A stretch of 64,000 nucleotides of DNA, taken from the NCBI GenBank assembly GCA_026874595.1, contig CM049311.1, forward strand, positions 61,508,453 through 61,572,452, in the 5' to 3' direction. The DNA is from Sipunculus nudus. Lineage: Eukaryota > Annelida > Sipuncula > Golfingiida > Sipunculidae. Numbering within the stretch: position 1 is the stretch's first letter; each line of letters opens with the position of its first letter. Made by a program: the position numbers and the translations under genes. Shown piece by piece: positions 1-64,000 of the stretch. Under the pieces are notes generated by a model, which ran no database searches, was not told the DNA's origin, and was given only the letters and a program-made list of their open reading frames with translations.

Positions 1-122
1 GGATAGACCTCGGCAACCAACCATGGCCAGGGAAGCAGACAGACTAGCAACGTTCGGCAGCTGGCCAACCATCAAACAGCAGACTCCAGAGTCACTGGCC
101 CAGGCGGGGTTTTACTTCACAG
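1..122 (+). CDS. IAP exon: first half of BIR domain (5' end outside window)
   Basis: Codons start at base 2 and are open to base 122, where a GT donor (CACAG/GTTAAAG) follows. The translation contains RLATFGSWP and QAGFYFTG, the N-terminal BIR signature. An ATG lies at 23-25, but the frame is open to the window edge, so this may be an internal exon rather than the first. It ends with one base of a split Gly codon. Confidence 0.82.
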
Positions 123-3100
123 GTTAAAGACGCTGACTACATTTATGTTGCATAAATTAATCTTAACATTATTGGCATTATTATTTATATAAAGTTCTTT
201 CTGTTGAGCCTGAGCAGCACAAATCAAACTTAAGAGGACATCAGCGCTGTGCTTGATATGTCAAACGCGTTATACGCATACTTTCTGATAACACAGGGTG
301 AAGTCAGTTGAAGCTAATATATTCTGATCTCTATCACATCTTTGAAATTTAACCTTAAAAGAATAAATCCAACAAATCCAGTTCAATATCCGTATGTTAT
401 GTCCGTGACTATATTTTACATAATTTATATACTGATAGAAATATGCATGGATGAGTAATTAAAATAATCTCTATAATTATATTTTTACTTAATCTATTTA
501 TCTAATAATTTGTTTCGTCAAGATAAGTTATAATAATACTTACAAGACAGTGCCATGTATACAGGGAAGAAATAAGTATTTTTGTATTTCAGGTCTGAAC
601 GACCAGGTCCGCTGCTTTTACTGTGACGTCGGACTTCGTAACTGGGAACCGCAAGATGAACCCTGGATTGAGCATGCGCGTTGGTTCCCCAAATGTGGTT
701 TCCTTAAGCAGACCAAGGGAGCTGCATTTATCCATGAAGCAAATAGAAAAGCCGCTCTAGTTCACCCTGGGAGTTCGGTAAGAATCTCCTTCTTATTCCA
801 CTACTTACACATTATCATAAGATTAAACCAGCGATTTTGTTGGCGATGACTGATAATAACTCTTTGCGTGCGTATTTCGACAAAGCAAGATACTTTTTGT
901 TATTCTAAAAATATAAAAGAAAAAAATTTTACTCATTAGTAGGGGCTGGGATCCAGTTCTGTATCTCACTTCAATTAACAAAACCCGCAGTACTGGTTTA
1001 CTGGATCAGAACCAAAAAGACGACCATTACGTGTAGTGCGCATGCTCGTTGAATGATGTGTTAATTACAGGTTGAATAAATAATCAAAGCTTGCGGAAAA
1101 TCCAAACTGCATATTTTTTTTCAATTCTGAATTTGTTTGCATCTTTTACCAAAAAGTAGTGTTATCACGGACTCGTAATGCATTAATCGTTTTTAGTCAA
1201 GCAAACAAATGCCATTCCCTATTAAAATATTACAAAACACATACGGCTATAGATCATTATAACTAGAGTTTATACATCAGTCGTATCAGTTGTAATTTAT
1301 ATTGTCATGTTAAATAAGAGGTTGCGTGTTTACTCTACATTATTATATATGTAAATATAGTTAAATCAGCCTTAAATATGTTGAACTTGTTTACATGTAC
1401 ATTTGAATGTTTTCTTGATTCCTGAATTGTTATTTATACCTTGAAATTAAGACGGTTAGGATACGTTCCTTATGAAGTTTATACACAGAAATGGTACGTT
1501 CTTTACAGGTTGACAGAAACAACCCTGAAAACAGCAGTGCTACGCCACGTCCAGGTATATGATTTGCTGTTTATATTTTCAGCGAATCCGTTTTCGTTAA
1601 GCTAGAGATTAAAGGTCCATATTGTAATAAAATATTTTCTTTTTGTTTATGCTGTTCAATATTCAATATTCGTATATTTAAAAGCTTAATGTTTATAAGT
1701 CAAGAGATTAACGGTCATATTATTACGGGCATATTGTAACATGTTTCAATGTGAACCTAACAATTTGGCGTGCCTTAAGGGTCAGTGATTGAGTCAAAGT
1801 TATACTACATGTTCATTGTACACAAAGCCAGTCGTAGATGTTATCCAAAAAACATGACATGAACAACCATATTGTCGCTGATGACACCAAGTCATATATA
1901 CATGTAGTTATCAAACCAAAGGTCGACTGGGGTTCAAGAGAATCCAAACTTGCTGCTTGTGTTTCAGAAGTAAAAAGTTGGATGAGTTCCAATTTGCTGA
2001 TGCTTAATCAGGAAAAATTTGATTTTATAATTTTTCACCTGAAAACTGGGATTCATTCATCAGTTAACTATAGCATATCCATTGAAGACGACACATTTGC
2101 TCCATCTAGTAATTCTTAAAATTTGGGTATACTTCAAGATAGTTCCGAACCTATGGAGAAATAGGTTAATACAGTAACAAGGTCCTGCTACTATATGATA
2201 CGAATAATTGGAAAGATGAGGCAGTTTCTAACGACAGATGCTTGCACAACTGTAGTTCAAACTATAGTAATTTCCAGACTTCATTATGCAAATATTCTGT
2301 TATTCGGAATACGTAAATATTTAACTGACAGGCTGCAGCGTATGCAAAATATAGCAGCCCGACGTGTCACAAAAACCAAACGGCGAGATTACATAACGCC
2401 TGTCCTTATTGACCTTAATTGGCTACTTATGGAACACAGGTTGCAATATAAGGTTCTGTTATAGAAATGCTTTATATTATTAATTATTGTTAAGTTTCAC
2501 ATAGAATTATATTTCATAGCGTTCATATGCTACCAATTTTATGATTAAGTGTCGGCTGCTTTTGAAGGTTATTCATGTGTAAGCTAATTATAAGCAATAA
2601 ACCGATTGGATTATTATTTTCTTCTCACTGAATTCCGGTCAGTCTACCGGCCCGCCGACAACTAACACAAGCTACACTCTAATAAGACACTTTCAACTGC
2701 TACACAGAGTTTGACATATCAAGGTAACTCTAAATACCAATTCAATCCAACGCATGAACTGAAAGGGTGCCACTTCGATGATAAAGAAAGCCCCTGGCTT
2801 ACATAACTCATAATGACCGGGCCATTATATGGGTTCAGATACGCCGTATGGCAAGGGACGTAGTACAGATGGCGTGATCGAATAATAAATACAAGTAATT
2901 CTAATCAGGGAAATGCAGGTTCACCTCACAGCGCAATTTTTTTCTAGTCAACCTTCCTTTAACCTAGCTATAAAAATTCCAAGAGAATTTTATTTACGCT
3001 ATTGTATTTTTTTTCAAAGAATCAAGAACAGAGTTTGATCCACGACTGGTAGCTGCACAAATGTCAACGAATAAAGTCCAACTGGTCCTCAACATGGGAT

Positions 3101-5183
3101 TTCCCCGTGCCCAAGTGAAGTCTGTCATAGAAAACAGGTTACGTACGACAGGGCAGCCGTTCCCCTCCGCTGAGAGTTTACTAGATGCTGTGATGGGTTC
3201 CACTGACCAGTTCGAGTCAACTGCTAGCTCTGCAGCTCCAGGTCAGGCTGAACAGAGACCTGTTGCTGTCGAGATGCAGCAGTCAAGCGGAAGTGACGTT
3301 GAAGAGAAGGGTCCGCAAACACCAGGTGGTGCTATGAACGGTCCCGTGACGGCCGGCCATGCGCAGGAACAAAGTAATCATTTGATCAGTTCAGCCATTA
3401 GACCATAGTATTTTGTTGAAACATATGAGAGATCATCCGCCAGTTTGAATCAAAGTAAAACAAACGAAGTACAAGGTTTGATAAGAAGTTAATAACATAA
3501 ATCGTTTCAGTTCCGCTTTCTTCTTTAAAACATTATTTATTTACTATTGATCCTCTGCAGTGAAGCCTGCGAGAAAAGTTTTACATTTGCGGATTTTACA
3601 TACTATATGATCAGTAACTAACAATTAACATCTTCACTTTTTAGCATGAGAAAAAACTGCACCAAAGTAAGTAGAATGTATGAAATACAATTTTCAGGAA
3701 CAAAGAAAGAGAAAAAGAATACATAATGGTAACCGGGTGGTCGTTCTGGCCATTATTAATTAGAAAAAAAGATAAAATATGTCTCAGGAGGAAGAAAACC
3801 GAGAGGATATTTTTTTAATTTGATTAATTCCGTGTTGTAGCAAGAGAAGAAGGTAGCAGTAACGCCTCAAAGAAAAAACGGAAACGAAACCGTAAGAAGA
3901 AAAACGGAACCTCATCGAACCAGGAGCGACAGGGGGAGCAGGAGCCATCAGCGCCCTCCAGTGGGTACTTTTTCACTTCCAAATAGTATTGCGTGGACTA
4001 TCCGTTCTAATAATGCTAACGTGCTGTACAAGAAAGAGTCCTGATATTCTATATATTGCCTACAACAATACAAAAAAAATTTCTTTAGTGGTAATTCAAA
4101 TAAGACAAACATATAAAAGGAACAGATATAATATGTAACCATTTTTTTTATTAGGTAGGGATACGAAAAAATTCTCATTTCTAATTACTAAATTGTTTAT
4201 TAAAATACTGATGAGCTTGAAGCCATTTTCTTCCCTTTCTTGGTAGCCCACAGAATTTGGGATAGCACAATCACATTGACTTAAGACGTAATATGATGAT
4301 TGTGATAGTAATTAAGTTAAATTGAATATATCTTCATCAATATAGTACAACCATGACATACGGGCCAGAAAATAGTAGAATTATTGAGTAGGAAGCACCG
4401 AAACTCTCCCAGTAACAGCCATTAGAACTGTTAAAAATACAGTCTTATGTAAGGAACACGGACTCGGCTAACAAGAGTTTGAGCTTATCCCTGTTTGTCT
4501 GTGATTTATATTGTCTTTAGATCTAGAAAGCTTCGTAGTTGCCAATACATTGATTTAGAAGATATTTTGTTGAGAGGTGGGACTGTAGGAAATGTATTTT
4601 TTATGCGCAGTATCAGGATCAGTTGTTTATACATATGCATATGAGGGAGTAACCTGTGTTTTCGCTGTTGGGTCTCATAGCCATGCAATATGGATTATCG
4701 TTTGAATGCGATCAAGAATATTTAAGTGGAACCCCTCCTAGTGGGAACATAAATAAAGTGGGCACCTCTATATGGAGGGCAGTTTATACATTCCCGTGTA
4801 TAATTTGTCTTATCATTTATGTTGTGGTGGGCACAACTATAACGTAGGTATTTCGGCAAAGTCCCGTACCAACATTACAGAGGTTTCGCTATAGTTTGCG
4901 TGGACGGAGATTTGCACTGTCCGGGGGCTGTGTAGTTCATGACGTAATATGATATAAATCATGCATGACTGTGTTGTACATTTCAGATGAGGATGCCCTG
5001 ATACAGGAGAACCAGATGCTCCGGGATCAGCGTCTGTGTAAGATCTGTCTGGACAACGAGAGTGAAGTAGTTTTCTTGCCTTGTGGCCATCTTGTGTCCT
5101 GTTCAAGTTGTGCTCCAAATCTAAGAAATTGTCCAATGTGCCGGGCGCTTATCAGAGGCACAGTCAAAGCGTTTATGTCCTAA
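1..5183 (+). CDS. Inhibitor of apoptosis protein (BIR-UBA-RING), 3' part of gene, six exons
   Basis: Spliced gene of the BIRC2/3/XIAP-like IAP family, cut at its 5' side by the window edge. Exons 1-122, 593-777, 1509-1554, 3020-3373, 3841-3960 and 4987-5183 join with matching phases to about 340 codons ending in TAA. Order of domains: a BIR domain (RLATFGSWP, then [12 protein letters not shown] and [12 protein letters not shown], giving the zinc ligands C-x2-C-x16-H-x6-C), a UBA domain ([19 protein letters not shown]), a basic linker ([11 protein letters not shown]), and a C-terminal RING ([25 protein letters not shown]). IAPs bind caspases or their activators through BIR, bind ubiquitin through UBA and act as E3 ligases through RING, mostly in the cytosol. 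No CARD is seen between UBA and RING, unlike vertebrate cIAP1/2. More BIR domains may lie upstream of the window. Family call is firm; orthology is not settled. Confidence 0.9.
593..777 (+). CDS. IAP exon: second half of BIR domain
   Basis: Acceptor TTTCAG at 587-592 and donor GTAAGA from 778. The exon opens with the two remaining bases of the split Gly codon and carries all four zinc-binding residues (CFYC, then His in EHARWFP and Cys in KCGFL). Reading frame runs at full codon to 777, so the next intron is phase 0. Confidence 0.87.
1509..1554 (+). CDS. IAP exon: short linker exon
   Basis: A 46-base exon between TTTACAG and GTATAT encoding a polar linker ([15 protein letters not shown]) plus one base of the next codon. 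It is too short for an unaided ORF search. It is supported by splice sites and by phase: phase 0 in, phase 1 out, as the flanking exons require. Confidence 0.7.
1838..2630 (+). mobile_element. CR1/L2/Jockey-type LINE fragment in IAP intron 3
   Basis: Sense-strand remnant of a non-LTR retrotransposon reverse transcriptase. One reading frame runs through 1838-2464 with in-frame stops at 2117-2119 and near 2160. It shows VADDTKSY (a decayed YADD box), then [13 protein letters not shown], then the C-terminal thumb region ([45 protein letters not shown]). The tail at about 2608-2620 is (ATT)-like, as in this LINE group. 5'-truncated and dead. Confidence 0.8.
3020..3373 (+). CDS. IAP exon: UBA domain
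   Basis: Acceptor TTTTCAAAG ends at 3019; the first two bases complete a Glu codon. It encodes a conserved lead ([17 protein letters not shown]) and then the UBA domain with the MGF loop motif, followed by a Ser/Gln-rich spacer. The donor after 3373 (CAAA/GTAATC) leaves one base. That pairs with the two-base start of the next exon, whereas reading through gives a stop at 3406-3408. Confidence 0.85.
3841..3960 (+). CDS. IAP exon: basic, lysine/arginine-rich linker
   Basis: Acceptor GTTGTAG ends at 3840. In the phase demanded by the previous exon the frame is open and reads [20 protein letters not shown] before a Gln/Ser-rich stretch. Other frames give a stop or lose phase with the RING exon. 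Two donors are possible (3961 or 3965); only 3960/3961 keeps the RING exon in frame. The [11 protein letters not shown] run looks like a nuclear localisation signal (inference). Confidence 0.72.
4987..5183 (+). CDS. IAP terminal exon: RING domain
   Basis: Acceptor TTTCAG ends at 4986. The exon encodes a short helix ([14 protein letters not shown]) and the IAP-type RING with C-x2-C-x11-C-x-H-x3-C-x2-C-x6-C-x2-C spacing, ending in the family's usual C-terminal tail (GTVKAFMS) and TAA at 5181-5183. All eight zinc ligands are present, so the E3 module looks intact. Confidence 0.92.
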
Positions 5184-6153
5184 AAAGCCTTTTTCATACA
5201 GCAAAGGAACAAACTCAAACTTGAGGGAATCATTAGGTGCAAGGCCAACGCTTTCCTGTCCCAAAGAAAGAGATTCTCAATAGAGACCGAAACCCAAGTC
5301 CAAGTCCATCAGAGGCACAGTAAGAGGTATCCTGAACTTCCTAAATAATATGTAAGCAGAAGCTGATGGTGAACCCGTGGCAGTCGCTGGAGAAACATTG
5401 ATCTGCTTATTGTGCAGTGCTGTCACTTGACACTTTTTAAATTGTTAACTTTTAATACCTTAAACCATATGTCAAGTTAAAACTTTTACCTATCAAGCCA
5501 TGCTTAAAATGATGATTATTTCCATCTCATCATTTTTGGTTGATTTTGCCAACAACAACCATCAGCAAATTGATTATTGGGCGATAAGCCTAGACAGAGT
5601 TGAGAAAATGTAAGCCTTTATTTGTAGCTAAATGAAAACTATCAACCTCCCAGGCCAGCTCAGCTAAATCATTTATTAAGATGAAAGCTTTCACGATGAT
5701 GCTGTCCTTATAATAAGTTGGAAAAGGCTGATGGACAATGTATTTGATAAAGATTTCTCTAATACCAAAAATAATGCATTTTCAAGATTTTAAAGAACGT
5801 TTGGCAACCATAAAATCATTTTTTAACTGCCAGTTGTATCTAAGCGTTTGCGGATGTAGCTGTATGTGAAAAAAAAAATCCAGCCGGATCGATATATCGA
5901 TACGATTTGATATCCTACGTCGATGCCATTCGCAGTATACTTTGCTTGTTGTATCATTGTATCGAGGAAACATGGTGACTGCCAGCAAACACAGCTACAA
6001 ATGTAGCATGAACTATATATAACCTAAACTATTCATAAAGCTAATTCAATTTTTTTTTGTATTATGTCCCTTTAAGACGAAGATAAAGAATATAAACATA
6101 TAATCGATCGGACGAGGTGCATCAAGAGGTGCATTTGTACTTGCGCCAATAAA
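5184..6153 (+). other. IAP 3' untranslated region and candidate polyadenylation signal
   Basis: Non-coding sequence following the IAP stop codon. The first canonical AATAAA found on the sense strand is at 6148-6153. No downstream GU-rich element was established, so the end of the transcript is uncertain. Nothing else recognisable is present. Confidence 0.3.
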
Positions 6154-6159
6154 GTGCAA

Positions 6160-6698
6160 TAAGTGTACAAAACCCTGGGAGTAATCAAGTAAAGGAAGAG
6201 GAATGTGATTAACAGGAATTCATATTCCGCGAAAAATACGAAAACTGTATTATTATACGATTGACAAGAAGTAAATTGTCAAAATAGCAAATTTTTACAT
6301 AGACAGGAATATAGATAATCTATGTAATTTATATTTATGCAGGGTAATGTACTTTGCTTTACAGAGGTGCGTGCTTTTTGAATACTGTACATTTTATGTT
6401 AACTCGTTTGTTATATAATTGCGTATGTCTTGGTTTATTTTTCTGACCATTGTATGACCAGTAAATCAGGGTCTAGGGTTAATGTGTAGAATTAGTTGCC
6501 GTATGGTTTTTCCATCATAAGATACCTACTTCCATTCATTACTCTGAGGTTATCATGGATGCGATTGTTTTGAAACAAATCATTGCAATTTAAAAATTAG
6601 AGGATTCTAGGTGCAGATTATATATACATTGCTATCCGAATGGAACCTCTCTAAATCAATTTACTTCTAGAGTATGTAATCCGTTTCTTATCATTATA

Positions 6699-6752
<54 letters not shown>

Positions 6753-7930
6753 TTCACAATTGTTTAAATGGTGAGACGACATGCACATGTTCTGCTAAAG
6801 ACATTTCGACTATGCGACCGTGATTGAACAGTCCAGTTCAGAAAAGTTATAATTATTCACTATACATGTATCTGTATTATTATAAATTTATGTATTTGTG
6901 TATGTGGTAAGTAGTGATAATATAGTGATGGCTTTAACCTTGTTGATATGTATACTATTAATAGTAATGTGAGAAATAAATTGGAGTTCAGATATGTTCA
7001 TGTGTTTTTAGTGTAACTAAAAAGTCAAAAATGTAATAAATAAATAAAAGTGTTTCAAATGATTTAATGCATTGTTAACCTAATTCAATCTAAACAAGTG
7101 ACATATGGGTCATGACGCTCAGATGACTAGAATGACATTTTAGCCTAACATTCACAACAGGAACTTAATCATCTGAAAGAACTTCTGGCAACAGTGCACA
7201 CTGAAATCAGTCATGACTAGTTTATACAGATTGTACATGAGCAGAATAAGGTCAAGATCACCATTTTCAGACTCTACTGTGAACTTGTTTTTTACATGTG
7301 GTCTATCAAATTTGAAGACAACATGTTAGTAATCACCTTCACAAGAAACCGTATAGATGATGAAATAAAATTCGGTTTATTTAACCTTGTACATCGGGGA
7401 AAATATTCAGTACATCAAAAGTTACAGGGTTCACAATTATACTGGATTTCAGTAGGTATTATCATGAAGATCAAGGTCAAGCTGTCCAGTTTTCCACCTC
7501 CAAGAATATCACAGAAACAACTGGTGTGTCAAATGAGAAGAAAAAGTATGCAGTACTTCTAAAATGATAAGGGTCATAATAATAATAATAATAATAAGTG
7601 GAAATTGAAGATCAAGGTCAATGTCATCAGTTTTCTAACATATAATATACATAATATACACACCTGGTTTCAGTACACTAGATGAAACCACAATTGAGTG
7701 ACATATACCATGAATATAATTTGGTAGTCTCAAAAACTAAGGGAAAAACGCATCAAAAGTAGAAAAAATACAGGAACTATCAGTCTTAAGGAACTGATAA
7801 AACAAGTCATGATCAATAAATATACAAGTTTCAGGACACTCGATGTAAAAACTAGAATACGGGTAGTCGACAAGCGACTACGTGTATCCGCCGAAATCAG
7901 AAAGGGAGGGGTGAAGTGAGGCATGGACTG
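6160..7930. other. Non-coding stretch with (TA)n and diverged repeat remnants
   Basis: No gene is supported. A (TA)n run lies at 6695-6750 and an (ATA)n run at about 7576-7597. From about 7095 the text (GTGACATATGGGTCATGACG, then repeated GATCAAGGTCAA phrases) resembles the tandem-unit repeats described further on, and a similar phrase recurs at about 39885. Probably old repeat debris. Confidence 0.4.
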
Positions 7931-8585
7931 AGTGGCACGTGGAAATAGAGTGAGATGTGTTGCATAATAGCATGGATGTGTGCCACGTGAACATGATTGT
8001 AGGTGGCGCCATTTGTTATTTGAAAGAGATAGCTATCCCAGATGTATACCTGTGCAAAATTTCAAGTGGATAAGTCAAACCACTGCTGAGAAATGAGGGA
8101 TTTTTACCCTAGGCAGATGGTCAGATGGACAACTTGGAAAAATGGTTGTTAGTTGGGCCACCAAATTTATATAAGCTGTAGAGCGTTGTAAGATCTATAT
8201 ATATGCAAAATTATAGGCCGATACGTCTTACCAGTCCTGAGATGTTCGCATGGATGTCTGCAGTGTAAACATAAATGAAGGTGGCGCCATCTGCCATAAA
8301 ATCGGGAAAGCTATCCAAGATGTATACACGTGCAACATTTTAGGCAGATAAGTCAAACCACTGCCGAGATATAAGTGATTTTTTCCAAGGGCAGCTAGAT
8401 AAACGGATGGACGCTGTGAAAAAATGATTGCCGGTGACGCCACCATTTTTTGTGTAATATAAAGCTATCCCAATGCTACACTGGTGCAAAATTTCAGCCC
8501 GATCGGTCAAACGAGTCCGAAGATATGTATATTAATGTGTGAAAACAGATGCACAGATGAACGCCGTGCAAGGAGGAAGGGTCAT
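7930..8585 (+). repeat. Diverged tandem units with GGTGGCGCCA core
   Basis: Three degenerate units carrying the core at about 8001, 8280 and 8431. Around each core the wording repeats: AAATTTCA, then GATAAGTCAAACCACTG, then GAGA..A, then a GGACG-type phrase, then ATGATTG, then the core, then AAAGCTATCCCA. The array stops where a LINE begins at about 8586. Confidence 0.65.
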
Positions 8586-8918
8586 AGGTCAACCCTAAAG
8601 GAGTCTGATCATGTTGTATGCCGTGATCTAACACCAACAGACTATAACTTTTATCATGTACAATGATGTGATGGTAGGGGGTTTGGTGGTGTAACTCTTA
8701 TAGTGAAAGAAACTTTAAATGTCTGTCTTGAAAGACTAATTATATCCAGAGTTTTGAATGCATGGAGGCCACGATTTCATCGGAGAAAAATATTTTCCGG
8801 TTTATAGTGATCTATAGACCTCCACCATCCAAACAAAACCGTTTAAATGTAACACGATTCAGTGAAGAATTTGAGAGCTATTTGAACAGGTTCGTGTATA
8901 CACCTGAGAATCTGGTAA

Positions 8919-9176
8919 TTGCTGAGGATTTTTAATATTCATGTGAATAATGCTAAGGACACTGAAGCTTCTAAATTTCTTGATTTGCTACAGTGTCCTC
9001 ATTATAAAAAAATAGTTGATGAAAGCACACATATGAGGAGGAGTATATTGGATTTAGTTATAACACGAGATCTCTCATCATTAGTAGAAAATATATATGT
9101 TGACACATTTATTTTAGAACATGCAGTTGAAATTGGGCTTATATCAACAGCTAAATCTAAACGTATCACCAGATAA
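8919..9176 (+). pseudogene. LINE endonuclease domain, C-terminal part (broken)
   Basis: An apurinic-endonuclease-like segment. The frame shows a decayed G-D-F-N-I-H box (EDFNIHVNN), then KFLDLLQCPHYKKIVDESTH and SILDLVITRDL, which match the end of LINE-encoded endonucleases. The frame is broken by stops on both sides. Part of the 8586-11538 element. Confidence 0.72.
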
Positions 9177-10081
9177 GTAAAATCACGTAGATGGGATGAC
9201 CTTGACATCAAGTCATTTGCTGAATCTGTCATTGCATACTCTGCAGAGAGCAGCTTAGATCATGCAGATAGTACTTTAGAACATATGATTAAATTTTACA
9301 ACAAAGTTCTTACTGTTTGCTACATATTCATGTTCCTCAGAAAATTAGATCAGTTGTGAACAGACCAAATCCCGCTAGGTATGATGAGGAGTTAAGGCAG
9401 AGAAAGCAAGATCTTAGGAAGACAGAACATGTGTGGAGAAAATTGATAGTACACAGGGATATATTTGTAAGTCAGAGAAACGAACTTAGGGGATTAATTC
9501 AGGAAAGAAAAATGGCATTCATTGCATTTAAATTAGAATATGTTGCCTCTGATGCTAAACTTTTGTACAAGACTATAAATTCTCTGGTTTCTGTGAAAGT
9601 CAAATGTTTTCCAAGTTCCCGGGATGACTTGAATTTGGCAATTCGGTTTGAATGTTTTTTTAATAAAAAAAATCACATCGATTTTAGATGAACTAGATAA
9701 AGTTGTTAATTTTCCAGGTTTTCCTGTTTCAGCTGTCCAACACAATATGTATACAGAATGTCAGTCCCCAGACCTAGATATTAATATAAACCATCTCTGC
9801 TGTTTTTTCGTCCACCTACTGAAGAAGAAGTTAGAATGATTTCTTTGTAAGTCGGCAAATAAATCATGTCAAGTTGACCCGATTCCAACTTGGTTGGTGA
9901 AGAAATTACTTGTTGTACTGTCACCAATCATCACAAAAATGTTCAAAAATCAGTGGCGTCTGGTAGTGTTTCACTGAATATGAAGGAGGCTTAGGTAACA
10001 CCACTGTTAAAAAAACAACCTTCTTTAGATGCTGAATGTCTCAAAAACTTTAGACCAGTAAACAATTTATCATTTATTTTT

Positions 10082-10882
10082 ATGGTATTAGAAAGAGTTG
10101 TAGCACAACAACTCGTTTCTTACATTAAAATGAATAATCTGGAGGAGCCAATGCAGTCGGCTTATCGTATAGGTTATTCTACTGAAACAGCTCTGTTGCG
10201 TGTTCAAAACGACATTCTGAGAAGTATTGACGGACAGCAAGTCACAGTCTTGATCCTTCTTGATTTGTCATCTGCCTTTGGTACAATTGATCACCAGCTT
10301 CTTGTTTCAAGGTTGTCAGATGTGTATGGTATCAAAGATTTAGCTCTAGCCTGGATTAAGGCGTACTTCATTGTCAGTTGTCATTGGCGAAAGTGTTTAG
10401 GATGGATCCGTTTTAAAATCAGTGTACCTCAAGGTTCTGTTTTAGGCCCTATTCGTTTTACTATGTTAACAAAACCCCTCATACGAGAACATGGCTTAGA
10501 ATATGCTCTATATGCAGATGATACACGGTTGTACACGTCATGTTCACCTGGTGATCTGGACTATACCTTGAGAAAAATTGAGAAATGTCTGAACCATATT
10601 CAACATAGGATGATACAACACAAGCTTAAACTCAACAGTGACAAAACTGAGATGATTTTTATGGGTTCAGCTAAGCAGTTACAGAAAGTTATTAATCCTT
10701 GCATTTCTATTGGTACCTGTGCCATAAAACCAACCCCGAAAATGCGAAATCTTGGAGTTATTTTTGATGATCATATGAAACGAAAGGCACAAAGCAGTTT
10801 AATATCTAAGAGTGCTTATTTCAATCTGTACAACCTTGGGCGGATCCGCAATTATCTTTCAAAGTCAACTGCTGCACAGTAA
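10082..10882 (+). pseudogene. LINE reverse transcriptase domain
   Basis: A 266-codon open stretch of non-LTR reverse transcriptase. Visible blocks: AYRIGYSTETALLRV; LLDLSSAFGTIDHQLL (motif A; the conserved Asp after AF is Gly here); VPQGSVLGP; LYADDTRLY with the catalytic YADD at 10511-10522; KLKLNSDKTEMIF; NLGVIFDDHM. The frame is lost just after the thumb begins, near 10882. It would copy the element's own RNA at a nicked target. The upstream endonuclease frame is separate and broken, so the copy is dead. Confidence 0.9.
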
Positions 10883-10931
10883 GCACAGAGTTTGATTTTG
10901 TCGAGGTTAGATGTTTGTAATTTCATAATAT

Positions 10932-11309
10932 ATGGAGAACCCAAAGCTCAGATGTAAAGACTGCAAAGAATTCAAAATTCGCATTGTATCCAGATGTCCA
11001 AAACGTTATCATATATCACCCGTCTTGTTCGAGTTGCACTGGCTACCTATAGAATTTCGTGTTAGATTTAAAATATTGCTGCTTATATATAAGGCTCTCA
11101 ATGAGAAAGCACCTCTTTATATCACAGAATTACTCAAGTTACATTTTACACCTCGTGCATTGAGATCAAGTAATAAGTACATGCGTCCTGTGCTCTGGAA
11201 CAGTTTGCCGGACTATATAAAAAAATCAGATTCCATTGATATATTTAAACGCGCACTGAAGACTCACTTTTTAGGCAAGCCTATGATAATATTTTATGTA
11301 AAATGGTAG
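10932..11309 (+). pseudogene. LINE ORF2 C-terminal region
   Basis: This frame continues the LINE polyprotein after a frameshift. The block HISPVLFELHWLPIEFRVRF followed by YKALNEKAPLYI and WNSLPDYIKKSDSIDIFKR is the standard C-terminus of CR1/L2-type ORF2 proteins. TAG at 11307-11309 probably is the natural stop. Confidence 0.85.
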
Positions 11310-11489
11310 ATAATATGCTATGCTTTAGTATTTAGTATTATGGCATTTTATTGAGCTTGCATTATGTTTTAAATATATGATAATTATGGTCATTTATTTT
11401 AAATGTATGCGATTGCTATTTATATATTATATTGGTATGCGCCTTTAGCAGGGTATTTTATTCTGGATATGTGCTCATTATAAGAATAA

Positions 11490-11540
<51 letters not shown>

Positions 11541-11595
11541 CCAAAAAGAGGGCGCAGCAGTTCACATGTGACTCGATTCTGAGTTTCGTAAAATT

Positions 11596-11680
11596 CCGTC
11601 TAGTGTTTACGGCGGAGCCGGCAGCGGCGGCCGGCTGAAAACACAGTACCCGCAAAACTCTGTTTTGGCGGATACAATTA
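11596..11680 (+). repeat. GGC-rich microsatellite plus terminal hairpin
   Basis: A GCGGC-rich run (about 11610-11635) is followed by an imperfect hairpin at 11646-11675 (GTACCCGC ... GGCGGATAC). The same design, with GTATCCCC/GGGGATAC, recurs at 24107-24178. It looks like the 3' end of a pearl/Helentron-type non-autonomous element (inference). Confidence 0.5.
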
Positions 11681-11689
11681 TAAATGTAA

Positions 11690-14600
11690 AAATTACAAAA
11701 AAAGTGGTGCCCCCAGTCTCAAGCAGCTGATAAATCTGTCCATGATCAATAAGCTAAGCAAAAATCATGACATTTCATGCATTAATTATCCAGATAGTGG
11801 AGGTTTTGTATCATTTGTTTAATTATTCTACGGTGCACAAATATCCCCATAGCTCTTAGGGTGTAGGTTGCACTGACCTAATTTCAGGTTTCCAAGGAGA
11901 GTACCAAACGCTCTGTGGTACGAAACTGGCTAGAGAGGAATACCTAAGAAGACCTTAATTTGATCCATTCTTTATAATCTTGAAATACTCTGGTCAAGTC
12001 ATCGATCACACTACCATCAGTTTTTTTTTTACAAAAATGGTAACCGGTCCCCCGAAACACGCAAAACACACGATGTTTTGTGTATCCGTGACGAAGCACC
12101 ACGAAACGCTCACAAACACGGGAACCAGTACTGACGCTGCCCCCTGTAACAGTGTTGGCGCAAGTCGCTGTCACGTTTAGGACTTGTCGGGTGTACGAAA
12201 CACTCGCGTTTCATTTTATTTTACAAAGATTTGTCAGAGTAACCGTCAGAACAGTTATTGAGCCAATAATGTAATGGCTGATACACCGACATGACTGAAA
12301 CTTTCTGGTCTCAAAATTGGAAAAAACCATATACGGCATCACCAGTGTCATAGAATTGAATTCCAAGGCAACCTGGGCATGAATTGTTGGAAAATAGGTG
12401 CTTTAGTATGAAATAGACCTCAAAATGGCTTGTTTGTTGTGGAAATTTCTTCAGGACATACCATTATAATGCATGTTGAACACCTTCACGATCAATGAAC
12501 AATGTGCATACCAGTTTCAGGAAAATACATGACCCAATTCCTGAGAAAATGACACCATTTGCACATTAGTTTTGCAGGCTCGCAAATACGAGAAATATGA
12601 GAAAAAAGCGTAGAAATAAACAAGGCCTACAGACCTAATGCGAACATGTGCAATGGGATATACATCAGGTATAATGTTTTCATGATAACATGCTTGACCA
12701 TTATTTGAAAGGTACTTGATTCTTTTTCAAGAACATGTGTGGCATGCATCACTCCTGGCATGAATGTACACAACATAAAATGATTGGAGGTGGTGCCACC
12801 AATCTTGTTTTGAAGAAAACTCCATCGTGGATTCGAAGATGTATGGACATGGAAAATTTCAGGCGGATACTTCAAACCACTCTTGAGCTATGTGCACAGA
12901 CATATGAAACCCAAAAAAAATTGTAGGTGGCGCCAAAGGTTTTGTATATGACAAAGCTATACGAGATGTATTAATTTGCCCAATTTCATTGTGATATATC
13001 AAATCCCTCCTGAGAAATAAGCAGGAACATACACTATGCAAAATCGTTGTAGGTGGCGAAACCAGTCTTGTGTACGAGAAAACCATCAAAGATGTATGGA
13101 CAAGTCAAAATATTAGGCCAATACATCAAATTTCTCTTGAGTAAGGTGCACTGGGCTGACTAACCTCAGCTGAAGCAGGCATTTGCCCCGAGTGAACCGC
13201 AACAAATTGACAACTGCAGCTACAGCACTGAGTGAACTCTTGACCTGCACTTGGCTGTACTGACTGAAGTCTTGACCTGTTGCCTAATCTGATACAGTTG
13301 GTAAATCTGTTTACACATACTGAAAGACTTTGGATACAATGCATTTTTCAAGCTGACATATTCATAAGATTTCTTTATCAAAATGTTTGGAAAAAATAAC
13401 AGATACCTATTGAAAGCAAAATTAGAATTAATATATATTTAATTCATTAATTTCTCTAACACATAAGCTATGGAACCAATTATTTATGTCGCCTTTACAG
13501 TTCTGCTTATATACCCAAAGAGTCCGGTTTGTTAACACAATAAATCTAATAGCTTTGATTACCAAAGTTTCTCACAGTCCTTTCATTGTTAAAAGTCGAG
13601 TAATTCTGCCAAAACATTTAAGTAAACTTGAACAAAGGCCACCTAAGAATAATTTTTGTGCACTGTTACATAAGTTGAAACAGCATTTTTGCAGTAGAAG
13701 ACTATTTGCAGGCCTCAGTTTGAAATTGGCTTACTAATTGCCACAAGACCAACTTCAGCTTTCTATGACTCTACCAAAAATCAATGAACTTGATCTGTTC
13801 TTATAAAATAGAAGTAACCCTGCCCTAGGATAATTCTTGTCAAAGAATTAAACCATTCAACTTGGCAGTTTCATCATAAAACATTTTTAAGCTGAAAGAG
13901 GCTAAAATTATGAGGTTTTTGTCCTGAAAAAACTGGTCAATGTATGTGGCGCCACCAAAAAACCTCAATGTCAAATATGAGTCGTGTGACCAACATTTGC
14001 ACAAAACTTGATACTAGCTTCTGTCGTTTCTGAGATTGTTTTGTCAGTATGCTTACTTGGCCATAAGACTAAGTTCAAATTTCTGTAACTCGGCCAAAAC
14101 ATTCATCAAACCCAAACCATTTGAACAAACTTGAGAGAGCTCGTGACTGGAATAATTTCTGTGAAATATTGAATAATTTGGCTGAATGATGTCGGAGAAG
14201 AAGGTTTTCAAAGGTTTTCAATCGTTACCCCGTAAAATGTACGTTGTTGCAGGTGGCGCCACAAAAAGCTCAATCCCACAACATATGAAATGTGACAGAT
14301 TTTCGCATAAAATTTGGGGATGCTAGCTCATATTATTCCTGAGAAATTATGGGTTAATGTACTGATGACCAATGACCCTCGTACAAGAAACGTACCTGCA
14401 GGTGCCGCAAACAATACCTCTGTTTCAAATATGACTCATTTGAACAACATTTGCATAAACTATGGTGATTATACCTCCAGCCGTTTCTGCTATTGTAAAT
14501 TTAGTATCCTTCTTCTGCCAAATGACTGAGTTCAGCTCCCTGTAACTCGGTCGAAAATCATGGAACGATTCGAACAAACTTGAGATTGTTTCAGGGATTA

Positions 14601-14788
14601 TTTCTATGAAATATTGAACAATTTGGCAGGACAATTTCTGAGATGAGTTTTAACTTTTTTTAGCTCTTTCTCTTTACAACCTAAGTCAATGCAGATAACA
14701 TAAAATCCGATGGAGTTTTTTTAGATGACTTTTTTTTGGCATAAAATCTGATGATGCTAGCTTCTGTAGTTCTTTTTAGATAGTACGG
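11690..14788 (+). repeat. Field of diverged tandem repeat units with GGTGGCGCCACC core
   Basis: No gene is supported. 11690-11915 matches the 61.3-63.2 kb array (GACCTAATTTCAGGTTTCCAAGGAGA wording at 11876 onward). Cores lie at about 12788, 12924, 13050, 13943 and 14251. Two further units (about 14128 and 14571) share GAACAAACTTGAGA and GAAATATTGAA..AATTTGGC, about 440 bp apart. 12640-12870 is matched in inverse orientation at 20400-20690. The field is interrupted at 14790 by the foldback element and may resume at 27445. Confidence 0.65.
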
Positions 14789-16355
14789 GTTATAGCTGCT
14801 GTCTATTGCTTCGAAAGATACCCCACCTTTAAGTCAGTGCGCATGCGCATAAGCTGGTTACCGCGAGCACCCGGTAAAAGTAAAACGATGCGTGTTGCCT
14901 GACGTACCCTTCATTACGGACGTTAAATACAGGCTTCTCTCTGACAACATAACAACAACAAGGCAAAATAGTTTTTATTAAGGGAATAAGAACCCATTTT
15001 CCGTTATTTGCGTGTACTAGTCATTTTGTGGATTCACATCTGACAAGAAGCGGCATCCTGGTTTTGACTCACAGCCGTGATCAGGGAAGCTGTCACCTCG
15101 GCTCAGGATCGTCTGGTCAGCGTCTGCAATCGTGTAGCTACCGTGAAAGTGAGTAATATAGCAATAAAATGCTAGGATTAAAACTACTAGCACGGTATAC
15201 GTGTGGAAATCACGTTATCTAATCTGATTTAACTAACGTTAGAAATATGAAATCTAGCGGACGTACTAGCGGACGTTAGAAGCGGCAGCTGGGCGATAAT
15301 ACGTGGACTTTTGTTTATTATTATATTTTTCATATGTAGGGTTTGCAAAGTACAATCAGGTTTATTGCAGATACGAAATATCTGCAAATGTGTCGAATAA
15401 TAGAATAATTATTATTCACTCTAAATTTGCACGTACTGTTGACCATTTTATCCCAATTGTTGCCAGTTTTTGATAAAGTTTTTAGAACAGGACGTGCCTT
15501 ATAGAAAGGTTGAAGTATAACTATAACTATAAACAAAGCCAAACCCGCCCAAGTTTGTCTATTTTAGATTGTTGAAATTGCTCCAGGATCAATTTTTCGT
15601 TTGTATGAAATTATATTTTTCTAATATTTTTGCATAGTTTAACCTGATTGCATAATGTTTTAGAACAAATATATTTTAATGCAATAAATTGTTTATTGAC
15701 TAAATCATGTTTATAACATACAAATGATATATCATTTTCATCATGAATCTCTAATTCTACTTATATAAATATATTTGTGTGTGCTTACCTTGAACCACTT
15801 GTGCAAGTTGTGGTGAAAATATATAAACATATATAATTGTATTTATGTATATTTATATATATACAATTATATATCATATATTTTTTTAGTTTAAATATAC
15901 TTTTTAAATTTTAACTCTATCTTTTTTATTTTTACTGTAGTCTCTGTCATGCATGAAATTAACATTTTCATATACTGCTAACTGAAATAGAAAGTATCAA
16001 ATCACTGTAAATTTTCAGTTTGTCACACTAAACGTTACTTATGATTGTGACTCCATTCAAGTTCTTAGGTGCATATATACCAGGAATATTCTATTGAATT
16101 GTTCTGCAAGAGTATTATGGTTCTTCTTAACATAGAAAGCTTATAATGTTGGCAAAATATATGTGTACAGTTGTGATTTACATGCATTTTGCAGATCCAA
16201 AGGATGGCATATGAACATATACAAAGCATATACATGTATTTGGACTAATCTTGTCATCTTGAGAGCAGCATGTTACAAAGAGAGCGATGAAAAAATTGAT
16301 CTGCATACAGACAGGTTATTTTTCATAGCACAGGAAGGAATCATTATGGGGGGTG

Positions 16356-16358
<3 letters not shown>

Positions 16359-16408
<50 letters not shown>

Positions 16409-16409
16409 T
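16359..16409. repeat. (TA)n microsatellite
   Basis: A run of about 50 bp of TA with one interruption (ATG). It is the left half of the TA tract that received the hAT-like element; the other half is 17281-17341. Confidence 0.95.
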
Positions 16410-17277
16410 TAGTGGTGGGAGTCGGTTCCTTTTTCATAGTCGATCATCGGTTTAAGCAAACCGACTGATGATCGATTATTAATCGGTTCAGACAAACATA
16501 TGCAATTATTAAAGAAATATGCAATTATCTGTGAAACTGTACCTGCGTTTCCCCGGCAGGTATTCTCCTCTCGCGCACGAGTGTAACGATCCTTCCACGT
16601 ATAAAGACAATCAGACTAATTTAAGGATCAAATTTAACGACGGGTAATATCTTTCAATGTGGAAATTAAGAGCGTCTAAGAATGTTAGGCCTATAGAGGG
16701 GCTGTTTTTCTATCCCATGAAGGCAGATTTTACGGGCCCAGGTGCGCTTGGGGCAGATCATACCAAAAAAAATTGCAGACCAAATACTCGACCGGCCGGG
16801 TTAGCCCCAACAAAGATTTTTGTTAAGGACGGCCTAAACAGCGGCACCTGGCATCGGTTGAATAGAATGTTTCTAAGAGAATCTCGCAAAATTGGCATAG
16901 ACCTTGAGAATTTATGGAGTATTTTAACGCCTTCCCGCTCATATTTTGCAGTCTACATCTCGTACGAAAACTCTCCGCTAATTCTGCAGCTCCCTGCGAG
17001 TTCACAAATAATAAGTTTAATAAGTCCTCCGTTCTCGCATCTATATACCGTGTCATACTCAGTTACATATGGCTGTTATTTGGGAACACAGACTCATTAT
17101 ATGAAGCACGGAATGTGGTAAAAAATTGAAAAATAAATATTGCTTATAACATAAAGGCATTCTGGAAATAATACAATCATTATTATGATGTAATCGATAG
17201 TTGCCTTTGGTAATCGAGCGCTTGAAAGTGGCAGCAAACCGACTGACTTTCGATAAAACTCGATGATCAGCCCACCA

Positions 17278-17280
<3 letters not shown>
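16410..17280. mobile_element. hAT-like non-autonomous element inserted in (TA)n
   Basis: 871-bp element with 10-bp perfect terminal inverted repeats TAGTGGTGGG (16410-16419) and CCCACCACTA (17271-17280). The flanking ATATATAT on each side fits an 8-bp hAT target duplication, though TA repeats make that weak. The subterminal AAACCGACTGA phrase occurs at both ends, and 16438-16476 can fold on itself. No transposase motif is recognised in the inner frames (the longest is 16657-17121). The terminal TAGTGGTGGG type is common among hAT elements (family knowledge). Confidence 0.72.

Positions 17281-17341
<61 letters not shown>
17281..17341. repeat. (TA)n microsatellite
   Basis: An uninterrupted TA run immediately right of the hAT-like element. 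Confidence 0.95.
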
Positions 17342-17342
<1 letters not shown>

Positions 17343-17899
17343 TGACAATGTAATGTTAGACGTGTTAATAAAAATTACCGGTAATAAGCCAAAGCTAAGG
17401 CTGTTCGTTCAGTTCCATCTTATAAATTGTGGTTAATATTTATAATCTGCTTTCAGATGGTAGTAATTTGAGGCTGTTAAAACATGTGCAGAATTTACAA
17501 GGAATAAATTCTGAATTCAGTGCCTGAACAACTCTAAAATGTCTTAATGTCTTGCTGGATGCCATTTTATTATTTTTCACATTCCTAAATGTAAATATTT
17601 AAACATAAATGCCAAACCTTGTGTAAGCATGAGCAATTTAAATAGTTTAAGAGGGTTTTTTTTTTATTAATTTTAAACCAATAAGGCCAAAAAGGGTATG
17701 GTTTTCAGGCATTGTACGGGTCAATTTTAACCCCCCCCCCTTCCTTTTTTTTCGAAACAAACAAAAAGGTTTTAAAAATAAGAGAACCATTCTCAGAAAT
17801 CAGTGCAGAATATGAGACTTTTTCTAAGTAGACCCGTACAGTAAAGAGTATGGATGACTTACATATGATACCCCATATGCTAACTAATCTACTAATATA

Positions 17900-20800
17900 A
17901 TGGTAACTAATATACAGCAGATATTACATGCCTTTCACTGCCATGATTCAACATACTTTCATAACTTTTTAATATAATTTTATAAAGTCAATGTTCCTGT
18001 CATAAATATTGAATCATTTCAATTTTAAAAGATGACAAATATTTACCAGATTTGTAATATGAAAAAATGCCAGTACAAAGGGTCTGGAAAGTACTGAAAT
18101 TTTTTTTTTGATAAATAAATGTTGCAAAGGAAACCTTTCATTTTATTATAGAACAATATTTAAAAAAAGTAGCATTTTTAATTAAATTAATTTCCTTTTA
18201 AATAATATAAGAGAATTCAAATATAATTAAACCCATCAGTAAGCATAACTTAATAATATTTAGCCAAATCATTTATAAATGAAGGTGCAATTTAGAATTG
18301 TGAATTCTAAATCAAGTGTTATTTTCAGGTATTATTGTTTTGCAGATTAAAAGGTATATTTTATATAAAAAAAAGTAATGCATCTATGTGCATAATGTGA
18401 CATTACCTGACCAAATTAGCTATAAATGTTGGTGCAATTTAGAATTATGAATCAACTTGAATATTTAGATATATATGTTATACTGTAAATGGTATTGTAA
18501 AAATTTAAAAACATGAAAAAAATTGATAATATAAAAAAATGAGGATCTAATGCAAACATTTATTCATTATTTTCCTGCCGCAGTAAAATAGGAATAAAAG
18601 TGATTTGCTTTGTTTTTTTCCCATCTCTCTGCCTGATTGTAAATATTTAATTATTATGAATAAAATTTTTTTCCTGAATGCACTGTTGAATTAAATGTCA
18701 TATCCTGTATGTATGTGCAAGGGTGTTCCCATTCCCCCTACCCCTGGGATTGTGTCCTTGCACCTGAGCACTGGGGACAATAGTTTTATTGCATCTGTAT
18801 AAAATTTATTAAATAAAGAAAATATATACAGAATTGCAGAGGTGTTGTAACATGATTTAACCCACCATCATGTCCTTCCACCTGTGAAGTGGGAACTTGA
18901 TGGCATCTGTATACATTTTATAAAATAGAAATCAAATTTGGTTTAATAAAAAAATAGGATCTAATTGGACAAATGTGTAAACTGCTGAACTGTCAACAGC
19001 TTATCAAAAAGCCAACAAATGATCATAAGAATATTATAGATTTATATTAAAAAACTGCTTACATGCTTCAGTTTCAACATAAGGAAACCTGGTCATGTCA
19101 CAAAATATTATTTGCAACAATTTCTTGCTCATCAATATAAACCAATCATATAAAACAAACAATGGCTTATATTACCTCTTCCTCTTACACTTTATCTCCA
19201 TTTGATTTTATTTTAGATTTTTACCTTCAAGGTCAAATTCAGCTGAGCAAAGTCACCCATATGTCCCTTGTTTTTCATGTGTATTTTGTCAAATATAACA
19301 TGTGAATTACATACCTATCTTATGGCTGCCAGTCAGAGATTTTCTTTTACTAACCTTGACACTCATGTGCATCTGTGCTCTCAAATTCAGAACCCTGTTA
19401 AATTCAATACAGCAGCCAGGCAAAAAGAGTTATACTAAGGTCTCCAGTTGTTTTCTTTAGTGAATTATATGATAAAAGCTTCGTAAGAATTACATAAAAT
19501 ATATACATTGTTGAAGGTGATATAACCTTTGTTGGAAGATTGTTTCATAGCTTCAAATGTTTTGATAATCAAATTAAGTTTTAATTTAACAATTTATTAT
19601 ATGCTGTACAGTACTATTTTTCATTATTACTGTTTGAATTCCATCCAAATTCTTTTACAGGAAACCCAGAGCTATGGTCATAGGAAAGTGAAGTTGATTA
19701 CCAGTACTACAGATTAATGTTTCACAAGATGACCATCATTCATCTAACAAACCTATAGGATAGGTGTGATCAAATTTAATTATCATCTGGAAGCCTGTAA
19801 ACTCTGAGAACTGCACGATAGTCACCATTTAGGACTGCACGAAAGCAATCTTGGATGCATCAGACCAGATAACTGCATTTTCCGCCGTGACACCAATGTG
19901 GAGGGCCAGCCACTGGCTCAGCTGCCAGTTTGATCACTAACCACCACCTTGACAAGTATCAATACCGCATTTAGATATGCAGCAAGAGCTCATTTTTATG
20001 AACCTCTGCAGGCAGCAAGAAGAGCCCAGGCTGGGAAAAATAGGTTTTACCCATATCAAATGTGAACCCTGAGTGTCTTGCAGCCTCATGATCAGTAGGT
20101 TAATGATCTGAAGGGTATGTTTTATAAACAAGAAATGATGCCTCCCTGGTCTGATGACTGCCAAAGACAAATGGCAAAAATAAGATTAAGTGCTCTGGAA
20201 AAGAAGAGTAGTCATCTTAGAAATAAAATAGAGTGAAAAGAATAACATTAGTAACTATAGCAGCATTTATTAATCAAAGATGTGCTTCATTTACTACAAT
20301 TTTTTATTTCAATATGTATCTTCAAAAGTCAGTGACAATCAAATAACAATGAGACGGCACATGATAATAAATTATACATGGAAACCCTGGTTTTAGAGTG
20401 GTTTGAAGTCTCTGTCTGAAATTTTTCATGTCCATTCAACTTTGATAGCCTGTTATACATATGACTGGTGGTGCCACTGACAATCATTTTTGTGTTGTGT
20501 ACATCCAAGCCAGGAGTACTGTTTGTGCAGTTGGTGCTTGTACTTGGGTTCAAAATATTTAGTATGTGTACTTGCTCTGTACATATAACTTAGCAAAGTA
20601 CATGTACTTTTAAAATAATGGTCAAGCATATCATCATAGAAACATTACACCTGATGTATATCCAATGTTACAGGTTCGCATTAGACCTGTAAGCGTTGTC
20701 TTGAAATTTGGACATTCTGTACACATGTATGTAAAATAACTCATGATGATTTTAAAGGCTCAAGTCAATTAAACCACCTAATGAGCAGAGGGTTGTTGGA

Positions 20801-22020
20801 ATTTTGTGCCAGAAGTTCTGTTGTCTAAAACAAGTAAATACATGACTGTAAGCCAAATTACGATTCACTAATTCATAGATCAGTCAGAATATTCCCCTAA
20901 ACAATTTTTCATTTGCAAATGCTTGCTATTGCAAATATCTATACTTAGAGCTTTTCTGCTTCTGGAACATTTTAATATTAATATTGATTGGCTTGTAGTC
21001 AAATTTAAAAATACAATTTATCTGTTCCAAGAGGGTTAGGGCAGAAATGTAAGTCTTCATGCCCTGGATGGTAGGGGAAGAAGTACCCCCCCCCTTCCAA
21101 AAAAAAATAAGCAGTCTTCTCACAGTTCCATGAATATAAGCCACTATGACTCACTTGTAAATTTGGAAGATACCACCTGAATCATTCAGGATGTTGCGCA
21201 AGAACTACATCAGTGAACAGAGGCAATTTGTTCCCTGCTTATAGCCTGCAGGAGGTAGTGTTGGACAATGGCAGATTGTTATAGCTGATGAGCTCAATAT
21301 CAAATTAATATTTACCATTATATTTCTATTTCTATCCCAGATGAAATTAACTGTACATTGTCCTGAAATTAACTTGCACATGTTCTCTTGTAAGTTAAAT
21401 GAAACTAGTGCATGGCCCTTGAGCCATAGCATTCAGCTGAATTCTACAAAAAAAAATAGATTGTGTTTTTTTGTTATAAGGCTGCCATACGGTCAGAAGA
21501 CTGGGAACACTCAGCTTGTAAGTGATGACAGCCACTGGCCCACAGGATAACTCCATGACTAGAAAGCTTAAAAACTTAGCAATTCCTATACTTTCTTGAC
21601 CTAGTTGTTGGGAAAGAATAAATGTTTATTGCTAGATTTCATTAATTTCTGAATACTGGCCAAGACATTACACATACATCAGCCAATCACATCAGTGCCC
21701 AGTCTCTGTTCTGGATGCAATAATGATGCCAAATCCATGACGTCAACATGGTAATATTCAGTCACCGATGGAGACAAATAAACAATACAAACACAGTGAT
21801 GATGATGAAATTGACAATGAACAAGACAACACTGGTTTACAGTACCATGTAAAGAAACACATCACAACTAGACATTTCTTGGCACCGCAGGTGCCAGAGT
21901 ATCCCCAGACATAGTAGGCCCCCACCCCCTTTATAAATAGACCCCCATTTTTAGCAGCATATACTGACACTTGGCATATTCATTGTTTCTTCCATCTAAC
22001 AATCCACAATCTTGTTAAAG
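17900..22020. other. Foldback-element spacer, non-coding
   Basis: AT-rich, no supported gene. It contains diverged local duplications. TTAGAATTGTGAATTC and TTAGAATTATGAATC (about 18290 and 18440) lie in ~150-bp repeats. TGTCCTTGCACCTGAGCACT and TGTCCTTCCACCTGTGAAG (about 18755 and 18870) lie in ~120-bp repeats. Short frames here look like chance. Confidence 0.5.
20330..20700 (-). repeat. Inverse copy of GGTGGTGCCACC-type tandem unit
   Basis: The reverse complement matches 12640-12870. Shared phrases include ACTCCTGGC..GAATGTACACAACA, AATGATTG..GGTGGTGCCACCA, GGACATGGAAAATTTCAG, CTTCAAACCACTCT and the flanking CAGACCTAATGCGAAC. It is a dispersed copy of the same family inside the foldback spacer. 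Confidence 0.7.
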
Positions 22021-23560
22021 ATGTTGGTCCTGTGACCTTGATCTTTTTAAAGATGTGTCCTGTGACCTTGACCTGTGACCTCATGACCCCAAAATCAAAT
22101 CTGGTCTTGCTTTTCCAATGGGACATATGCAAGTTAAGTTTGAAATCTATACATCAATAAAGCAGGAATTATCACCCAGAAACTAATTTTTGGACAGATG
22201 GCTCCTGTGACCTTCACCTTTGACCTTGTGACCTCAAAATTGATAGTGTTCTTCCTCTCTTGGCAGGAGAACTATATGTGCAAGATGAAAGATCTGAGAT
22301 GAAATGTTTGGATGAAAATGCATCCACATCTTTTTAAAGATGTGTCCTGTGACCTTGACCTTTGACCTCATCACCCCAAAATCAATTTGGGTCTTGCTTT
22401 TCCAATGGGACATATACAATCAAGTTTGAAATCCATACATCAATAAAAGCAGGAATTATCATCCAGAAACTAATTTTTGGACAGATGGCTCCTGTGACCT
22501 TCACCTTTGACCTTGTGACCTCACAATTGATAGGGGTCTTCCACTCTTGGCAGGTGAACTATATATGCAAGATGAAAGATCTGAGATGAATTGTTTGGCT
22601 GAAAATGCATCCACAATCTTTTTAAAAAGGTTTCCTGTGACCTTGACCTTTGACCTCATGACCCCAAAATCAATTCAGGTCTTGCTTTTCCAAAGGGTCA
22701 AATACAAGTCGAGTTTGAAATCCATACATCAATAAAAGCAGGAATTATCATCCAGAAACTAATTTTTGGACAGATGGCTCCTGTGACCTTCACCTTTGAC
22801 ATTGTGACCTCAAACTTGATAGGGTTCTTCCTCTCTTGGCAGGTGAACTATATGTGCAAGATGAAAGATCTGAGATGAAATGTTTGGCTGAAAATGCATC
22901 AGCATCTTTTTAAAGGTGTGTCCTGTGACCTTGACCTTTGACCTCATAACCTCAAAATCAATTTGGGTCTTGCTTTTCCAATGGGACATATACAAGTCAA
23001 GTTTGAAATCCATACATCAATAAAAGCAGGAATTATCATCCAGAAACTAATTTTTGGACAGATGGCTCCTGTGACCTTCACCTTTGACCTTGTGACCTCA
23101 AAACTGATAGGGGTCTTCCTCTATTGGCAGATGACTTACATGTGCAAGATGAAAGGTCTGAGATGAAATGTTTGGCTGAAAATGCATCCACAATCTTTTT
23201 AAAGATGTGTCCTGTGACCTTGACCTTTGACCTCATGACCCCAAAATCAATTGGAGTCTTGCTTTTTCAATGGGACATGTATAAGTCAAGTTTGAAATCA
23301 ATTCATCAATAAAAGCAGGAATTATCATCCAGAAACTAATTTTTTGACAGATAGCTCCTGTGGCCTTGACCTTTGACCTTGTGACCCCAAAATTTATATG
23401 GATCCTCCACTACTGGCAAGTGAGCTATATATTCAAGATGGAAGACCTAAGATGAAATCATCCACAGTATCTTTTAAAATGCCAGTCCAGTGACCTTGAC
23501 CTTTGACCTCATGACCCTAGAACCTATAGGGTTCTTACTTTAGTGGTGGGCCATACATAA
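22021..23560. repeat. ~288-bp tandem array (about five copies) rich in TGACCT half-sites
   Basis: Units repeat with steps of 287, 288, 288, 289 and 276 bp, measured at the phrase TCCTGTGACC (22058, 22345, 22633, 22921, 23210, 23486). A second phrase, GCTCCTGTGACC, gives the same period (22201, 22488, 22777, 23065, 23354). Each unit has two clusters of TGACCT-type half-sites, one of them containing TGACCTTTGACCT, a perfect direct repeat spaced by one base. Copies are close to each other in sequence except the last, which is diverged. Frames in the array are repeats of each other, not genes. Confidence 0.93.
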
Positions 23561-24178
23561 GTCATGTTTGAAATCCATATGGCTATCAACACTGGAGATA
23601 TCATAAGAGGTGTGTGATTTTCACCATATATGGCAATATTCAAGGTCAAGGCCACTATCATAGGAAAGGTCATGACCCCAATTTAAATAAACATCATCCC
23701 ATAACCCATACCTATGTATATGCATAATATAAAAGAAATCTGTCCATTAGTTTTTGACTTATAATGCTCACAGTACTGTAAGGTGGCAATTTTGGGGGTA
23801 TTAAACGGCACAAAAACAAGTAAAGAATAATAGGTGGCGCCACCAGTTTCTGGAACATGACAACCCTATCCATGATCTTCCATCAACTTTATTTTTGGAT
23901 AAATCCATGCAAGATTTCTTGAGATATTAAAGAATTTGTGTGATTTTCCCCAAAATTGGACCTATTCAAGGTCAAGGACACTCCCCTAGTAAAGGTCATG
24001 ACCTCATTTTAAATTGGCGTCGTCCTCTCACCCATATCTATACATATTCCAAGTTTGGTAAAGTTCCGTGAAATATTTTTTGGGTTATCGCGCCAACACG
24101 ATTTATATGCGGCGGCGGCGGCGGCGGCGGGACCGGTATGAAAACATAGTATCCCCCGACTTTGTCTGGGGATACAAT
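23560..24178 (+). repeat. Diverged repeat units, CGG microsatellite and terminal hairpin
   Basis: Two related units contain TTCAAGGTCAAGG and AAAGGTCATGACC (about 23640 and 23965), with a GGTGGCGCCACC core at 23832-23843. They are followed by a (CGG)n run at about 24108-24129 and a perfect 8-bp hairpin GTATCCCC/GGGGATAC at 24149-24175. Together with the 288-bp array this looks like one pearl/Helentron-type element whose 3' end is the hairpin (inference). Confidence 0.6.
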
Positions 24179-24179
24179 A

Positions 24180-25560
24180 ACCTTGGTGGGGAAATGTTGT
24201 TTAATGCAGGTGACTGTCTTTACAAAACTGAATGCCATAAAAATTTGATTACCATGAAGTTTTTAAATAATAACATATTAACTTAAATACTTTGATGTAT
24301 CATCACAGAAATATTGACCATAGGCTCTGTGAAGCAAGAATCATATGCAAGTTTTAAATTAATTTATTCAGGTCTCTACCTCTGAAAAATTGAATGTTCA
24401 GACATTTCTCTGCTGCTATATAAGCATTCAATATTACCTTCCGTTTAGTAAAAAAGTTGCCTGTTGCTAGGTTTACTGTGACATTATTTATGTCACAGAT
24501 TCATGCTGTTCAACAGTCAGAGTCCAATTTATGATAATATCTTGTAGGTGTTTATGAGGACCATCTACACAGTCCCTTTTAAAATTGATAAACCATCTGC
24601 AGATACAATATGGCTTATACAGTATTTATTACTAAAATATGTAATTATCCATTTTCTTCTGTCATCATTTGACATGGCTGATTTGGCTTGTATATTCTTC
24701 ACTCTGCTGACTTTTGTGGTCATCTATATCAGTAAGTGTCTGGTGGCCAAAAGAAAATTCTGACATCTGTTGTCCAAATTAAATAGTGAATTGTATCTGT
24801 TCTGTTAATTGTTGTCTGTGGCAGGATGGTTGCTCATAGGCATATCAGATAAAGACTGAAACAAAAATTTGATTTTATCAGAACATGCTTTCTAATACAT
24901 TCCAACATTAAAAAGAAGGCATTTTTTAATTAAGCATATCTTTGACAACATTTTTTATTTGATCTCTGAGAAGATGTTACCCTAAAGTTGATGAAAGTAA
25001 TAGATCAGATGTAATTTGTGTAATAAACTTATTTCTTATAGTAGAACATGTTGACTGATTTTAAAAATATCTTAAATAACTCATAGCCCGTTGTGTTCAT
25101 TGTGCCTCCCCTGGATGTATATACCCGTAGCCCTAGTCGCACATTTGGTAAAAAGAATATTTTCATAATGAGATTATTTTTATCATTTTTTATTATCTCT
25201 TATTTGGTTCACGTCATATACCTTAACCCCCCCCCCCCCAACACACATGCGCACAAATGCCTGTTAATATATATTCTACAAAACAACTGTGTCTGACATT
25301 TTAGAGAGACAGTTAACAAACATTTCAACAGATTTAAATTAGTGTTTTACAAAACTTGACAGGTGATAACTCATCTTATATTTATCATGAGTGGCAGATC
25401 AGAAGGCAAAAAAGACATAAGGGTTTACTGCATCAAGTATTATTTTGATCTAGTTTATGAAAAATATTAATGATTTTATATTAATATGTTAATATGGCAA
25501 TAAGGTGCCCCAATTTCCTCCCACGGATGGCATATTCTGACAAATTTGTGCAGATATCTA
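24180..25560. other. Foldback-element spacer, non-coding
   Basis: AT-rich and without supported genes. A C-run is at about 25230-25240. Nothing further is seen. Confidence 0.5.
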
Positions 25561-27444
25561 TATGGAGATACCATATGTAGTCATCCATACACTTTACTGT
25601 ATGGGTCTTATAAGAAAAGCCTCATATTTATATTGCCTAATGATTTTAAAATAAAAAGACATAGTAATTTTAATTGTATAAGTTACCAAGAGAATTGAAA
25701 GTATATTTAAATATTTACATATAGGAACACAGAATACAAATGGGGTGGCATCTAGCAAGACACGGGGATAGATCACAGATTTAGGAAAAGGAGGGGTCCA
25801 ACCCAGGAGGACTAATGATAATCCATAAAAAAGTCTACACAGGCCTGGAAAGGGGGAGTGGGGGAATGGGGGTCCTGGGTTCAAAATTTGGGCTTTAACT
25901 CTGAAAAAAAATATTGTGACAGCTTGAAAGGGGGACAGGGGGTCCGGAAGCCCTGGACCCCACAACTGGATCCACTTTCAACTTAGATATTTTTAAAATT
26001 GTAAAGAGTTACTGACTTCAAAAGAAGGTTTTCCTTGTATATTTGGCAAAATATGCGTCAAATTTCTGCCATCAGAGTGATCAGACAGCAGATTTTAAAT
26101 ATTAACCACAATTTGGGAGAGGGAATTCAAGGAACAGTCTCAGCTTATTACCAGTCACTTTCATTTACAGGACTAACAGTACATTGCCAATGCATATGAA
26201 TACTCAGATTATGTATTCAGTTGGATATTCCTTGCACAGTTTGCACCTATGAACAGGAATGGAGACATGAAATATTTAGTTCAACACACTGTGAAAAAAT
26301 TACAATGGTTTGATACTTTCTATTTTGGTTGGCGCTATATAAAATATATTAATTTTATGTATGACAGACCCTACTGTATAAAAAACCCATGAAAGTCGAA
26401 ATATAATATATATACTAGTATACAATATTATAAGATATTTTCTTTCAAATATAAATAATATTTATAAACTGAAACAAACACAAAAATATGTATAATTTTT
26501 AGATATTTTCTCACCACAACTTTAACAAGTGGTTCATGGTAAGCACACATACACGCAAACACACATTTATATTAGTAGAATTAGCGATTCATAATGAACA
26601 TGAAATATCATTTGTATGTTATAAACATGATGTAGTCAATAAACAGATTACTGTATTTAATTAAAATATATTTTTTCTAAAAATTTATGCAATTCATACA
26701 AATGAAATATTATTTATGGGAAAAGTCTATTAGTATTACTTTATACTTATAGTATAGGCACGTCCTGTTCTAAAAACTTGATCCATCAGGTGGGATAAAA
26801 TGATCAACAGTGCAAATAAATTTGGAGTAATTAATATTTATTGTATTGTTTGACACATTTGCAGTTATTTGGTATCTGCAATTAACCTGACGGAACTTTG
26901 CAACCCCCCCCCCCTTATAAAAATATAATAATAAACAATAATAAATCCACGTATTATCGCCGAACTGCCGCTTCTACAGTCCGCTAGATTTCATAATTCT
27001 AACGTTAATTTAAAATAAATCAGATAGGATAACGTGATTTTCATATGAATACCGTGCTGGAAGTTTTACTTGCTATACTACTCACTTTCACGATAGCCAC
27101 ATGATTGCAGACGCTGACCAGACGATCCTGAGCCGAGGTGACAGCTTCACTGACCACAGCTGTGAGTCAAAACCAGGATACCGCTTCTTGCCAGATGTGA
27201 ATCCACAAAATGACTAGTACACGCAAATAACAGAAAATGAGTTCTTATTCCCTTAATAAAAACTATTTTGCCTTGTTGTTGTTATGTTGTCAGAGAAAAG
27301 CCTGTATTTAACGTCCGTAATGAAGGGTACGTCAGGCAACACGCATCGTTTTACTTTTACCGGGTGCTTGCGGTAACCAGCTTATGCGCATGCGCACTGA
27401 CTTAAAGGTGGGGTATCTTTCGAAGCAATACACAGCAGCTTTAA
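25560..27444 (-). repeat. Right arm of foldback element (with ~200-bp G-rich insertion)
   Basis: Reverse-complement partner of the left arm. It carries a G-rich dispersed repeat at about 25780-25985 that the left arm lacks. The outer end is ...ACACAGCAGCT at 27430-27440, mirroring AGCTGCTGTC at left. Confidence 0.85.
25780..25985. repeat. G-rich dispersed repeat ending in GGATCC
   Basis: The phrases GATTTAGGAAAAGGAGGGGTCC, AGGAGGACTAATGAT, GGGGGTCCGGAAGCCC and GGATCCACTT are closely paralleled at 42785-43000. It is absent from the matching place in the left foldback arm, so it inserted after the arms arose. Confidence 0.65.
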
Positions 27445-30201
27445 TGTACGGCCGGCGGTCGACAGACGACGGACGACGCCACACCATCGCATAAGCGCAG
27501 AGGTTCGCTTAAAAGATTGATGGTACGAAGTGACGTCGGCACAGCAGATCTCGAGTGTCATCTACGTCCTCCAGCAGCGCTCCTCTAGTAGGCCCCCAAG
27601 AGGAATTTTGTGAGGCGGTACAAACAGGTTTCCGGGACCACTCCTCTTTCCTCCTTGTAACACTTATTCAGTTTCACGGATCTAATCAACTCTGTTTTCA
27701 AACTGAAGCCATCTAGTCTATTGAAGGGGTAACAGTGGATGGACTGTGAGAATCTGATGTAATGGAAAGCTTTATTGTTTTCCTGCAATTAGACCAAAGG
27801 ATATGTTTCGTTATGGAAGTGATGATAACTAATTTTTACTAATGTTTGGGTTGACACATGAAAAAGAATATATTTAAAAGAATATACAAACTGAAACAAT
27901 TGACGGAAAGGACCACCTGACTAAAACAATACGGCCAATACATTTTCTACAGCCTTCCCTGTAGGATGAAAGCAAATAAATATTAAAATTAGGTAAATTA
28001 CACTAACGTTAGTGCGTCGTACTAAATATCAGTCCGAAAGCTTTGCCTGGTTATTTTGATGTAACCAAGAGTTTCTGATGACCCAGGTTCCGAGTGTGTC
28101 ATTGTTATTTTCCCCATAATGCTAGGTTATGAGAAAACGATGAAATAAAGGTTCGTCGATGATCCCTGCGTCTGACCGGCTGTATATTGAAAAACACCTA
28201 CAACTCTGAGATCGACTGAGGCACTGAATGTTTAGCCCCTCCTTAGGGGCTGTCAGTTAAAATGAAAATGAAATTAAATGCTCCTATAATCATACCGACT
28301 ATATGCCTATCCTATAAGTTAGGCAGGAAGCAGAGGAAAGTGGAAATATGTTTAAGTTTCAGTCATTTGCAGTCCGAGGTTCGTGAGAGAGATGATGGCT
28401 TCTAATACAGGCAGATTTAAATCATTTTAAATTTTAGTCTGTTTTATTGTTGACATAATGAAAATAATGATAAATACATGTAATAATATTTAATATATTA
28501 ATAATATATATTACTATTATTAATTTCAGTACATGGACATCGGTATAGATGGGTCTGTGCCATGTCTACTCATTTAGCTATTTATAATCCCTAGACATTG
28601 AGGATCGGTAAACGGGCCTGACCCATCTTATGATGGGCGACCTAAATCCGATTGCGCACGACATATATGTATTTTTTATACAAGGCTGTCACAGTGAAAA
28701 AAATAAGGATGATATGAATATTCACTAAGTTTTACAATGTGATAGCTGATCTCATGATATAAACAGCAGCAGATTAAGACCTAAAATTCTAAAGTAAAAT
28801 AAAAAAATCTGAATCATTTGTTTTACATATATCCAGGATTGGAAACCTGAACTTCAATAATGCTTGTGCACCATACCGCCCTCCTGTAGTGAATCAACGG
28901 GTTATCGCCATAACGGTGCAGCAGATCCTGTGTGACATTTCCTATATTAGTTTTACATGCACCGGCTGACATCGGTTGTAGGCGCAACCTTAATCCATTG
29001 AACCTCTGGGTAATCACCGCACCATATTTTATTTCAGCTTGTTCAGGATTAAGGATTGAACAATCCATGATACCTCACGAAGGGCTGATATTATGGACCT
29101 ATAATGAGAGTAATGTGTTCCGACAAACGTATATGTAAGGCTTCTCTTTTTATATTGTATTCACTTTGCAGTCAACAACCGCTGGATAGAAAACAGCGGA
29201 GTGATACTGTACTTGGTGACCCAGGCAATTATTCACCGGACGTACGTAGGCCTGACACTGTGGTTGCACCTCATTTAGAAAAAGTTAATTTACCGAGGTC
29301 TCCACACTGACAAGCCTATCCCAACACGTTATTGACTAAGAGAGATCCTAAGAAACAATAATATATCAAAGTTTATCTGAGTGCACGCGGAAATTACCGC
29401 TAAACACATGACTATGGGACTTTTTATTTCTACTTAGGATTTCAAGGGTTGCTCCTTTATTATTTCCTATGTATTGTCTCATGTATGGTTATGGTTGAGG
29501 GACATAAAACGACATCTTCAATATGTGTTGGCCTTCCTCTTAATTACGGAGAGTATATTCATAACAGCCATATTTCGATTGCTTACCGAACATTTCCTCA
29601 AGTAAGACAGTGAAACCCACGGTGCAGCTATTGTTGCAAGCTTCGTCTTGCCACATGACCCACACCACATACAACAGACCTCGCCCTTTCGCCAGACATC
29701 GTTTCAAACCCCTCCCTGTAGGCGTTATGGAACGGTGGGAGGTAGGCCACTCGTGATAACTGTCATACATGAAAATAAAAATGTATTACATTTCAAGGAA
29801 ACATCTGTTTATATTTCACTAGCGCTATTTCTGTCCTCTGACATTAGAGAGTCTATATACGACCAGCTCCATGGCTGTCAGAGTGCCGTTACATTATTCA
29901 GCTAGGAATGCACTTTAACGCGCTGTGGGGATGCAAATATTTTCGTCATTTCTGACAGCACCTCATGGCCAACAAGTAGACTGTCACTTGACATAAACCA
30001 GCGTGCACAAAATATTGGCTTTATGCACAGGTGTACAGGCGTGGCTCCCAGGCATTGCTTTGTGAACATAAATGCTGTTGTGAGTGACGTAAAACTGTTT
30101 ATTGTAAAGGTTGTTTTTAAACTTATGCCGATAAATAGGCAGAGAGGCGGTCTACTGGGAAGAGAGCCATGACATTAATAAGAATATCTGTTAAACTAGG
30201 G
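27445..30201. other. Non-coding stretch
   Basis: 27445-27480 (GGCCGGCGGTCGACAGACGACGGACGACG) looks like the microsatellite end of the repeat unit interrupted by the foldback element. Beyond it I see no gene, RNA or repeat I can support. The small frames at 28823-29310 and 29540-29905 overlap on opposite strands and have no recognisable domain. Confidence 0.4.
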
Positions 30202-30460
30202 TGAACAGAAGGCATTTTATATATATACACATAGAAACAGTAAAGCGAGACAAGTGGGACAGCAATAGCTAGTCCAGACGTAACGTAATAGCTTGTTGTC
30301 AGCAGCCCTGGCTAGCAGGGGTTGAGCTGACCTTTTTGTATTAGTAGTTCAGTGAATACATTAGTATATAGCAAGTCGTGTGTCTTCGTATCGTTCGTTG
30401 TGTGTCTGTTCCAAGTCGGGAGCAGTTGATATGAATGGAATTATTGTGGAAAGCGGACCA
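30202..30460 (+). repeat. BEL/Pao 5' LTR
   Basis: Starts TGAACAGAAGG and ends GCGGACCA. It aligns along its length with 35729-35983. Shared blocks include GACAGCAATAGCTAGTCCAG and CAGCCCTGGCTAGCAGGGG. By eye the two LTRs differ at more than a dozen places plus small indels, so the insertion is not recent. Confidence 0.93.
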
Positions 30461-30463
30461 TAT

Positions 30464-30482
30464 TGGTAGCACAGCGTGGTTA
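30464..30482 (+). promoter_or_regulatory. Candidate primer-binding site
   Basis: TGGTAGCACAGCGTGG lies three bases after the 5' LTR. It begins TGG, as needed to pair with a tRNA 3' CCA end. The complement fits a tRNA acceptor and T-stem layout, but I cannot name the tRNA. Confidence 0.6.
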
Positions 30483-30527
30483 TGTGAGTACTTTTGATAC
30501 ATTTTAAAGACCTATTAAAGCAAAAAT

Positions 30528-31480
30528 ATGTCGCAAACACTGAGACAGCAGACTGGTGACCTAAGTGAACCAGCCCATGCTGAGGTGGAAGCAAAGCTGT
30601 TGACCGTGCTATAGAGCTCCGTACAGCAAAGCCTAAACTGAAAGCTGCCTTTACAAGGTCACGGAGACAAGTGATAGAACTGAAGCAATGGAAGTTCTGT
30701 CAGAACTATGTGACAAATATTTGCATTCTGTTTTATTTAGAGAATTTCGATAAGACATGTGCTGAAATGAGAAAATAGAAAACAAATTTGCTGATACACA
30801 AAATAAAGTATCAGCATACTTTAAAATGAAGAAAGTCGAATCCTCGTCTCGTGACGTTATCGGTTGCCAGCGGCGGCACCCGCCTTAAAATGGTCACCAT
30901 GAAGTCTACGGTAAATATGCCACTACAGAATAAAGAATGTACACCATCCTCCATGTAGCAAAAGAATAAGAATCCGACAGAAAATGAAAACATTTCAAGT
31001 AAGTCACCATCAGAAACACAACCTAGTGATCACAGTCCAGCAGCGCAAGCAGAAAAGCCCACTACAAGAGAATCAACTAGTCACAGGACGTCTGTCGAGG
31101 TTGATAATCTTAACTTTGGTGACTTACGATCTCAAGCTCCGACGTTCGTACCACAGCAAGGTGAGAGTACTCGTGATACAAACAGAAACAGTCGAGCTAT
31201 AGAAAATGATCTCTGGAAACAACTGAAACGTGTTTCGATTCCAGTTTTCTCGGGTGACGTAAAACATTACAAGAACTGGAAGGCTGCCTTCACTGCGTGT
31301 ATAGATCAAGCCCCAGCAACACCAGAGTACAAGTTGCTTCAGTTACGTCAGTTCTTATCTGGGGAGGCACTGCGCTGTACTGCCGACGAAGTAGGCCTTG
31401 CGGTATTGATGGATGCAGAGAAAACCACAACAGATTACTGCATGCAGGGACTACGGTTAAATCTAAACCAGGTGAGGAGA
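30528..31480 (+). pseudogene. BEL/Pao gag remnant
   Basis: An ATG at 30528 opens a short frame (MSQTLRQQTGDLSEPAHAEV) that meets a TAG after about 28 codons. A neighbouring frame continues with a typical N-terminal Gag helix (LRTAKPKLKAAFTRSRRQ). Around 31205-31400 another frame shows WKQLKRVSIPVFSGDVKHY and NWKAAFTACIDQ, the conserved core of BEL Gag. Gag would package element RNA. It is broken by stops and shifts. Confidence 0.75.
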
Positions 31481-31539
31481 TAGGGAAGGGGGATCAGCCT
31501 AGTGCAGAAAGATATCCTACAAATCAAACCTTAACGTCT

Positions 31540-32135
31540 ACTGATCGGGGCCAATCAACCTATCTTGCTCTCAGAACAGTACCAGTGATACTGAAACATG
31601 GAAATCACAGAATCAAGGTCAATGCCCGGTTAGACGATGCCAGTACAACAACATTAGTCAATGCCGACGTTACCGCAGAAATAGGTCTACAGGGCAAGAC
31701 ACACAAAACAACAGTGCATGTATTGAACGGGCAAGTGGAAACATCCGACACCATGCCAGTGGAGGTATAGGACTAGAGAGCCTTAATCGAGATGTAGATA
31801 CAGTAATCGTAGCAAAAACAGCCGACAGAGTGACCAAAGATCTACAAGTTATTGATTGGAATCAATGCAAGGGAAAGTTTAACCATCTGAAAAACATCGA
31901 CTTCCCTAAATTCGGAAAAAGGGTCCAGGTTGACCTTCTTATCGGGCTGGACAATGCAAACTTGCAACATAGCATAAGAAAAGTTTACGGCAAGCCTGGG
32001 GAGCCAACCGCAAGGTTAACCAGGCTCGGTTGGACATGCACCGGCGGTCCGGTGTGGTACCTTCCGTTGTTCGAAACTAGTGCAACTTTGCCAGAACGTA
32101 CAATGCACGAGAAACGTCAGTTTTACATGAGATAG
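31540..32135 (+). pseudogene. BEL/Pao aspartic protease remnant
   Basis: The catalytic region LDDASTTTLVNADV (LDDAS at 31630-31644) and LGLQGK-like text match the peptidase A17 family, in which D-D-x-S stands in place of the usual D-T-G. The frame stops with TAG at 31768-31770, and the second half (VDLLIGLDNANLQHS, then GEPTARLTRLGWTC) runs in another frame to 32135. It would cleave Gag-Pol; it is broken here. Confidence 0.8.
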
Positions 32136-32139
32136 ATTC

Positions 32140-33303
32140 ATCTCTTCGTCAGTTCTGGGAGGTCGAAAGTGTAAAATCGAAAACATATGATCAAATTTTA
32201 AATCCAGACGAACAAAGCGCGATGCAGATTGTGAAAGGGTCATTGAAATTTGAACATGGTCAATATCAAGTTGCGATACCTTGGAAGGCAGATTGGCCAT
32301 GTTTACCAGACAGTCCTGAGATGGCACAACATAGACTTAGGCTGACAGAGGAAGGATTACAGAAAGATTGCCAAAATTGGACAAGCATATTCGCAGGAGA
32401 ATTGGAAAAAAGGCTATACTCGTAAAGTTCCCGATTCTGAGGTGAAGGGAGAAGACTCTTGTCAAAAATGGCTTTTACCACACTTTTCTGTGGTGAGACC
32501 AGATAAATCGACTACAAAAACACGTGTGGTATTCGACGTATCCGCTAAAGTGGACGGGGTCTCATTGAACGATCAAATCCACAAGGGACCAAAATTGCAA
32601 ATGGATCTTTTAGATGTTCTGCTTCGGTTTCGTAGAGAACCCATCGCTATTGTGTGTGAGAGATGTACTTACAGGTGTCAATACCACCACCAGACAGAAA
32701 GTACCACAGATTTCAGTGGCGAGATCTAAACCAAAGGAAAACCCCAGATGTGTACGAATTCCAAAGGGTTGTGTTCGGAGTCAACTCTTCGCCCTTTTTG
32801 GCACAGTTTGTAGCGCAAGAGCATGCCCGAAAACACGAGAGTGAATTTCCAATGGCTGCAAAGCAATTCTCAAGTCCACTTACATGGATGATAGCATGGA
32901 CTCTGTTGTTGGTGATGAGGCAGGATGTCAACTGTATAAGGAGCTGTCTACCCTATGGGCACTAGCAAGTATGCATGCTAGAAAGCGGCTTTCAAATTCT
33001 CCAACAGTGCTCTCTAAGATACCATTCACTGACAGAACACCCGAAATTAATCTTGAGGAGGGACAGCTACCCTCTGTGGAAACACTGGGTGTTCTTTAGC
33101 GAGCTGATGGTGATGAATTTTTATTTCGTATGAGGCCTCTGAAAGAAGGCTTCAAATTGTCCAAACGGAACCTCCTTCGAAAGATTGCAACAATATATGA
33201 CTCAATGGGATTCCTGTCGCCATTTATTATTCGGGGAAAGATTCTGATGCAGGAAATATGGGCCGCAGGCATATATTATGATGGTTCACTTCCGGAAAGT
33301 TGA
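32140..33303 (+). pseudogene. BEL/Pao reverse transcriptase remnant
   Basis: Pieces in changing frames. A linker (about 32150-32425) is followed by KTRVVFDVSAKVDGVSLNDQ, then QRVVFGVNSSPFLAQFVAQE, then the catalytic YMDDSMDSV with YMDD at 32881-32892. KRNLLRKIATIYDSMGFLSP follows. Stops lie at 32423-32425, 32727-32729, 33097-33099 and 33301-33303; the last two look like single-base changes of Trp codons. It would make DNA from element RNA; it is not functional. Confidence 0.88.
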
Positions 33304-33820
33304 AAGGAGAAATCCCGCAACTGGTTGTCAGAAATTCCTGAACTCACTCGGGTCAGCATGCCAAGATGTTTACGTTTAGGACAGCAAGAAAAAGTGACAA
33401 GTATGCATATTCATACTTTCGGTGATGTATCTCAGATGCTTATGCTGCAGTTGTATATTCAAGAACAACTTACGAAATTGGGCTTACATCCATCAGATTC
33501 GTTTCTTCGAAATCGAAAGTGATCCGCAACAATGGAGATACGTTACTACAAATAAAAGTCCAGCTGGTCTTCCATCAAGGGGAATGAAAGCTTCAGAACT
33601 TGTCGACAGTGAATTGTGGTGGAGCGGGCCAAACTTCCTAATCAGTGAAGTATCTGAATGGCCCGAAAATCGTTTTGAAAGAGGACCCGACGGTACTGAT
33701 AAAGTGAAAATGTCTGAGAAATTCTTTATCGTCAGTGCAATCATGATATCCAAATACAAACCGGGAGGCAAATCGAAGCCAAGCTTGACTGAAACTGTTA
33801 CTCAAATTGGAAAAGGTTGA
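33304..33820 (+). pseudogene. BEL/Pao RNase H region and connection
   Basis: The phrase TFGDVSQ (about 33416-33436) is the start of the RNase H domain. After a frameshift, WRYVTTNKSPAGLPSRGM and SELWWSGPNFL follow, the conserved block between RNase H and integrase in BEL/Pao. Broken by a stop at 33520-33522 and by frame changes. Confidence 0.8.
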
Positions 33821-34048
33821 TAAGAATCAATGCTTGGGTCAGACGCTTCATTGAAAACTGTCAACTTGGCAAACTTATCGTAAGACTGGTAAGCTGCGTG
33901 AAACTGAACTCGTGATTATTTGAACATCATTCGCAGATGAATACTCAGCTCCGAAAAAGGGAAAGGAGTTACCAGGGTCAAGCAAGATCTTGGGACTCAG
34001 GCAAAGGCTCGATGACTTGGGTATAATGCGATGTGAGTCGATTGCAAT

Positions 34049-34690
34049 ATGCTGAGCCTCTGTCATACGATGCACGTTACCCCATTATCTTGCCAAGAAA
34101 AACAGCCGGTCACGAAACTGATTGTCAAAGAATATCACGATAAGGGAAAACATATCTCTGGAGGAAATCAGATACTGGCTGATTTATATGCACGCTATTG
34201 GGTCGTTAGTGGAAGAGAAGAAATCAAAGAATGTGAAAGAGAGTGTAATCAGAGTCGCAGACAGCGGGCAAAATTGGCAACACAGGTAATGGCACCTCTC
34301 CTTAAGTCCAGAGTAGTCCAGCCAATGAGGGCATTTGTTAAAACGTCAGTAGACTTCGCCAGACCATTTTACACCAAACATGGACGTGGAAATGTTGAAA
34401 CAAAAAGGTACTTGTGTCTGTTCACATGTCTGTCATCTAGAGCAGTGCACTTAGAGATGGCATATAGTCTTGACACTGATTCCTTCTTGAACGCTTTTCA
34501 GCGAATGATTAATCGTCGAGGTATACCAACAGAAATGGTGTAAGATAATGGTACAAACGTCATTGGAGCAGACAGAGAATTACGTGCACTTGTCTCACAA
34601 CTCGATCAAACCAAAATTGCTCGTAAAAAGTCTGATCAAGGAATCATATAGACCTTTAATCCGCATTTCGGTGATTTGCACGAACTATGT
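34049..34690 (+). pseudogene. BEL/Pao integrase remnant
   Basis: The zinc-binding region (EYHDKGKHISGG, LYARYWVVSGREEIK) is followed by the catalytic core: VDFARPFYTKHGRGN with the first Asp at 34352-34354, then YLCLFTCLSSRAVHLEMA and NRRGIPTEMV. The frame ends in TAA at 34541-34543 exactly where Ser of the S-D-N-G block is expected; the next codons read D-N-G-T-N. Downstream text (NPHFGDLHE) supplies the likely Glu but is again interrupted. Not functional. Confidence 0.88.
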
Positions 34691-35091
34691 TAAAATCGGC
34701 AAAGAGGGCAATATACGCAATCCTGAACAAGGCAGACATCACCGATGAAGAGCTCATGACAGCGTTTACTGGCGCTGAGCCATTACTGAATTCTAGACCG
34801 CTGATCTATCAATCATCAGACCCACAGGATGAGCCTCCATTAACTCCAAATCATTTCCTGTTTGGGCTGGTCGGAAGCCAGTTCGCACCTGAAATCGTCG
34901 ATAACACAAAGTTTGATCATCGTAAACGTTGGAGAAGGATGCAAGAGCTTGTTAAGCATTTCTGGCAAAGGTGGATGAAGAAAATCGCAAAAAGTGATCC
35001 CGCGTCTCCAAAGACCTGTAGGTTTGAGATGTGGTACTCGTCGTGGAAACAGATTCGCCCAGAGGAAAGAGGCCTTAAGGGCGTGTTTTAG
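34687..35091 (+). pseudogene. BEL/Pao pol C-terminal domain
   Basis: An open stretch containing LLNSRPLIYQSSDPQDEPPL, TPNHFLFGLVGSQFAPEIV, KRWRRMQELVKHFWQRW. This is the C-terminal domain found after the integrase in BEL/Pao. The usual tail downstream of HFWQRW is frameshifted. 35092-35715 has no further frame. Confidence 0.85.
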
Positions 35092-35715
35092 AGGTGAATC
35101 CTGGAAAGGACTGTCATGTTCGTGTCGTGTAAAGTACAACTGGGGAAAACGGTTTTGACACGCCCAATAGTAAAGTTGTGTCCATTAAACTGCGAGTGAC
35201 TCTGTTTAGGAAATATCTGCCTATTGAAAATAAAACTTTTGATCAACCCGTGTAGGCTATGGGACGTTTATAGACCTACATTTTTATTATTATATCATTT
35301 TTTAAAGTTTTAATTTTATTTATTGATTTGATTCGTTAAACTGAAGGAAAACCCATGCATATTGAATATTAACAAGGTTCAGCATAGTTCAGTGTGGCAG
35401 TTTTTTTTTTTTTGTTATTAAATTAAGGTGAGCCTTTGATTGAGAAACTTTAAGTTGAGAATAATATTCGTATTGATCCGTTAACTACAAGGCCTCCAAA
35501 TTCGCACTGATTGTATTTCAAACTGTCGTATTACTTTGATTAGCTGAACAGGATATTGCATTTATGCATTACTGAAACAGTCTCTTATGATTCAAAGTAG
35601 AATGTGTATTTAAGTCTCATTTATTATACTATTTTCATAAATACAAGTTATAACATAGCAGTCATATATAAGAAGTAGTTTGTAGATTTAGGTGTGTCGA
35701 TAAGCAATGCATATC

Positions 35716-35728
35716 GAGAAGGGGGAAA
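35716..35728 (+). promoter_or_regulatory. Polypurine tract of BEL/Pao element
   Basis: GAGAAGGGGGAAA is a 13-base purine run that ends exactly at the TG start of the 3' LTR, the expected place for plus-strand priming. This also fixes the LTR start. Confidence 0.85.
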
Positions 35729-35983
35729 TGGACATAAGGCATTTTATACATACATGTATACACAAAGAATCGGTAAAGTGGGACAGCAATAGCTAGTCCA
35801 GACGTAACGTAATAGCTTGTTGTCAGCAGCCCTGGCTAGCAGGGGTTGAGCTGACCTTTTTGTATTTATAGTTCAGTGAATACAGTAGTATACATCAAGT
35901 CTGTGTCCCCGTATCGTTCGTTGTGTGTTTGTTCCAAGTCGGAAACAATTGATATGAATGAAATTATTGTGGCAATCGGACCT
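35729..35983 (+). repeat. BEL/Pao 3' LTR
   Basis: Starts TGGACATAAGG and ends TCGGACCT, where the 5' LTR has GCGGACCA. Shares long blocks with 30202-30460. Confidence 0.92.
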
Positions 35984-36508
35984 TGGGGTCTTGCGTTGAA
36001 TGTAAATTATTAGTTTAAACCAGGATGGTCATCCCAGCAGATTAACAAGAATCGTCGACACGTCATATTGACATAAAGATTATTTCATAGGAATCAGGAA
36101 GAAACATTACACGTGATCATCTGGGTTGAAAAAAAGCCCAATAGGCCTACGTGGAGCGTGAGTTCCCTGTTGAACGAACCAGCATCGCGATACATACATC
36201 CACAATCCGTGGCGTGTTCGAATACGAAGTCTTTTACAAATGATGGTTTTTTAGAATTGGTCATTTTCATTCAACCGAGGTATCCTTCAGATCATCATAG
36301 ACACAGTCGCTCTTATTGGCTACTGAAAAAAGGTATACGAATCAGCATAGGTGTTTTGCATACATGCATCAATCGTGATAACAAAAGGGGAAACCCAACT
36401 CGAGATACTGCAGTTATACCATATTGTGGTGGAGCGAACATATGAACGTGTCACTCTCGGTTTATGTGAAACGGTAGGATCATGTATTTATGCCTTTATG
36501 CTGTCTCT

Positions 36509-36593
<85 letters not shown>

Positions 36594-37142
36594 TACAAAT
36601 ACACCACAAACTTCTTCAAATAAATTATACAGCATTTTATACTGTGTACAGTGGACCAACCCCAAACAAAATTATTTCGTTTTGATTGTAACTATATTAG
36701 TACAACTGTGTCGCATAATGAGTAAAATTGAAACAGCAGAGCTTTATGTCAGGACATTCCAACACAATAAAATTCCTACGATGACAAATATGTGGCTAAA
36801 CTACGATTAACTTAACTCATCATGCATGTACCTTTAAAGCTGCATGGTAATTAAATTGATTTAATTAAGACTAAACTAAACTATGATTAACGATATAACA
36901 TGTTATTATCAGTACACGGGTGACCATAGTTCATACATTGGCTTCCCTAGCGATCGCGCGGCGGTTGTAGATATCTAGTTCTGATAACATGTAGAGTGTG
37001 TGTGTGTGTGTGTTGGGGGGGGGGTGGGGGTGAGCATTTCCTTTCAGATTTCCTCAAAAAGCAAGACATATGCCAACTAGGAAAGTTGTTTTAATTCTCT
37101 CTCGCTCTGTCTGTCCGTCAGTCTCTCTCTCTCTCCCTCCCT

Positions 37143-37192
<50 letters not shown>

Positions 37193-37620
37193 CTATAGAA
37201 AGTGAATGGGGAACGGATCTATACATTAAATTCCTTTGTGACTGTTTCATTGACTAATGTTATTATTTAGGTACACCAGTTTTCCCGTGAACCTGTCACG
37301 ATATTCATGCAACTGTTTGATAAAACGTTCAGGAAGTGTAACCGAATGAAGAGGAAACAAGAGCATGAGAGGTTAATAATGCAAATTATTTTGCAACAAA
37401 TGTTGCAAAGTAAAGTTTTAAAAACATGTTTTCATGACATTGGTTTAATAACCTGCAATATATCCACATACATATATATGTAGTTGGATGAAAGAGCTTC
37501 AAATACAGGAAAATTTCTTACTATAACGAGGAAGTATATACGCTCCAGGTCGGTAATAAAGCAGATATAACTTATTATGTATATACAGCAAATGCCTCTC
37601 TCTCTCTCTGCAGGCCTATA
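35984..37620. other. Non-coding stretch with microsatellites
   Basis: No gene is supported. It contains (TA)n at 36511-36568 directly followed by (GA)n at 36568-36593, a (GT)n plus G-run at about 36993-37025, and (CT)n-rich sequence at 37103-37190. The Tyr-Ile and Arg-Glu frames here only translate the microsatellites. Confidence 0.7.
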
Positions 37621-37625
37621 TATAG

Positions 37626-37777
37626 TGTTACGAAGACTGATTGCTCAGGGGAAAACACCGGGCCGATACGGGATTGGAACCCATGTTGGTGGCGCACAAG
37701 TCCGGCGTACCAACCGCTTCGCTAGAAAAGCATGTTCCTCTAGCGAGACAGTTTGGTCCGCTTTTATGTCACCCCGT

Positions 37778-37781
<4 letters not shown>
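37626..37781 (-). mobile_element. 156-bp tRNA-like element with terminal inverted repeats, inside (TA)n
   Basis: The minus strand has an RNA polymerase III A box TAGCGAAGCGG (37714-37724, matches TRGYNNARNNG) and a B box GGTTCCAATCC (37671-37681, one change from consensus), 32 bases apart. Around them lies a tRNA-like layout with a T-stem ATGGG/CCCGT. Both ends carry TGTTACG (37626-37632) and its complement CGTAACA (37775-37781). The element sits in a TA tract (37783-37837 on the right). It looks like a tRNA-derived SINE head, but the terminal inverted repeats are unusual for a SINE. It is not a tRNA gene: the acceptor stem does not pair. Confidence 0.6.

Positions 37782-37782
<1 letters not shown>

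Positions 37783-37837
<55 letters not shown>
37783..37837. repeat. (TA)n microsatellite
   Basis: Uninterrupted TA run right of the tRNA-like element. Confidence 0.95.
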
Positions 37838-37839
<2 letters not shown>

Positions 37840-37841
<2 letters not shown>

Positions 37842-40800
37842 AAAGTATACACGTCTCAGACTTCCCAAATAATCAATATGGTTCCCTCTTTCACTTTCCT
37901 CACTCCTACGCTCTATCTATTTAGTGTCCAATAAGGGTCTAACGTTTCATTGTACAATGTGAACTATACGTATACCAGTTTTGGCCTTCATGGGACCACC
38001 ACGGTATAGGAAAGTTTTCGATACAGACCCGAATTCACCGATTCTTAATTTTATTATTGTTTCCTTAGCAAGTTAAAGTAGGATGTATATGTTTAATATT
38101 TTTAAAATGTCTGTCAATCTTGATCTTTAAGCAGTACTCATTAAGTCGGGGGGGGGGGGGGGGGTGGATACGGTAGAGCTCTTTACTCGAAGAATAACTT
38201 ATCCACTCCACACACGTACACACACACACGCACGCAGGGACACCCATAAACAAGAGTGTCCCTATATGCGGTTTACTCCTGACACTGACAATCATGAAGT
38301 TCTTATACTTGCAATACCAATCTGTTCATCATTTTAAGTTTAATGTATAGACGAGGGCCGTAGCCTGATTAAAGCGTGGGGGGGGGGGGGGGGGCAATAA
38401 ATTCTTTGTCAGCGGGAAGCATACCGAAGCACGGCGGGTAGTGTGTGGGAAATCCACGTCTCAAGGTGTAAAAATTTTTTACAACACTTGGTATAAATTT
38501 GCATTTCTCTATTTTTCTTATAATATTAGCACGGAACATAAATGCTTGGTTTTTATTTACGTTGCTTAAGGGTAACTGAGTGATAGTCACCGGTCATATT
38601 GAATTTTCTTGCAAATACTGCAAACTTTTTTTTGCCGAAGAATGTAGCCGTGACAACCCGACTTAGTAGGCAATCGGATAATTGGGCTCGTAAGCCTATA
38701 CTCGAGTCGTAATGCAAGTAATATCGAGGAATGTATCGCAGTGGTCTTGCATCAGGTTGCAATCATATTGTGGTAACGGCCCATAATTTCCATATTATGC
38801 TGAGAATTATGAATTTACACAATAGTATACATGTGAGCTCACAATCCAAACTGAAGCACCGTCTCCATGGACACGGGTCATTTCCTGTATTGCCTGCAAG
38901 CTGCCAGCGTCCTGTACCCCGTGGAAGCCATGCTTGTGTTCATGCCGTCATAAATTCAACAAACATGCCGAGGGTTTACCAATGTGCTTGTTTAAAATGG
39001 AACGCTACTTTGAATGCTCAGAGCTCAGGGAGATTTGTACTGCTCGACTCCCACTGCACGGACAAAAATATATGAGTGGCTTTGGTAAATTTCCTTCTCA
39101 TTTCTCCGAAAACTAGCAATTGGCGGACATTCTCTCGTTAATTGATCTGATGTGTTAATAAAACGATTGAAGATACTAGATAGGAATTCTTTCTCAAAGA
39201 AGTATACGGAATGCAGGAGGACGCAAGTTGTTTTGTTACGTAAGCCGTATATCTGTTTGAATGCCCCACTTCATCAGGGATTAAATGACCTAAGTATAGG
39301 ATGGTACCAAGCCATTGATCATCTTATACCGTAAAAATTATTTTTATATTACGTCTTTCAGCTAATGTTTGCCAACCAGTCTCTCGGCACCTCTCCTATG
39401 TCACGTGAAAATATTACGCATGTCACATGAAAATGTGGTCAAGCAGTTTGACACCATTTTGCATAATTGAACACGTATATATAACATCGATAAAAAGAGT
39501 TGATACAACGTCAATTTTGCAGAAGATAAAGCACTAACATGACGATCATTCATTGCTAATGCATATATTCCTTTATGTTTAGATTTATTATACTATATAC
39601 AAACATGCTGTTTAAAATATTGAATATGATACAGAATAAAATATTAAAAACTGCTGATAAATAATATAACACGACATCTGACCTGCATTTAAGGGTTATC
39701 TGATATAAATAAGATATATAAGCTATCAGGGGACGTTGATCGTTACATCTTGACTATCGTTCTTTTAGTCCAAGGTTGTTGGATGTCTTTTGTCAGGCGT
39801 TTGATAGGAAGCGCGTTATTGAAGTGCGCCCTGTCTCCCCAAGCAGATTGTACATGAAATGTGGTACCCACTAATCTATAGCAAGGGACACATGGGTCAC
39901 GGCGCTCAGCTGTTATATATGATCACAAAATATGATTTGGACGAGGGTTTGGACAAATGCTTTAATTTTGTGTGGTAATATAAGCTGTATTATTAGGTGA
40001 CGGTGTTTAACTAAAGTAATGTATAAGATTTTGATAAAATTCTGGGATATAGGAAAGAGAGCTGATGTCTTATATATTATTTACATTTGGAAATAGAGTG
40101 CTATTGTCACAAGTTTTGATATGGCCTGATGCTGTTAGTATACACCAACCTGATCATGTTAATTTTATCAGTACAGTAATCTCATTCATGAAGCTAATAC
40201 ATGTGTAAAAATTAACCAAATAACGTATACAAGGAGCAAACTGGATATGGGCATGGTTAATTTTTAAAACGGAAATAAAGGAATCAGTAATATATCAAGT
40301 TTGATTATATACCTAGTATCATGTAACAGCTGATACAGCTGTGAGTCTTGATATCATTAGTAAATTTTTACATATATTATTTTATTTTTAATTTTTGCAA
40401 TAAAAATAAATTAACCAACTAAAACGCTTGGAAAAGACCATCAACTATCATTATATAATCAACTGCCTCCTTGTATATAATTAATTTGCTTCACATAATC
40501 CCTCATAGCAAAGAACCATTTTATTTTTGTTCTCATTATTAAAATTTAAATGAAAAATACCTAAAGGTGAGTACATGATGTCATTTGAAATACATCCGGG
40601 GCCATCCATATACAAGATCCACACAGCATCAATAATGCAAGGTTATTCCCTGTTACTCATTGACTAACAAATTCCTTTTCCATTAATTCTTCTTAAAGTT
40701 GTTATTATAAACCAATAAAAATTTATTTCAATAACGTTTATTGTGGAGTTGACCAAAACAATTACTAGAAGAAGGGTACTGGACACTGTGCATGGCTAGA

Positions 40801-40880
40801 TATGGCCAGCCAAGAGCTGACTGGCTGCCCAGTATGCCCCACTTGAAGCGTGTATAATTAGCCGTAAAGGTCAACATGGG
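37840..40880. other. Non-coding stretch
   Basis: G-runs lie at 38150-38165 and 38379-38394, the latter in a phrase typical of G-rich dispersed repeats. The frame 38731-39075 (114 codons) has no recognisable domain and overlaps other frames. I see nothing else to support. Confidence 0.4.
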
Positions 40881-41539
40881 TGCCACACAGGTGACGGAAG
40901 AGGGGCTTCAAAATAGCCTAAGTAAAGTGTAAGTATGACATTGTCACATAAAACCTTTAATAAAAGCTACCGTTTTTGGCAAATCCCTTTCAAATTTTAG
41001 AATTTAGAAGCTGAGAAGTGTGCATGTTATGAAAATTAAATCAACAGTGCTTTCAGGAAAAAAAGTGCCATGGCCAAAATTTAAGGTACTGATTTTATAT
41101 TTATGCTAATAACTTAAAAATATTTGCAAAATTCAGATCTAATTTTGGGTATACAGTTGAATCTTGATTAAATAAAGTTATATCCATGAAAAAAAAGTCT
41201 CTAGCTTCAGCATTTCTCACGTTACGTGAGTAAATAACTTTTCTGATTTTTTACAAAGTAAATTAGGTTCGGGACCATAACTTAATACTGACCAAATTTC
41301 TGGTATGTACATAGGAAATATAAAGATGATTTTCTTTTATATGATCAAAATCTGATCAGGGGAGTTGACATTAGGCAGTCTTAAAGTGTGACAATGGGTT
41401 TTAATGGAAACTTGAGGTATTCCTTTATACCTCTAAGGAACAAGTCGTAGAGACCTAGTTTTCGGTATGGGAGGAGATTTTAGTGACATTAAACTAAATG
41501 CCGAATTTCGGATCCGTAGGTCCAACGTTTTCTTAAGGT

Positions 41540-41640
41540 GCTAGTTCAACGGACGGACGGATGGCACAACGGACAGACGGACGGACAGCCGACGGACAAA
41601 GTATCTATAGCTCAGTTGACTTTTAATTAGCTGAGCTAAA
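41540..41640 (+). repeat. GGAC microsatellite plus terminal hairpin
   Basis: A GGAC-rich run (about 41551-41598) is followed by an inverted repeat at 41608-41638 (TAGCTCAG ... CTGAGCTA). The same end structure is at 63206-63277. Preceding sequence from about 40880 may be a single diverged unit of that element. Pearl/Helentron-type end by inference. Confidence 0.6.
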
Positions 41641-42784
41641 AATGACATAGTTTTTATTCCGATGGTGCTACCCGTTGGCAGGAGGAACGATAAACCACCT
41701 CGCTGTTTCATGTGGTAAATGAACACCAGGGTGTGATATTCATTCAATGGTACCATAATAAATGGTTACGGTATTTCAACGTATATCCAATGGGACATGT
41801 CGATCGCCAAAATCGAGGATGAACACGGAATTAAAATCGCAGGTCCATATTCCCGGCCGGGATATATCGACTCTGGGAAGCCTTTACATATGCACTCCCT
41901 ACAAACTTCTTGTAAGGTCTAGATGCACGGGGGGGGGGGGGGGGGTATAAGCACTGACTAATTTTGGTCACAACCAGGGCTCTATTAGCCGGATATTTGA
42001 TACTTCAAGGATGAATCGCAATCCTATGATTTAAAAACATTCCTTTCGTAATGTGGCGATGAATACACGTGCATGTTTATGGAGACATGGGAACCAGTGA
42101 CTAATATAGGATATTTAGATCAAAGGCCCGTCTGTGGTTTTATTGTATTTGACAGATATTTGGCCACATTATACTGTGCCATCCCCATTTCCACTTTACT
42201 TCATAAACAGCTTTGATCTCTTTACTGGGTGATGAATGTGCTCCTGTAATAACCAAGACTAATAAATACAATCTCGCCTATATGACGGTAGGGATCTCGG
42301 AATCGTGTTATGTAAGATGATTTTACACTGTGACGTCAGCGATCTTGGATGTCATGTCTTTAATTATAACATGTCATGAGTCTGTATAAATAGATTCTTT
42401 ATTATTTGAAGACACGACCATGGTGACTATATTTGGCGTTTGATAATTCGTTATACATGTATACCCATTTATGGTGAGTCTACAAACACGAGTCTTATAT
42501 ATGACTTTTGAAATGACTAACAACCATCACAATGACTCATTCGGTTATGCAGTGTACTATGCTGTGTAGGTGGTCTGGTCAGTATAGTAAACTCATCATC
42601 TGCAATGTTATAAGGTAAGAAACATTTCCGTTGTCTAATTTCTTTGCATTATACCCTCAGTATCACAGTACATGCGTGTTTGACCAGTAGGCTTTAACAT
42701 TACTTCCTGTCGTAACTGATATAATGTGATTGAACTGTTCATTCCTGTAGCGACATCTAGTGGGGGAGGTTATTGGGCTCATTG

Positions 42785-43000
42785 CAGGGGTGAATCCAAA
42801 ATTTAGGAAAACGGGGGTCAGACTCAGGAGGACTGATGACAAAGCCTGGAAATAGGTCCCCAGGTCCGAAAAGGAGGGGAGCGGGGAGTCCAGACCGCAA
42901 AACTCGATCTGAAACGCTTACAAATAGGTTGCGGTGGCTGAAAAAAAGGAGTGGGGTTGGGTCCGGACCTCCTACCCCCCCCCCCCCGGATCCGCTTCTG
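42785..43000. repeat. G-rich dispersed repeat ending in GGATCC
   Basis: Second copy of the repeat at 25780-25985. Shared phrases: AATTTAGGAAAA, AGGAGGACTGATGA, AAGCCTGGAAA, and a C-run followed by GGATCCGCTTCTGA. The coding frame at 42836-43087 is a by-product of the repeat. Confidence 0.65.
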
Positions 43001-45140
43001 AATTGTGTTATAAAGTGTTCCCTATATAAACATATTATAAAAGTATATTATTTGAATTGGTTTCTGTTAGGCTCTGTAATCAAATAATCTGTAGACTACA
43101 GTTGCAATATGTTGCATGATAGTAAGTGGTCCTGCATGCTTGCCATGGAATGTATCAAATGACACATTAAGTTAAATGTAATAATAATTAAATATAAATA
43201 ATAATTTTTTTTTTGGTGTCATGTTAATATTGCAGAATCATGTGATCACGAGTTTTGGGTATATATTTTCGGGCAAGCTGCGCACCACCCTTGAAAAAAG
43301 GTTTTTGGTCGCACAGGTAAAAATGGTACAGGAAAAACTGTCACAGGTATACAAAGAGCGTTATACGATATCCAGAAAGAGGATTCAATTTCCTAATCTA
43401 CACGAAAAAAAATGTAAAAAAGGTCATCACAGCTCGAACATTCAATTGCCCTCTGCATCAATGTTTAGCTATGTTTAGATGTATTAGGTGTAACTGATAA
43501 TAATGATAATAAAACGTATCTCAATGTTTTTTCATGATATACATATAATTGCGTAATTTGATGCATTCTGGTAATTAATCCTATATATGTGTTATTAGAA
43601 TGATAATCAGAATTCGAATGTACATCTATATTCAAGTATATTATTAGGGGATCATTTATTTTCGCTAATTCGCATCCAGCGGCGTATACCTGGCCTGATA
43701 TACCTCGGTCATTAAAACTGCCGCCCCACTAACAAAATATTACCAGATTGGACAACAATTTCATTATAAATTGCACAGAAAAGAATAAATTGTAACTATA
43801 GAAAAAATTCACTGCAGGATACATATATAATGTGGTAACTTAGTTTTTCATGTAAACACGATTTATGATTAGCTTAAACTCAACATTTCAAAACCTAATT
43901 TGGTGAGTGTTATTTAATTCTCAGCACACATAAATACCTTGTCGCTTCTATAATTTAATCTTTTGTTATCGCGTATATGTTGAAAGTAGCTACACCTATG
44001 AGTGATATACATGGTACTGCAGCAACCAAGGCACTTATGCAGTCTTTACCCCAAAACGCGTAATTTCACGAATTATATGTAGGCAGCTAGGGCATGTTTG
44101 ATGTTTTCAGATAAAAATTCAATGTTTGGATAAACTGTTGCATTTTTGTTAATTACAATATCCTCAAATTTTAAGCATGCTTTAATTCATTCTACATCAA
44201 TTTCAGTTAAGAATTGATTATTATGTTTCTGCACTTTGTAAGGTTTTATTTATGAACTTATGATTATTTGTTATTCAATAAAGTATAGTTGAATAAATTT
44301 CAAGCAAGTATATTATTGAACTATATATTATATATCAACTTGATTTTTTTACATTATACACCAATTGCCTGTAGGTAGTGAATTATTAAACGGTTAATAA
44401 CAGTATACAGGCAAATTTATGTATCTTTATTTCAGTTTTGAACTCTAAAAAAGGAACACCGATACTTGATACGTATATTGAACGTGTAGCTAGCGGCCAG
44501 GGGGATTAAAATCGCCGGAAATTTATGACATATTTAAATTTGAAATTCGATCTAAAAGATAAAATAACTTCAAAGATTGTAATTATTCACGTTACATAAA
44601 TGATTATGCAGGTCATATTAAAATTAAATTATATAACCAGTGGTAAATTAAATGACAGAAATTTATGTATAGTTCTCAATCCCGGCTTGGCTTGTGTGGC
44701 ATCAAGACTATCGTTTCGACAAAAAAAAATCAAAATTCTTACTTAAGGAGCGCCAAGGCGGAAGTCCCAGACTTCCACCGGCCTATAGAGCGCTCGACGA
44801 GCTTTAACATCTTCAATCAGTCAATATATTTACGATAGTGTAAACGTTTGTATTTTAACGAGACTGTTGTAAGAGTATGGGGAGTCATGGAAACAGGTAT
44901 TTCATGTTGTTTCAGCCTGTTTAAATATCATGGAATTTTGGGAGTTCAAGAGTGGAAATTCTTTATATATACCCAAAAAAAGAGCAACAGAATTCGTCAT
45001 AATATTTTCCGTACATGCAATGTGCAAGACAGACAGCCTACCACCACCACCACCACCACCAGGGGCCGTTGGTCTAATGGCATGGGTTTCCCCTGTTTAG
45101 TGCTCCCTATAGAGATTTTTGTAAATTTAAGGAACTCTTC
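43000..45140. other. Non-coding AT-rich stretch
   Basis: No gene, RNA or repeat that I can support. The 85-codon frame at 43221-43478 has no family signature. Confidence 0.4.
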
Positions 45141-45149
45141 ATGCCATTT

Positions 45150-45241
45150 CATTATGCTATAATTAACTGAAATGCCCCCCCCCCCAATGTGCCGCCCGGG
45201 ACGGACCGTCCCTGCATGCCGTCCGCTTAGGTACGCCACTG
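45150..45241 (-). mobile_element. Terminal piece of a G-rich CAGTGGCGTACC-type DNA element
   Basis: Read on the minus strand it starts CAGTGGCGTACCTAAGCGG at 45241 and contains the palindrome GGGACGGACCGTCCC and a G-run. CAGTGGCGTA-type starts are common at ends of invertebrate DNA transposons (family knowledge). The other end was not found. Confidence 0.45.
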
Positions 45242-45305
45242 TTCGCATAACATAAAACACACCTTGTATAACACTAACATTTATATATATATATATATAT
45301 ATATA

Positions 45306-45804
45306 CAGGGCTTGAAATTAGCGCCGGACCACCGGAAATTTCTGGTAAAAATCACGGAGGTCCGGCAGAATGTCTACCGCCGCCGGACCTCCAGTCCGGC
45401 AAACTTCTGGGTCACCAGGGCTTGTCAAGCTAATGGTTCCCCTACCAATTTGTCGTCATGCCACGCGAGAAAAAAGTGCCTGTAAAACGGTAAACCGCAC
45501 GATCGACTGACGCTTTTGTTTATCCATTATTTAGCCTTGACCTTGATACAGACTGGTACCGCGCTCTATTAAATCCCATAGTCACTGCCGTCACAGTGGG
45601 CGATAATATAGTGCACACAGTAGGCAAAAAAGAGCGGCGTGCCAGACTAAGGACAAACATACTCGGTCAAGATTGGACTCTGGAAGCCAAGATCCCATTG
45701 CTTCATTAGATAAATAAGAGGTCTGGCAATTATTTTTGAGGTCTGGTAAAAACAAAAATCTGCCAGACCTCCAGTCTGGTGGCTGAATTTCTTAATTTCC
45801 TGCC

Positions 45805-45807
<3 letters not shown>
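45306..45807. mobile_element. 502-bp MITE-like element with CAGGGC termini, inserted in (TA)n
   Basis: The termini CAGGGCTTGAAATTAGC at left and, on the minus strand, CAGGGCAGGAAATTAAG at right form an inverted repeat. Both sides are TA runs (45281-45305 and 45808-45841), compatible with an 8-bp hAT-like duplication. Each half has a subterminal hairpin: CCGGACctccaGTCCGG at 45383-45399 and CCAGACctccaGTCTGG at 45763-45779. Inner frames carry no known domain. Confidence 0.72.
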
Positions 45808-45844
<37 letters not shown>

Positions 45845-46190
45845 GAACACCTGCATAGAGAAACAAAGGCAAGTATTGAAAAAAAATAATATATGTGACT
45901 ATTTATTCACTCAGTGGCCTTGTTCAGTTCCTTTGTTTTTCGACTATACATAGTCCCTTTGTGTGAGGGAGAATAACATTGTCTGGCGTGATTCTTGGAC
46001 TGTTAACAAAAGGCTTTGTTTCAGTGCATACATGTCTCCCCTTGTTTCGTATAACTGTGATCGGGAATACCATATTCATACAAAACTATAGTCAATGGCA
46101 CATATTTCAGTTCAATAGTTCAATCAGTATTTAAAGAAATTCTGAAGCAAATTAAGGTATATCATCCTCAAAACAATATCTCCTGTTGAC

Positions 46191-46192
<2 letters not shown>

Positions 46193-46258
<66 letters not shown>

Positions 46259-46273
46259 AGAGACCGGCCATTC

Positions 46274-46316
<43 letters not shown>

Positions 46317-46325
46317 TATATATAT
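46193..46325. repeat. Two (TA)n tracts split by a 22-bp unique segment
   Basis: TA runs at 46193-46256 and 46278-46325 are separated by CCAGAGACCGGCCATTCAAC. Confidence 0.95.
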
Positions 46326-46329
46326 GATC

Positions 46330-47650
46330 TCAGTCTTTTTTATTTTGATGTTGTGCAATTTACAAAAGCAGGGGTAGAGTTACACACGAAATTTTAACTT
46401 CATCAAATGCATAATGATTAAGTAAATCTTTTCATGATATCAAGAATATGTCTGACCTAATGTCTACATTTGGTCATTATAATAAGATCTACGATCGTCA
46501 TTAAACGGCAAACTATATACATTCATATTCATACTCAGTAGCAAATAAAAAAGGTAAATCCCTTTAGATGGTAACGGGTGCCCGTTCTTGACATTAAATG
46601 GCATATACATGCATCCTGTGTATAGTCTATTTCATATTTGTTCATATTTATGCCTATTCAATAATCGGTAATCTATAGGTTTCGTCATTTTAGGATGATA
46701 TCGGTTTAACGTTACTAGCAGGTGTTCGTGTATACAGTGTTCAAGTGTGATTCTGAGCGGGGGGATACATTGGCAGTTCGAATGTTTGCTCATAGTGATT
46801 AGAGAAATTGTTGCTAATCAGGAACTTCACACCTGACGCGTGTCCCGGCGCGGTGGCCCATGACCTGATTACCGATGACCAGCCACTGGAGCAGTGAGCT
46901 CCGCCTACTTCTGTTTGACAGTTTTTGAGATGTCATTTCATGTTAAAATTTCGTCTTTTTCTTTTTTCGTCTTGACAAACTATTTCATTTTCAATTTTGT
47001 TTATCGAAACCAATTTAGATCAGAATATATAATGAAAATATACGACTGTCACTTGCGCTGATATTCCTGTTTTCCGTTGAAAACGAGATTTCTCTTCCCA
47101 AACAGTTTTTGGCCATTTTCTAAAAAAAAAAACAATTCAACAGACTGCACGGTCTTCGGCGCGATATTTCTCAAAAACCACCACAAGCAGAGTTTTCAAA
47201 TTTTACATATAGGTAAGTTAACATGTAATCTAAAATGCGTTTTTTTTCTCTCTTTTTTTTCGACATCTGGTTTAGTTTAGCAGTTATACACCATTTAAAA
47301 AATACTCATAGTTTGCATCATAATTTTTTTTTATTTAAAATTCAATAGGAAAAAAAGATTATAAACACACAATAAAAAAGCCTGGAGATATTTGTATGCA
47401 TGTACTTCCATGTGAAAGTATTTTTAAATACATACTCTGTGCCAAATGTGAGATATATCGCGTTAAAATAATATAAAATAATATAAAATCTTCAAAAAAC
47501 TGAAACAATGTTCATATATATCTCATCCAACAGAAGTTATTCTAAGGGTTCCAAATATGTATATATCATCGTGGCTAAAATTCATTTTAATATGAATTCT
47601 ATAGCTAAATTAAACCATGATTGTTTGACGATCATTAGACCTTAACTGAA
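46330..47650. other. Non-coding stretch
   Basis: AT-rich, with T- and A-runs. No supported gene or repeat. Confidence 0.4.
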
Positions 47651-47655
47651 AAAAC

Positions 47656-48312
47656 GTGCAATTATATATTTCGTTTATCAAAAGAAATGTTGTAAATCTG
47701 TTTCAATTTAGTTACAGAATATATAGGATGCACCCTCTCGTAGCTATGATTCACCAAACAAAATCCTCATTGGAAGCCGCTGCTCCTGCATGGGTCATGC
47801 ATAAATTAAGGGACCCGTACCGGCCAAGAATTCCTATATATATAGGGCCCAATGAAATGTTTGAAAATGTAGAAGTCTTATACTTGATTTTATTCTTGCC
47901 TTTAGCAATGAGGAACAAGAAAAGACTCGAAAATGATAAAGTCACGTGTTTTACGAAATGTATAAATAGGCCTATAAAGTTTCCAATAATGGGTGATCCA
48001 AAGGGGACCGGGCCCGCCAGGAGTCTCCTATGTAAAGAGCACAAGAAAATACTTAAAAATGGGATAAACTCTTTTGGCTTTTATGTTAACTTGCATTTAT
48101 ATAGCTATCATAAGGACGACTCAATGGGGCCCGCGGCTGAATGCTTGATAATGCGAACTTCACGGATTCACGCTGAATATTTCACGATTCGATGGAGAAA
48201 CCCCTCTCATTTTTTTTTAAATTTACCTGGTGCTTTGTGTGTGTGTGTGTGTGTGTATGTGTGTGTGTGTGTGTGTGGGGGGGGGGGGGTGTCGCTTTCA
48301 TTTTGTTTATAA
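47656..48312 (+). CDS. 218-codon open frame, unrecognised
   Basis: Unusually long for this AT-rich setting. I do not recognise any domain. The N-terminal part is mixed hydrophobic and basic (KSSLEAAAPAWVMHKLRD, then VLYLILFLPLAMRNKKRL), and the C-terminal ~25 codons only translate a (TG)n microsatellite and a G-run (48237-48290). No splice sites, neighbours or promoter support it. It may be chance or a decayed element frame. Confidence 0.15.
   Translation: MQLYISFIKRNVVNLFQFSYRIYRMHPLVAMIHQTKSSLEAAAPAWVMHKLRDPYRPRIPIYIGPNEMFENVEVLYLILFLPLAMRNKKRLENDKVTCFTKCINRPIKFPIMGDPKGTGPARSLLCKEHKKILKNGINSFGFYVNLHLYSYHKDDSMGPAAECLIMRTSRIHAEYFTIRWRNPSHFFLNLPGALCVCVCVYVCVCVCGGGGVSLSFCL
48237..48290. repeat. 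(TG)n microsatellite and G-run
   Basis: (TG)n with one interruption at 48237-48277 is followed by about 12 G. Confidence 0.95.
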
Positions 48313-48489
48313 ATTCCAGGCCCCTTTATTTGCATGCGATATATATCTTGTCGATTATCGACTTATCAGAGACCCATATAGTTACCTATTATTGTGACAG
48401 ACCAGGTATGGATGCGTTTGAGATGCAAAATATCAAATATTCAAATTCATACGAGCATGTATATAGGTCTGATGTGATTTATTATTAAA

Positions 48490-49003
48490 CGTTTTTATCA
48501 TACATGACGAATGCATGTCTCCAGAAAGTAAACAAGAAACTTTGGTAGTTCCTTCGATCTGTTTGGTGGAACATGATGCAAGTTGATATAAATATGTAAA
48601 CCGTGCATGAGCTATTGTATATAAAAAAAATAGGTTTTCACAGAATCACAGTAGTCATCGATACTGATTCCACTGCTGATATAAAACCTGTCAAAGTATA
48701 TGTAACTCTATGTATATCTGACGCATCTGCACTCGTTTTGGCTGTGGCGGCACTATATATTTAATTTAAATATTTTAACTCCTTATAATGTTTCTGTAAA
48801 CATTTTTTTTCTAACTTTCAATTGTTTATTTTTTTCGTTATTGTTATAGTTTAGAATTCTAACCACATTCACCTGATGATCGGGTCGCATCAGGTGAAAC
48901 AGACTGTTGTGAATTTACATTGTTGTTTTTCTTCAGAGTTATACCGTTATGGCCTAGTCTGTAGGCCATAGAGCACTTTACAACGGAGGGTAACTCTACC
49001 TTC
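48490..49003. other. Non-coding stretch
   Basis: Contains a small inverted repeat TCACCTGATG/CATCAGGTGA at about 48870-48898. Nothing else is supported. Confidence 0.4.
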
Positions 49004-49012
49004 TATATATAT

Positions 49013-49083
<71 letters not shown>
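49004..49083. repeat. (TA)n microsatellite
   Basis: About 80 bp of TA with one dropped base near 49021. Confidence 0.95.
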
Positions 49084-49085
<2 letters not shown>

Positions 49086-49148
49086 CATGAGGGGCAAATG
49101 CTGTAGTGTGGGTAACCGCTTGTAGGTTGCTTGCCTTGGGGTTATAGG

Positions 49149-49274
49149 TAGTAAAGAACTTTAGGGTGTTATGAGGCAAAACAGGGTTCTTTAAATGAGG
49201 GTGGGTTCTTTGGGATGATTTAGGGTTCTTTGAGAGGCATGAGGGTTCTTTGGAAGTGCTTCCTTAGAGATATA
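49149..49274 (+). repeat. GGGTTCTTT-rich repeat (first copy)
   Basis: Four GGGTTCTTT phrases within ~100 bp, ending TTTGGAAGTGCTTCCTTAGAGA. Same orientation and end as the larger copy at 52690-53066. Confidence 0.65.
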
Positions 49275-49822
49275 AGGGAGTCTAAATTTAAAGGTTGAAC
49301 TCAAGTATTAAAATAGTTGTATTGATAATTATTAGTTAGGTCCGAATACAGGTCTACATGATATTATGATTAAGGAAATTTAGGTTATTTTTTTTCAATT
49401 AAATAATCATGCAGTCACTCTTACTAGAAATTTTGGTCTAGTAAAGTAATTCATAGCTGAATTAGTTTTGGCAATTAAAGATTGTATGGTGGTGTATATA
49501 TATATATATATATATATGTAAGTGTATACTTTTCAGCAGTGATATACAATCTGAACCAAAATTGGTACTCTTGTTATTTTTTATTATTAATAATCATCAT
49601 CAATACATTTAAAATTGAAATATGACAGACTCTAGCCAGGGTTACACAACACGGCAATCACTAGTCTCTCACAATTTTCAGCATTTCTGTGCGATTGGCG
49701 TGTAGTGTAAACAGCATTTTTCAGCTGCATTCATGTAAAAACGATGCGACGACTCTCACTGGCGTTGCTTAATCGTAAATTGATACGCTTTCGCGCCAAT
49801 CTTACAAATGCCGGGTATTTAG

Positions 49823-49930
49823 AACAGTGTGCTGACCAGTGCTGACCAGTGGAGACAGATCCAGGTTCAGCTGAAGTACTGTACAGACTGCAAGCCAGTA
49901 ACGTCACAAACAGACAGTGAAGACTATAAG
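49823..49930 (+). CDS. Candidate exon A, unrecognised
   Basis: A TATTTAG acceptor and a strong AAG/GTAAGT donor enclose 108 bases open in one frame (ADQWRQIQVQLKYCTDCK, then a Ser/Thr-rich end). The base composition is less AT-rich than the surroundings. No family is recognised. Its phase does not join directly to the next candidate exon, so this may be untranslated, part of another gene model, or chance. Confidence 0.22.
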
Positions 49931-50950
49931 GTAAGTTTATGAATGCATTATTTTACCTACTGAATATTTGTTAACTCTATCTGGAGAGAAATGCTATATA
50001 TATATCATCTACATGAGTTATAACACTTAATTGAGCTTTAAAGTTGCTAGTTATATATCGGGATGCATTGCTGTAAGAAAAATGCGCAGTATATGTTTTG
50101 ACGATACACAATCAGTTTGGATTATTTGAAACGCAGATGTTATATTATATCATTCAAGTGTACAGTGTACTTGTATACAGAGCATGGATAATATACAGGA
50201 CTTATATATTTATAATGGGTATATACACAGCTTTTGTCAGCACTGTAGTATCGTGGATGTATTACGGTACCCAAGGCAAGTTTCTAACATGGCCCGGGCA
50301 TAGATTCCCTTTTGACAGTGTTTTGACCTCTCCAATACGTCGTTTGTAGGCCAGTGCTTGCGGCTATATATATACAAGTTGGGTGTATGTATGTTTGTGT
50401 GAAGTGTATATTTACATATATTCGTGTGCGCAATTATTTTAATATGTTTGTGCATATATATATACATATATATATGTATAATATATATATATGTATATAA
50501 ATACATATGTGTGTGAGTGTGTGTGTGTGTGCGTGTATTTGTTCTGTGTATTCAAGAGGTTCTATAACTGATGTTCTATTATACTATTATGGTCAGGGGA
50601 AGCACGTTTTAAAATGTGTTCCTTTATAAAGGTCAGATGATATCGATGGTAATACCAGATGTAGGTTGCAATGTGTACACCATGCACATGTGGAATGATA
50701 AATGAGTAGTCATTAGGTGGCCATCGGCCCATCAGTGGGAGCTGGTCACAGCATGGGGTATACACGTTAGTCTTACAGTGCCTGAGTGCTAGGCTGTATA
50801 GATACATCCGATTGTGAAATCACAGAAACAGTCACTGGTCACGCGGTGCCCTGGGCTTCATGCTCACTTTTTCACTGTTTGGGGTCATACTGTATATCCA
50901 ACACCAAACATGTTATTCTTGTAAACCTAAATTCAGTTGTTATTTTTCAG

Positions 50951-51030
50951 GTTTGGAGAATGATGCTGCAATATTAACGATCCCGGGTCTTTTGGGGGAA
51001 AATGAAGACCACCTGTTCCTCCATAAAAAG
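50951..51030 (+). CDS. Candidate exon B, unrecognised
   Basis: TTTTTCAG acceptor and AAAAAG/GTAATT donor. The frame starting two bases in reads ENDAAILTIPGLLGENEDHL. No family recognised. The phase requires one base from an upstream exon, which candidate A does not supply. Confidence 0.22.
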
Positions 51031-51133
51031 GTAATTATGTTGTTACTTTGTTTTAAATTAGAATATATAAATATTACTAACTTCATGGGGCAGAGGTACA
51101 GTGAAACATGCCTCTTTACATTTGAAATTTAGC

Positions 51134-51138
51134 TATCA

Positions 51139-51170
<32 letters not shown>

Positions 51171-51188
51171 GTCTATCTATCTATCTAT
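51134..51188. repeat. (CTAT)n microsatellite
   Basis: About 13 CTAT units with one CTGT. Confidence 0.95.
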
Positions 51189-51457
51189 TGTTCGTGGGGA
51201 TATTTTCCTCTATTTTGGCACACCTAACTTTCTGCGATGCTGATCTAGAAAAACAGGTTTTGTCCGTCTTTATAATGGAAAAAAATAATATACTCAGGGC
51301 CGCTAACACTGGGACTGTTTTAAAATATACGTTTAATATACAAATAACAAAATTAATGTAAATAGACTTACTTTTTCTGAAACCTATAGACAACTTAAGG
51401 GTTACTTCAAAATACTATAATTGCTGCTTTTATTTATATTGGAATGTGTATTTTCAG

Positions 51458-51606
51458 TTACAGGAAGAAACGTCGCAATACCAATACTAAAGTTCACTGG
51501 TGGTCAGGATGTACTCCATGATGACGAGTTGCACGTGATGGCAGTAGCTGTATTCTCACCTGTGATGATGGCTCCGTATACGTCACGATGGGGATTGCCC
51601 TTGTGA
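51458..51606 (+). CDS. Candidate terminal exon C, unrecognised
   Basis: Acceptor ATTTTCAG ends at 51457. The open frame reads VAIPILKFTGGQDVLHDDEL and ends TGA at 51604-51606. The phase again does not match candidate B, so a simple A-B-C gene fails. A decayed gene or non-coding transcript is possible. Confidence 0.2.
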
Positions 51607-51768
51607 TGGCGGCCTATTGGGCATATGGGTTTCAGTACCCGCAGTCACTGAGAAAGACTTTTTCTTTTTTAGAGGAGTTTGTGTTTGGACTTAAAAGCTC
51701 TAGGGCTGTGCCTATATCTGTTGTGAGGCTGCACACAGAGCTAACGCATTAATGGACCTATTACATAA

Positions 51769-51870
51769 AGTGGTGTGCCGATTAATCGATTAAATCGATG
51801 ATTGGTCGTTTTCTTTCAAAATCGATTGCATTTTTGCACAAACGATTAAAAATGATTATGTAAGCACATG
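51769..51870 (+). mobile_element. hAT-like terminus (single end)
   Basis: AGTGGTGTGCCGATTAATCG followed by repeated ATCGATT/AATCGAT subterminal phrases is the style of a hAT end. No partner end was found in the window. Confidence 0.45.
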
Positions 51871-52326
51871 CAAAGAATATAATCCTGTTAGACATATACA
51901 AGCAAAGGGTAATGAACAGCATTAAAACTGAACCTTACATTTATTGCCAGCTTCAAGTTAATTGACCTTTGGTGCGGATGGATTGATGGTTTCTATTGAA
52001 AGATGCTTTTTTTATCCTTACATTTATGGGTTGGATATATACATGGAGTATGACTGTAAGTCAGAAAAATAATTGCTACTAGCCAATATAATAAGCTAAA
52101 ACTGAAAAGAAATCCTTTTTCAATATACTATATATATAGTATTACACCCAGAGATGCAGCATATATTGCTTAAATATGATGATGATACCACCTAACGTGA
52201 TGACAGTAATATATAATTCTTCCAGTAAAAGTTTCACCACATATAGAATATACATATTTGTGTTTTTAAACAATATGTAGCAGATTTTAAAATAATTATA
52301 ATCTAATGACATTCAAAGAAAAAGTT

Positions 52327-52328
<2 letters not shown>

Positions 52329-52377
<49 letters not shown>
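52329..52377. repeat. (TA)n microsatellite
   Basis: Uninterrupted TA run. Confidence 0.95.
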
Positions 52378-52381
<4 letters not shown>

Positions 52382-52689
52382 AGAAAAAGAGATAATAAAT
52401 GGTATGATTACCTCTTAATCTTATATTATGTACATGTATATTAAGGGTAATGTAACCTGTTTTGTATAGAGGCATCCTTGTGCTTCAATATATATTATTT
52501 TCAATATTTAAATAAATGCAAATAAATATATTATTTATGTATATTATGGTATTTGTATTTATTTTTTTAATCCAGTAGTCTGGACCCCATATCAGGATAA
52601 GATATTGTTTATCAGTGTGAACTCAGTATCAATATGAAATCAGTATATGAACAATTTTTGTAATCAGCAATAAAGGGGGGGGGGGTATC

Positions 52690-53066
52690 TCAAGAAGCCT
52701 AAAGGTGCCCAAAGCTCTATAAGGTTCTTTAATGAACCCTACGATCAAGATAATATAAAGTTGTTTAAGCAACCTTGAAGATGTTTTAAAGAACCCTATC
52801 ATAGGGTTATATTAAAGAACCCTGAAAGTGTTTTAAAGAACCCTATCATTGGGTTCTTTTAAAGAACCCTTGAGGTGTTTTAAAAAACCCTATCAAAGGG
52901 TTAAATTAAAGAACCCTAAGGGTGTTTTAAAGAACCCTATCATAGGGTTCTTTGAAAGAACCCTATCATAGGGTTCTTTAAAGAACCAAATAGGATTCCA
53001 TATTTGTGACAACGTAAAGAACCCTATTGAGTTCTTTGAAGCACTTTTCATTCTTAGAGTGTAGGC
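52690..53066 (+). repeat. AAAGAACCC/GGGTTCTTT hairpin array (second copy)
   Basis: At least six phrases of the form AAAGAACCCTATCATAGGG, alternating with GGGTTCTTT so that neighbouring pieces are complementary. The array ends GTTCTTTGAAGCACTTTTCA then TTCTTAGAGTGTA at 53051-53063, matching the end of the copy at 49149-49274. It resembles foldback MITEs with GGTTCTTT motifs known in fish and invertebrates. Confidence 0.75.
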
Positions 53067-53289
53067 ATCCATCTGTTATAGTCAATTCTTTAGTATACCG
53101 CTCCAATAAGTAGATAGCCTTGGATTTAATCCGAACAAAAAGTTTATTACGTCCGTAAAACTGAATGGCTAATAAAATGAAGAAAAAGGAGGGTGCCGGA
53201 AACCTTTTGTACCGCCTCGAAAAAATATTCTCTCTGAGGCCCTGCTTAACGTCTCATTCACTGCGTAAACATATTATCTCCAGAAAACC

Positions 53290-53405
53290 ATGGGATGGGG
53301 GGGGGGGGGGGATGGGGGTCTTCCAATCCAGCCAATCACACACACACTTCTTAATATAAATAATGTCATCTTTGGTGCATCTAGATCGGGGGGGGGGGGG
53401 GGGGC
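53290..53405. repeat. Two G-runs
   Basis: G-runs at about 53298-53311 and 53390-53404; the frames with poly-Gly are artefacts of these. Confidence 0.9.
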
Positions 53406-53734
53406 GTACATATTGTGTGGGAGCATATGTCACCGAGTGATTTTCCCTGTAAAAAGTTCATATCCTACATTTTTGTGATCCTTAGATCTTAACTTTTACA
53501 ATAAAATATGGTGCCAATTTTTCTATAGTGGTTTTGTCATTTTTTCAGGTCAAATTTGATTTAAGAGTAAAAATTTAGGGCCAAAATTAATATATATATA
53601 TAAATATTTATTACAGAGGGAAATTTAGCAACAAACACCTCAAAATGGTTGGTAAGATATATAACATCACAATAAACTAGACTATAGACACACAGAGACT
53701 GCGTTAAGACATTTATTCCAACATTAGAGAGCAC

Positions 53735-53960
53735 TCGTAGAGCGTATACCTCCGCCAACACATGGATCCGCATCAAGATCCATCAGACTAACCAGGAAAA
53801 ATTAATCAGCTGTTGTATGGCCACCGGTATATTGTTTTTACAAAATTTCATTGATAAATTCATTTAAAAAATCGTATATAGGCACCAAGGTATCCTGGAG
53901 AAGTTTGTGGAATGTGTTTGGCGGACCACTTGCTCATTTCAGATAACCTGTATCGTACAC
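53735..53960 (-). repeat. Dispersed repeat with GGCGGAGGTATACGC end
   Basis: On the minus strand TTGGCGGAGGTATACGCTCT, then ACGAGTGCTCTC (53728-53760), a phrase that recurs at ends of repeats in many marine invertebrates (from memory). The other end is not defined. Confidence 0.4.
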
Positions 53961-54037
53961 AGTATATGGCTCCGTTTTCCCTGGTTTTAACCATTGACTA
54001 CATATTTGCTTCATTCATACATAACATATGAAAACTA

Positions 54038-54072
<35 letters not shown>

Positions 54073-55556
54073 CGTTGATCATATAACCTCAGCTTTGTGC
54101 GGGCAATATCATATCATTTGGAAGCAATTATACCTTCTTTGGAGTAGCTATATTCTCAACAGTTATTTTACTATTCATTGCAAATCTTTTGTAAACTGGG
54201 CACCTAAGGCAGTTTACAACAGACAACTATTTAGAGTAGAACGAGACATGTAAAGGACATAATTAACATTGAATGAAATGCATGTTTTGCTGATGAATTC
54301 ATTAAGGAGAGTGTTTCAAGAAAAAAAACCCAAAAAAAAAACAAAGAGACCTTAGAAAATACAGAAATTTGAGAAAAGTCCCGTTGAAGGAACCAAATTT
54401 GAAATTAAATATCAAATCATAACAAAAAAGTGTCATCAAGAGTCATAATGTTATCGTTCGTGTTTACAAATGTTCTTCTATCCCATCTCTTCCCCCCCCC
54501 TAAGGTCTATTTTTAAAATGATTTATGGGAATATAAAACCGAGGCATTCAGGATATACCAGTACAATTACAAAAACGGCTGACAAATCTTAACTAAAACT
54601 ACGTTAAAACCAATGGTAAAGTTTAAATATAACAACGGTGAAGTTAAATGCTTGTTATAATTGAATTCTTGTCGTTTTTTTTATTATCTTTAAATGACTT
54701 GTGATGGCACAATGGCAACAAAGGCTTCATCTTTCCGAACAAGATCACTGGTACAACATTTTAAAAATGAAAATAGTAATCTGTAGATAATGACCGATAG
54801 TACCCAGTTTGTACTATCTATATATAATGCAAACTATGAAATGAAGAATGAAGAATAGAACTATTCTGCATGATATTTATAAAATCTGATTGGTTATGTC
54901 ATTAAATGCAGGGTATGTCAGATGCAGCAGCAGCATGTACATCTTTGATTGGAGCCCATGTTCTTTTTATCATTTTTATGGCAAATAACTCCAGACAAAA
55001 ACTAAAGAATTGTATGCCTAGTTAACTAATGCTCGTTTCCCTTAAATCGTGATAAAGAACAATTTTATTAAGTGCACAGGCTAAAAAAATGACATGTGCC
55101 TTATACAAGAAACAAATATAATAATTATAATAAATATAATAAAAATTTAATGTTAAGTTATTGTAATTTTAATAAAAAAAACATAAAAACAAAAACATAT
55201 TGTTTGGGCTATAATATGGGGGTTGGTATAGAGGAAGTTAACATTAAGGTTGTCTTAACAGCACATACAAACACAGTTTAAGTACATTAAACTAGTCTGA
55301 TATGGCACATTTTCAAGTGCCTATAAGCCTCAAATAATCTGAACTTAAATCTTGTTTCTTACTGCTCGTCCAACTTACTACTTAATGATCTCACCTTAAT
55401 AATAAATTGTTAAAAAGTAGAAATAATTAAATCCTTATTTGTCTGTTCATTTGGCAAATGTTAAAATTGAATATTAAAACATGTCTTGTAAACAATATTT
55501 TATTTTAAATGATTTTGAAAGAAAATACAATTATGTATAAATGCCATCGAGGTCTT
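53960..55556. other. Non-coding stretch
   Basis: (TAA)n at 54041-54069. No gene or RNA that I can support. Confidence 0.5.
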
Positions 55557-55600
55557 TATCTCTCTCTCTCTCTCTCTCTCTTTATATATATATATATATA
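55557..55600. repeat. (TC)n then (TA)n microsatellite
   Basis: TC run about 55557-55581, then TA to 55600, with further AT-rich TA debris to 55662. Confidence 0.95.
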
Positions 55601-55712
55601 AATTTATATAATATTATATAATATACTAATATATATATATAAATATATATATATACTAATATAATGATTAGTGGTATAGCCATATAAGTCTGTAGTCGAA
55701 GTGTGGGTTTGG

Positions 55713-55784
55713 AGTAAGCGTGACGCCTTTTAGATAGACTAAAATTGATAAACATGTCACTATCTAAAAGGCGTCACTCTTACT
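55713..55784. repeat. 25-bp stem hairpin
   Basis: Arms 55713-55737 and 55760-55784 are complementary at 24 of 25 positions around a 22-base loop. The core is GTGACGCCTTTTAGATAG. Could be a short foldback element or a structured RNA. Confidence 0.85.
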
Positions 55785-55787
55785 CTC

Positions 55788-55789
<2 letters not shown>

Positions 55790-55864
<75 letters not shown>
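55790..55864. repeat. (TA)n then (GT)n microsatellite
   Basis: TA about 55790-55826, GT about 55827-55864. Confidence 0.95.
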
Positions 55865-55866
<2 letters not shown>

Positions 55867-55869
55867 ATG

Positions 55870-56690
55870 TGCCATTCACTATTACCTCAATGTATAGGAA
55901 AATAAGTGTCTAGGAAATTATACGGGTGGGAGCTACCTTCCCCGATAAATTAAATATGTGCATTAACATATGTGCACTATCTCACGCCATTAGTTCATTA
56001 GTTTGGCTGTCATGAATGCAACATTTTCTGGCGAAACCATCCCTAGTCACTGACAATCTCCAATTCACCTGTGTCATTCATTGTCATGGTTCTGTATGTG
56101 AATAAACACAGTCCACGTGTGTCTGTCTACCATAACAAGACTAGACCATAACTAGAATTCTGAACTTGCGCTTGCACAATTCCCAAGCCAAGAGAAATTA
56201 TATAAAAAATAACACAAGAAACACTGTGTTGATGCTTGAAAAATCTTGATTAGCGCGGTATGGCCACCAGTTGGCGTGCGGGCTATATTTATATTTTTTA
56301 CCACTGATCTCGCAAACCTTACATCACTCATGTACAGGAGTACTTAAACGGTTTAAATGAAAAATATTAGCAGATATGATCATATTTTAAGGAGAAAAAA
56401 AATCAAGCTATATATATAAAGCATATAACACCATATGTGTATTTTAAATATACTTGATATGTGAATAGGTACATTTAATATAAACAAAACAATAATTTTA
56501 GACAATCCCAAACTGTTCAGAGAACTAAGTTTGTGTTTTTAGTATGTAAATACAATTAAAAAATAACCTTTCTTATCCTCTTGTCCCGGCTTACCTTGTT
56601 TATGTTTCGGTCACAGTTTATTCATTCAACGTTTTAAATAGCATTTTAATACAAGCTGAAAGACATGTCAAAACTGAATAAAAAATTGGC
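55870..56690. other. Non-coding stretch
   Basis: No supported feature. Confidence 0.4.
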
Positions 56691-56990
56691 ACCATGTTTT
56701 TAAGGCTTCATAGAAAGGTGAAGAACAAAAATGCATGGGGTGTCACATTTTTACAAACAAAATTTACTCAGGACGAATTTGCTACATATGTCCCTACATG
56801 CACTAATAGGTTATCCTGTCGCGACTGTCTCCTGGCTCGGCCAAGGAAGGGAGGGGCGGGGGCGGAGAGGAGGGTAGGGGGACTTTCCCCGCGCGATGTG
56901 GAAACTTTGAAGGCCCACAATGCTCTTTTGTGAGCCCCCCCCCCCCCCCCCCCCCCCCCACCCTTGCTAAAATCCTGCGCACGACCCTGA
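56690..56990 (-). repeat. G-rich dispersed element, CAGGGTCGTGCGCAGG end
   Basis: On the minus strand, starting at 56989, CAGGGTCGTGCGCAGGATTT is followed by a run of over 20 G and then GC-rich text. CAGGG..CG..GCAGGATTTT starts with G-runs are typical of widespread invertebrate DNA elements (from memory). The far end is unclear. Confidence 0.45.
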
Positions 56991-56999
56991 ATGTTCCCC

Positions 57000-58213
57000 A
57001 AGCAGTTCCAATTACTGAATGTACGATGCACTATAGCTTTACTGTTGCTGCGCTGTGACGGCCCATATATAGAGAACACTTACCATATACCTACATGCTT
57101 TTGTCCCTGGGTTTTGAACGGGTGTACTCATCATGTAGGCCTATAGGTATCAGACATAACTTCAGATGCACAAAGCCACACACATGTAGGTTTTTTCATT
57201 AAAAACAACATGCCGAAGGCCTTTGGAACAGTCTCGTAGTGAAACATTTATTGAAACTAAATGAGCAGTCCTTTTGTGTTGAATATGTTGACAGGCCTAT
57301 CTGCGTCCAAACATGATTTCACGCGTACACGCTGTCGCTTCTGATTGGATGTGTGGTAACGTGGCGGTCCCAAGCCAGAAAACATCTGGCAAGCGTGCGC
57401 ACCGCATTCGGAACCTTTCCTGGCACCAGGCCAATTGCCGCCCTAATTTTCTCTACAACCGAAGCTGCAACTACAAGCTGAGCTTGGGTCTAATTCATAT
57501 TAACTGAGGTATGCAATTCTGACTAACGTTACACTAACACGTATAGGGTGCATATCATGCAGCATATGTATAACTTGTGTGCACCTTCAATGATCAGGTA
57601 TTTACAGGACCTACAATCGGACAAACATTATGATGAACATGTTTATAGATGGGCATGTTTAAATTTGGCATTTGGAACTTCAGTTGAAACTGAATAACTT
57701 TGTTTGACAAGCCTTAAACTGAAATTGCAATTATTTACTTACTCTTTTTTAGACAGGAGGATGGGAACATCGTGTATCACCATCATGTGCTTTTTATGAT
57801 AAATGATTGACACAACAGAGAAGCATTCTTTGTATTCAGTTGTCTGCAGAATATATATGTAAGAATGTTACAATGAAAAAATAATACTTCGTTTATGAAG
57901 TCGAGAACACCTTTACGAATTACTTATCTGTGCGCATGCAGGAAATACTTATCCGTGCGCACGGATTTGCGCACCTATAAATAAATAATTTGACCATGTC
58001 GTCAAATTGTACATGCACCATTATTTTCAGTATGTATTGATATTATAGGCAAAGGTTATGTCTGACTTAATATTGAAGAATTTTTTTTAATTGTAACATT
58101 CAAACATATGTTTACATGTATATCTGATTGTCAAAGTGACCATATTGTGAATATACATATCTGGCTATAAATAACTGTATATACACTAGTTTACAGCTTC
58201 GGGTAAGTTATGT

Positions 58214-58218
<5 letters not shown>
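57000..58218. other. Non-coding stretch
   Basis: A short direct repeat ACTTATCYGTGCGCAYG occurs at about 57922 and 57947. No gene is supported. Confidence 0.4.
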
Positions 58219-59172
<954 letters not shown>

Positions 59173-59403
59173 ATGTTCATTTTGCAAGTAAACTGCCGTG
59201 GAAAATTGTATGCTGACATAAATTTACAGTCAGTAGCGAAGCAGACGAGGTGCCGCAAGGGAGTATACGCCCATCCCGACTTTGCAAGCGATATATTGAA
59301 AACTATTAAAAAACATACGCGATTAACAGTTGTTCAGCAGGTGACGTACCAGCAGGCGACAGCTAAAAATAATGTTTTAATCAAATACAATGAACGTTAT
59401 GTC
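59173..59403 (+). pseudogene. Upstream part of an unrecognised open frame, split by an insertion
   Basis: 77 codons starting with ATG at 59173 (an in-frame TAG lies just upstream), including VYAHPDFASDILKTIKKHTR and VVQQVTYQQATAKNN. It is interrupted at 59404 by the element described next. The other part continues at 61045 in the same frame after the 9-bp duplication. Total about 107 codons. I do not recognise the family; it could be a small host gene, an exon, or part of another element. Confidence 0.4.
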
Positions 59404-61035
59404 CAATAGGGTCTAAAACACTACTGATCTGGTTGGCAGTGTGATCTGGTTATATAACTGTTATCTTTGCTTACATAATATGCATAGCAAAACCATGCTA
59501 GTTAGCAATTTTTTTAATATTATAAGTTATTTGTTATTAGTAAGATAGCCTTGTGCCACTGTGTGTGGCTAATGAAGGTAATGAAGCTGAAAGGTTCACA
59601 AGAGTGACATAATTCTTTTAACAATAGCTTTAACAGATAAAATAGCAATAATTTAATTAATAACATTTTATTAAATTTAACATATAAACAATATAGCAAA
59701 TATATACATAGGAGGTAAACAGTTAATTATTTTTTGCACCCCTCACCAGAGCGCTATGGCTTCAAACAAAAAGAACGCATATTATACTTACAATAATACA
59801 ATAGATAAAATATAAATGACTATAACATATACAGGAAGGAGAACAAGAAATGAAGACATCATACATTAATTTACCTACATGAGCAAACCCCATTATTTAT
59901 ATTTGTGTTGTTGATCTAGAGGGTCATAAAATACAAATTATTGTTCAATGGACTGTTGGAATTTTTTTATTCTGAATTGGAAAAAAGTAAGAAAATATAT
60001 GAAATATGCATGAACCATTCTGAACAATTGCTTAATGGTTTCCATTTATTGTAATGAACTGATATATTAGTAGTTTGTTTAGCTATGTTTTTACTCAATA
60101 TTATATAATTGCTTATGCGGGACTTTTGTGAAAAACCAAAAGCTCCTTCAAAATCGATTGATATAAAGTAGTTATATATTTTATATTTTCTGGCATATGC
60201 AAATATATCTGTAATTTTCATAATATTTTCCCCGATGTATGTGTTTTATAATGAATCCTGTTTGGTCTGAATTTATTTAATCTTCCACACAACAGTTATT
60301 AAATAAAATGATTAATGTCGCACTGAATTTGTGATTTTACACAAATTAGAATTATAGTTATGTTTTTTTTTTATATTTCCAAAATTTATAAAAATTTATA
60401 ATAAAATATGTCTAGCTGGTTATTGAATATTGTTAGATGTATTCTATTAATTTGTTTTGTATGTGTATGCCTATGTACTGTCTCAACAGACTCCTACTCT
60501 GGCAACCAACTGACCAAAAGTTACTAATTGGTTACTGTTACATCAAAAATACTCACAAGATATCAAATGAGATCAATGGGAATTAACCATATGGAATATG
60601 TACACCATCACTACAGTTATTATTCTGCTTTCTGAATAGTTGTTAGAATTTTGCTAATAAATTTATAATTTCCTGGCATGTTACTATTTTTTTTCTTTTA
60701 ATTCAATTTTAATAAATAGTAAATTTTATCGACTTTGGATCAGTGGTATAAAAACTGATTTCAAATGAATAAAAGATACGGCTTGCTATGTATAATTAAT
60801 TGCAACACTACTATATGCTACTGTATGGTAGTGGTACACAAATAAAACACGCCCCTATTTGTTTATATAGCTATTCATTTAATTAGATGGTATGGTGTGG
60901 CTGGCTGTGCACTGATGCTTGTAGGGGGGATTAGTTTACTAATAGCTATACATTATATATAGTAGTGGTCTGGTTGGCAGGACTGCCAACCAGACCACAC
61001 TACCAACCAGACCAAGTTGTGTTTTAGACCCTTAT
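59404..61035. mobile_element. 1.63-kb terminal-inverted-repeat element with 9-bp target duplication
   Basis: The left end has GGGTCTAAAACAC (59409-59421) then TGATCTGGTTGGCAGTGTG. The right end has the complement of GGGTCTAAAACAC and of TGGTCTGGTTGGTAGTGTG. The flanks are CGTTATGTC at 59395-59403 and 61036-61044. A 9-bp duplication is usual for Mutator-like elements (family knowledge), but 8 bp (hAT) cannot be excluded. The inner part is AT-rich without a transposase. The right subterminal zone adds a 14-bp hairpin at 60967-60996. Confidence 0.85.
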
Positions 61036-61044
61036 CGTTATGTC

Positions 61045-61137
61045 AGGCCTGATACGAACGTGCTGCGAATCTGTTCCAATGTTGTCCACCAGATGGCGAC
61101 ACAAAAATATCTGGAATGGTTATATTTGGCCCGATAA
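61045..61137 (+). pseudogene. Downstream part of the split open frame
   Basis: Continues the frame of 59173-59403 for 30 codons (NVLRICSNVVHQMATQKYLE in the middle) to TAA at 61135-61137. The identical codon phase on both sides of the insertion is the evidence that they were one frame. Confidence 0.4.
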
Positions 61138-61289
61138 CCTAAACGGTCTGTGCATCGTGATATCTATAATCTTATCATATTTTACCTGCCAAACTAAATG
61201 GTTTTATCATCTTGTTTATTAATAAGTGTTAATTTGTGAACAAACAACTAAAAATTAGTTTTTTAGTATGTTGTGTAATAATGCTAGTG

Positions 61290-63205
61290 TCATGATGTGT
61301 CACACTCCATGATCAATATGCATACAAATATTATGGTGATCAATGCATTAGTTGCTCAGATACTGGAGCTTTTGTATCAAACTTTTAATTATTCTGGGGG
61401 TAATTCTGAGCCCAATAGCTTGGGGAATATGGTAAACAGAGACCTAATTTCAGGTTTCCAAGGAGATTTTCCATGTACCTCCCTGGATTTCAAATTAGAA
61501 GATTCTAGATCCAATGGTTATGATTTGTGCCCTGCTTTGGCATCAAATTTTCAATTATTCTGGGGGTACTTATAAGCCCCATAGCTTGAGGAATATGGGC
61601 AACAGAGACCTCATTTCAGTTTTCCAAGAAGACCTTTCATGTACCTCCCAGGATGTAAGAAGATTCTAGGAGCAACTGTTACGATTTGTGCCCTGTTAAC
61701 AGACAACTGCATCTTTAAAGGTCACAATTATAGAGAAAAAAAATGCATGAAAATTCGAAAAAAATCCAGGTGGCGCCACCAGTATGCAGGAACTAATAAA
61801 TTATTCCATGATCAATGAGCATACAATAAATCATGGTGATCAATGCATTAGTTGTTCAGATACTTGAGCTTTTGTATCAACTTTATTCAACAATTATTCT
61901 GGGGGTAATTATGAGCCATATAGCTCGGATGATATGGGTAACAGAGACCTAATTTTAAAGATTCCAAGGAGACCTTTCAAGGACCTGCCTGGCTGTCAAG
62001 TAAGTATATTTCAGGCACAGTGGTTATGATTTGTGCCCTGTTAACAGACGACCCCATCTTTAAAGGTGTCAAAAATATAGAAAAAAATGCTTTAAAATTC
62101 GAAAAAAAAACATCCATCAGTCTGCAGGAAATGATGAAACGTTCCATGATCAAAGAATCATGGTGATCAATGCATTAGTTGTTCAGAAACTGGAGCTTTT
62201 GTATCAAGTTTTTAATTATTCTGGTGGGTACTTTCGAGCATGTTAGCTGAGATGATATAGGTAACAGAGACCTAATTTCGGGTTTCTGAAGTGAACTTTT
62301 TAGGAACTCTCAGGATTTCAAGTTAGAAGATTCTAGGTCCAATGGCTATGATTTGTGCCCTGTTTTGGTATCAAATTTTCAATTATTCTGGGGGTACTTA
62401 TAAGCCCCAAAGCTTGAAGAATATGGGTAACAGAGACCTTATTTCAAGTTTCCTAGAAGACTTTTCATGGACCTCCCAGGATATTAGGTTAGAAGTTTCT
62501 AGGTCCAGTGGTTATGATTTGTGCCCTGTTAACAGACGACTGCCTCTTTCAAGGTCTCAAAAATGGAGAAAACAATGCATACAAATTTTTAAAATTCTAG
62601 GTGGAGCCATCAGTTTGCAGGAACTAATGTAACACTCCATGATTAATGAGCATGCACAGAATCATGGTGATCAATGCATTAATTGTTCAGTTACTTGAGC
62701 AGTTACTATCAAATTTTTAATTATTCTGGGGGTACTCTTGAGCCCCATAGTTCAGAGGATATTGTTAACAGAGACCTTATTTTAGGTTTCCTATGAGACC
62801 TTTTACAGAACTCCCAGGATGCCAAATTTAGAAGATACTAGGTCCAGTGATAACGATTTGTGCCTTGATAAAGGACGACCACATCATTAAAGGTCTCAAA
62901 TGCGTAAAAATTAAAAAAAAAAAGCAAAGTGGCGCCACCTGTCTTCAGAAACCGATTAAACACTCCATGATGAATATGCATGCACGGAGTCATGGTGATC
63001 AATGCATTAGTTGTTCAGATACTTGAGCTTTTGTATCAACTTTTCAATTGTTCTGGGGGGTACTTCTGAGCCCCATAGCTCCGAGGATATTGGTGACAGA
63101 GCCTTAATTTCAGGTTTCCAAGGAGATTTTTCATGGACCTCCCTGGTTGTTAAGTGAGAAGACTCTAGGTCCAGCGGTTACGATTTGTGCCCTGTGAACG
63201 GAAGG
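61290..63205 (+). repeat. Higher-order tandem array, alternating ~500 and ~327 bp
   Basis: The phrase GTGATCAATGCATTAGTTG occurs at about 61336, 61836, 62163, 62667 and 62995, giving steps of about 500, 327, 504 and 328 bp. The longer units have an extra ~175 bp that itself repeats TTATGATTTGTGCCCTG, then TTTTCAATTATTCTGGGGG. GGTGGCGCCACC cores lie at 61769, 62599 (changed) and about 62930. Frames inside are repeat translations, not genes. Confidence 0.9.
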
Positions 63206-63277
63206 ACAGACAGACGGATAGACAGACGGACAAAGGGTGATCGCTATAGCTCAGATGACTTTCAGTCAGCTGAGCTA
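63206..63277 (+). repeat. GACA/GACG microsatellite plus terminal hairpin
   Basis: The tetranucleotide run (63202-63232) is followed by GGTGATCGCTA and a hairpin at 63247-63277: TAGCTCAGATGAC, five-base loop, GTCAGCTGAGCTA (12 of 13 pairs). It closes the 61.3-63.2 kb array, as expected of a pearl/Helentron-type 3' end (inference). Confidence 0.7.
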
Positions 63278-63289
63278 AATATCGGTTAG

Positions 63290-64000
63290 CAACTTAGGAA
63301 GGATTTAAATGAACAGAATAAAAATGAATATACTAGTCGGGGGTTTGCTGAAATTCCAATGCATACTTTAATCAAACTCTCGTAATTTGATTCACTAAAT
63401 AAAATGATGATTGAGAGCAAATAGAAGGGGGGGGGCAGGCTACCACCCCCGGATCAGCGCCATGAAAGAATATAAACGGTTTAAACTTTCACAGCGTTTC
63501 GTGAGCGTTAACGTTGTGGCATGGCGCCTGCATGGCTACCTTGCATGTGCACTGAAAGAAAACGCTCTATGAACAGGGCACAAATCGTTACCTTTCGACG
63601 GTTTTACCTAGAAACCTCTGATATAACATCATAGGATGTGGGGAAATCTCGGAAAATGGGTACGGTAACCCTTATTTGGCGAGGTCCTCTGATTAAAACT
63701 GGTATTCCTACCCTGATAACATTTGCATTTAAATCCCCTTAAAATTATGCATTTGTATTTGAAAATATCTAAAAATGCGTTTGTATTTAAATGCAAGGAC
63801 TGATGAAGAATTTGCATTTATGACAGCAGCATAGCATTTACATTATCATTTAAATGCTTCAGGCCACATTTGAACCAAGCGCTGCTTAATATTATTATTT
63901 GATTATATCTATATATACTCTTTTAACCCATGCAGGTTTATTGTCGATTCTTTTCATTTTTTTCTAAGTTAAATTATTAACTATCACAACAGTCTACCTG
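63290..64000. other. Non-coding stretch with octamer cluster
   Basis: A G-run is at about 63427-63435. Between 63720 and 63860 ATTTGCAT occurs at 63721-63728 and 63810-63817, with several TTTAAATGC and ATGCAAA variants. No gene is seen. Confidence 0.4.

Follow-up and report, generated by a model that had tools for sequence, protein, structure and literature searches.

A family of probable non-autonomous foldback transposons with TTAA target sites and gene-free bodies in the genome of Sipunculus nudus

Inverted arms of about 1.9 kb face each other at one locus of the window, the 64,000-nucleotide stretch of Sipunculus nudus DNA analysed here, and raise the question of what such a structure is and how its ends have stayed alike. 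Sequence comparison indicates that it is very probably one copy of a family of non-autonomous, TTAA-targeting foldback DNA transposons in an animal genome. An IAP protein query matched a wide spread of animals, with 27-60% identity among the 120 matches listed. The preliminary description had delimited it as 14791..27444, about 12.65 kb; the foldback itself is real, while its proper boundaries lie slightly further in (Table 1) and its size is inflated by nested insertions. The window copy owes its length to two later elements inserted into it, and measures approximately 9.5 kb without them.

Table 1. Features of the window copy, in window coordinates
Feature	Position	Strand
Left target-site copy, TTAT in the window copy	14790..14793	+
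Whole foldback element, 5'-AG ... CT-3' termini	14794..27440	.
Left arm outer block, near-identical to right outer block; TGCGCATGCGCA at 14838	14794..15149	+
Inner left arm, diverged from right arm; 16101-17314, partly the nested element, unmatched there	15150..17878	+
Nested small element, ends TTAGTGGTGGG/CCCACCACTAA, flanked by TA repeats	16410..17280	.
Spacer without recognisable genes	17879..25559	.
Nested 2.3-kb insertion with ACAA duplication, contains 289-bp tandem array	21868..24173	.
Inner right arm	25560..27084	-
Right arm outer block; TGCGCATGCGCA at 27385	27085..27440	-
Right target-site copy, TTAA	27441..27444	+

Self-BLAST of the window and residue-level alignment both bear out the arms. 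Inverted matches join 14790-15503 to 26753-27444 and 15647-16099 to 26215-26693, and weaker pieces run on to 17878 and 25560 (E values of 9.6e-25, 1e-12 and 1e-9). The outermost segment aligns without gaps over 360 bases and differs by 14 substitutions (96.1% identity); inwards follow segments of 86.0%, 75.8%, 82.6%, 75.7%, 74.4% and 88.2% identity. Unrelated inverted segments aligned by the same procedure (60 trials per length) gave control means of 65.7-67.8% and maxima of 73.3% (360 bp), 74.8% (220 bp), 79.1% (130 bp) and 80.4% (70 bp). Two pieces, of 75.8% over 62 aligned bases and of 74.4% over 125, fall inside this range, so their support comes from BLAST and collinear order; the 75.7% piece (210 aligned bases) slightly exceeds its control maximum. 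Identity drops abruptly at a change point after 15131, with 11 mismatches in 342 positions before it against 47 in 333 after, a contrast matched in none of 2000 permutations. The residue-level view of the arms shows no similarity beyond 14790 and 27444; continuation past 14790 and 27445 had been named in advance as counter-evidence. CpG is not depleted in the outer left block (observed/expected 1.04, vs 0.42 for the element). As for tandem subrepeats in the arms, TRF reports nothing beyond TA repeats and an AT-rich stretch of 57 bases; such subrepeats mark the elements Tetris and Tm1 and are possibly no requirement for the foldback class.

The structure recurs throughout the 1.43-Gb host assembly. 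The same terminus is found at 58 sites with at most three mismatches (none for the reversed control), and 44 of these termini form 22 facing pairs spaced 7.3-23.5 kb apart. The outer 410 bp gave at least 41 genomic matches with 40 of the 80 candidates scored; the outer ends are accordingly multi-copy and not single-copy, as the preliminary description had expected of a transposon. Judged by these sequence matches, the family numbers a couple of dozen copies or more. They occur on many contigs and in both chromosomal orientations. Ten other copies fetched whole are collinear with the window copy and have its non-coding body in common (17281-21867 and 24174-26216, part of which is lacking in copy C6b). 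Very long terminal inverted repeats, a non-coding middle and dispersed copies, the features of the foldback class, are all present. The nested small element is missing in the ten other whole copies and present in the copy at C4:85089882, and the site of the 2.3-kb insertion is uninterrupted in nine of the ten and deleted in the tenth, C6b. In copy C1b the left end is gone. At three single ends (C2:25130601, C2:79132904 and C11:51509029) the sequence 2.2-3.4 kb inside is different, and the three interior samples are unlike each other; no Pfam domain was found in ten frames covering two pieces of the C2:25130601 interior. Exact end patterns had no matches in viral contigs or in the genome contigs searched, and part of the 289-bp repeat was likewise without a match in viral contigs.

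Insertion at TTAA is seen most directly at copy C3: its flanks, once joined, match L017 without interruption and with a single TTAA, against two at the filled site; this is the one full filled/empty pair (L017a). A window paralogue at 40937-41508 also has a single TTAA, but 13 adjoining bases are missing, and a third candidate (L017 2945-3427) differs at the site. Among the ten other whole copies 18 of 20 ends carry TTAA, and in the window copy one of two; the left target copy of C16 is ATAA. Exact TTAA at 51 of the 58 termini is a biased count, since the search pattern itself contained TTAA. In nine of nine copies no flush shared k-mer of four or more occurs outside the TTAA position; matches of k=3 are found in two of the nine, one of them C3, where AAC-TTAA-AAC is already present in the empty site. 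A Mutator/MULE assignment was rejected on these grounds, the 8-10 bp duplication being absent. Copies at other loci, the TTAA duplication and the empty site together uphold the earlier suggestion of a giant non-autonomous DNA transposon with duplications of 3-4 bp.

After TTAA the terminus reads AGCTG[C/G]TGTGTATTGCTTCGAAAGATACCCC, and the ends as a whole, TTAA/AG...CT/TTAA, are by their sequence Kolobok-type marks: Kolobok elements have TTAA duplications and 5'-RR ... YY-3' ends in the excerpted description (PMC9587614), and the AG...CT left once TTAA is removed agrees with the second of these, the one full filled/empty pair with the first. As a transposase or autonomous copy was not found, the superfamily is assigned from the ends and the duplication only; a foldback-armed member of a different TTAA-targeting superfamily, whether piggyBac, Sola3 or one still unclassified, is an alternative, albeit an unlikely one. 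Both piggyBac and Sola3 duplicate TTAA. One oyster piggyBac with a 528-bp terminal repeat appears in the excerpted literature. Yet piggyBac ends start with CACTA, CCCTC, CCCTT or CCCAT in the available part of the source (PMC10813416), whereas the ends here start with AGCTG, and AG/CT follows the Kolobok rule.

No transposase, polymerase or integrase is recognisable in the spacer, as first described. Pfam searches in six frames of 14791-27444, with X at stops, gave nothing credible (best E 0.17, YtkA, below cut-off), and the same procedure applied to forward frames only does recover a Pao element at 30202-35982. No Pfam domain, whether DDE transposase with THAP/H2CH domains or polymerase, integrase and capsid, was found in six frames of either the window copy or copy C1a (minus its right-arm end), and Rfam gives no match at gathering thresholds. 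A weak codon-phase signal near 18600-19260 (lowest p 0.0024, uncorrected, in 72 overlapping windows of one segment; 0.077 among 31 windows of the other) is probably chance and not a gene, since the longest frame mapping to the window element is at most 173 aa in any copy.

The likeness of the outer ends had been attributed to selection or conversion. Conversion between ends accounts better for the patterns of sequence markers and divergence, and selection is not needed. The left outer block of copy C12 is right-type at all eight marker sites while sitting on a left-type inner arm, and in C16 both ends are identical at eight of eight; the right end of C16 was typed manually from its position, because an insertion separates it from the adjoining inner arm and automatic assignment had made it a left end. 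Random pairings of left and right ends were equally close in 2 of 5000 permutations over 11 copies, a figure partly driven by subfamily structure (C17/C8b) and not by conversion alone. That the ends are alike through selection instead of mutual conversion is improbable. Selection on separate ends would not give the two ends of one copy common states, as seen in C12 and C16, and the outer blocks diverge between copies (3.9% left, 3.7% right) about as fast as two segments of the gene-free body (4.0% and 4.3%), with 4.2% between left and right within a copy. The outermost 80 columns of the outer block (0.015-0.017) are also not its least variable, the lowest 40-column bin being columns 200-239 (0.0125). 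Some constraint on the ends may nevertheless act, given that divergence between copies is higher in the inner arms (4.6% and 5.7%) than in the outer blocks and that 21 of 22 ends have kept TGCGCATGCGCA unaltered.

A gutted Maverick/Polinton, which would have lost its genes and kept its long terminal repeats, was also proposed for this locus, and is highly improbable. It would suit the size of the window copy, just short of the 12.7-24.6 kb of intact vertebrate Mavericks, and the length of the outer block, close to the mean repeat length of 402 +/- 276 bp given in the excerpted source (PMC8097293), but the element is shorter than this once freed of its insertions. Of the Maverick features described in the same excerpts, the family shows neither the 6-bp duplication nor the AG/AGT end motifs, and none of the eight core genes was found in six frames of two copies. 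A 6-bp direct repeat, GTACGG, does lie near the ends of the window copy only (14783-14788 and 27446-27451); it was set aside as coincidence, as the other copies read have no flush 6-bp repeat, the empty site shows the 4-bp TTAA, and 6-mer matches of this type arise by chance: of 60000 random placements, 226 gave one with a slack of 1, 520 with a slack of 2 and 1635 with a slack of 4. A local inverted duplication, or two opposite copies of one immobile repeat, with which the arms in the window alone are compatible, has next to no probability, given that the same ends and body recur together elsewhere in both orientations, that a filled/empty site pair exists, and that, in the stretches compared, neither arm has a direct repeat of at least six shared by its outer and its inner end.

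The preferred reading, a non-autonomous foldback family, would have the whole element moved by cut and paste, through a transposase, most likely a Kolobok one, that acts in trans and binds the outer blocks. Mutual conversion would keep these blocks alike, and the inner arms, which indels have already interrupted, would be too different for it. Conversion between the ends of one transposon, for which the left/right marker pattern provides sequence evidence, would explain how a foldback can retain matching ends as its inner arms deteriorate.

Known systems, compared through excerpts of their descriptions, share parts of this architecture. The Xenopus T2-MITE/XKol Kolobok elements likewise have a TTAA target and AG termini, and ten tabulated full-length XKol copies with AG ends span 6.8-13.9 kb; their 16-base left and right ends differ mutually, in contrast to the long arms and gene-free body here (PMC6004289). 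Tetris of Drosophila virilis resembles the family in its long inverted arms (up to 1735 bp) and in a middle without apparent coding capacity, its autonomous copy likewise not found, but has 8-10 bp duplications and arm tandem repeats of about 220 bp where the present family has TTAA and no arm array (PMC4079207). The nematode Tm1 Mutator/Foldback elements have foldback-like arms and non-coding members, and differ in 9-bp duplications, arm subrepeats of about 14 bp and a 1080-bp member; other Tm1 members encode transposase (PMC3169594). KolobokP, rich in bivalves, has the superfamily marks in common, but its long terminal repeats, about 450 or 660 bp in length, are direct (PMC9587614); membership was rejected because the long repeats here are inverted. 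In these excerpts Kolobok-type elements are described with short ends, or with long direct repeats in KolobokP (PMC6004289, PMC9587614). An element that combines TTAA/AG ends with inverted arms of 1.9 kb and a fixed, gene-free body of 9.5 kb would bring foldback architecture into the Kolobok type.

Non-autonomous elements usually shrink to MITEs. The 22 paired copies include no short derivative, the smallest being 7.3 kb, which is a testable oddity, and a related subfamily (L051) retains at least the fetched part of the inner sequence, about 2 kb, at 83-88% identity. On these two observations the body itself could be needed or useful, a doubtful proposition; it might aid transposition or persistence by way of cis signals, a long inverted transcript or some other function. 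A splice-donor-like GTGAGT borders the outer block at 15149 and is mirrored at 27080. Together with the palindrome TGCGCATGCGCA, an NRF1-type motif, it suggests, as a lead, a putative inward promoter and first exon.

The foldback element of the window belongs to a multi-copy family and, judging from its sequence, appears to behave as a foldback-armed, non-autonomous transposon that targets TTAA. A search of the host assembly, 1.43 Gb in 153 contigs, with the outer end had been set beforehand as the check, and the outer 410 bp return at least 41 matches, with 40 of 80 candidates scored. With no more than 3 mismatches allowed, the terminal 28-mer is present at 58 positions, whereas its reversed control gives 0. 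Of these termini, 44 form 22 facing pairs spaced 7263–23507 bp apart (median 9820), and 14 stand single in this list; for one single end, C1:53382715, the outer-410-bp search recovered a partner whose own outer end is damaged, and the two form copy C1b. Ten copies beyond the window copy were fetched whole, as halves. Each of them follows the window copy collinearly, for the most part at 88–97%, and nine keep the complete body (17281–21867 and 24174–26216), give or take the edges; C6b lacks about 20974–24238 and also carries an insertion. Another 22 samples of interiors were taken at 21 places, and 18 of them match the body wholly or partly. The match in L035 is about 420 bases long, that in L043 is limited to some 120 bases within the inner right arm, that in L030 (from copy C4:85089882) is confined to the small nested element and its edge, and L034, L054 and L055 show no match to the window element. 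At C2:25130601, C2:79132904 and C11:51509029 family ends are followed inside by unrelated sequence; these may be fragments, nested insertions or variants with a different interior.

Across 11 copies the mean between-copy difference is 4.0% and 4.3% in the two body segments, 4.6% in the inner left arm and 5.7% in the inner right arm. Three more distant ends were also fetched. L051 and L052 bear related arms, L051 with inner sequence 24281–26216 at 83–88% and L052 with a piece of it, and L050 retains only outer-block pieces; the family is therefore old.

In the window copy the arms pair in inverted orientation from 14790 and 27444 inward, which makes it a foldback element. The preliminary description of near-identical outer ends and decayed inner arms holds: the outer 360 bp are 96.1% identical without gaps, and beyond them the arms are 74–88% identical, piecewise, as far as 17878 and 25560. 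Random inverted segments under the same alignment average 65.7–67.8% identity; two inner-arm pieces fall inside the spread of these controls and depend on BLAST scores and order. Identity falls at a genuine change point after 15131, which 0 of 2000 permutations reached.

Eight outer-block sites, defined on nine copies (without C16 and C12), tell the left end from the right one in most copies. Left and right states are distinct at all or all but one of them in five copies, including the window copy. The left end of C12 carries right-type states at 8 of 8 sites on a left-type inner arm, both ends of C16 agree at 8 of 8 (the right end typed by hand), and C9, C6b, C17 and C8b are mosaics. The two ends of one copy differ by 4.2%, compared with 4.7% for unmatched pairs; random pairing came as close in 2 of 5000 trials, a result that partly reflects subfamily structure. 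Between-copy divergence of the outer blocks (3.9% left, 3.7% right) resembles that of the body and is below that of the inner arms. Together, the marker patterns and this drift suggest that the ends already resembled each other at the time of the family's spread and that they have since drifted about as much as other parts, now and then converting. Conversion at the ends, as first proposed, is supported by the overwritten end of C12 and the matching ends of C16. Selection, proposed alongside it, is not required to explain the likeness; TGCGCATGCGCA is intact in 21 of 22 ends, which would allow for a measure of it, but the lowest variability within the outer block does not lie in its outermost columns.

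Nine copies were read at both ends. TTAA abuts AGCTG...CAGCT, or a one-base variant, on both sides in seven. In the other two the left target copy differs: ATAA in C16 and TTAT in the window copy. Besides these nine, C9 has TTAA on both sides, and the left end of C1b is lost. Outside TTAA, no flush shared k-mers of 4 or more were found in any of the nine, and 3-mers match in two. Copy C3 is inserted within a repeat, and its joined flanks align with the genomic sample L017:2148–2948 over 800 bp at 87%, with one TTAA. The abutting TTAA and this empty site define the element as AG...CT with a TTAA duplication. A second paralogue of the repeat (window 40937–41508) has one TTAA with 13 adjacent bases missing, and a third differs at the insertion site. 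GTACGG as a 6-bp target duplication is attributable to chance, as other copies and the empty site show TTAA. The left flanks of the C2:25130601 end (L046 68–306) and of C9 (L017 1–240) are the same repeat at 90%, a possible second empty site, compared on the left side.

The small nested element of the window copy is missing from all ten other whole copies. It recurs in C4:85089882, whose outer 410 bp are 98% identical to the window copy, implying that a copy bearing it moved or was duplicated. At the site of the 2.3-kb insertion, nine of the ten copies are uninterrupted and C6b is deleted. Among five copies compared by sequence, the site reads CACATCACAATAACC in C16, C8a, C12 and C3 and CACATCACAATTACC in C1a, each with a single ACAA; the insertion is flanked by an ACAA duplication. 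Its array holds 4.9 repeat copies, and the sample L047 holds diverged relatives of the repeat. The size of ~12.65 kb given initially is correct as a span and not as an intrinsic length, which is about 9.5 kb without both nested insertions.

Nested insertions of the window copy and neighbouring features of the window
Feature	Position	Strand	Details
Small nested element	16410-17280		ends TTAGTGGTGGG/CCCACCACTAA; inside TA repeat
2.3-kb nested insertion	21868-24173		ACAA at flanks; holds 289-bp tandem array
Host inhibitor-of-apoptosis gene	1-5200	+	BIR exons near 40-710, UBA exon 2974-3405, RING exon near 5028-5160
Non-LTR reverse transcriptase fragments	9293-11309		RVT_1 E 4e-24 at 9995-10879
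Decayed BEL/Pao element	30202-35982		LTRs about 258 bp, 88% alike
Diverged tandem repeats, about 345 and 166 bp	61302-63202		related to 11686-11900

A Pfam search in six frames of the whole window element found no recognisable domain, in agreement with the earlier reading of a spacer without transposase, polymerase or integrase. The same procedure on the adjoining Pao element, in forward frames only, yields Pao peptidase, DUF5641 and, below its cut-off, integrase zinc-binding matches. Six frames of C1a minus its last 1.6 kb (the right arm) give a best E of 0.21. Frames mapping to the element do not exceed 173 aa in the window copy and ten other copies, and a weak codon-phase bias near 18600–19260 is unsupported.

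PMC9587614 and PMC6004289 give AG...CT ends and TTAA as marks of Kolobok, and the latter assigns the Xenopus T2-MITE to Kolobok on such ends and TTAA; the foldback family has both marks in common with it. Kolobok membership is provisional, because these Pfam searches of the window copy and C1a found no transposase. Mutator, Maverick, piggyBac and KolobokP, the Kolobok type of bivalves, each fail at least one tested feature. According to PMC3310237, transposase sites and promoters directed inward lie in the long arms of Mutator elements; such functions could be carried over to the foldback arms by analogy only. A literature search, covering few subscription journals, found no foldback element of a Kolobok-type group.

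DNA transposons without genes usually shrink. The shortest of the 22 paired copies is 7.3 kb, and interiors were examined for all except C3:44044558 (10 whole, including the window copy, and 11 sampled); in all 21 at least part of the body or of an inner arm is present. The interior may be needed, or else the spread of the family was too brief for its loss; the distant relative L051 mildly favours a needed interior.
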